Shown in pieces: positions 1-36,265 of a stretch of DNA of 36,265 nt (the first letter of the stretch is position 1; every line of letters begins with the position of its first letter). The stretch lies in contig JADBJK010000029.1 of assembly GCA_014874485.1 (NCBI GenBank), forward strand, positions 1 to 36,265, written 5' to 3'. Position numbers and translations under genes: made by a program. Source of the stretch: Chloroflexota bacterium. Lineage in GTDB: Bacteria; Chloroflexota; Anaerolineae; DTLA01. The notes beneath the pieces are model-generated. The model had not been told where the DNA came from. It did not search any database and was given only the letters and a program-made list of their open reading frames with translations.

Positions 1-2
1 GC

Positions 3-161
3 AAAAGGGTGGGTGGGCGGAAGGGTGTCCGAATCTTCCGTCCTGCGTATTGTAGGCGATTTGCCAAGGGAGGCAACATGGGGCACCCGACGGTTCTAGA
101 CCAGGATTGTGATCTGCGGAGTCGTTCCCCGTCGCTTCCGCCACAACCATACGCTACTTGA
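3..161 (+). other. Open frame at left edge with a possible 27-aa mini-ORF
   Basis: The third frame is open from the window edge to a TGA at 159-161. Inside it, a good Shine-Dalgarno (GGGAGG, 68-73) stands four bases before an ATG at 78, which would give a 27-residue peptide. The stop codon is followed at once by a terminator-like hairpin (169-190). It could be the tail of a gene starting outside the window, a small ORF, or chance. The peptide matches no family I recognise. From the hairpin to 446 I see no other gene. Confidence 0.2.
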
Positions 162-168
162 CACACGA

Positions 169-190
169 AACCGCGAGTTTGCTCGCGGTT
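169..190 (+). terminator. Intrinsic terminator-like hairpin
   Basis: A 9-bp perfect stem (AACCGCGAG / CTCGCGGTT) closes a TTTG loop. It can be extended outwards by about five more pairs with one mismatch. The right arm runs into TTTTGTGGTTTC. This suits termination of plus-strand transcription entering from the left. Confidence 0.5.
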
Positions 191-404
191 TTGTGGTTTC
201 TGGCCCCCAACATCCCGACAATCGTTTGCCTGCTTCGGTTGCTTCGTGCTATTCTTCCCATGGTGTGAGGTCTTATCTGCCCGTCGGGGCTTGGCGAGTT
301 GATCGCTACTGTTGTGCCTCAGGCCGCTTTCTGTCTGTTACAGGAGTAACGGAAATTACCCGCTACTGGCCGAATAGCGCGGTGTGGGAGACTTGAATTG
401 GGGA

Positions 405-431
405 GGGGGAGGCGCACATAGAGCCTCCCCC
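405..431 (-). terminator. Hairpin downstream of the LivK-type gene
   Basis: On the minus strand, GGGGGAGGC and GCCTCCCCC form a 9-bp stem with a 9-nt loop, 16 bp past the stop codon of the binding-protein gene. No U-tract follows, so it may act as a 3' stabilising hairpin or a weak terminator. Confidence 0.4.
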
Positions 432-446
432 CGACGATCCAGTTGT

Positions 447-1661
447 TTACTCTGCTACAGGGGTCAATTTGCCGTCCTTAACGACGCCGATGCCTACGTC
501 AAACAGGCCCTCGCCTGTCTCGTCGTAGCAGAACTCGCCTTGCAGGCCCTTGTATCCGCAGATCTTGTGAAGTTCGTCTGCAATACGCTCGGGCGTAATG
601 TCGGGATAGGCGTTTTCCAGGGCCGTAATCAGCAACATAGCGGCATCGTACGCCTTTGCTCCGTGGCCTTCGGGCTCGTCCCCCCACCGGGCCTTGTATC
701 GCGCAGCGAAGTCGCGGGTCATTTCGTTGCGTTCATTGTTGATATAGGGATTGGAGAAGTAGACGCCTTCTGCTGCCTCTCCCGCAACCTCTATGAACTT
801 GGTAGTGCCTATGGCACAGCCTCCCGCGATTTTGCCTTGGAAGCCCAGCTGTCTCGCCTGCTTGGCAATGAGGCCCGCTGCAACCTCAGAACTGGCCAGC
901 AGCAGCACCTCTGGGTTAGCCTGCAGGATCCTTGTCAACTGGCCGGTGAAGTCCTTGTCTTCAATGGCGTACCACTCCGTAATCAGGGGTTCAAGCCCAT
1001 GGGCTGCCAGGGTCTTGGTCTGGTACTCGGCTTCTCCCTTGCCGTAGGCGGAGGTGTCTGCGATGATCGCAAACTTCTTGAAACCTTGCTTAACCATGAA
1101 ATCCACAATGCTCTTCTCATAAGCAGGGCCTGCTGGACCATCACGGAATACGTACTTGCTGCCCTTCTGAGTGATCGCTGCATTCAGGGCCGAGCAGATT
1201 AGGGGGACTTTGTATTCCGTGATGATGGGGACAAGGGCCAGGGTCGGGGTGCTGTTAGGAGTCCCAAGGATAGCCACAACTTTGTCTTGGGTTATGAGTT
1301 TCTGAGCGAGCGCCACGGCCTTGGTCGGGTCGGCCTCGTCGTCTTCCTGGATTAGCTGGAGCATCCGCCCCTGAATGCCGCCCGCGGCGTTCTTTTCCTC
1401 AAAGGCCAGGATGACAGCGCGCTCATGCCACTCCCCCAGAATGGCATTCGTTCCGGTCTTGGGGTTCAGCCAACCTATCTTGATAGGCTCAGGCGGTTGC
1501 GTGGGCGCTGTGGTGGGCTGGGCGGATGCTGTCGGCGAATGAGATGGCGGGACGGTCGGTGATGTTGCCGCCTTTTGACCACAGGCGCTCAAGAGCAGCA
1601 CTGTGATGAGGGTGAGTACGGTGAACACAAACGATGGACGGGGTGCTTTTTGCCGGGTCAT
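447..1661 (-). CDS. LivK-type ABC transporter substrate-binding lipoprotein
   Basis: The 404-residue protein has a lipoprotein signal peptide with lipobox LSAC (Cys27) and a Ser/Thr/Pro/Gln-rich linker (about 30-58). A periplasmic-binding fold of the branched-chain amino acid/amide family follows, starting near KIGWLNPKTG. The family delivers amino acids, amides or aromatic acids to an ABC permease. No Liv permease or ATPase gene lies in the window, so this is an orphan receptor here. The ATG at 1661 has GGAGGAAG at 1667-1674. The gene diverges from iclR, and its promoter (2013-2041) carries heptamers also found at the iclR promoter, so co-regulation with the plus-strand cluster is likely. 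The ligand cannot be read from the sequence. Confidence 0.92.
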   Translation of the reverse strand: MTRQKAPRPSFVFTVLTLITVLLLSACGQKAATSPTVPPSHSPTASAQPTTAPTQPPEPIKIGWLNPKTGTNAILGEWHERAVILAFEEKNAAGGIQGRMLQLIQEDDEADPTKAVALAQKLITQDKVVAILGTPNSTPTLALVPIITEYKVPLICSALNAAITQKGSKYVFRDGPAGPAYEKSIVDFMVKQGFKKFAIIADTSAYGKGEAEYQTKTLAAHGLEPLITEWYAIEDKDFTGQLTRILQANPEVLLLASSEVAAGLIAKQARQLGFQGKIAGGCAIGTTKFIEVAGEAAEGVYFSNPYINNERNEMTRDFAARYKARWGDEPEGHGAKAYDAAMLLITALENAYPDITPERIADELHKICGYKGLQGEFCYDETGEGLFDVGIGVVKDGKLTPVAE

Positions 1662-2006
1662 TTTGTCTTCCTCCCATACTTCTCTGAATTCGGTTTGGAC
1701 AGACTACCAGATCCCGAGGAAAATCTCTCCTGGATACCCTACACTCCACCTCCTTTCTACTGCACACGTCCAATTGCACGCGCGTGATCGGGTTCGCACG
1801 CGCTTGCGCTTCGGACTGGAAACGGGCGATGCAGAATGGGCTCGCCCGGGCGTCGGCGTGCTGGCCCCTGGTGTTGGGCAGGCTGGAGATTTGACGAGGA
1901 AAAACGCGGTGCGGTGTCCAGCAAGCCAACCCACACAGCGGAGCTAGTCATGGAACTTATCTCCAAAAACACGTAAGGAGCGGATAATAATGGAATGCCA
2001 TTTCAC
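1662..2006 (-). promoter_or_regulatory. Long 5' leader of the LivK-type gene
   Basis: The consensus promoter at 2013-2041 would start transcription near 2006, leaving about 345 nt of untranslated leader. No convincing ORF fills it. A very strong Shine-Dalgarno (AAAGGAGGTGG, plus positions 1746-1756) is followed four bases later by GTG-TAG (1744-1739), a start codon next to a stop codon. I recognise no known riboswitch. The leader could be regulatory, or may simply be the remains of a lost small gene. Confidence 0.3.
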
Positions 2007-2014
2007 AATAGAAT
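1990..2014. promoter_or_regulatory. Candidate IclR-type operator at the LivK-gene promoter
   Basis: ATGGAAT (1990-1996) and ATAGAAT (2008-2014) flank an ATTTCAC element (2000-2006) that pairs imperfectly with ATGGAAT. The site overlaps the expected transcription start and touches the -10 box. The same two heptamers make up the palindrome at the iclR promoter. That this is the binding site of the adjacent IclR protein is inference. Confidence 0.45.
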
Positions 2015-2041
2015 TATACAGCAAAAACTTCTCCATGTCAA
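2013..2041 (-). promoter_or_regulatory. Sigma-70 promoter for the LivK-type gene
   Basis: On the minus strand, TTGACA (2041-2036) and TATAAT (2018-2013) are both perfect consensus and are separated by exactly 17 bp. It faces away from the iclR promoter. Confidence 0.8.
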
Positions 2042-2271
2042 GTGGCATCTTCAATACAGAAGCCGTCTCAAATGGATAATCGTTTCGCATTGTGCTGGCA
2101 TGACCTATGAGATCAAGTATCTTGGGGCGATCAGCGGGCTATGGGAAATCTGCCGGGGTCTAACCGTTCATCCTCTCTGAAGTCGGTATTTTCGCAGGTT
2201 CAATTGGCTCTTCAAGACTTACAATGAGTCTGCTCGTCAAGGCTTAGAAATTGAAATTGGAATGCATGCAC

Positions 2272-2300
2272 TTGACAAACCGACAAATTCGTGGTATAAT
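2272..2300 (+). promoter_or_regulatory. Sigma-70 promoter for iclR and the downstream cluster
   Basis: TTGACA (2272-2277) and TATAAT (2295-2300) are perfect consensus boxes with a 17-bp spacer. The expected start near 2307 falls inside the palindrome at 2301-2317. The stretch 2042-2271 between the two divergent promoters holds no gene I can support. Confidence 0.8.
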
Positions 2301-2317
2301 ATTCCATGCTATAGAAT
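2301..2317. promoter_or_regulatory. Palindromic operator candidate at the iclR promoter
   Basis: ATTCCAT-GCT-ATAGAAT is a 17-bp imperfect palindrome directly after the -10 box, extendable to ATATTC/GAATAT (2299-2319). Its position is right for repression by autoregulation, which is common for IclR proteins. The half-sites recur at the divergent promoter. Confidence 0.5.
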
Positions 2318-2375
2318 ATCTCTCCGTATTTTGCAAAGCATGCCAGCGCCGCTCGCGCGTCATAAGGAGGGCAAG

Positions 2376-3203
2376 TTGGACTCTGAAGTTCGCTCTGTCA
2401 GTCGTGCTCTGGCTCTTTTGCGATGTTTCACCTACAACAACCCGGACCTCACCCTTGCTGAGCTGTCGGAGAAGTCGGGCCTCAGTAAGAGCACCGTACT
2501 GCGTCTCCTTCGCACCCTGGAGACACAGGGCTTCGTCATGGGCGATGTCTCCAGTGGGAAGTATCAACTCGGGTGGGCCTTGATTGAGCTTGGTACTATC
2601 GCCCTCCAGAATCTGGAGCTACACCGAGTCGCCCGTCCTCTGCTGGAGGTTCTGCGTGACCGCACGCAGGAAACGGTGAACCTTTCTGTCCTCAGTGCGG
2701 ATCAGGTGCTGTACATCGCGACACTGGATAGCCCGCAGCCTGTACGAATTGCTGCGCGACCGGGAAGGCGACTCCCCGTGCACTGTACAGCCACAGGGAG
2801 GGTATTTCTGGCCTTTGGATCCCAAGCCGATACCGAGCGTCTCCTACAGGGTGAACTGAAATCGTACACCCCTTATACTAAGACGGACCCCGAGGAATTG
2901 CGTCGCGCGATCCAGGAAACGCGGGAGCGTGGCTTTAGCCTATGCGAGCAGGAGTTTGAAGTGGGCATAATCGCAGTGGGCGCTCCGATTTGGGGGTTGA
3001 ATGGCCGGCTGCTGGGCGCTATCGGGGTGGCCGGGCCGTCCTACCGAATCCCGCTTGAGAAAGCCTTGAAGATGGGCGAGGCCGCTCGTGAGGTAGCATG
3101 TACGATTTCAAGGCAGTTGGGCGCGCCCTTGAGCCTCTGTGCGTATCCCGATCACGAGGAGACTGTCGGCGGACTCGGTTTCCGCGGATGGCTGATGTCA
3201 TAA
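2376..3203 (+). CDS. IclR-family transcriptional regulator
   Basis: The 275-residue protein has an N-terminal winged helix-turn-helix (about 20-60, LAELSEKSGLSKSTVLRLL) and a C-terminal IclR effector domain (about 85-250; GRRLPVHCTATGRVFLA and GVAGPSYR are typical). I chose the TTG at 2376 because AAGGAGG (2364-2370) sits five bases ahead of it. An in-frame ATG at 2340 has no such site. IclR proteins bind small acids, often aromatic or sugar-acid intermediates, and control the neighbouring catabolic operon and their own gene. Here the gene leads the dehydrogenase-AOR-AroA-like cluster and faces the LivK-type gene, so it is the likely local regulator of both. Confidence 0.93.
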   Translation: MDSEVRSVSRALALLRCFTYNNPDLTLAELSEKSGLSKSTVLRLLRTLETQGFVMGDVSSGKYQLGWALIELGTIALQNLELHRVARPLLEVLRDRTQETVNLSVLSADQVLYIATLDSPQPVRIAARPGRRLPVHCTATGRVFLAFGSQADTERLLQGELKSYTPYTKTDPEELRRAIQETRERGFSLCEQEFEVGIIAVGAPIWGLNGRLLGAIGVAGPSYRIPLEKALKMGEAAREVACTISRQLGAPLSLCAYPDHEETVGGLGFRGWLMS

Positions 3204-3379
3204 CCACCTGTGGCGGGGACTGGTCTAGAGGCGGCTTGAGGCCTGGTCCATGCGCACACCCCACGTGTGGCCCGTGGGCGGGATGCTATACGCGAGAATA
3301 GAAAAATGAACAGTTGCTCTGATCGGATAGGCCGCATGTTGTAGCGCGGCTACCCCAGATGTGGACAAAGGGAGGTAAC

Positions 3380-4429
3380 ATGAAAGCCGTAGTCAAACTT
3401 GCTCCCCAGCCTGGTAGCATCGCTGTCAAGGATGTACCAATCCCCACCATTGCCCCGGACGAGGTGCTAGTTGCGATCAAAGGCACGGGCATATGTGGCA
3501 CCGATGTTCTGCTCTACAACTGGACCTACCGCGGCCGCAAGCCCGTTCATCCCCCGATCGTTCTCGGTCATGAGGGTGCGGGGGTAGTAGTGGAAGTGGG
3601 GTCGCAAGTTCGGAACCTCCGGGTCGGCGATCACGTCGCGCTGGAAGCCTTGATAGGGTGTGGAAAGTGCTACTACTGCCGCCGGGGGCTCACATTCCTG
3701 TGCCCCGACTGGGAACACCTCGGCATTTCGTTCAATGGCACGTTTGCGGAATACACGGCGATCAAGGCCTCGGCTGTAAGGCCTGTACCCGACGGGCTCA
3801 AGTGGGAAGACCTGGCCTTCCTTGAGATCCTGGCCGTAGTGGCCCATACAATGGAACGAATTGCCGTGTCGCCGGGCGACACCGTGGCGATCCTCGGCCC
3901 CGGCCCTCTTGGGCTGTTTCACTTGCAGGCGGTGCGTGCAGCGGGTGCCGCGAAAACGATTGTGGTGGGTGTGACGGGGGATGAACATCGCCTGGCGGTA
4001 GCGCGCACTCTTGGGGCCACGGTTGTGCTGAAGGCCGACCAGGCAGACCCCGTTCAGGTAGTCCGGGATGAGACCCGTGGCGTAGGTGCCGATGTGGTTA
4101 TTGAAGCAGCCGGGGCGCCCGAGGCTGTGAGCCAGGCTTTTCGCATGGCGCGGGGTGCTGGCCAGGTCGTGCTGCTCGGGTTCACCAAGATGGCGGAATT
4201 CGTGCCCCTGGATGCTGTGCGGAGTTGTCTGAACGTCCAGTGTGTGCTCGGGGGTGTGGGTCGCCATTTTGAGCAAGCGCTGCGCTGGATTGAGAGCGGG
4301 CAGGTGCTCGGTTCAAGCCTAGTCACTCATCGCTTCCCCCTAGCACGCGCAGAAGAGGGATTCCAGGCGGCGATAAACCGTGAGGCGGTGAAGGTCTTCT
4401 TTGAGACTGAGCCTGACGAGGCGTTGTGA
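3380..4429 (+). CDS. Zinc-dependent medium-chain dehydrogenase
   Basis: The 349-residue protein is an MDR-family NAD(P)-dependent alcohol/polyol dehydrogenase, closest in look to threonine or sorbitol dehydrogenases. Catalytic zinc ligands are Cys39 (GICGTD), His64-Glu65 (GHEGAG) and probably Glu149. The structural zinc uses Cys94, 97, 100 and 108. The Rossmann motif GPGPLG is at 173-178. The ATG at 3380 follows GGGAGGT with good spacing. Its TGA shares a base with the ATG of the ferredoxin gene, so translation is probably coupled. In this cluster it may oxidise an alcohol to the aldehyde used by AOR, which is inference. The 176 bp between iclR and this gene hold no clear promoter. Confidence 0.93.
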   Translation: MKAVVKLAPQPGSIAVKDVPIPTIAPDEVLVAIKGTGICGTDVLLYNWTYRGRKPVHPPIVLGHEGAGVVVEVGSQVRNLRVGDHVALEALIGCGKCYYCRRGLTFLCPDWEHLGISFNGTFAEYTAIKASAVRPVPDGLKWEDLAFLEILAVVAHTMERIAVSPGDTVAILGPGPLGLFHLQAVRAAGAAKTIVVGVTGDEHRLAVARTLGATVVLKADQADPVQVVRDETRGVGADVVIEAAGAPEAVSQAFRMARGAGQVVLLGFTKMAEFVPLDAVRSCLNVQCVLGGVGRHFEQALRWIESGQVLGSSLVTHRFPLARAEEGFQAAINREAVKVFFETEPDEAL

Positions 4430-4785
4430 TGAGGGAACAGATTCTATTCTTCTCACCAAGTCAATGTTCTGGATGTGGCATTTGCGAGATGGTGTGTTCT
4501 CTGCAGAGTTCTCGGGGTTGTTCCCGCGAAGCGTCGTACATCCGCGTTCTACGACACCCTCGGTTGGGCACACCTGTTGTTGCTGTCCGCGCAGAATGCA
4601 GGAAGTGCAAGCGGTGCGTACAAGCCTGCACGCTAGAAGCGATCCGATTCGCAGAGGAGCCGGAGTGGGGCACGCTAATTCAGGATGGTTGGATTGCGTG
4701 TCCTGTGCTGGATCGCAATCTGTGTGCGGACGAGAAGGAGTTGTCACCATGTGGTACGGCTATGCAGGACAATATGCGATCGTAG
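4429..4785 (+). CDS. Small [4Fe-4S] ferredoxin-like protein upstream of AOR
   Basis: The protein is about 118 residues. It begins with a CSGCGICEMVC cluster motif and has a second Cys group (CRKCKRCVQAC), typical of a two-cluster ferredoxin domain like those next to AOR genes. Extra cysteines follow (about 85-105). ATG 4429 overlaps the dehydrogenase stop; a GTG one codon earlier is possible. The 3' end overlaps the AOR start by 37 bp, so the two are co-translated. It probably accepts electrons from the tungsten enzyme. The last 35 residues resemble nothing I know and may be constrained by the overlap. Confidence 0.85.
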   Translation: MREQILFFSPSQCSGCGICEMVCSLQSSRGCSREASYIRVLRHPRLGTPVVAVRAECRKCKRCVQACTLEAIRFAEEPEWGTLIQDGWIACPVLDRNLCADEKELSPCGTAMQDNMRS

Positions 4786-6638
4786 ACCTGACCACAGGCC
4801 AGGTGAGCAAGATCCCCCTCACCGAGGACATGGCGCGCAAGTTTGTGGGAGGCAGGGGATTCATTGTCAACTGGTTGTATGAGCGGGTAACACCCCGCAT
4901 GGACGCCTTTGCCCCAGAGATGCCGCTTATCTTCGCTGTTGGCCCCCTCACGGGGACTATCGCGCCTTCGTCCGGACGCTGGACGGTAGGCTGTAAGGCT
5001 CCGCAAACAGGCCTCATCACCATTGGGATCGGCGGGGGCGACTTTGGCGCTCATCTGAAGTGGGCCGGGTTTGACGCGGTAATCATCGTTGGACGGTCGC
5101 TACGCCCCGTTTACCTGATGATCTCGGACGGGAACATAGAAATCGTTTCGGCTGAGCATCTCTGGGGCAAGGACACGACGGAAGTGGAGGCTGCCATACG
5201 CGCCGAGCAGGAGAACTGGAACATACACGTTGCCGCTATCGGGCTCGCAGGAGAGAACCTGGCGCCAACCACAACAATCATCGCCGACCGCGCGCGTTCG
5301 GCCGGGCGCGGCGGAGCAGGCGCTGTGATGGGCAGCAAGAATCTGAAAGCGGTTGCCGTCTACGGAAGGAACGCCGTTCCTCTGTATGACGCGAAATCGG
5401 CGTTAGATGAAGCGGCGCGCATGACGCGCAAGCTCATGACGGAAGCGCATTTCTCCACGTATCTGGAGTGGGGAACTACCTATTTTCTGGATCGGTACAC
5501 GCAGGCGGGCGGGCTGATGTCATTCAACGCCCAGCGGGGCATTTTCCCCGACTGGCGCGAGATGGATGGGCGGGTTTACAAGGAAAAGCACTGGCGGGGG
5601 CGCTTGGCATGCTACGGGTGTCCGCTTCCGTGTTCAAGTTACTTCCAAGTTGAGAAGGGACTTCGCGGGGGAACATTTGGCGAAGCCACGTCCGCTTCCA
5701 CGCTCAAGGAGTTGGGAGCGCGGGTGGGTGTCAAGGATCTTCGGCACATCCTGGACTGCCATGTGGAGATTGACCGCTTGGGGCTGGACCTCATCTCTGC
5801 GCCGGCAACCATTGCCTTTGCAGTGGAAGCGTTCCAGAAGGGCATTCTCACCAAGGCGGCCACAGGGGGCTTGCCTCTGGAATTTGGGCGCGGGGATGTG
5901 GTGTTGGAATTGCTGCGCCGCATGGCGCGGCGCGAGGGCATTGGCGAGGACTTGGCACATGGCTCTCGGGCGTGTGCAGAGCGCTGGGGTAAGGGGAGCG
6001 ACTTGCTGCGCACCGACTCAAAGGGACTGGAACCGCCAGCCACAGATCCGCGCGCCTATCCAGCATGGGCGCTAGGTTATGCCACGTCTAGCCGCGGAGG
6101 CTGCCACATGCGTGCCTATTCGGTGTTTGAGTTCGGTGGTGTGGAGGAAGACCAGGCGGAACGCATGGGGGTTCCGATGTCCGTAAATGAGCGCCTGGAG
6201 TGGAGGGGCAAAGGGCGCGGGGTAGCTTTCTTTGAAGATCTGCGCTCCCTAGGCGACTCGCTAATCACTTGCCGTTTCGTCGCTCGGAACGCACTGGCCT
6301 TTCCCGAAGAGCAGGTAGGCATCCTCAATGCTGTTACTGGACTTGGGTTCACTGCCAAAGACCTCTACCTGGTTGGTGAGCGCATCACCAACCTTGAGCG
6401 TTTGTTCAACCTAAGGGAGGGGTTGCGCCCGGAGGACGACACTCTTCCGAAGCGGTTCTTGCAGGAGCCTCTACCCGACGGGCCTTCCGCGGGTTGCGTT
6501 GTGCCTTTGGAGCCCATGCTGGAAGAGTACTACACGGCTCGCTCGTGGGATAGGGGCACGGGTGAACCATCTGCGGACAAACTCCGCGAACTTGGGCTTA
6601 CCGAAGAATACAATGGCGAAGGAGAGACAAAGCCATGA
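4749..6638 (+). CDS. aor: Aldehyde ferredoxin oxidoreductase (tungsten enzyme)
   Basis: The 629-residue protein spans the AOR family (Pyrococcus AOR is 605). It oxidises aldehydes to carboxylates with a tungstobispterin and one [4Fe-4S] cluster, passing electrons to ferredoxin. The N-terminal domain has the FVGGRGF motif. The cluster ligands appear to be Cys288, 291, 295 (CYGCPLPC) and Cys508 (LITCRF); the DRLGLDLIS pterin-binding segment is present. The ATG at 4749 has AAGGAG at 4735-4740; the open frame extends upstream but reads across the ferredoxin gene. The stop overlaps the AroA-like start (ATGA). It makes an anaerobic or microaerophilic lifestyle likely. The substrate is unknown, but the operon suggests a cyclic or aromatic aldehyde. 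Confidence 0.95.
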   Translation: MWYGYAGQYAIVDLTTGQVSKIPLTEDMARKFVGGRGFIVNWLYERVTPRMDAFAPEMPLIFAVGPLTGTIAPSSGRWTVGCKAPQTGLITIGIGGGDFGAHLKWAGFDAVIIVGRSLRPVYLMISDGNIEIVSAEHLWGKDTTEVEAAIRAEQENWNIHVAAIGLAGENLAPTTTIIADRARSAGRGGAGAVMGSKNLKAVAVYGRNAVPLYDAKSALDEAARMTRKLMTEAHFSTYLEWGTTYFLDRYTQAGGLMSFNAQRGIFPDWREMDGRVYKEKHWRGRLACYGCPLPCSSYFQVEKGLRGGTFGEATSASTLKELGARVGVKDLRHILDCHVEIDRLGLDLISAPATIAFAVEAFQKGILTKAATGGLPLEFGRGDVVLELLRRMARREGIGEDLAHGSRACAERWGKGSDLLRTDSKGLEPPATDPRAYPAWALGYATSSRGGCHMRAYSVFEFGGVEEDQAERMGVPMSVNERLEWRGKGRGVAFFEDLRSLGDSLITCRFVARNALAFPEEQVGILNAVTGLGFTAKDLYLVGERITNLERLFNLREGLRPEDDTLPKRFLQEPLPDGPSAGCVVPLEPMLEEYYTARSWDRGTGEPSADKLRELGLTEEYNGEGETKP

Positions 6639-7924
6639 CAGATTTGCTGGTGCGTAAACTGACCAGTCCCCTGAATGCCGAACTCGTCGCTCCGCCGTGC
6701 AAGTACTACACTCACAGGGCTTTCATCTTGGGCTCATTGGCAGATGGTGAAACCACAGTTCTGGGCACATCCGATGCGGATGACAACATGTCCACCGTAA
6801 GGGCGATCTGCGCTCTTGGCGCGCGAGTGGAGAAGATTCAAGGCGGATACAAGGTGTTCGGCGGACCATACCAGACGCCTGATGACGTGATCAATGTGGG
6901 CAATTCGGGAACAACGATTCAGTTTATGATGGGGCTGGCATCCACCGCCCCTGGTACGACGGTGTTCACTGGCGATGCATCCATTCGGCGCAGGCCAGTG
7001 GGCCCATTGATTGACGCCCTCAACCGATGGGGCGTGCCGTGCTGGTCCACCAGGGGCAATGGACTGGCTCCGATCGTCGTGCAATCGCACCGTGGCCTGA
7101 AGCCCGTGGTTGAGACGAGCGGGTGGATTTCGCAGTGGGTCAGTGCCTTGCTACTTCTCGCGCCTTTTGCTGGGCGCGATGTAGAGGTGCGCGTCTTGGA
7201 CCGTGTGGATGCCCCAACCTATGTGCGTTCCACGATTTTTGCAATGGAAGTTTTCGGGGTGCGCGTCCATGAGTCGGATGACTTCTGCAGATTCTTCATT
7301 CCGTCGGGGCAGCGCTTCAGCCCTGCCACATTCGTCGTACCAGGGGATTTCGCTTTGGCTGCCTACGGGCTGGTGGCAGCGGCGCTGAGCGGGGGCCGTG
7401 TGGTCTATCACAATCTTGATGCCAACTCCATCCAAGCGGAGAAAGGAATCGTTCCGTTCCTGCAACAGATGGGCGCTGACTTGCGAGTGGATGCTGAGGC
7501 GAAGACCGTGGAATTGCGAGGAGGTGGGCGGCTAAGGGCGATTGAATGGGATGGCAATGATACTCCAGATGTGGTGCCCATCATGACGCTGGCGTGCGCG
7601 CTGGCCGAGGGGACGAGTACAATCTACAATATCGCGCAGCTGAAGGTGAAGGAGAGCGATCGCCTCTCCGAGATGCTTCAGCTGAACAAGATGGGTGCAA
7701 GGGTGGAGGCTCTGGATGACCGCCTGGTCATACATGGTGTGGACAAACTGGCTGGCGCAACACTGGATTCGGCATCCGATCATCGCCTGGCAATGACCTG
7801 GACGGTTGCGGGGAGCCTCGCCGAGGGTGAAACGGTCGTAAGGGATGTTGACGTTGCTGCTGTATCGTACCCCGCATTCCTGGACGACATGGAACGTTTG
7901 GGCATGCGCTTTGAAAGGAGGTGA
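6635..7924 (+). CDS. EPSP-synthase-family (AroA-like) protein with altered active site
   Basis: The 429-residue protein matches the two-domain EPSP synthase family, which transfers enolpyruvyl from PEP to shikimate-3-phosphate. By hand alignment to E. coli AroA these residues are kept: Lys22 (K23), Arg27 (R28), Arg124 (R120), Gln171 (Q167), Asp313 (D311), Lys340-Glu341 (K338-E339), Arg344 (R342) and Arg386 (R383). These are changed: Ser23>Tyr24, Arg100>Gln96, Ser169>Ile165, Lys411>Val409. The serines normally hold the substrate 3-phosphate, and Lys411 contacts PEP. The catalytic framework thus persists while the acceptor pocket looks remodelled. It overlaps AOR by 4 bp and no other shikimate gene is beside it except the AroC-like one. 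A specialised enolpyruvyl transferase is my inference. Confidence 0.9.
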   Translation: MTDLLVRKLTSPLNAELVAPPCKYYTHRAFILGSLADGETTVLGTSDADDNMSTVRAICALGARVEKIQGGYKVFGGPYQTPDDVINVGNSGTTIQFMMGLASTAPGTTVFTGDASIRRRPVGPLIDALNRWGVPCWSTRGNGLAPIVVQSHRGLKPVVETSGWISQWVSALLLLAPFAGRDVEVRVLDRVDAPTYVRSTIFAMEVFGVRVHESDDFCRFFIPSGQRFSPATFVVPGDFALAAYGLVAAALSGGRVVYHNLDANSIQAEKGIVPFLQQMGADLRVDAEAKTVELRGGGRLRAIEWDGNDTPDVVPIMTLACALAEGTSTIYNIAQLKVKESDRLSEMLQLNKMGARVEALDDRLVIHGVDKLAGATLDSASDHRLAMTWTVAGSLAEGETVVRDVDVAAVSYPAFLDDMERLGMRFERR

Positions 7925-8007
7925 TGGTTTCCGCACAGAAGGCGCAGGTAATTACTGGACCGGAAGCCAATCGCGATCAGAAGGTTGAGTCTATGGGAGG
8001 AGTTGAG

Positions 8008-10083
8008 ATGCCAGGACGTGAAAAACTGTGGAAGTTGGTTGCCCTTCTTGTCGTGGTAACCCTCGCTGTGCCGCTTGCGGGGTGCGGTGCCAAGGCCACC
8101 CCGACAGCGCCCCCACCCTACCAGGCAAAGCCTACTCCGACGCCTGAGCCACCTGCACCTCCAACGGCATCCCCCGAGCCGACCAAACCTGCGGTAGAGA
8201 CGGTGAAGATCGCCTACGTTCCAATCCTTGCGTTCGCTGCGGCATATGCGGCAGACGGGCAGGGATACTTCAAGGAGTATGGGCTGGATGTGCAGTTTGA
8301 GTCGGTGAAGTCAGGAACGGAGGCGGTCGCGTTCCTGGCGGAGGGGCAGGTGGACGTCGGGGCGATAGCGGTCGTGGCGTCCACTTGGAACGCCTTTGCG
8401 AAAGGGCTCGACCTGCGGATAGTGGCTCCTGCGGCGCTGAAGTTGATGAAGGATGATCCGAGTGCCGTGCTGCTGGTTCGGAAGGACTTGTGGGAGAGCG
8501 GTGCGGTGAAGACGGCGGCCGATCTGAAGGGTCGCACGGTGGGGGTAGCCGGAGGTCCTGGGAGCGGAGGCGAGTATCTGGTAGCGAAGTGCCTGGAGCC
8601 TGTGGGGTTGACGATCTTTGACGTGAACCTGCAGAACATCGGCAATGCGGACATGGCTGCGGCGATGGAGGCCAAGGCGGTGGATGCGGTGTTGACGGGT
8701 TCTCCGTACTCCACGGCGATCATAGAGGCAGGCACGGGTGTGCCGTTGGTGAAGGACATGACGCCTGGGGCGATGACGATGGTGTATGTGTACTCCGGCA
8801 AGTTCATGAAGGAGCGTCCGGAGGTCGCGAAGCGGTTCATGCTGGCGCTGATGAAGGGGGCTCGGTCGCTGCAGGGTGAGGGGTTCCTGAGCGATGCGAA
8901 TGTTGCCGCGTACATGAAGTACATGAAGACGACGGAGGAGACGATACGGAAGACGCCGCCTGGGCTGTACGATCCGAACCTGACGGTAAAGATAGAGGAT
9001 CTGGCCGACATACAGAACACCCACATGAAGAATGGGCGCTTGGAGTACAGCACTCCGTTGCCGTTGGACAACCTGGTGGACCTCTCCTGGCAGCAGTACG
9101 CGCTCAAGGAACTGGGCCGGTGGGAGCCGCCCCCGCTGAGCAAGGTAGAGACGGTGAAGATTGCCTACGTTCCGATCCTTGCGTTCGCTGCGGCATATGC
9201 GGCAGACGGGCAGGGATACTTCAAGGAGTATGGGCTGGATGTGCAGTTTGAGTCGGTGAAGTCAGGAACGGAGGCGGTCGCGTTCCTGGCGGAGGGGCAG
9301 GTGGACGTCGGGGCGATAGCGGTCGTGGCGTCCACTTGGAACGCCTTTGCGAAAGGGCTCGACCTGCGGATAGTGGCTCCTGCGGCGCTGAAGTTGATGA
9401 AGGATGATCCGAGTGCCGTGCTGCTGGTTCGGAAGGACTTGTGGGAGAGCGGTGCGGTGAAGACGGCGGCCGATCTGAAGGGTCGCACGGTGGGGGTAGC
9501 CGGAGGTCCTGGGAGCGGAGGCGAGTATCTGGTAGCGAAGTGCCTGGAGCCTGTGGGGTTGACGATCTTTGACGTGAACCTGCAGAACATCGGCAATGCG
9601 GACATGGCTGCGGCGATGGAGGCCAAGGCGGTGGATGCGGTGTTGACGGGTTCTCCGTACTCCACGGCGATCATAGAGGCAGGCACGGGTGTGCCGTTGG
9701 TGAAGGACATGACGCCTGGGGCGATGACGATGGTGTATGTGTACTCCGGCAAGTTCATGAAGGAGCGTCCGGAGGTCGCGAAGCGGTTCATGCTGGCGCT
9801 GATGAAGGGGGCTCGGTCGCTGCAGGGTGAGGGGTTCCTGAGCGATGCGAATGTTGCCGCGTACATGAAGTACATGAAGACGACGGAGGAGACGATACGG
9901 AAGACGCCGCCTGGGCTGTACGATCCGAACCTGACGGTAAAGATAGAGGATCTGGCCGACATACAGAACACCCACATGAAGAATGGGCGCTTGGAGTACA
10001 GCACTCCGTTGCCGTTGGACAACCTGGTGGACCTCTCCTGGCAGCAGTACGCGCTCATGATCCTGGGCCCCTACGGTAAGTAG
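8008..10083 (+). CDS. SsuA/NMT1-type binding lipoprotein with tandem duplicated domain
   Basis: The 691-residue protein has a lipoprotein signal (PLAGC, Cys26) and a Pro/Thr linker, followed by two copies of a SsuA/THI5-like binding domain (about 304 residues each) that start VETVKIAYVP. A short linker (KELGRWEPPPLSK) joins them. The family binds sulfonates, nitrate, thiamine precursors or aromatic acids for an ABC importer. Single-domain members are about 320-350 residues, so this is double length. The underlying DNA copies are almost identical (see the repeat entries). ATG 8008 has GGGAGGAG at 7995-8002; upstream in-frame starts lack a properly spaced site. The ATPase and permease genes follow. 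Two receptor domains could raise local ligand capture. Confidence 0.93.
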   Translation: MPGREKLWKLVALLVVVTLAVPLAGCGAKATPTAPPPYQAKPTPTPEPPAPPTASPEPTKPAVETVKIAYVPILAFAAAYAADGQGYFKEYGLDVQFESVKSGTEAVAFLAEGQVDVGAIAVVASTWNAFAKGLDLRIVAPAALKLMKDDPSAVLLVRKDLWESGAVKTAADLKGRTVGVAGGPGSGGEYLVAKCLEPVGLTIFDVNLQNIGNADMAAAMEAKAVDAVLTGSPYSTAIIEAGTGVPLVKDMTPGAMTMVYVYSGKFMKERPEVAKRFMLALMKGARSLQGEGFLSDANVAAYMKYMKTTEETIRKTPPGLYDPNLTVKIEDLADIQNTHMKNGRLEYSTPLPLDNLVDLSWQQYALKELGRWEPPPLSKVETVKIAYVPILAFAAAYAADGQGYFKEYGLDVQFESVKSGTEAVAFLAEGQVDVGAIAVVASTWNAFAKGLDLRIVAPAALKLMKDDPSAVLLVRKDLWESGAVKTAADLKGRTVGVAGGPGSGGEYLVAKCLEPVGLTIFDVNLQNIGNADMAAAMEAKAVDAVLTGSPYSTAIIEAGTGVPLVKDMTPGAMTMVYVYSGKFMKERPEVAKRFMLALMKGARSLQGEGFLSDANVAAYMKYMKTTEETIRKTPPGLYDPNLTVKIEDLADIQNTHMKNGRLEYSTPLPLDNLVDLSWQQYALMILGPYGK
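8193..9106 (+). repeat. Tandem in-gene duplication, copy 1 (914 bp)
   Basis: This segment recurs at an offset of exactly 951 bp (317 codons), so the reading frame is kept. I found only two differences from copy 2, both within the first 40 bases (cgcc/tgcc and ccaatc/ccgatc). Silent sites elsewhere agree, which implies very recent duplication or ongoing gene conversion. Confidence 0.95.
9144..10057 (+). repeat. Tandem in-gene duplication, copy 2 (914 bp)
   Basis: This is the second copy of the binding-domain segment. It is separated from copy 1 by 37 bp (9107-9143) that encode the Pro-rich linker. After 10057 the two copies diverge, and this one ends the protein with LMILGPYGK. Confidence 0.95.
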
Positions 10084-10093
10084 AGACGCCATC

Positions 10094-10126
10094 GGTGCGC
10101 GCGGGGACGCCGATCCCGCGCGCACC
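10094..10126 (+). promoter_or_regulatory. Strong hairpin between binding-protein and ATPase genes
   Basis: GGTGCGCGCGGG and CCCGCGCGCACC form a perfect 12-bp GC stem with a 9-nt loop, 11 bp after the binding-protein stop. No U-tract follows. Hairpins at this place in ABC operons commonly stabilise the upstream mRNA or attenuate read-through, so the receptor is made in excess over the membrane parts. That role here is inference. Confidence 0.55.
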
Positions 10127-10156
10127 AACCCTGCGGCAAGCGAGGATCGTATCGTA

Positions 10157-10948
10157 ATGAGCAAGAAGATAACGGCATATAAGGTAACCAAGATATTCCC
10201 TTCCCCTCGTGGGCAAGTTGTCGCTGTGAAGGATTTCTCTTTGGAGGTGGAAGACGGCGAGTTTGTCTGCATCGTTGGACCATCAGGCTGCGGCAAGTCT
10301 ACGTTTCTACGGATACTTGCCGGGCTGGTTCCTGCCACTTGTGGCACTTGCGCCATCCATCGGAGCCCCGATGCGCCGCCGGGAAAGCCCCTCAACAGCG
10401 TCGTGTTCCAGGAGTATGCGATTTTCCCTTGGAAGACCGTCAGGGACAACGTGGCCTTTGGGCTGCAGATGCGAGGAGTGCCCAAGAAAGAGCGGTTTCG
10501 GATCGCCGCGGATTGGATTCAGCGCGTGGGCCTGAAGGACTTCGCAGACTGCTATCCCCACGAACTCTCGGGCGGCATGAAGCAACGGGTCAGCATTGCG
10601 CGTGCGTTTGCGAATGATCCCGAGGTGCTGCTGATGGATGAACCTCTGGCTGCCCTTGACGCCCAGACTCGGGCCGTGATGCAGGAAGAACTCCTGCGCA
10701 TCTGGGAGTCGGACAGGAAAACGGTCGTGTACATCACCCACAGCATAGATGAGGCGGTGCTCCTAGGCGACAGAGTGATCCTCATGACTGCGCGCCCTGG
10801 CACGAACAAGGCGTCATTCACGGTGCCATTCCCGCGGCCGCGTGACCTCAGCCTGTCTAGTACGGCTGAGTTTGCACAACTCACCTACGGGATATGGAAT
10901 TTGCTCCAGGAAGAGGTGCACAAAACCATGGAGGGAAGAGCGAGATGA
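10157..10948 (+). CDS. ABC importer ATP-binding protein (SsuB/TauB type)
   Basis: The 263-residue protein is a full nucleotide-binding subunit: Walker A GPSGCGKST (41-49), Q-loop VVFQEYAIFPW, signature LSGGMKQR, Walker B LLMDEPLAALD and switch His in YITHSIDEA. It powers import of the ligand captured by the duplicated receptor. The last codons overlap the permease ATG (ATGA at 10945-10948), indicating translational coupling. Family and gene order (receptor, ATPase, permease) match the nitrate/sulfonate/taurine group, but the family also moves thiamine precursors and aromatic acids, so the substrate stays open. Confidence 0.95.
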   Translation: MSKKITAYKVTKIFPSPRGQVVAVKDFSLEVEDGEFVCIVGPSGCGKSTFLRILAGLVPATCGTCAIHRSPDAPPGKPLNSVVFQEYAIFPWKTVRDNVAFGLQMRGVPKKERFRIAADWIQRVGLKDFADCYPHELSGGMKQRVSIARAFANDPEVLLMDEPLAALDAQTRAVMQEELLRIWESDRKTVVYITHSIDEAVLLGDRVILMTARPGTNKASFTVPFPRPRDLSLSSTAEFAQLTYGIWNLLQEEVHKTMEGRAR

Positions 10949-12039
10949 GCGGCCAACGCACGGTCTCCCTGCGATTTCCCCGCCCCGCGCCTGCCTGGCT
11001 GAAAAGCCTTCTGATGCTAGTCGGGCTTGTCATCTTCAATGGCGTGCTATTCGTTTTCGGAGGTTGGAAGAAGAATTGGATCGTGGCAATAACCGCCAAC
11101 TTCGTCGGAGTGGCGCTGGTTTTGGAGTGGATGACCGCGTATGTCTCAGCCCGTAGGTTGTCTGCGTATGAGCGGGCTCTGTCTATCGGTTTTCCCATCG
11201 CGATGCTTGTAGCGTGGGAACTGTTGGTGCGGGGCGGGGTTTTGAGCGCCACTTGGTTCCCGCCCCCTACCAAGGTCGCCAGGGCCCTGTGGGACCTTGC
11301 AACTGAGTACGACCGGTTCAACAAGACAAGCCTGCTGGGGCGGCCGTGGCTGATCCCCCAGATATACTCGCAACAAGGATGGGCGGGGGTCAAAGCGCTG
11401 TTCGCCGAAAGTCATCTGTGGGCGACGCTGATGCGGATATTTGCGGGATTCATCGCGGGATCCATTCCGGGTCTTATCATAGGGATCGCCATGGGCATCA
11501 GCCGCACCATGCGCGTGATGCTTGATCCGGTTATCTCTGCCCTGTACGTGATCCCAAAGATCACAATCCTTCCGTTAATGATGCTCATTTTCACGCCTTT
11601 CGGGGAGACCTACAAGATCGTTACGGTTGCCATATCTGTTTTCTTCGTGGTCCTGATCAACACCATGGCCGGAGTGAAGGGCGTTGAACCAATCCTGGTG
11701 GAGGCAGGCAAGAACTATGGGGCGACCGGCGTGCGGCTGTTCTGGCACGTGATTATCCCGTCGGCATTGCCGGTCATTTTCGCGGGATTGCGGCTCGCCC
11801 TAGGGACCGCGCTGATCGTCATTGTGGCCATTGAGTTTGTCCGTGCGAAGTCTGGCGTGGGGTACATAACTTGGTATTACTGGGAAGTGCTGAATCCGCC
11901 CAAAATGTACGCTGGGCTGATCGTCATCATGCTGCTGGGCGTCGTGCTCACCTACGGGCTTATGAGCGTGGAGGGTTTGCTGATGCCCTGGCAGAGACGG
12001 CGCGAGCAGCGGCAAGTGATTGAGGTTCCAGAGGGGTGA
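10945..12039 (+). CDS. ABC importer permease (SsuC type, N-terminally extended)
   Basis: The 364-residue protein is longer than the usual 250-280 residues of SsuC-type permeases. The extra N-terminal part holds two hydrophobic stretches (about 19-37 and 45-60) before the conserved BPD transport domain (about 160-345). The coupling EAA loop is seen at EAGKNYGATGVRLFWHV. The ATG at 10945 overlaps the ATPase stop and is preceded by GGGAAGAG. It forms the membrane channel of the importer encoded by the two previous genes. Confidence 0.93.
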   Translation: MSGQRTVSLRFPRPAPAWLKSLLMLVGLVIFNGVLFVFGGWKKNWIVAITANFVGVALVLEWMTAYVSARRLSAYERALSIGFPIAMLVAWELLVRGGVLSATWFPPPTKVARALWDLATEYDRFNKTSLLGRPWLIPQIYSQQGWAGVKALFAESHLWATLMRIFAGFIAGSIPGLIIGIAMGISRTMRVMLDPVISALYVIPKITILPLMMLIFTPFGETYKIVTVAISVFFVVLINTMAGVKGVEPILVEAGKNYGATGVRLFWHVIIPSALPVIFAGLRLALGTALIVIVAIEFVRAKSGVGYITWYYWEVLNPPKMYAGLIVIMLLGVVLTYGLMSVEGLLMPWQRRREQRQVIEVPEG

Positions 12040-12084
12040 CCAAAGGTAATCTGTCGGGTCTCCCTTTTTCAGGAGGGGTAAACA

Positions 12085-13191
12085 ATGCTGGGTAACAGTT
12101 TCGGACGAATGTTTAGACTGACCACTGCCGGCGAGGCGTACGGGCCAGCACTTGTGGCCATCTTGGATGGGGTGCCTTGTGGGTTGCCTCTGACTGAGGC
12201 CGACATCCAGCCTGACTTGGATAGGCGGAGGCCGCATCAAAGCCCCATCACGTCACCACGAAAGGAGACGGATCAGGTCAAGATCGTGGCGGGTGTGCTT
12301 GACGGATACACCACTGGAGCGCCGTTGGCTCTTATCATCTACAACGTGGACACCCCGCGCGAGCACTTTGAGCAGTATCGTGCGGTAAGCCAACTGATGC
12401 TGCCCGGCCACGCACACTATACGTACCATGTCAAATACGGAAAGTATCGCGACTGGGTTAGCGCGGGTCGTGCAAACGGTCGGGAGACCGCTGCCCGGGT
12501 TGCAGCCGGTGCCGTCGCAAAGAAACTCCTCGGCAGGAAGGGCATCCGCGTGGTGGCCTACACAAAAGAACTGGCTGGCGTTGTCTGCCCAGAGATGGAT
12601 TTTGAGGATATTGTGGCCAATGTGGAGAGTAACATGGCTCGCTGTCCGGACCAGAAGGCCGCCGAAGAGATGATTGCGCGGACGATGGAGGCCAAGTCAG
12701 AAGGGGATACGGTAGGGGGCGTCGTTGAGGTGATCGCCCGAGGTGTCCCGGCGGGCGTTGGAGAGCCTGTGTTTGACAAACTGAGCGCGGTCATCGCCCA
12801 TGGGCTGATGAGCATCGGTGCGGTCAAGGGTGTGGAGATTGGCGGGGGTTTTGCCATGACTCGCAAGCGTGGCAGCGAAATCCATGACATCCCCTATGTT
12901 GAGAACGGCAAGGTGCGTTTCCGGACGAACTTCGCAGGGGGGCTTCTGGGTGGCATAACGAACGGAGAGGATATCGTGGCTCGCTGCGCCGTGAAGCCCA
13001 CTCCAACGATGCGCAGACCTCAGCCGACCATCAACATGCTCACCCTGGAGGAAACCACGATTGCTGGGCAGACGCGGTACGACGTTACCATTGTGCCGCG
13101 AGTCGTTCCAGTTGCTGAGGCCATGATGGCGCTAGCGCTCGTGGATAGCCTGATGATGTATCGGGGTTGGCAGTCCTTCGTTGAAGAGTAG
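12085..13191 (+). CDS. Chorismate-synthase-family (AroC-like) protein with altered motifs
   Basis: The 368-residue protein aligns along the whole chorismate synthase family, FMN enzymes that eliminate phosphate from EPSP. Framework motifs remain: GNSFG, DLDRRRP, ETAARVAAGA, GVPAGVGEPVFDKL, MSIGAVKGVEIG and AGGLLGGITNG. Key motifs differ. GESHG is GEAYG, so the catalytic His (His17 in the Neurospora enzyme) is Tyr19. RPGHAD is LPGHAH, keeping His109. GGGRSSARET is SAGRANGRET. GRHDPC is TRYDVT, keeping Arg and Asp. The start has AGGAGGGG seven bases upstream. With the AroA-like gene it probably forms a specialised, non-housekeeping pair; loss of chorismate synthase activity is inferred, not shown. 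Confidence 0.9.
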   Translation: MLGNSFGRMFRLTTAGEAYGPALVAILDGVPCGLPLTEADIQPDLDRRRPHQSPITSPRKETDQVKIVAGVLDGYTTGAPLALIIYNVDTPREHFEQYRAVSQLMLPGHAHYTYHVKYGKYRDWVSAGRANGRETAARVAAGAVAKKLLGRKGIRVVAYTKELAGVVCPEMDFEDIVANVESNMARCPDQKAAEEMIARTMEAKSEGDTVGGVVEVIARGVPAGVGEPVFDKLSAVIAHGLMSIGAVKGVEIGGGFAMTRKRGSEIHDIPYVENGKVRFRTNFAGGLLGGITNGEDIVARCAVKPTPTMRRPQPTINMLTLEETTIAGQTRYDVTIVPRVVPVAEAMMALALVDSLMMYRGWQSFVEE

Positions 13192-13277
13192 CCCCGGGGA
13201 CATCGTGAAGTCGCGCCCGCATGGGCCCTTGTGATGCTTCTGCGCTCGCAATGAACAGTATAGCAAGGAGATAAGCC

Positions 13278-14027
13278 ATGAAAGACCTCGCAGGACAAGT
13301 TGCCATCGTTACAGGAGGAGGTAGAGGCATTGGACGTGCCATAGCGCTTCGGCTGGCGCAGGATGGAGCAGATGTGGTTGTGGCAGACGTGAATGTCGCT
13401 GCTGCCGAAAGCGTCGCAGCAGAGGCCCGTGGCCTGGGCCGCAAGGCCATCGCCTGCCATGTGGATGTATCCCGGAAATCCGATGTGCAGGCGATGGTTG
13501 AGAGGATTCTGCGCGACTTTGGACATGTAGATATCTTGGTAAACAACGCAGGCATTCTGGGGCCCACTGCCCCTGTGGCCGAGATACCCGAGGAGGAGTG
13601 GGACCGCACCCTGGACATCCACTTGAAGGGGACTTTTCTCTGTTGCCAGGCTGTAATCCCTCACATGATCCGCCAACGGTATGGCAAGATCGTGAGCATG
13701 GCATCTGTAGCGGGGAAGGAGGGGAATCCCAACCAGGCTGCCTACTCGGTGGCCAAAGCGGGTATCATTTGTTTCACGAAGTCGCTGGCGAAAGAGGTGG
13801 CGACCATGGGTATCACTGTGAACTGCGTTTCGCCCACAGTGGTTGAGACAGATTTGATAAAGGCGCTGACCCCTGAGCAGCTCGCCCCGCTGTTGGCAAA
13901 GATCCCCATGGCGCGTATGGGCAAGCCCGAAGAAGTAGCCGCACTCGTGCGGTTCCTCGTGTCTGACGAAGCGGATTTCATCACGGGGCAGTGTTACGAT
14001 CTGTCCGGCGGGCGATCGGTGTACTAG
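13278..14027 (+). CDS. Short-chain dehydrogenase/reductase (FabG-like)
   Basis: The 249-residue protein is a classical SDR: cofactor motif TGGGRGIG (about 13-20), NNAG, catalytic Ser near SMASVAG and the YSVAK Tyr/Lys pair. An acidic residue after the second strand (VADVNV) favours NAD(H). ATG 13278 follows AAGGAGA. It lies 86 bp after the AroC-like gene in the same direction and is probably its last operon partner, reducing or oxidising a ring hydroxyl of the pathway intermediate. That role is inference; SDR substrates cannot be read from sequence. Confidence 0.92.
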   Translation: MKDLAGQVAIVTGGGRGIGRAIALRLAQDGADVVVADVNVAAAESVAAEARGLGRKAIACHVDVSRKSDVQAMVERILRDFGHVDILVNNAGILGPTAPVAEIPEEEWDRTLDIHLKGTFLCCQAVIPHMIRQRYGKIVSMASVAGKEGNPNQAAYSVAKAGIICFTKSLAKEVATMGITVNCVSPTVVETDLIKALTPEQLAPLLAKIPMARMGKPEEVAALVRFLVSDEADFITGQCYDLSGGRSVY

Positions 14028-14279
14028 GCCGCTGGCGCATATAATGGGGCCGCTCGTGCACTCTGTCTCAAGTGGTCCGACTGCGCGGTCTCAAATGGAC
14101 GTTTCGCGAGATCGTCGCGAGTGAAGCCACAGCGAAAGGCTTCGCAGTACGACGGGGCGAATACAGTTATCCTGCGCGTCGCCCGTCGTCGCACGCAACG
14201 GCCGCCCGGCTCGTCGGCTGCAACTCTCCGCTGCCCGGGGCGGGCAATCAGGCCCCTCTGCCCCCGACTCCCCAACCGT

Positions 14280-14545
14280 CCCCCGACCGTTCTCAAGGTT
14301 TGCTTCCGCCAGGTAACTCCGCAGCAGCGCCTTGAAGAGTGCGCCGTGGTTGCGAATCTTTAGGTGCAGCAGTTCGTGAACGATGACCTCGGTGCGGAAC
14401 CGCGCGGGCTGAGCCAGCAGCGTCGGGTCCACCGTCAGGATGCCCCGGGACGAGCAACTGGCCCACTTGCGCCTATGGGTCGCATGCGGATCTCCCTGGG
14501 CTCCACGCCGATGCGCTTTGCCCACGCCCGTCTTCCGCCTCTCAC
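14280..14545 (-). pseudogene. Frameshifted remnant of a YgjP-type metallopeptidase
   Basis: On the minus strand one frame reads WAKRIGVEPREIRMRPIGAS. A shift then gives RKWASCSSRGILTVDP and later HELLHLKIRNHGALF. These are the successive hallmarks of the YgjP/DUF45 (WLM-like) family, whose HExxH metal site is here HELLH. The N-terminal half is missing (a stop lies just upstream), and the needed frame jump is near 14480. It is a decayed gene, not an active one. Confidence 0.6.
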
Positions 14546-14639
14546 AACAGTCTAGTGCAAAGAACTCTCGGGAATGGGTCGTGGCTTGATGACTGCGACT
14601 GGGCGTTGTCGGTGCGGTAGCCAGCATTGTTCAGCCGCG

Positions 14640-14850
14640 TGCTACCTCCCGATCGGTACATCCATCGGCAGCGGCTTGGAAGGCAACCAGCAAGCCCTTC
14701 ACGTTGATGGGATGAGGGATGAAAACGCCGTCGGTGCTCTTCTCATTCCTGAACGAAGATGATGTTGCGGAAGAAGCGGCTGGTATGGTAGGCCAGGATG
14801 CCGTCGGACTTCGCGGCGTGGGCGTCCGCGATGGGTGGACCTCAACGGCC
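14640..14850 (-). pseudogene. Decayed coding fragment, family not recognised
   Basis: On the minus strand a frame reading SDGILAYHTSRFFRNIIF stops near 14745. A neighbouring frame continues FRNEKSTDGVFIPHPINVKG and VAFQAAADG up to a stop by 14635. The two overlap at FRN as if a one-base indel had split one gene. I cannot name the family. The rest of 14028-15108 shows no gene apart from the remnant at 14280-14545. Confidence 0.3.
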
Positions 14851-14877
14851 GCTTCACTCCTTTGAGCGATTCTATGA

Positions 14878-14906
14878 TTGACTTTTCGTGGCTTGTTGTC
14901 TATAGT
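14878..14906 (+). promoter_or_regulatory. Sigma-70 promoter for the cas operon
   Basis: TTGACT (14878-14883) and TATAGT (14901-14906) lie 17 bp apart, each one base off consensus. It is the best promoter upstream of cas10 and would give a leader of about 195 nt. Confidence 0.55.
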
Positions 14907-15108
14907 AGTGGTGATAGCGTTGTCCGTCGCAGGGGAAGTCGCAGATGATGCGCGTGGCAGTCCTCTCTGGACTGGCCGTTGTCCCTTGCGACCGTGCCAC
15001 CTCCACCCCTGCTGAAGACAGAGAACTGAGGCAGGTTTTCCAGATGCAGAAAATAGGCGCATCAGATAGGTCTATGGTTGCAGATTGCAGGTTCAAGGAG
15101 GGTGTGCT

Positions 15109-17694
15109 TTGGAGGCAGAACGCATTCTGTTAGACGCGCTAGCCGGTTTGTGGCATGACATCGGCAAGTTTGCTCAGCGGTCGGGTGAGGGCACGCACGA
15201 ACTCTGGGATCAGGAAGCGGAGCGCGACCTAGGCTATCGGCATGCTCTCGCCAGCGACGACTTTGTGGGCCGGCATGTGCCCAGACAGTGGCAGGCGCAA
15301 CTGGCCGGCGTACGATACCATCACCGTCCGGCAAGCGCGCGCTCCATCAGCGACGATGCCTACCGGCAAGCGTGCCTGGTGCAGGTGGCAGACTGGCTAT
15401 CCAGCGAGGAACGCGAGGCAAGCACAGAGGCGGGCGAGGCGAGGTTGCGTTCACCCTTGAGTCGCCTTGCAGGGTATGAGGTCCCTTGGTACTTCCGGCT
15501 TGCACCCTTATCAGGTCGCACCGAAGATCTCTTTCCCGAGTTGCTGACCGAGAGCCAAGGAGCGCCAGACCGGGCGTACCGTGCCTTATGGGAGCAGTTT
15601 GAGCACGCAAGTTCCTTGCTTCGCACGGATGGCGTGCACAAGATGGACCTGCGCGCATTCACAGAGACCGCATACTTCCTCCTGCAAGAGTACGCATGGT
15701 GCGTGCCCTCTGCATACTATGGCCAAGTGCCGGATGTGAGCCTGTTTGACCACGCTCGGACTACGGCGGCTATCGCGGCGTGCCTGACCGCGGATGATCG
15801 CGATGCGGAGTGGATAAACCGTCTCAGTGAGGCGCTGCTCGGTTCCGGCGGCGACATACTGGACGAGCCTGTGGCAGTGTTGGTTGGAGGTGACCTCACG
15901 GGATTACAGCGATTCCTTTACACGATCGCTTCAGAAAACGCCGCCAAGTCCTTGCGTGGGCGTTCGGTCTACCTGCAGTTGCTCAGCGAGGTTGTAGCGG
16001 AGTACGTCTTGGATAGACTGGGCCTCCCGCTGACGAATCTCCTCTACGTCGGGGGCGGTACCTTCTATTTGCTGGTTCAGACCACTTGGCAAGGCGCCGC
16101 CTCTGATCAGAGACTGAGGGCCATTCAGAGGGAGGTCGCCGAGAAACTCGTAAAGGCACATGGCGGTGCTCTGGGTCTCGCGCTGGCGTTTACGCCGATC
16201 ACCAGCAGAGAGTTCGCGAAAGAACGATTCCACGAGGCCTGGGGTCGGCTTCACCAAAAGATTCGCCGGGAGAAGGAGTTTCTGCTCGGCAGTCTGGACG
16301 CCACAGACCTAGCCAGGCTCGTCGGGAGCGGCATGGGGATGGGGGGCGAGAACGGCTCCTGCGAGGTTTGCGGAGAGGAGACGCCGGATAAGGCCACGGG
16401 ATCGGTTTGCTCCCTGTGCCAGTCTCTGGAGAAACTCGGCATGCAAGTGGCCCGCGCGAACTATTTGCTGCTGGCCGAGGTCAACGACGCTTCTGAACAG
16501 CACGTTACTGGCTCCTCCTGGCACACTGTAATGAGGACGTTTGGGCGCAGTGTGCACTTCTTGGAGAACTTTGAAGAAATCAGAGACGTTGCACGGGATG
16601 TTCTTGACCGTGCGGCGCGAATCCGTCTGCTATGGCTTTCCAAGCGCGAGGAGGACTTGGCCGACCGGGTGAGAAGCCTGGGAATCGGGGTACCGATCTC
16701 CCTGGGTTACCGTCCTTTTGCCCAGTTGGTACCATGGCGCGACGCGGACAGGCGACAGATAAGCACTTTTGATGACCTCGCCAAGCAGGCGAACGGCATA
16801 GCACGGTGGGGTGTTCTCAGGATGGACGTGGACGATCTTGGGAGGCTGATGCGCGAAGGTTTCCGCAGCGGGGATGCGCAGAGCACATCCGGTTACCTGA
16901 CCATCTCCAGGTTGGCCTCCCTGTCATTTGCCCTGCGAGTGTTCTTTGACAAGTGCGTGCCGTGGGCCGCCATGCGACCCGATTCAGACGCGGCGAGCGA
17001 CGTGCGGCCAGGGGCACAACACCCCGCTCGCCTGTATCTGCAGTATGCGGGAGGGGACGACCTGTTCATGGTTGGCGCGTGGGATGCACTCCCGACCGCG
17101 GCGGCGAAGATACAATCCGCGTTTCGTGAGTTCGCTTGTCGGAATCCAGCGGTAACCATCTCTGCCGGCATCGCCCTGTTCCCGGCCAAGTTCCCGATTT
17201 ACCAGGCGGCGCGGGTTGCGCACGAGGCTCTAGATTCCGCCAAGGCCCGTGCCTCAATTGTTGCGTTCCCAGGAGACAGTGTAACCCACGGGAAGAATGC
17301 CATCCATTTCCTCGGAGTATCGCTGGACTGGGATGCTTTCCGGAGCGTCCGCGAGCGCGCCGATCGCCTTGCGCAGTGGGTGGACGATGGACTGGTCCGC
17401 AAGAGCCTGATTCAGCGCGTGCTCCGGATTCTGTACGAGTGGCAGTCGGGCAGACAGCGTAACATCCGACAGGGGCGCTTGCGCCAACGCCAGCGGTACA
17501 TCGGCCCGTGGGTATGGCATGCGACCTATCAGTTCGGCCGCGCGGCTTCGGAGATAGACGTGCCCGAAATCAGGCAAGAAGTGCGCCAGTGGGCTGGCGA
17601 GTTGCTCAATGACGAGCGCAACATTGTGCGCCTTGGCCTGGCGGCCCGTTGGGCTGAACTTCTCACTCGGAAGCGAGATGACAAGCAGCAGTAG
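15109..17694 (+). CDS. csm1: Cas10/Csm1, large subunit of type III-A CRISPR complex
   Basis: The protein is about 861 residues. An N-terminal HD domain (LWHDIGKFAQ; DNase in the family) comes first, then a zinc-binding segment with paired CxxC motifs (from Cys418) and two palm domains. The second palm has YAGGDDLF with GGDD at 648-651, the site that makes cyclic oligoadenylates when target RNA is bound. TTG 15109 is chosen because AAGGAGGG (15095-15102) sits six bases before it; an in-frame TTG at 15085 has none. Both HD and GGDD are intact, so ssDNA cleavage and second-messenger synthesis are expected. The CARF-HEPN gene downstream is the likely receptor of that signal. Confidence 0.96.
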   Translation: MEAERILLDALAGLWHDIGKFAQRSGEGTHELWDQEAERDLGYRHALASDDFVGRHVPRQWQAQLAGVRYHHRPASARSISDDAYRQACLVQVADWLSSEEREASTEAGEARLRSPLSRLAGYEVPWYFRLAPLSGRTEDLFPELLTESQGAPDRAYRALWEQFEHASSLLRTDGVHKMDLRAFTETAYFLLQEYAWCVPSAYYGQVPDVSLFDHARTTAAIAACLTADDRDAEWINRLSEALLGSGGDILDEPVAVLVGGDLTGLQRFLYTIASENAAKSLRGRSVYLQLLSEVVAEYVLDRLGLPLTNLLYVGGGTFYLLVQTTWQGAASDQRLRAIQREVAEKLVKAHGGALGLALAFTPITSREFAKERFHEAWGRLHQKIRREKEFLLGSLDATDLARLVGSGMGMGGENGSCEVCGEETPDKATGSVCSLCQSLEKLGMQVARANYLLLAEVNDASEQHVTGSSWHTVMRTFGRSVHFLENFEEIRDVARDVLDRAARIRLLWLSKREEDLADRVRSLGIGVPISLGYRPFAQLVPWRDADRRQISTFDDLAKQANGIARWGVLRMDVDDLGRLMREGFRSGDAQSTSGYLTISRLASLSFALRVFFDKCVPWAAMRPDSDAASDVRPGAQHPARLYLQYAGGDDLFMVGAWDALPTAAAKIQSAFREFACRNPAVTISAGIALFPAKFPIYQAARVAHEALDSAKARASIVAFPGDSVTHGKNAIHFLGVSLDWDAFRSVRERADRLAQWVDDGLVRKSLIQRVLRILYEWQSGRQRNIRQGRLRQRQRYIGPWVWHATYQFGRAASEIDVPEIRQEVRQWAGELLNDERNIVRLGLAARWAELLTRKRDDKQQ

Positions 17695-17735
17695 TGTTGC
17701 TCCCAATACTTGGCAAATGAGGAGGTACGAAGGTC

Positions 17736-18173
17736 ATGAACGGTTCAAGACAGGGAGGAAAATCCAGCATTGACGTATCCAGCATCATAGCCCAGGACAA
17801 CCCAGAGAAACTTGTGGAGATGGCCCAGCAGGTTGTGGGGGATGGGGCTCAAGTGAGCACGAGCCAGATACGCAATGTGTTCGGCCCCGTGCGGCGCATC
17901 GCTCTGGAGTGGCCTGAGACCGTGCAGAGCGATGACGAGCGCAAACGGGCCGAGCGCGCCTATCGTCAGGTTGTGCTTCTGAGGCCCAAATTGCGGTACC
18001 TCGCAGCGCGTGACCAGAAGCTCACCGATCTTGCCGACCTGTTGGACAAATGCATTGCGGAGATTCAGAAAGGTGGGAACCTTGCTGAGAGGCGGCTTCG
18101 GTTTGGCAGGTTCGTGGACTTCTTTGAGGCGATTCTCGCCTACCACACTGAGAAGGCAAGAGGGGGCAGGTAG
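17736..18173 (+). CDS. csm2: Csm2, small subunit of the Csm complex
   Basis: The 145-residue, mostly helical protein has family-typical segments QIRNVFGPVRRI, VVLLRPKLRYLAAR and FFEAILAYHTEKA. Csm2 forms the inner filament of the type III-A interference complex and contacts crRNA-target duplex. An N-terminal tail of about 25 residues precedes the core. It lies 41 bp after cas10 with GAGGAGGT upstream, and two bases separate its stop from the csm3 start. Its presence decides subtype III-A (Csm) over III-B (Cmr). Confidence 0.93.
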   Translation: MNGSRQGGKSSIDVSSIIAQDNPEKLVEMAQQVVGDGAQVSTSQIRNVFGPVRRIALEWPETVQSDDERKRAERAYRQVVLLRPKLRYLAARDQKLTDLADLLDKCIAEIQKGGNLAERRLRFGRFVDFFEAILAYHTEKARGGR

Positions 18174-18175
18174 AA

Positions 18176-18952
18176 ATGAACAATGCAAAGCAGGTGAAAC
18201 TCTACGGACGCGTCATCTTGACGGGCACAATCCGCCTTCGGACCGGACTGCACATCGGCACATCAAAGGACACGCTGGAGATCGGCGGCGTGGACGGCCC
18301 CGTCATCCGCAACCCGGTAGACAGGCTCCCCTACATTCCGGGGTCTTCGCTCAAGGGCAAGATGCGCTCCCTTTGGGAAAAGGTCAATGGCGCCGAGCAG
18401 AACAAATCAATTGGCAAAGATGTAACCATCCACGTCTGCTCCAAGCCCGACTGCCGCGTCTGCTCCATATACGGGGCTCCCGGAGAGGAGGCTACTGCTG
18501 CCCCGACGCGGCTGATTGTGCGCGACGTGCCGATGAACCCCGACAGCGTCCCAAGCACGGTAGTAGACTACACCGAGGTCAAGTGGGAAGCAGCGATAGA
18601 CCGGGTAACCAGCGCCGCATCGCCACGTCAGATGGAGCGTGTACCGGCCGGCGCAACCTTCGGCCCGATGGAGATGGTGTTTTCCATCTACATGGAGGAA
18701 GACGTACAGCGGTTCACCGATGTCCTGCGGGCCCTCCAACTGGTGGAAGACGATTTCCTAGGGGGTCAAGGGAGCCGAGGCTCCGGCAAGGTGTCCTTTG
18801 AGAATCTCGCACTTACGGTAAAGGTGGGAGCAGAATACACGGAGCACACCGATGACCGGTTCCGGGGCAAGTCTCTGAAAGATCTCGTAGCCCTGCGGGG
18901 CGAACTTGTGGAGTGGGTTAGGGGTCTGGTGGTGCCGAGTGGAGGTGCGTGA
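18176..18952 (+). CDS. csm3: Csm3, backbone RAMP protein and target-RNA nuclease
   Basis: The 258-residue RAMP protein forms the crRNA-binding backbone and cuts target RNA every six bases. The catalytic Asp of the family (Asp33 in Streptococcus thermophilus Csm3) aligns with Asp40 in IGGVDGPVIRNP. PYIPGSSLKGKMRSL is the conserved loop. A Cys-rich insert (CSKPDCRVCSIYG) probably binds zinc, as in other Csm3 proteins. The glycine-rich C-terminal loop is GGQGSRGSGKV. The stop overlaps the csm4 start. Confidence 0.95.
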   Translation: MNNAKQVKLYGRVILTGTIRLRTGLHIGTSKDTLEIGGVDGPVIRNPVDRLPYIPGSSLKGKMRSLWEKVNGAEQNKSIGKDVTIHVCSKPDCRVCSIYGAPGEEATAAPTRLIVRDVPMNPDSVPSTVVDYTEVKWEAAIDRVTSAASPRQMERVPAGATFGPMEMVFSIYMEEDVQRFTDVLRALQLVEDDFLGGQGSRGSGKVSFENLALTVKVGAEYTEHTDDRFRGKSLKDLVALRGELVEWVRGLVVPSGGA

Positions 18953-20052
18953 TGCCTCTGATCAACCTCAATCCCAGGGGCCCCTTCCATGTGGGTGAGC
19001 ATGTCGGCATTGAGCGGCAGCGCGTTGTCGGCCACATCCCGTCCGACACCATCTTCTCGGCGCTGTTCGCTGCCTGGGCCGCGCTCGGCATGCTGGACGG
19101 GGTGCTATCCCTTCCGTGGGATTCGCAGCCGCCCTTGCTGCTGACGTCGGCGTTCCCGCGCCTCGTCAACCCCTCCGAAGGAGGAGCCGGGGGCACGATC
19201 TTGCGGTTCTACCCGAGGCCCATGGTGCGAATCCGTGCTGACCGGGCGAGGCTGGATGCGCTGGGGAAGGGGCTGACCCGCACGGAGTGGGTGTCCGAGA
19301 CGCTGTTCCGGCGCATGTGTGCGGGCGAGGACGTTACCGCCGCATGTAACGAGCGGTGCTTTACCGCGTTCGCCTGGTTTCACCCGGAAGACCTAGAGCG
19401 CCTTCCTCAGCGCTTGCGCATGGCCGTGGAAGCCGGCGCCGCGTTTTGGACTCGGGATGTGGTGCCGCGGGTAACCCTAGACCGCGTTACCAATGCCAGC
19501 AACCTGTACCATGTGGGTCTGGTGGCATTTGGGCCGGAGGCCGGGCTGTGGTTCTCCGTGCGCCTGCTGCAGCCGGGATTCCGGGACTACCTGACGGCTG
19601 CCCTGACGTTCCTGTCCGACGCCGGCCTGGGGGGACTGCGCTCCACAGGAGCGGGCAGTTTCTCATGGGCCTGGGGCGACGACGAAGAACCTCCCGCTCC
19701 TGGGACGGGGTATGCGGTTACTCTGTCCCGGTATGCTCCCCGCGATGCCAACGAGATCGTTACGGCACTGCAGTCCCCGCACGCGGCCTATCGCTTCGTC
19801 AACGTGGGTGGGTGGTGCCAGGATGATTCGGGGCATTCATGGAGGCGTCGCCAGATTCGCCTCGTGGCCGAGGGGAGCGTCATCGGCGCAACGCCGAGTG
19901 TGGCTCAGGGCAAACTGGCCCCGGTAACCCCTCTCCGTCCGCCCGACTGGAACGACGCAGTGCGTCCCTGGCCTTTCGGCGCGGGCCGTGAGGTTTACCG
20001 CTGGGGGTATGCCTATCTCTGGGGCGTCGGCGCCGACGCTCTGCCGGAGTAG
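18952..20052 (+). CDS. csm4: Csm4, RAMP protein capping the crRNA 5' end
   Basis: The 366-residue RAMP protein (Cas5 group) opens with a strand-and-loop typical for Csm4 (PRGPFHVGEH), followed by IPSDTIFSALFAAW. A glycine-rich loop near GLGGLRSTGAGSFSW recognises the crRNA 5' handle in the family. ATG 18952 shares its A with the csm3 stop and has GGAGG six bases before; a GTG one codon earlier is less well spaced. Csm4 anchors Cas10 to the filament. Confidence 0.92.
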   Translation: MPLINLNPRGPFHVGEHVGIERQRVVGHIPSDTIFSALFAAWAALGMLDGVLSLPWDSQPPLLLTSAFPRLVNPSEGGAGGTILRFYPRPMVRIRADRARLDALGKGLTRTEWVSETLFRRMCAGEDVTAACNERCFTAFAWFHPEDLERLPQRLRMAVEAGAAFWTRDVVPRVTLDRVTNASNLYHVGLVAFGPEAGLWFSVRLLQPGFRDYLTAALTFLSDAGLGGLRSTGAGSFSWAWGDDEEPPAPGTGYAVTLSRYAPRDANEIVTALQSPHAAYRFVNVGGWCQDDSGHSWRRRQIRLVAEGSVIGATPSVAQGKLAPVTPLRPPDWNDAVRPWPFGAGREVYRWGYAYLWGVGADALPE

Positions 20053-20061
20053 GAGGAACGC

Positions 20062-21168
20062 ATGGGCAACGAATTGTTGGAGGCTTGGCGGCTGAACATC
20101 AAGGTGCTCACACCGCTGCACATCGGTACCGGCACGACGCTCACCGATGAATACGACTTCACCGTGCGCGATGGGAAGACTTACCGCCTCAATGTGGACG
20201 CCATTCTGGACGACGTCTGGCCCGAAGACCCTCGGTTGCAGGACAAGATGCTCGGGCAGCCGCCTGCTCAGTTGCTGAGGCCAGAGCACTTTGCCCGACC
20301 TGATGAGTTCTTCTGGTATGTCCTGCAGGGCGAGCCGGTCGGGGCGCGCCGACAGGTGAACGAGTGCGTCAAGGATGCGCAGGGCAGGCCCTACATCCCC
20401 GGCAGCACGCTCAAGGGCGCTTTCCGCACCGCGCTGCTGCTCGGGCTGGAGCCCAACCCGCTCAGAGGGGCGTCGGATTCAAAGGCGACCGACGCGAGGA
20501 AGGCGGCCCAGTCCATGGAGCATCGGTGGTTCGGTCGCTCGCCGAACACCGACATCCTGCGCGCCCTGCGTATTGCGGACAGCACGCCGTGCTCCCAGGC
20601 GTCGCTGCGCCTGCAGCCCATCCAGATGGTGCCCAACCTGGTGGTGAACGTGGAGGCCATCGGCCCCGGCGCCGAGATGGAGGTTGACGTGGGCCTGGAC
20701 ACCTGGCTGCTGGAACAGCGGGGCAAGCGGGGGCTGAACTGGCAGGATGAGGCCCTGGACCGCGTGCGCAAGTTCCTGCAGACGGCTCGCGGCAAAGCAG
20801 GGGAGCGTGTGGCGTTTGAGTACGAGTACCACAAGAAGCGGCACAAGCGGTTCCAGGCGGCAGAGGACGCGGGGTGCCTGGGTTTCTACGAGACGGTCAT
20901 CAAGCGCCTGTTGGACAAGGCCACTCCCGGCTTCCCCATCCAGATCGGCTTCGCCACGGGGTGGCGGGCGAAGACCGTGCTTGGCCTGACCCCCGATGAC
21001 CCGCTCGCTCCCATCATCCGCAACTACAGGTTAGACCGCGGAGGGCATGGGCGCGGCGCCTGGAGAGAGGGCCAGCCTTTCCCGAAGGCGCGGCACGTTG
21101 CGCTGATGGGCGGAGGGCGTTTCCTGCCCGTCGGCTGGGTCTGGGTGCGCCCCACCCCGCTGCGCTAG
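20062..21168 (+). CDS. csm5: Csm5, RAMP protein at the crRNA 3' end
   Basis: The 368-residue RAMP protein has the Csm5 opening strand (NIKVLTPLHIGTGTTL) and the loop PYIPGSTLKGAFRTALL. It caps the head of the Csm filament and helps recruit host nucleases for crRNA 3' trimming in studied systems. ATG 20062 has AGGAGG at 20051-20056, nine bases after the csm4 stop. A Cys-Leu segment near GCLGFYETV continues the C-terminal RAMP fold. Confidence 0.92.
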   Translation: MGNELLEAWRLNIKVLTPLHIGTGTTLTDEYDFTVRDGKTYRLNVDAILDDVWPEDPRLQDKMLGQPPAQLLRPEHFARPDEFFWYVLQGEPVGARRQVNECVKDAQGRPYIPGSTLKGAFRTALLLGLEPNPLRGASDSKATDARKAAQSMEHRWFGRSPNTDILRALRIADSTPCSQASLRLQPIQMVPNLVVNVEAIGPGAEMEVDVGLDTWLLEQRGKRGLNWQDEALDRVRKFLQTARGKAGERVAFEYEYHKKRHKRFQAAEDAGCLGFYETVIKRLLDKATPGFPIQIGFATGWRAKTVLGLTPDDPLAPIIRNYRLDRGGHGRGAWREGQPFPKARHVALMGGGRFLPVGWVWVRPTPLR

Positions 21169-21206
21169 CCGTGCCGCGCGCCCCAATCCCACACCCGGAG
21201 GATACC

Positions 21207-22439
21207 ATGCGAAAGATTATCACGTTTCTGGGACGCAATCCCAGGGAAACCGAGTACGAGTGGGATGGTAGCACGCACAAGGCCAGGGTCTTTCCCCAGG
21301 TGCTGCGGGAACGACTTGCGGGCCAGTACGACCAGATGCTGGTCTTCGTAACGCAGGGCGCGAGGCAAGAGGTGCTACCCATTCTGAACCCGGACGAAGA
21401 TCCGAAACTGGAGCCGGTGGACATCCCGACCCCGACGGGCGAGGCCGATTACTGGCGTCTGTTTGAGTGCCTTACCGAGCGGGTGGATGAGGGCGACACC
21501 GTCTATTTTGACATCACCCACGGGTTCCGGTCTATCCCGTTCCTGGTCTTCCTGGCGGCTGCGTACCTCCAGGCGGCGAAGAGGGTTACCATTGAGGGCA
21601 TCTACTACGGCGCCCTGGAGATGGGGCAGCCCGCGCCCGTCATTGACCTGTCGCCCTTCGCTTCGCTGCTGGACTGGCTGGCGGCCACCAATCAGTTCAT
21701 CCGCACCGGCAGCGCGGCCGACCTGGCCCAGGTCCTCAGAAGCGGCAAGCCCCAAGGACGCTCCTCCGTCCGCAGCCTGGCCGACAGACTGGAAGGGCTG
21801 TCGCTGGCCCTCATGCTCTGCCGCCCGCTGGAAGCCATGGGGAGGGCTGAGGAATTCAAGGAGGCGCTGGACACCATCTGTGAAGATGAGTCGGTCCTTC
21901 CCGCCCCCTTCCGTCTCCTGCTGGACCGGCTGCAGAACGAGTACGCTGCCAGGGCGCTGGCCAAGCCCGAGGAGAACGTCCGCGAGAACCTGCGCATCCA
22001 ACTGGATCTCCTGGACTGGTACGTGAAGAACAATCAGGTCATCCAGGCCATGGCGCTGGCGCGCGAGTGGGTGGTCAGCGCCCTGGCGTGGAAGGCCACG
22101 GGCCAACTGGTGCTGGACAACAACGAGCGGGAACGGTGGGAGGGCGCCGTCAACGCACTCGTGCCGGGGGGACGCGACAAGGGGCCGAGGGAGTCCCGCG
22201 CGCTCGCCGACCTGGGCCTGTCGTCCGAGGATCAAAAGGCCGTCGGCAAGTTGTGGGGCGGTCTCGGCAATCTCCGCAACGACCTGGCCCATGCGGGCAT
22301 GAGGCCGACGCGCACCAAGCCCGAGAAAATCGTCCGCGCGGCCCAAAAGATCCAGCAGCAAATCGGCGACCTCGCCGAGCGCCTCGGCGTGTGCGCCCCC
22401 TGCCCCGGCGACGACCCCTCACCGGAGGATGCCGCATGA
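21207..22439 (+). CDS. CARF-HEPN CRISPR ribonuclease, TM1812/Csx1-like
   Basis: The 410-residue protein has an N-terminal CARF-like domain: ITFLGRNPRETEY, LVFVTQGA, then the diagnostic FDITHGFRSIPFL (about 101-113) and IYYGALEMG. A helical C-terminal HEPN domain ends with LRNDLAH (R357-x4-H362), the RNase catalytic motif. Such proteins bind cyclic oligoadenylate made by Cas10 and then degrade RNA nonspecifically. It is the only obvious signal-activated nuclease in the locus; there is no csm6. ATG 21207 follows GGAGG with four-base spacing. The stop overlaps csx15. Confidence 0.9.
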   Translation: MRKIITFLGRNPRETEYEWDGSTHKARVFPQVLRERLAGQYDQMLVFVTQGARQEVLPILNPDEDPKLEPVDIPTPTGEADYWRLFECLTERVDEGDTVYFDITHGFRSIPFLVFLAAAYLQAAKRVTIEGIYYGALEMGQPAPVIDLSPFASLLDWLAATNQFIRTGSAADLAQVLRSGKPQGRSSVRSLADRLEGLSLALMLCRPLEAMGRAEEFKEALDTICEDESVLPAPFRLLLDRLQNEYAARALAKPEENVRENLRIQLDLLDWYVKNNQVIQAMALAREWVVSALAWKATGQLVLDNNERERWEGAVNALVPGGRDKGPRESRALADLGLSSEDQKAVGKLWGGLGNLRNDLAHAGMRPTRTKPEKIVRAAQKIQQQIGDLAERLGVCAPCPGDDPSPEDAA

Positions 22440-22822
22440 TCGTCATCAACTTCTCCCACCCGCTGACCGAGGCCCAGCGGGCGCAGATCGCCCAACTCGC
22501 CGGCCAGCCTGTGGAGCGCGTCATTGAGTGCATGCCCCACTTTGACCACGACGCGGCCTTCGCCGAGCAGGCGTGCGCCCTCGTGGACGGCGTGGGCCTG
22601 TCGGCGGCCGAGTGGCAGACCCTGCCCATCCTGCTGGTACCCCCTTCCTACAGCCTCATCGCGGCGGTGGTGCTGGCCGAGTTGCACGGGCGCATGGGGC
22701 GCTTCCCGCCGGTGGTGCGCATGCGGCCCGTGGACAACGGCCTGGCCCCGACCCTCTACGAGGTGGCCGAGATCATCCCCCTGCAGGCGGTGCGCGACGC
22801 GGCGCGGCGGAGGCGGCTCTGA
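22436..22822 (+). CDS. csx15: Csx15, small type III accessory protein
   Basis: The 128-residue protein begins MIVINFSHPLT and has VGLSAAEWQTLPILLV, ELHGRMGRFPPVVRM and EVAEIIPLQAVRD, which I recognise as the Csx15 pattern. It is thought to be a CARF-related protein acting on the cyclic oligoadenylate signal, possibly by binding or degrading it; I am unsure how firmly this is established. Its ATG overlaps the CARF-HEPN stop (ATGA), and its stop overlaps cas6. Tight coupling to the nuclease suits a signal buffer or off-switch. Confidence 0.85.
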   Translation: MIVINFSHPLTEAQRAQIAQLAGQPVERVIECMPHFDHDAAFAEQACALVDGVGLSAAEWQTLPILLVPPSYSLIAAVVLAELHGRMGRFPPVVRMRPVDNGLAPTLYEVAEIIPLQAVRDAARRRRL

Positions 22823-23640
22823 TGGACCTCATCAGCGTCGTGTTCACCCTGCGGCCCGAGCGCGTGGCCACCCTGCCCGGCCACCTGGGGCGCGCCGCCC
22901 ATGCAGCCTTCCTGTCGCTGGTGGCCGCCCGCAACCCGTCCCTGGCCCAACTCCTCCACGAATCCGATGAGACGCGCCCCTTCACCTGCTCGCCGCTGAT
23001 GGGCGAGCGCGTCTCCGGCGCCAATTTCACCGTCTCGCCCGAGCGCACCTACTGGCTCCGCTTCACCAGCATCGCGCCCGTCCTCTCGCCCGTGCTGGCC
23101 GCCTTCGTACAGGACCCGCCGCCCCACCTGGAACTGGAGGGGCTGCGGTTCGCCGTGGAAGGCTGCACCAGCCGCCCCGAAGACCACGGCTGGGCGGGCG
23201 AGGCCCACTACGAACCGATGGCGCTCCGGTGGCTCGGACTCGCCCAGCCGGCGCCCAACCGCTGGCGGCTGGAGTTCGCCACGCCTACCGCCTTCCGCTC
23301 CGGCGGCAAGACGGTGCCCGTGCCGCTTCCCGAACTCGTCTTCTCCAGCCTGGTGGCGCGGTGGAACGCCTTCGCGCCCGTGTTCCTGGACCCCGAGTCG
23401 GTGCGGCGGTACGCGGCCGAGTGCATGGCTCTGCAGGCCTACGACCTGCGCACGCGCGCCGTCGGCGGCAAGGGCGGCTCGTTCCACATCGGCTGCCAGG
23501 GCGAGGCCACCTACGTGGCGCTGAACCGCGACCGGTACTGGCTCGGCGTCATCAACCTGCTGTGCGACTTCGTGTTCTACGCGGGCGTGGGGTATCAGGT
23601 CGCGGCGGGGCTGGGGCAGGCGCGGCGCATCGCCAAATAG
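22822..23640 (+). CDS. cas6: Cas6 crRNA-processing endoribonuclease
   Basis: The 272-residue protein is a Cas6-type RAMP nuclease that cuts the repeat RNA. The C-terminal glycine-rich loop GVGYQVAAGLGQARR is typical, as is the preceding LLCDFVFYAG. The candidate catalytic His is in the N-terminal half but I cannot assign it by eye. ATG 22822 shares a base with the csx15 stop. The expected product from this array is a crRNA with the 8-nt handle ATTAAGAC. Confidence 0.9.
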   Translation: MDLISVVFTLRPERVATLPGHLGRAAHAAFLSLVAARNPSLAQLLHESDETRPFTCSPLMGERVSGANFTVSPERTYWLRFTSIAPVLSPVLAAFVQDPPPHLELEGLRFAVEGCTSRPEDHGWAGEAHYEPMALRWLGLAQPAPNRWRLEFATPTAFRSGGKTVPVPLPELVFSSLVARWNAFAPVFLDPESVRRYAAECMALQAYDLRTRAVGGKGGSFHIGCQGEATYVALNRDRYWLGVINLLCDFVFYAGVGYQVAAGLGQARRIAK

Positions 23641-23683
23641 CCCTTCGCCGCGGCTTCGTTTGGCCCTGACGTAGGAGGCCGTC

Positions 23684-24685
23684 ATGCACCCCGTGTACAT
23701 CGTGGAACAGGGCGCCAAACTGGGCGTGGAGTCGCGCCTTCTCATCGTGGAGAAGGACGGCCACACGCTCCAGAAGATCCCCATGATCAAGATTGAGGCC
23801 GTCGTCATCTTCGGCAACGTGGCGGTTACCACCCCCGCCCTGAAGCGCCTGATGGCCGAGGGCAAGGACATCATCTTCCTGACGCTGGACGGCGAATACT
23901 GCGGGCGGGTCGTGGGGCCCCAGTCGGCCTACGGGCAACTGCGCCACCGCCAATATCAGCGCTTCGGCGATGGAGCGTTCACCGTGAACCTGGCGCGGCT
24001 GTTCGTGCGCGGCAAGTTGCTGAACATGCGCACGCTCCTGCTTCGCTACAGCCGCAAGGAGCAGGAGGCGTCGTTCCGCGAGGTGGCCGACAACCTGGGC
24101 ACCATGGCCAAAGCCGCGGAGGACGCACCGACCGTACAGGCGCTCATGGGGCTTGAGGGCGCGGGCACGGCCCAGTATTTCTCGGTGTTCAAACACCTGT
24201 TTCACGGCGACTGGCACTTTGAGAAGCGGGTGCGGCGGCCGCCCACCGACCCCGTGAACGTGCTCCTGAGTTTCGGGTATACCCTGCTCATGCGCGAGTT
24301 GGAGGCGGCGGTGAACGTGGTGGGGCTGGACCCCTACCTGGGGTTCCTGCACGGGGTGGCCTACGGGCGGCCGTCGCTGGCGCTGGATCTCATGGAGGAG
24401 TTCCGGCCCATCGTGGTGGATTCGGTGGTCCTGCGCGCGTGCAACACGGGCCAGGTTACGCCGGCCCATTTTCACAAGGGCGACAGCGCCGAGCGGCCCG
24501 TGGTCCTGGACGACGCCGGGCGCCGGGCCTTCCTGCAGGCTTGGGAGACGCGCCTCAGCGAGAAGTTCCGCCACCCCGACTCGCAGGAATCGGTAACGTA
24601 TCGGCGGGTGTTTGAACTCCAGGTGCGAAGCCTGGCGCGGCACATCAAGGGCGAGGGGCCCTATCGGCCTTTCCTGGTGCGGTGA
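23684..24685 (+). CDS. cas1: Cas1 integrase
   Basis: The 333-residue protein is a complete Cas1. Metal-binding residues are probably Glu158 (GLEG), His223 (FLHGVAYGRPS) and Asp235 (LALDLMEEFRP). It integrates new spacers together with Cas2. AGGAGG lies six bases before ATG 23684. No reverse transcriptase or Cas6 fusion is attached. Cas1 and Cas2 sit directly before the leader, the usual place for adaptation genes. Confidence 0.96.
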   Translation: MHPVYIVEQGAKLGVESRLLIVEKDGHTLQKIPMIKIEAVVIFGNVAVTTPALKRLMAEGKDIIFLTLDGEYCGRVVGPQSAYGQLRHRQYQRFGDGAFTVNLARLFVRGKLLNMRTLLLRYSRKEQEASFREVADNLGTMAKAAEDAPTVQALMGLEGAGTAQYFSVFKHLFHGDWHFEKRVRRPPTDPVNVLLSFGYTLLMRELEAAVNVVGLDPYLGFLHGVAYGRPSLALDLMEEFRPIVVDSVVLRACNTGQVTPAHFHKGDSAERPVVLDDAGRRAFLQAWETRLSEKFRHPDSQESVTYRRVFELQVRSLARHIKGEGPYRPFLVR

Positions 24686-24698
24686 GAGGAGGCAGCGC

Positions 24699-24977
24699 AT
24701 GCTCGTGGTCATCAGTTACGACGTGAAAAACGACAAGCGGCGGAATCGCATCGCCCGCACGCTTCTCAACTACGGCTCGCGGGTGCAGTACAGCGTGTTT
24801 GAGGTCAACGTGCCGCAGAAGGACTTTGAGCGGCTGCAGAAGGCGCTGAAGAAACACATGGACGCCGAGGCCGACAGCATCCGATTTTACCACCTGTGCG
24901 ATGCGTGCTACAATCGGGTGGAAGTGATGGGCAAGGGGAAACCCGTGGAGTCGGAGGATGAGGTGTACATCGTGTAG
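24699..24977 (+). CDS. cas2: Cas2
   Basis: The 92-residue protein has the ferredoxin-like fold of Cas2 with the conserved Asp in ISYDVKNDKRR and the segment GSRVQYSVFEV. It forms the central dimer of the Cas1-Cas2 integration complex. ATG 24699 has GAGAGGAGG upstream and lies 13 bp after the cas1 stop. It is the last cas gene before the leader. Confidence 0.96.
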   Translation: MLVVISYDVKNDKRRNRIARTLLNYGSRVQYSVFEVNVPQKDFERLQKALKKHMDAEADSIRFYHLCDACYNRVEVMGKGKPVESEDEVYIV

Positions 24978-25114
24978 GGCGGTTGCGAGCACCCCGTTGT
25001 GGCGGGGGCACAAAAGGGGCGGATTGGAGGGGGTGCTCGCGGCGGCTTCAGGCGCGCGAGAAAACGTGAGATTGAGCGAGAAAGGAGGAGAAAAAGAGGG
25101 GGCAATTTGAGGGG
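24978..25114 (+). promoter_or_regulatory. CRISPR leader
   Basis: This is 137 bp between cas2 and the first repeat. It contains an 11-bp perfect inverted repeat, GCGAGCACCCC (24985-24995) and GGGGTGCTCGC (25030-25040), with 34 bp between the arms. A purine-rich tract (25075-25114) leads into the array. I see no clear -35/-10 pair, so array transcription may start here from a weak promoter or read through from the cas operon. Confidence 0.6.
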
Positions 25115-27627
25115 GTCGAAAGACACCGAATGCCCGTAAGGGCATTAAGACGCACGTTCCAGCGTCTTTATAGCGCGGCCGGGTTTGTATAATGTCGAAA
25201 GACACCGAATGCCCGTAAGGGCATTAAGACCAAACGCCGCGGCTACAACGCCGCCAGCCTGCACCAGGTCGAAAGACACCGAATGCCCGTAAGGGCATTA
25301 AGACCATCTCAATGCGGGCGCGGCACGGGAATAGTACACATAGTCGAAAGACACCGAATGCCCGTAAGGGCATTAAGACAAACGCGGCCTTGCGCGCCGC
25401 AAACAAACTCGCAAAGTCGAAAGACACCGAATGCCCGTAAGGGCATTAAGACTCTACCGTTGTGATGTGCACCCCCATTGCCGCAAGCCTGTTCGAAAGA
25501 CACCGAATGCCCGTAAGGGCATTAAGACGTCGGTTGAATAGGCGGCGGGGCGGCCCTCACTGAACAAGGTCGAAAGACACCGAATGCCCGTAAGGGCATT
25601 AAGACATTCGATCTCCGCCCCACAGACAGGGCAAGTGCGGTTGTCGGTCGAAAGACACCGAATGCCCGTAAGGGCATTAAGACCGCCTGCACCCAGGCCA
25701 GGCGCTTCTGCAATTCGTCTTCCGTCGAAAGACACCGAATGCCCGTAAGGGCATTAAGACGTAGTATCGAGAGCGGATTTGCGGATAGCGCGGTAGAGTG
25801 GCGTCGAAAGACACCGAATGCCCGTAAGGGCATTAAGACCGCAACTGCACGCCCAAGCCGGCTGCATCGCCTTACCATCAGGGTCGAAAGACACCGAATG
25901 CCCGTAAGGGCATTAAGACCCCCCACCCGACTCATACAGCATTCCGTTCTGCACTTGGAATGTCGAAAGACACCGAATGCCCGTAAGGGCATTAAGACGG
26001 AACTTGTGTTCCGCAGCGGCCGCAGCCGCCACCTTGCGTCGAAAGACACCGAATGCCCGTAAGGGCATTAAGACCCTCTTGGCCTTCCTCAAGGGTCAGG
26101 CCAGTGATCATGACCGTCGAAAGACACCGAATGCCCGTAAGGGCATTAAGACCGTACGGTCCGGTGTTCCTCGTGCCTGACGAGGACTTCCCCGAGGGTC
26201 GAAAGACACCGAATGCCCGTAAGGGCATTAAGACAGATTCGCGCCGAGATAGACAGGCTGCGCCAGCAAATCCGTCGAAAGACACCGAATGCCCGTAAGG
26301 GCATTAAGACGCCCCAAGGGCCTTCAGCTCTGCCAGCAGGGTCTTATACGGTCGAAAGACACCGAATGCCCGTAAGGGCATTAAGACGAAACGATTTCAT
26401 TCTGCCCGCCTACAAAAGCAGAGGTGTTGGTCGAAAGACACCGAATGCCCGTAAGGGCATTAAGACGACCGTGACCTGCGTCCCGTCACGGCTGCGGGTG
26501 GCTTCGTCGAAAGACACCGAATGCCCGTAAGGGCATTAAGACGAACTTGGAATTTCTTCTCCATCTCTGTCTCCTCCCCGCCGGTCGAAAGACACCGAAT
26601 GCCCGTAAGGGCATTAAGACCGCTGCGGTCCGCGAATGCGGTAGAGCCTACGAATTGTCGAAAGACACCGAATGCCCGTAAGGGCATTAAGACGCATTGG
26701 CGACGGTAACAACGAGGATTACGCGGTTCATGGGAGTCGAAAGACACCGAATGCCCGTAAGGGCATTAAGACCGCACGTAGTGGGCCTCCCTGCAATGGT
26801 AGCACGCCGCCTTTGTCGAAAGACACCGAATGCCCGTAAGGGCATTAAGACTCGCCGACGGGACGGGCATGCGCAAACCACGCGATACGTCGAAAGACAC
26901 CGAATGCCCGTAAGGGCATTAAGACACACACGGGACAGTGCCTATTGCTTACCAAGCTAAGGTCCGGTCGAAAGACACCGAATGCCCGTAAGGGCATTAA
27001 GACGCCACGTGGCGCACCGTCCTACAGTGCGCCATTAGCGAATATGTCGAAAGACACCGAATGCCCGTAAGGGCATTAAGACTGAACCGCCCTCAAGCAT
27101 CTCGCGGTACCAGTCCAGCGTCGAAAGACACCGAATGCCCGTAAGGGCATTAAGACTCATATCCAATGTACACTCGCTACCGTCTGCGGTCAGAACGTCG
27201 AAAGACACCGAATGCCCGTAAGGGCATTAAGACAAGCACCGAACCCTCCGCGACGTGGAGGTACACCTCCTCCGTCGAAAGACACCGAATGCCCGTAAGG
27301 GCATTAAGACGCCAACCGGCGGCTCTCCGCCGCCGTCAGTGGGCTAATAATTAGTCGAAAGACACCGAATGCCCGTAAGGGCATTAAGACCAGTTGCGAC
27401 GCGAATACCGCCGAGCTTCCAGAAAGACTTTCGTCGAAAGACACCGAATGCCCGTAAGGGCATTAAGACGGAAAGCTGCTCGGCGCAGCTCTTCCACGCA
27501 ACTATGGTGTGTCGAAAGACACCGAATGCCCGTAAGGGCATTAAGACCGTTTTTGCGCGGGCCGACGGTATTGCTCCGCGCTAGCCTATTGTCGAAAGAC
27601 ACCGAATGCCCGTAAGGGCATTAAGAC
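25115..27627 (+). CRISPR. CRISPR array, 33 repeats of 37 bp, 32 spacers
   Basis: Each repeat runs from GTCGAAAGACACCG to GGGCATTAAGAC and contains the stem ATGCCC-GTAA-GGGCAT. Spacers are 36-45 bp. All repeats are identical as far as I can see except repeat 6 (25492-25528), whose first base is T. The last repeat (27591-27627) is also intact. Transcription on the plus strand is supported by the adjacent cas2/leader and by the ATTAAGAC end, which fits a type III 8-nt crRNA handle. Cas6 would cut after the stem. I found no spacer matching other parts of the window. Confidence 0.99.
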
Positions 27628-27652
27628 GGTCGGGCGTGATGAGCGCCCGACC
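27628..27652 (+). terminator. Hairpin abutting the last CRISPR repeat
   Basis: GGTCGGGCG and CGCCCGACC form a perfect 9-bp stem with a 7-nt loop, beginning at the base right after the final repeat. There is no U-tract, so it is either a weak terminator or a 3' block on the precursor crRNA. Confidence 0.4.
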
Positions 27653-27668
27653 CCCTCGAGGAGGATGT

Positions 27669-27893
27669 ATGCTCTACGTGATCATCTTCTACGAGTTACC
27701 TGATATGAACTGGCATCTCATCGGGGTTGCGACGTCGCCGGAAAAGGCGCAGGAACTTGCCAGGGAACATGCCTGGTGGGAGCCTGAGTTCTACTCTCAC
27801 GAAGGTATCCTGAAAGCCGTGAGCCCAGACGAGAACGACGTCGCTCTGCTCATTCCGGTGGTGCCCAACCAACTAGCATCGTACATACTCTAA
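27669..27893 (+). CDS. Small protein of unknown function, 74 aa
   Basis: ATG 27669 follows GAGGAGGATGT, a good ribosome site, and the ORF ends 20 bp before the next small gene. The protein starts with a hydrophobic strand (MLYVIIFYELP), has a helix-like middle (ATSPEKAQELAREHAWWEPEF) and an acidic turn (SPDENDV) before a hydrophobic end. It looks like a compact soluble alpha/beta domain, not membrane-bound. I do not recognise a family. It lies between the last perfect repeat and an orphan partial repeat. Confidence 0.6.
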   Translation: MLYVIIFYELPDMNWHLIGVATSPEKAQELAREHAWWEPEFYSHEGILKAVSPDENDVALLIPVVPNQLASYIL

Positions 27894-27913
27894 TGCTCAA
27901 CAGGAGGTGAGAC

Positions 27914-28108
27914 ATGTTGAAGACCATCGGTATGATCATTTTGATGCTGCTGGCCGTCATCGGCGCGCACCTCGTCATGTGGGTCATCGGACTGGGGTTG
28001 TACAACTACAGCAAGTACCTGTCCGAACTGCCCTACGAGGAGCGCATCCAAGAGATGATGGGCTGGGACATGGAAGAAATCTGGCATGACGAGTTCGGCG
28101 GTTGGTAA
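27914..28108 (+). CDS. Small single-pass membrane protein, 64 aa
   Basis: ATG 27914 has AGGAGGTGAG seven bases upstream. Residues 4-30 form one strongly hydrophobic helix (GMIILMLLAVIGAHL onward). A cytosolic-looking acidic tail follows, rich in Glu, Asp and Trp (GWDMEEIWHDEFGGW). No family is recognised. It is probably co-transcribed with the 74-aa gene. Its architecture matches the 70-aa protein at 28483, suggesting a related function. An orphan CRISPR repeat starts five bases after its stop. Confidence 0.65.
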   Translation: MLKTIGMIILMLLAVIGAHLVMWVIGLGLYNYSKYLSELPYEERIQEMMGWDMEEIWHDEFGGW

Positions 28109-28112
28109 GGAG

Positions 28113-28144
28113 GTGGAAAGACACCGAATGCCCGTAAGGGCATT
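28113..28144 (+). repeat. Truncated orphan CRISPR repeat
   Basis: These 32 bases match the first 32 of the array repeat with one mismatch (third base C>G), in the same orientation. The last five bases (AAGAC) are replaced by GGCGC, so a Cas6 product would lack the handle. It lies 485 bp beyond the last intact repeat, with two small genes between. It may be the old array end, split off by insertion of the two-gene segment. Confidence 0.9.
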
Positions 28145-28154
28145 GGCGCACCCG

Positions 28155-28182
28155 GTAGGGGCAATTCATGAATTGCCCCTAC
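28155..28182. repeat. Perfect 28-bp palindrome
   Basis: Two 14-bp arms (GTAGGGGCAATTCA and its reverse complement) meet at 28168/28169. As RNA or ssDNA it would fold into a long hairpin. This looks like a dispersed extragenic palindrome of the kind found between genes in some Chloroflexota; that attribution is from memory and uncertain. Confidence 0.8.
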
Positions 28183-28277
28183 GGGGACGGGGCGGGCGCG
28201 AGACCCTCCCATCAGGCGTCATGGCAGCAACGCACGCCCTCGGGATTCACGAATTGCCCCTGCGGGGACGGGGCGGG
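28164..28277 (+). repeat. Two 33-bp direct repeats, 81 bp apart
   Basis: ATTCATGAATTGCCCC... (28164-28196) recurs with two changes at 28245-28277. Only the first copy has the full left arm of the palindrome; the second has lost it. The stretch 28278-28480 carries no gene I can support. Confidence 0.75.
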
Positions 28278-28482
28278 AGACGTCGGGTCGCCTGTGCGGG
28301 GGCAGGCTTGCCGGACTGCCCGCGCACATGGTCCGTCGGGCGGCGCATCCCACGCGCGGCGTGGGACGGGCAAACCCGCCGGTGTGAAGATGAGGGTACC
28401 ACGCGCAACGGCGCGCAACCGACGCGGGGGCATAGGAAGTCGCCGCAGGGCGATCAGACTCGCCGCGGCAAGGAGGGGATGC

Positions 28483-28695
28483 ATGGAAGTGTGCGGTGGG
28501 ATGCTCTTGCTCATGATGCTCGCTCTGCCCGTGTTCCTGAAACTGCTGGCGGGGATCGCCATGGCCGTGACGGCGATGCACCCCCAGCCCCCGGACAGCG
28601 GCCGGCATGGGTATGGCGGCTACGACAGCGACGCCGACGACATGGGCGGCTGGGTCCTGCTGGAAGAGGAATGGGATGACGGCCCCTGGTGGTGA
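28483..28695 (+). CDS. Small membrane protein with acidic Trp-ended tail, 70 aa
   Basis: ATG 28483 has AAGGAGG at 28470-28476. Residues 5-31 are one hydrophobic helix (GGMLLLMMLALPVFLKLL onward). Then come a Gly/Tyr/His linker and an acidic tail ending EEEWDDGPWW. The open frame extends upstream, but only through palindromic repeat sequence. The stop codon lies in the loop of a 12-bp hairpin. The order helix, linker, acidic Trp tail resembles the 64-aa protein at 27914, though primary similarity is weak. No family is recognised. Confidence 0.55.
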   Translation: MEVCGGMLLLMMLALPVFLKLLAGIAMAVTAMHPQPPDSGRHGYGGYDSDADDMGGWVLLEEEWDDGPWW

Positions 28696-28707
28696 GGGGC
28701 CGTCATC
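28675..28707 (+). terminator. 12-bp stem terminator-like hairpin
   Basis: GATGACGGCCCC and GGGGCCGTCATC are perfectly complementary with a 9-nt loop. The stop codon of the 70-aa gene is in the loop. CTTGCTTTGCTCC follows, only moderately T-rich. It probably ends the small-gene transcript. From here to 29088 I see no gene. Confidence 0.6.
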
Positions 28708-29088
28708 CTTGCTTTGCTCCCGTTCTGGCCGTCGGCTGACGGGTGAAAACTGCAGCATCGCGCCTTGACTCCTGCGAGGCGCGCGACGTTGCCACCCCCC
28801 TGCGCCCCGTTCGCGGCGACGTCGCGCCCCGCGCAGGCGGGCGGCCCCGCGAGGCAAAAGTTACCCAACAGCGCGGATTGCCCGGTGTTGGGCAACCTCT
28901 GGGGCGGTTTTCTCCCCCCTGCACCGTTCGGGGCGGGTTTGGTAGGTTGAGCGCCGTCTGAAAATCCGCCGAAATCACGATATACGCGCGCGGGCTTTGG
29001 GTGTATCCTGGAGACGAATCGCCCCGCACACACGTGCGCCCGGCGAGTGTCTGGTCTCACGGAATCCATAGGCCTGAAGGGGATCCCG

Positions 29089-30312
29089 ATGCATATTCCC
29101 GCAAGCGTAACCCGCGCGTCTCGCGAACTCAAGTTGTTTGTGGCAGCGTCCCTGGTGATGGGCATTGCCTACAGCATGTACGAATCCACGTTCAACAACT
29201 TCGTCAACGAGCGCTTCGCCCTGACCGGTCTCCAGCGCTCGCTGTTGGAGTTGCCGCGCGAGTTGCCGGGGTTCCTGGTGGTCTTCGTCAGCGCCGCGCT
29301 GTATTCCCTGCCCAGCCGACGGCTGGGGGCATTCGCCCTCCTGTTGGGCGTGGCCGGGGCGCTGCTGGTGGGATTCGTGCCGTCTACCTATGCCGTGCTG
29401 GCGCTATGCGTGTTCGTGTACAGTATGGGACAGCACCTGTTCATGCCACTGGCGTCCTCCATCGGGATGGAACTGGCGCGGGAAGGCCAGGTGGGCCGGC
29501 GGCTTGGGCAGTTGAACGCCGTTCGCAATTTCGCCACCATCCTGGGGAGTTTCTTCGTCTTCCTGGGGTTCCGGTTCCTGGGATTCCGGTTCCATCACAC
29601 ATTTATCCTGACGGCCATCGGGCTGGGAGTGGCCGCCACGCTCATGTTCCTGATGAAGCCGGGGACGGCCCAGCAGCCGCAGGCGTTTCTGAAACTGCAC
29701 CGAGAGTACCGCCTGTACTATGCGCTAAACGTCCTTTCTGGCTCGCGGAGGCAGATTTTCGCCACCTTCGTTCCGTGGGTCATCGTGTCCATCTTCCAGC
29801 AGCCCGCGCAGACGCTGGCGACGTTGATGACTATGGGCGGGGTGATCGGCATCGTGTTCCAGCCCATGCTGGGCCGTGCGATTGACCGCTTTGGCGAAAG
29901 GCTCATCCTGCAGGTAGAGGCCGCTACGCTGGTGCTCATCTGCCTGGGCTACGCGGTCGCCAAATCCGTGTTCCCTGTGGGGACGGCGCTCCTCGTTGTG
30001 TGCGGCCTGTACCTGCTGGACCACATGCTGCTGTCGGTCAACATGGCGCGGGCCATGTACATGAAGAGGATCGCCACGGATGAGTCTCATGTCCAGCCGG
30101 CGCTGACGGCCGCCGTAACCATTGACCACGTCTTTTCAATCCTGGTCGCCTTGCTCGCCGGGGTGATTTGGAATACGCTCGGCTTCCAGCGCGTGTTCCT
30201 GCTCGGGATGCTCATCTCCGCGCTGAACTTCCTGGTGGTCAGCCGCATTCGCACCGCACCGCGCAGGCATCCGCCACAGGATGGGGTTTCCGTCCCCATG
30301 CCGGCAGAGTAG
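29089..30312 (+). CDS. MFS transporter
   Basis: The 407-residue protein has about twelve hydrophobic segments and the N-terminal pattern of a major facilitator (LFVAASLVMGIAYSMYES). A GXXXDRFGXR-like loop between the halves reads GRAIDRFGERL. ATG 29089 has AAGGGGA upstream; a GTG at 29047 is a possible longer start. It stands alone, converging on the minus-strand operon with 44 bp between stops. Substrate and direction (drug or metabolite export, or sugar uptake) cannot be told from sequence. Confidence 0.85.
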   Translation: MHIPASVTRASRELKLFVAASLVMGIAYSMYESTFNNFVNERFALTGLQRSLLELPRELPGFLVVFVSAALYSLPSRRLGAFALLLGVAGALLVGFVPSTYAVLALCVFVYSMGQHLFMPLASSIGMELAREGQVGRRLGQLNAVRNFATILGSFFVFLGFRFLGFRFHHTFILTAIGLGVAATLMFLMKPGTAQQPQAFLKLHREYRLYYALNVLSGSRRQIFATFVPWVIVSIFQQPAQTLATLMTMGGVIGIVFQPMLGRAIDRFGERLILQVEAATLVLICLGYAVAKSVFPVGTALLVVCGLYLLDHMLLSVNMARAMYMKRIATDESHVQPALTAAVTIDHVFSILVALLAGVIWNTLGFQRVFLLGMLISALNFLVVSRIRTAPRRHPPQDGVSVPMPAE

Positions 30313-30356
30313 GCCGGGCGCGCCTGCCGGGCGGGGGCTGCGACGGGTCGGCTCCG

Positions 30357-32114
30357 TCATTCGCCGGGGAATCGGAATGGATATCTTTGCTCGTAAGGGA
30401 TGGAGAGGTCGGGCCACCATTCCGTGGGGATGGGTACCTTGATGAGGCGCATCTCGCCTTGTTCTTCCCTGATCTTCACCCATGCCAGCCAGTTGGGGTC
30501 ATCCCGGCGCGGGTAATCCTCGCGGTAGTGGTTGCCGCGGCTTTCGGTTCTGAACAGAGCCGACCGCAGCCGCATTTCTGCGCTGAGCACCATGTTCCGC
30601 GTCTCGTGGGCCAGGCGCAACTCGTGGGCATCGCGGGCGAACAGTCTGGGGACAAGATGCTGTTGCATGAACATGACCAGCGAGAGCGCCGCCTGAAGCC
30701 GGTCCGCGCGCTTGATGTAGGAGACGAAGTAGGGCATCATGGTGTTCTGGAGGAGTTGCGTTACCCATCGGGGGCTGAACCCGCCGCTGCGGCTCGCGGG
30801 CGCATGCACGGCCTGCTTCGCCCTGGCGATTTCCCTCTCGCCCACCGCCAGTTTCCCCATGCGCAGAGCCTGCCGGGCCGCGGCCACGCCGGCGATGGTG
30901 CCGGTAACCGCGCCGCCGGCGATGGCGGAGCCGGCCAGGGCATAGACGGCGCCGTTTTGCATGTTGCCCAGGGCATCGCCGGCCGCGTAGAGCCCTGGAA
31001 GGCTGGACGCGCAATGGGTGTCGGCGGGCCAGAGGCCATCCGCCTTGCGAAGGGACATTCCCAGGCATGCGCCCCCGACTACTTCCTTCTTGCCCTCGGG
31101 CGTGGGGGTATATATCGGCGCGCGGCCGGCATGTGCCTCAAACTCCCGCTCAAGATACGTGTACGTGTACAGCGATGCCCCCGCGGGGCGGTCGGGGATG
31201 GGGTTGCCCTCCGCATTGGTCTCGGGCTTGCCTCTGCCAGGGCCCATGAGCACTTTGAGGTGCTCCGGCACGTTTCGGCCTCGGCCCAGCATGTTGGGAA
31301 TGCCCACGGGCGTGTCCATCCGGGTGGAATGTGTGTCCACGAACTCCTTGCCCAGAATCTCGGCGCCGGCGCGGTAGGCCATGGCTTCGCCGTCGCAGGT
31401 CAATTGCACGATGGGCGGATAGGCGGCCGGCTTGAACCCACAAGCCCCCACGCACAGGATGGTCGCCTTGGCGATGAAGACGTACAGGTCGTACCGGTCC
31501 AGAGGGAAGCCGACCGCTCCCACGACGGCCCCATCCTGCTTGAGCAACTCGGCGATCATGATCCTGTCCAGTACTCGGACCCCGCTCCTCAAGACTTGTT
31601 TCCTGAGAATCTGGGCGTAGTCGCCCCCGGACGTTTCATCAAACCGAAGCGCGTCGGTGATTCCGGGCGGCACGGGGTGGCGAATGGGCTGGCCGTCTTC
31701 GCCTGTCTGGAACCGGACGCCCCAGGCGACCAGGTCTAGGTATCGGGCATAGGATTCCCGGATGGTGATCTCGGTCCAGTACCGGTTGTTGACGTACTCG
31801 CTGGTCTTGTTGATGTAGGCCATCCAGTCATCCAGGTTGTGCCCCCAGGCGGGGTTGAAGGCCATGAAGTTCCTGGCATAGGGGGTCTGCCCCGATTTGC
31901 CCGCGTAGCCTTTGTCAACCAGGATGACCCGCGCGCCCTGTTCGCTCGCCTTGATGGCCGCGAAGCAACCGGCGATGCCGCCCCCGATGACCAGGACGTC
32001 GGCCTCCAGCCTGTACTCGTTGGGGGCGGGGCCTCCGTTCCCCCCGGCCCGGTCGGCCTTGATCCAGGCCCCCTCTGGGAAGCCCAAGCCCGCCGTTGAT
32101 GACCCTTGTTCCAT
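30357..32114 (-). CDS. FAD-dependent oxidoreductase, AprA/FrdA-like
   Basis: The 585-residue protein has an FAD-binding Rossmann start (DVLVIGGGIAGCFAA, about 40-54), the DGEAMAYRAGAE segment and the second FAD motif LPGLYAAGDALG. The C-terminal helical part with ESRGNHYREDYPRRDDPNW is typical of the fumarate reductase/APS reductase flavoprotein family. The AprA-like feature is its pairing with a small 2x[4Fe-4S] protein directly upstream. It is shorter than AprA (about 640-660). ATG 32114 is used; its AAGGAG site is 13 bases away, a little far. It is the last gene of the transporter operon. Reduction or oxidation of an imported acid is more likely than sulfate respiration. Confidence 0.88.
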   Translation of the reverse strand: MEQGSSTAGLGFPEGAWIKADRAGGNGGPAPNEYRLEADVLVIGGGIAGCFAAIKASEQGARVILVDKGYAGKSGQTPYARNFMAFNPAWGHNLDDWMAYINKTSEYVNNRYWTEITIRESYARYLDLVAWGVRFQTGEDGQPIRHPVPPGITDALRFDETSGGDYAQILRKQVLRSGVRVLDRIMIAELLKQDGAVVGAVGFPLDRYDLYVFIAKATILCVGACGFKPAAYPPIVQLTCDGEAMAYRAGAEILGKEFVDTHSTRMDTPVGIPNMLGRGRNVPEHLKVLMGPGRGKPETNAEGNPIPDRPAGASLYTYTYLEREFEAHAGRAPIYTPTPEGKKEVVGGACLGMSLRKADGLWPADTHCASSLPGLYAAGDALGNMQNGAVYALAGSAIAGGAVTGTIAGVAAARQALRMGKLAVGEREIARAKQAVHAPASRSGGFSPRWVTQLLQNTMMPYFVSYIKRADRLQAALSLVMFMQQHLVPRLFARDAHELRLAHETRNMVLSAEMRLRSALFRTESRGNHYREDYPRRDDPNWLAWVKIREEQGEMRLIKVPIPTEWWPDLSIPYEQRYPFRFPGE

Positions 32115-32158
32115 GTTCTCGGGAATCTCCTTCCGTCGGCGGACGCTGAGTTCGTGCG

Positions 32159-32380
32159 CTAACCCCAGGCGGTGAAAAGCGGGGCCGTTCGGATGGGGGT
32201 GAGCACGATCGCGTCCTGCTCGCACTCGGCAATGCACCAGCAGCACACCACGCAGTCCTGGGGATACCTGACAACGGTTTTCTTGGCATCCTTGTCCATC
32301 CGGATGACATCCGCGGGACAACTGAGGACGCAGGCCCCGCAGCCGTTGCATCGCGCAGTGTCTATTCCTTCAATTGCCAT
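32159..32380 (-). CDS. 2x[4Fe-4S] ferredoxin, AprB-like core
   Basis: The 73-residue protein has CNGCGACVLSCPADV and CVVCCWCIAECEQDAI, two full cluster motifs. It resembles the ferredoxin half of AprB but lacks the long C-terminal extension that in AprB wraps round AprA (AprB is about 150 residues). It lies 44 bp upstream of the flavoprotein and surely supplies or takes its electrons. A GAGAGGCGA site precedes ATG 32380. Confidence 0.92.
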   Translation of the reverse strand: MAIEGIDTARCNGCGACVLSCPADVIRMDKDAKKTVVRYPQDCVVCCWCIAECEQDAIVLTPIRTAPLFTAWG

Positions 32381-32410
32381 CGTGATCGCCTCTCGTGGAC
32401 TCTGCCGCTT

Positions 32411-33259
32411 TTAGTTCGCAGGCTTCACCTGGGCGAATAGCCAGTCTCTCAAGCCCTCAATGGCGTATGCAATGCGCCAGGTGTGGACGTGGTTGTTGCG
32501 AGGGTCGTCGGGCAGCCCCTCGGGCACGACCGTGCCCTTCGCGAGGACCGTGTACTTGATGTTGTTGCCCTCTGCGATCATTTTGCGCACGTCGGCGGCA
32601 AATTCCTCGGCGCTGGCCCGGCCGTTCCAGGTGGCCCGGCTGATCTTCGCGCCTGCGGCTTCCAGCGCGGCCATGCTGGCATTCATGCCCGGGAAGGCCT
32701 TTCGGTCGCCCTCCGAGACGATGATCCACATGTTCGCGTTTGTGAGCACTGACATCTTCTTCGCATCCCACTGGCCCGCGACGAGCAGTGCCGCCGCGAA
32801 CAGGTCGGGGTATCGGATGAGCATCTCAATTGAGGCCATACAACCCATGGACTGGCCCGTGGTGTACACGCGATTCCTGTCTATGCTGTACTGCTCCATG
32901 ACGGCCCTGACCAGCGCCACCGTCGCGTCCAGGTCGGCGGTCGCTTCGGAATTGTCGTTGACGATCGCTCTGGGGTACTGGGGCGCGAGGACGAAACATG
33001 CGTGCTTGGCCTGTTCCGATGGGGTCGCCCAGATGACCGCTCCCAGCCCCTGGGTCAGCGTTGCCCGCGCGTCATGGCCCACCGCCCCTGCGTCGTGGAT
33101 GAACAGCACGAGGGGGTAGGCTTTGTTCGCATCGTAGTTCCCGGGGATGAAGAGGTTGTACTTCAGCGTAATGCCCGTATCGGGGTCCTTGAAAACCTCT
33201 TGTCTGAAGCCCGCGATGGCCAGGCTGATTTCCCGTTCGCTCACCGGGTTGCTCTCCAT
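32411..33259 (-). CDS. Alpha/beta hydrolase (esterase/PHB-depolymerase type)
   Basis: The 282-residue protein has an alpha/beta-hydrolase core (YPLVLFIHDAG oxyanion strand), nucleophile elbow GQSMG, an acid candidate in SEGDRKAF and His candidates in NNHVHTW. No signal peptide is seen, so it acts in the cytosol. ATG 33259 is the first good start; an open frame runs further upstream to 33514 but overlaps the ATPase gene. It sits between the transporter and the redox pair, so it may cleave an ester or peptide-like substrate after import. Confidence 0.85.
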   Translation of the reverse strand: MESNPVSEREISLAIAGFRQEVFKDPDTGITLKYNLFIPGNYDANKAYPLVLFIHDAGAVGHDARATLTQGLGAVIWATPSEQAKHACFVLAPQYPRAIVNDNSEATADLDATVALVRAVMEQYSIDRNRVYTTGQSMGCMASIEMLIRYPDLFAAALLVAGQWDAKKMSVLTNANMWIIVSEGDRKAFPGMNASMAALEAAGAKISRATWNGRASAEEFAADVRKMIAEGNNIKYTVLAKGTVVPEGLPDDPRNNHVHTWRIAYAIEGLRDWLFAQVKPAN

Positions 33260-33350
33260 ACTCGTCCTGTCCCCGCTTCTCCGTGAATGTCCGCGCCTGC
33301 TTTGTGGCACCTTGCCGACCTCATCTCGCCAGGCCCAGGTGGGCGGGCGG

Positions 33351-34307
33351 CTACAGGGCATTGACTTCCCGCACCCTGCAGCAGGCCACGCGATGTCCGG
33401 GCAAGACCTCCTCAAGCGCTTGCGGCTGCTGGCACTCCTCACGGGCGTACCGGCATCGCGCCGCGAAGCGGCAGCCGGGTTTGGGGTTGATGGGCGAAGT
33501 GATCTCGCCCTCAAGGATGATGCGCTGCTTCTTGCGGTGGATGTCCGGGACGGGTACTGCGGAGATCAGCGCCTGGGTATAGGGGTGCAGGGGCTGCCTG
33601 AACAGTTCTTTGGTCGGAGATGCTTCCACGATCTGGCCCAGGTACATCACACAGATGTCGTCCGAGATGTGGCGAACGACCGACAAGTCATGCGTAACGA
33701 ACATGTAGGTAAGGCCGCATTGATCCTGGAGGTCCTGCAGCAGGTTCAAGACCTGCGCGGAGATGGACACGTCCAGCGCGGACACCGGCTCGTCGCAGAA
33801 GATGAACTTCGGATTCAGCGCCAACGCGCGCGCAATGCCGACCCGCTGGCGTCTGCCGCCATCCAGTTCGTGCGGGTAGGACAGGCGGAGGCGCTGGTCT
33901 ATGCCCACCATGGCCATCAGGCGCTCGGCCTCCCGTTGCCGCTCCTTCTTGGAATAGCGGCCGGAGATGACCAGGGGTTCCATAATGGTCTGCTCCACGG
34001 TCATCCTGGGGTTCAGCGAAGAATAGGGGTCCTGGAAGATGATCTGCATGTCTTCGCGGAGTCGTCGCAACTTCCTCCGCCCCGGGTTCGTGATGTCTTC
34101 GCCCTCAAAGTAGATGGACCCGCCCGTGCTGTCCAGCAGGTGGATCATGACGCGCCCCAGGGTAGATTTCCCACAGCCTGATTCGCCGACGATCCCCAGC
34201 GTCTTGCCCTTTTCAATGGAGAAGGACACGTCGTCCACTGCGTGCAACATCCCTCTTGGGGTCTCAAAGTACTTCTTCAGGTTCCTTACCTCAACCAATG
34301 CGGACAT
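33351..34307 (-). CDS. Oligopeptide-type ABC ATPase (DppF/OppF)
   Basis: The 318-residue protein has Walker A GESGCGKST, Q-loop FQDPYSSLNPR, signature region ELDGGRRQRVGIARAL (LDGGR in place of LSGGQ), Walker B FIFCDEPVSALD and His in VTHDLSVV. The C-terminal Cys motif (PGCRFAARCRYAREEC) is typical of Opp/Dpp ATPases, which can bind a [4Fe-4S] cluster there. It pairs with the next gene upstream to form the asymmetric ATPase of the importer. The two genes are one base apart. Confidence 0.95.
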   Translation of the reverse strand: MSALVEVRNLKKYFETPRGMLHAVDDVSFSIEKGKTLGIVGESGCGKSTLGRVMIHLLDSTGGSIYFEGEDITNPGRRKLRRLREDMQIIFQDPYSSLNPRMTVEQTIMEPLVISGRYSKKERQREAERLMAMVGIDQRLRLSYPHELDGGRRQRVGIARALALNPKFIFCDEPVSALDVSISAQVLNLLQDLQDQCGLTYMFVTHDLSVVRHISDDICVMYLGQIVEASPTKELFRQPLHPYTQALISAVPVPDIHRKKQRIILEGEITSPINPKPGCRFAARCRYAREECQQPQALEEVLPGHRVACCRVREVNAL

Positions 34308-34308
34308 G

Positions 34309-35292
34309 CTATCCCTCCGGCCTGGTTGCCTTTATGCAGCGGCAGAAATGGCCTGGCTCAATCTCTCGCAATGGGATCTTCTGGCTTCTGCACTCCTCTG
34401 TCGCGAGCGGGCAGCGGGGGTGGAAGTGGCATCCAGAAGGCAGATTGGAGGGATCCGGCGGCAACCCTATGATGGGGCTAAGCCTTTCCTTGTCGTCGTA
34501 TAGATTGGGAACTGCCCCGAACAATCCCACGGTATAGGGATGCGTTGGCCGGTCAAAGACCGCTTCCTTGCTGCCGAGTTCCACGATTTCGCCCGCATAG
34601 ACAACGGCCAGGTCGTCGCACACCTCCGCGACCACGCCCAGGTTGTGGGAAATCATGATCATGGAGGTTTGGAATTCATCCTTGAGTTTGTTGATCATCT
34701 CCAGCACTTGCGCCTGGATGGTTACGTCCAGGGCCGTGGTCGGCTCATCTGCGATGAGCAGTTCCGGGTTGCAGGCCAGCGCCATGGCGATGACCACGCG
34801 CTGCTTCATGCCGCCGGAGAACTGGTGGGGATAGTCGTCGGCGCGGTCGCCAGGGATGCCCACCGTCTCCAGCATGCGGATAACCCGCTCCCGCGCCTCG
34901 CGTTTGCTGACCTTGTTGTGAAGGCTGATCACTTCGGCGATCTGGCTGCCCACCTTCATGATCGGGTTCAGCGCGGTCATGGGATCCTGGAAGATCATGG
35001 AGACCTTGCGGCCGCGAATCTTGCGCATCTCCTTTTCGGGGAGCTTGAGCAGGTCCACTCCGTCAAGGTAGACCTCCCCGTTCCGAATCCGCGCGGGGGG
35101 ATCGGGGAGGATGCGCAGGATCGTCTTGGCGATGGAGGTCTTCCCTGCGCCGGTCTCGCCGACAAGCCCCAACGTCTTGCCGCGTTCCAGGTCAAAGGAG
35201 ACCCCGTTGACCGCGTGAATCACCTGGTCCTCGGCGGTGTATTCAACGACCAGGTCTCTTACGGATAGGAAAGCACCGTTGCTGTTCACCAC
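34309..35292 (-). CDS. Oligopeptide-type ABC ATPase (DppD/OppD)
   Basis: The 327-residue protein has Walker A GETGAGKTS, Q-loop FQDPMTALNP, signature FSGGMKQR, Walker B LLIADEPTTALD and His in ISHNLGVV. The C-terminal Opp/Dpp extension holds CHFHPRCPLATEEC. The start is GTG at 35292 or the GTG next to it at 35289; no ATG is available in frame. Partner of the DppF-like protein. Confidence 0.95.
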   Translation of the reverse strand: MVNSNGAFLSVRDLVVEYTAEDQVIHAVNGVSFDLERGKTLGLVGETGAGKTSIAKTILRILPDPPARIRNGEVYLDGVDLLKLPEKEMRKIRGRKVSMIFQDPMTALNPIMKVGSQIAEVISLHNKVSKREARERVIRMLETVGIPGDRADDYPHQFSGGMKQRVVIAMALACNPELLIADEPTTALDVTIQAQVLEMINKLKDEFQTSMIMISHNLGVVAEVCDDLAVVYAGEIVELGSKEAVFDRPTHPYTVGLFGAVPNLYDDKERLSPIIGLPPDPSNLPSGCHFHPRCPLATEECRSQKIPLREIEPGHFCRCIKATRPEG

Positions 35293-35305
35293 TGTCTGTC
35301 CATCC

Positions 35306-36169
35306 TTATTTCTTCAACTTGGGATCCAGCGCGTCGCGCAGGCCGTCGCCGAACATGTTGAGCGCCAACACAGCCAGCATGATGAAGATGCCCGGGAAGG
35401 TAACCATCCAGGGGCAGGAGCGGATCAGGCTGCGCCCGCCCGCGATCATGGAGCCCCATTCGGGGGTGGGGGGCTGAACGCCGAGGCCGATGAAACTGAG
35501 CATGGCTGCCCCCAGGATGATGTGGCCGATCATCATGGTGGCGGATACCAGCACCGGAGCGAAGGCGTTCGGAAGCACATGCCGGAGGATGATGCGCGGC
35601 GTGCTGGCGTTAATGGCGACGGCTGCCTCCAGGTACTCCAGTTTTCGGATGCTGAGGATTCCGGCCCGCATCAGGCGACAGGCCATGGGAATGCCGCCCA
35701 CGCTGAGCGCAAGCAAGGTGTTGAAGAAGCCGGGCCCCAGCACGACCGAGATCGTGATGGCGAGCAGGATGTCGGGGATGGACTGGAGGATATCCATGAA
35801 GCGCATGACGATATCGTCCACCACCCCGCCGAAGTAGCCGGCGAGCGACCCAAAGAATACCCCAATGCCGGAGCCCAGCAGAACCGCGAGAACGCCCACC
35901 GTCAGCGAAAACCGACTCCCCCAGATGACCCGGCTGAACACGTCGCGCCCCAGTTCGTCCGTGCCGAAGAGGTGCTGCGCGGATGGGGGCTGGCGCGTGT
36001 TCAGCAGGTCCTGTTTGTCATACGGATAGGGGGCGATCAGCGGCGCGAAGATCGCAATCAGCGCCAGAAACACGGCCACAACAAAACCGAGGACGGCCGA
36101 CGGGTTCTTGGACAGGCGCCGAACAACGGCGGAGAACTCGCTTTGCTTCCTGAACTTGGGCTTGGCCAT
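35306..36169 (-). CDS. Oligopeptide-type ABC permease (DppC/OppC)
   Basis: The 287-residue protein has an N-terminal membrane helix, the DppC motif HLFGTDELGRDVFSRVIWG and a BPD transport domain with coupling loop EAAVAINASTPRIILRHVLP. A DppB-type permease and a binding protein would be expected further right, outside the window. Stop and next start are 13 bp apart. The 96 bp to the window edge contain no part I can assign to DppB. Confidence 0.95.
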   Translation of the reverse strand: MAKPKFRKQSEFSAVVRRLSKNPSAVLGFVVAVFLALIAIFAPLIAPYPYDKQDLLNTRQPPSAQHLFGTDELGRDVFSRVIWGSRFSLTVGVLAVLLGSGIGVFFGSLAGYFGGVVDDIVMRFMDILQSIPDILLAITISVVLGPGFFNTLLALSVGGIPMACRLMRAGILSIRKLEYLEAAVAINASTPRIILRHVLPNAFAPVLVSATMMIGHIILGAAMLSFIGLGVQPPTPEWGSMIAGGRSLIRSCPWMVTFPGIFIMLAVLALNMFGDGLRDALDPKLKK

Positions 36170-36265
36170 TTCTGCAGTTGGCGCGCTAAGTGGTCCTCTC
36201 GCTAAATAGTTAGGATATCCTGTGAACGACCAATCCCCAAGCCTCCCAGCACAACCTGCTCCTGG

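Follow-up and report, generated by a model that had tools for sequence, protein, structure and literature searches.

The window, by which we mean the whole 36,265-nt stretch of Chloroflexota DNA analysed (contig JADBJK010000029.1), carries a gene cluster that lies entirely on one strand (+) and in which, from the second gene onward, the gaps do not exceed 86 nt and several genes overlap. The cluster is headed by an IclR-family regulator (2262..3203; PF01614 and PF09339), followed by a zinc-type (MDR) dehydrogenase (3359..4429; PF08240 and PF00107) and a tungsten-type aldehyde:ferredoxin oxidoreductase (4401..6638 as the longest ORF, with homology from about 4773; PF02730 and PF01314), whose nearest solved structure is the aldehyde ferredoxin oxidoreductase 1aor (430 bits). 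Overlapping the latter by 4 nt is aroA' (6635..7924), encoding a variant EPSP synthase, AroA', and behind it stand the three components of an ABC importer: an NMT1/SsuA-type substrate-binding lipoprotein (7921..10083; PF09084 in two stretches), an ATPase (10157..10948; PF00005) and a permease (10894..12039; PF00528). Next come aroC' (12085..13191), encoding a variant chorismate synthase, AroC', and, after an 86-nt gap, a short-chain dehydrogenase (SDR; 13278..14027; PF13561). The binding-protein ORF consists of two almost identical copies in tandem (300-nt repeats at 99% identity, spaced 951 nt), the product of either a duplication of recent date or an artefact of assembly. Elsewhere in the window, a type III-A CRISPR-Cas locus (15085-24685 and 25095-27394 onward) comprises Cas10, Csm2-Csm5, a Csx1/Csm6-like protein, Cas6 and Cas1; an array of 34 repeats comes after these genes.

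The preliminary description of this locus, which presented the gene at 12085-13191 as a chorismate-synthase homologue devoid of the GESHG histidine, had the reading frame and all four motif readings right. The ORF is intact (368 aa), and family homology spans its full length in profile searches (PF01264, 393 bits; TIGR00033, 405 bits against a curated cut-off of 212). For a weak AlphaFold model (built from four sequences, mean pLDDT 56), chorismate synthases were the only Foldseek matches at E <0.001, which is no more than supportive of a common fold. AroC' shares with chorismate synthase (AroC; EC 4.2.3.5) its full-length homology, the FMN-side His and the catalytic Asp; it differs in the GESHG position, in A128G (E. 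coli numbering), in its importer operon, and in a host lacking the upstream pathway and the users of chorismate. At the motif level, GEAYG (12130..12144; residues 16-20) places Tyr19 where E. coli has H19, LPGHAH (12400..12417; residues 106-111; RPGHAD elsewhere) retains the FMN-side His, SAGRANGRET (12460..12489; residues 126-135) carries an Ala-to-Gly change common to all four variants described below, and TRYDVT (13072..13089; residues 330-335) keeps the Arg and the catalytic Asp, with the intervening His replaced by Tyr in the window and by Arg in the three relatives.

Alignment with 53 non-variant AroCs (E. coli and 52 Chloroflexota sequences from two clades) separates the replacements that define the variants from those peculiar to the window. 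The GESHG histidine is His in 53/53 non-variant enzymes and Tyr in 4/4 variants, the SARET alanine is Ala in 53/53 and Gly in 4/4, and A341 is Ala in 51 of the 53 and Val in every variant, whereas S18, G51, R103, D108, R121 and S127 (E. coli numbers), present in all 53, are altered in the window protein only. The relatives accordingly read GESYG, RPGHAD, GAGRSSGRET and TRRDP, and the exact GEAYG form occurs in the window protein alone. The near-invariance that had been claimed for these sites thus stands for the GESHG His and the SARET Ala and fails for the His of GRHDPC; we rejected that residue as a diagnostic, since the canonical AroCs of this bacterial class read ERSD. The FMN-N1 His (GHA) and the active-site Asp (RxD) are retained in all four variants; both are needed for the normal rate of AroC, their mutants losing 20-fold and 300-600-fold (PMC3509576), and their retention suggests that AroC' probably still carries out an FMN-dependent elimination. 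A conserved His near the EPSP phosphate has been proposed to donate a proton to the leaving phosphate (PMC12697075); this third residue is Tyr in AroC'. The GR arginine retained in AroC' appears, in our own alignment, to correspond to fungal R129, which contacts the phosphate (PMC11633415), so the phosphate end of the site has not been wholly erased.

A corresponding pattern is found in AroA' (429 aa; PF00275, 296 bits; TIGR01356, 355 bits against a curated cut-off of 287). On the E. coli structure, S23, S169 and S197 presumably contact the acceptor shikimate 3-phosphate, S169 and S197 through its phosphate. All four variants replace these residues and two others (S23 by Tyr, R100 by Gln or His, S169 by Ile, S197 by Ala or Glu, S244 by Ala), whereas among non-variant EPSP synthases position 23 is Ser in 36/37, position 169 Ser or Thr in 36/37, and position 197 Ser in 17 of the 18 aligned there. 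The PEP and catalytic residues K22, R124, D313, K340, E341, R344, H385 and R386 are all retained (4/4), as is R27; K411 is Val, at a position that also varies in the comparison set. In EPSP synthase, R124 and D313 are catalytic and lie near the PEP site (PMC8694188), and K22, R124 and K411 bind PEP or glyphosate (PMC3411725). AroA' therefore resembles the canonical enzyme (AroA; EC 2.5.1.19) in K22, R124, D313, E341, R344 and R386 and departs from it in S23, R100, S169 and S197 and in genomes, those of the host and of one relative (G040), where no shikimate kinase was detected; its donor side is preserved and its acceptor side altered. In both proteins, residues attributed to the 3-phosphate end have been lost and the core catalytic ones remain, which would fit a non-phosphorylated or otherwise different substrate. 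Of the altered reaction or substrate envisaged in the preliminary description, the substrate half is compatible with these residues, and a changed flavin chemistry is disfavoured by the retained FMN-N1 His and Asp.

A contig scan recovered three more Chloroflexi MAGs with the variant EPSP synthase, namely VGOB01000098.1 (genome G040), JAMDCU010000179.1 (G291) and JAJYOU010000021.1 (G741), and in each a GESYG-type AroC lies beside AroA', followed by an NMT1-type binding protein, ATPase and permease. The AroC'-AroA'-binding protein-ATPase-permease set is hence common to four MAGs, and the Tyr-form AroC co-occurs with a variant AroA in every case (4/4 genomes). The window's ATPase and permease are 67-71% and 56-58% identical to those of the relatives, respectively. 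The importers resemble NMT1/SsuA/TauA-type systems in having all three components in every cluster, but score below the curated cut-offs for taurine and sulfonate importers, from which the tandem duplication of the window's binding protein also sets it apart. A profile of the variant EPSP synthases gives 793-841 bits within the AroA' family (793 for the window) against at most 238 bits in 396 genomes of the class and at most 275 bits for canonical EPSP synthases in 400 genomes of the phylum; AroC' scores 722-812 bits against at most 437 bits. In plasmid searches, the best matches reached 48% identity for AroC' and 33% for AroA', with no variant-like pair (the His position was not read in these matches), a viral scan returned nothing, and literature searches found no report of such an AroC/AroA variant.

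Beyond the shared core, the clusters differ in content. MDR dehydrogenase genes also occur in the clusters of G040 and G741 (the latter 36% identical to the window's), and that of G741 includes an IclR gene. In G040, one contig ends with the MDR dehydrogenase, a citryl-CoA-lyase-like gene and the start of a CoA-acylating aldehyde dehydrogenase (ALDH), and another opens with the rest of the ALDH, followed by AroC', AroA', the importer and a type II dehydroquinase (AroQ), from which we infer that the two adjoin. The order in G291 is acylating ALDH, citryl-CoA-lyase-like gene, AroQ, AroC', AroA' and importer, while G741 carries AroC', AroA' and the importer at one place and the IclR, citryl-CoA-lyase-like, ALDH, AroQ and MDR dehydrogenase genes at another. 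AroQ, the citryl-CoA-lyase-like gene and the SauS-like acylating ALDH are thus linked to the pair, or present in the same genome, in all three relatives, and the AroQ proteins keep catalytic-looking motifs. The window cluster lacks all three, so the pathway is not uniform; by analogy, its tungsten enzyme may fill the aldehyde-oxidising role of the relatives' ALDH. In a search of plasmid neighbourhoods, a citryl-CoA lyase of Azoarcus had genes for shikimate dehydrogenase and dehydroquinase as neighbours, lending support to a hydroaromatic theme, although the surroundings of other plasmid-borne acylating ALDH and citryl-CoA lyase genes belonged to different pathways.

In the host genome (G000), the only AroQ is not linked to the cluster; it lies close to a glycyl radical enzyme. 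In the host genus, this type II dehydroquinase adjoins a glycyl radical enzyme of the PFL2-3 subfamily both in G000 (C91; L149:4799-9451) and in its congener G001 (C11; L150:9283-14114), followed in both by a radical SAM activase, recognised by Pfam in G000 and by a near-identical ORF start in G001; the dehydroquinase/glycyl radical pair possibly represents a radical step, so far undescribed, that acts on a ring acid of related kind.

Phylogenetically, the four AroC' proteins form one clade (100/100 as a group), separate from the clade of 28 AroCs of the class's own type (100/100), and their nearest non-variant relatives are poorly supported (67/35). Distribution is patchy inside families, the variant pair occurring in 2 of the 20 genomes of G040's order. 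aroC' is under purifying selection, with dN 0.10 against dS 1.9 between G040 and G291 (dS being saturated for most other pairs). These values and the conservation of the operon argue strongly against chance as well as against decay.

G000 (96% complete; a MAG in 122 contigs with 3% contamination) has one AroC in all, that of the window, and neither of its congeners (G001 and G002; 96 and 98% complete) has any. AroB, AroK, AroE, TrpE and PheA were found in none of G000, G001, G002 and G040 with a joined E. coli query that gave clear matches in two class controls, and no Chorismate_bind protein was found in G000; these absences rest on targeted searches, outside which lie DAHP synthase, type I dehydroquinase, AroH-type chorismate mutase and chorismate lyase. 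The second EPSP-synthase-family protein of G000 (C74) is just 27% identical to canonical EPSP synthase and is taken to be a putative MurA. A role for chorismate in futalosine-type menaquinone synthesis was considered and rejected, as G000 has no MqnA, though this absence says little alone because the class controls also lack MqnA. G291 (70% complete) holds, of the remaining shikimate pathway, only AroQ and a divergent AroE-like gene, so that the recognisable remainder of the pathway is missing in three of the four Tyr-form genomes (G000, G040 and G291). In G291, a divergent shikimate dehydrogenase homologue (C84; L095:757-3234; 26% identical to E. coli AroE) adjoins a citrate-synthase-like gene. 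AroK-AroB and MenF-MenD are present in G741, and searches of its 1.9-Mb assembly detected neither a second AroC nor a second EPSP synthase, which makes a chorismate role conceivable there; to judge from its gene content, the G741 pair may make chorismate. In this genome, a single 1052-aa ORF (C18; L093:6217-9375) joins shikimate kinase and dehydroquinate synthase to an AAA-type ATPase region at the N-terminus.

These observations define the main alternative, in which AroC' is a normal chorismate synthase that tolerates the His-to-Tyr change, works with an equally normal EPSP synthase and depends on imported shikimate or shikimate 3-phosphate. In its favour, and against repurposing, both proteins exceed the equivalog cut-offs set for true AroC and AroA, and G741 retains upstream and downstream steps. 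Moreover, exactly one AroC is present in each of the four carriers and no canonical aroC accompanies it, which goes halfway towards what the preliminary description had named as contradicting it, namely that such forms are the sole, functional chorismate synthases of their genomes. However, shikimate kinase, TrpE, PheA, Chorismate_bind and MqnA were not found in G000, two congeners live without any AroC, the acceptor-side residues of AroA have changed in concert, and the distribution within families is patchy; we regard this explanation as unlikely, if the most serious competitor.

The reading that we favour, with somewhat better than even confidence, is that AroA' and AroC' are a neofunctionalised pair within an accessory operon that is tied to uptake and handles a ring acid resembling shikimate or quinate, rather than part of general aromatic biosynthesis. 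Its most confident part is that the pair has been repurposed and does not carry out regular chorismate synthesis in this host. The operon's pathway is probably catabolic and its acid probably without a 3-phosphate, as the gene families and altered residues suggest. In the proposed sequence of events, the NMT1-type importer, by virtue of its linkage, would take up the ring acid, and the MDR dehydrogenase, the SDR and, in the relatives, the type II dehydroquinase would convert it to oxidised or dehydrated ring intermediates. AroA', whose PEP site is kept while the phosphate- and carboxylate-side residues are changed, would then move the enolpyruvyl group from PEP to an acceptor without a 3-phosphate, and AroC' would catalyse an FMNH2-dependent 1,4-elimination through the usual Asp and FMN-side His, with a non-phosphate leaving group and with Tyr standing where the leaving-group His was. 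An aldehyde would be oxidised by the tungsten enzyme in the window or by the CoA-acylating dehydrogenase in the relatives, where the citryl-CoA-lyase-like enzyme could then split the thioester, yielding acetyl-CoA together with a keto acid. Quinate and citrate are both tertiary alpha-hydroxy acids with flanking CH2 groups, a likeness that would make ring opening, acylation and a cut of the citryl-CoA-lyase type chemically reasonable. A still more specific version, which we advance as a speculative and rather improbable proposal, is a phosphate-free counterpart of the shikimate tail serving uptake-linked breakdown of hydroaromatic acids, in which AroA' would charge an unphosphorylated ring acid with enolpyruvyl from PEP, and AroC', with reduced FMN, would drive out a group other than phosphate, perhaps the enolpyruvyl, to yield a diene for later oxidation and cleavage.

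A PEP-spending step is unusual in catabolism and speaks against the catabolic reading; together with the patchy spread of the cluster and the fact that the typical outcome of 1,4-elimination is a diene, it would suit a biosynthetic pathway to a specialised metabolite or cofactor, again with an altered acceptor. The importer, the IclR regulator, the CoA-acylating ALDH and the citryl-CoA-lyase-like gene nevertheless look catabolic, and the cluster shows no recognisable tailoring, ligase or efflux genes, which leaves the biosynthetic route improbable. Mis-binning of the contig, whereby the genome-level absences would not be those of the true host, draws on the fragmentation and contamination of the MAG and on the congeners without the genes, but is very improbable given that G040 independently has the variant pair without AroB, AroK, AroE, TrpE or PheA. 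Finally, a decaying remnant or pseudo-enzyme left by loss of the shikimate pathway, as the several altered invariant positions of the window protein and the absent upstream pathway might suggest, is strongly disfavoured and hardly credible in view of the conserved operon, the full-length ORFs, the low dN relative to dS, the same Tyr with the same partners in four divergent genomes, and a variant clade that does not descend from the class's own AroC.

As a rule, chorismate synthase is regarded as a family with one function, and its presence is taken as a marker of aromatic biosynthesis; we know of no member with another biological reaction, so that a phosphate-free role would be the first. The AroA'/AroC' pair is real and conserved, and the placement of altered tail enzymes beside an uptake system suggests recruitment for a different, probably phosphate-free molecule. 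Such a pair in genomes without the shikimate pathway would mislead annotation and metabolic models, while AroC' would offer a natural variant for probing the role of the GESHG histidine and the ability of FMN-dependent 1,4-elimination to proceed when the leaving group is not phosphate, and the operon may mark an undescribed route for the uptake and breakdown of quinate- and shikimate-like acids.
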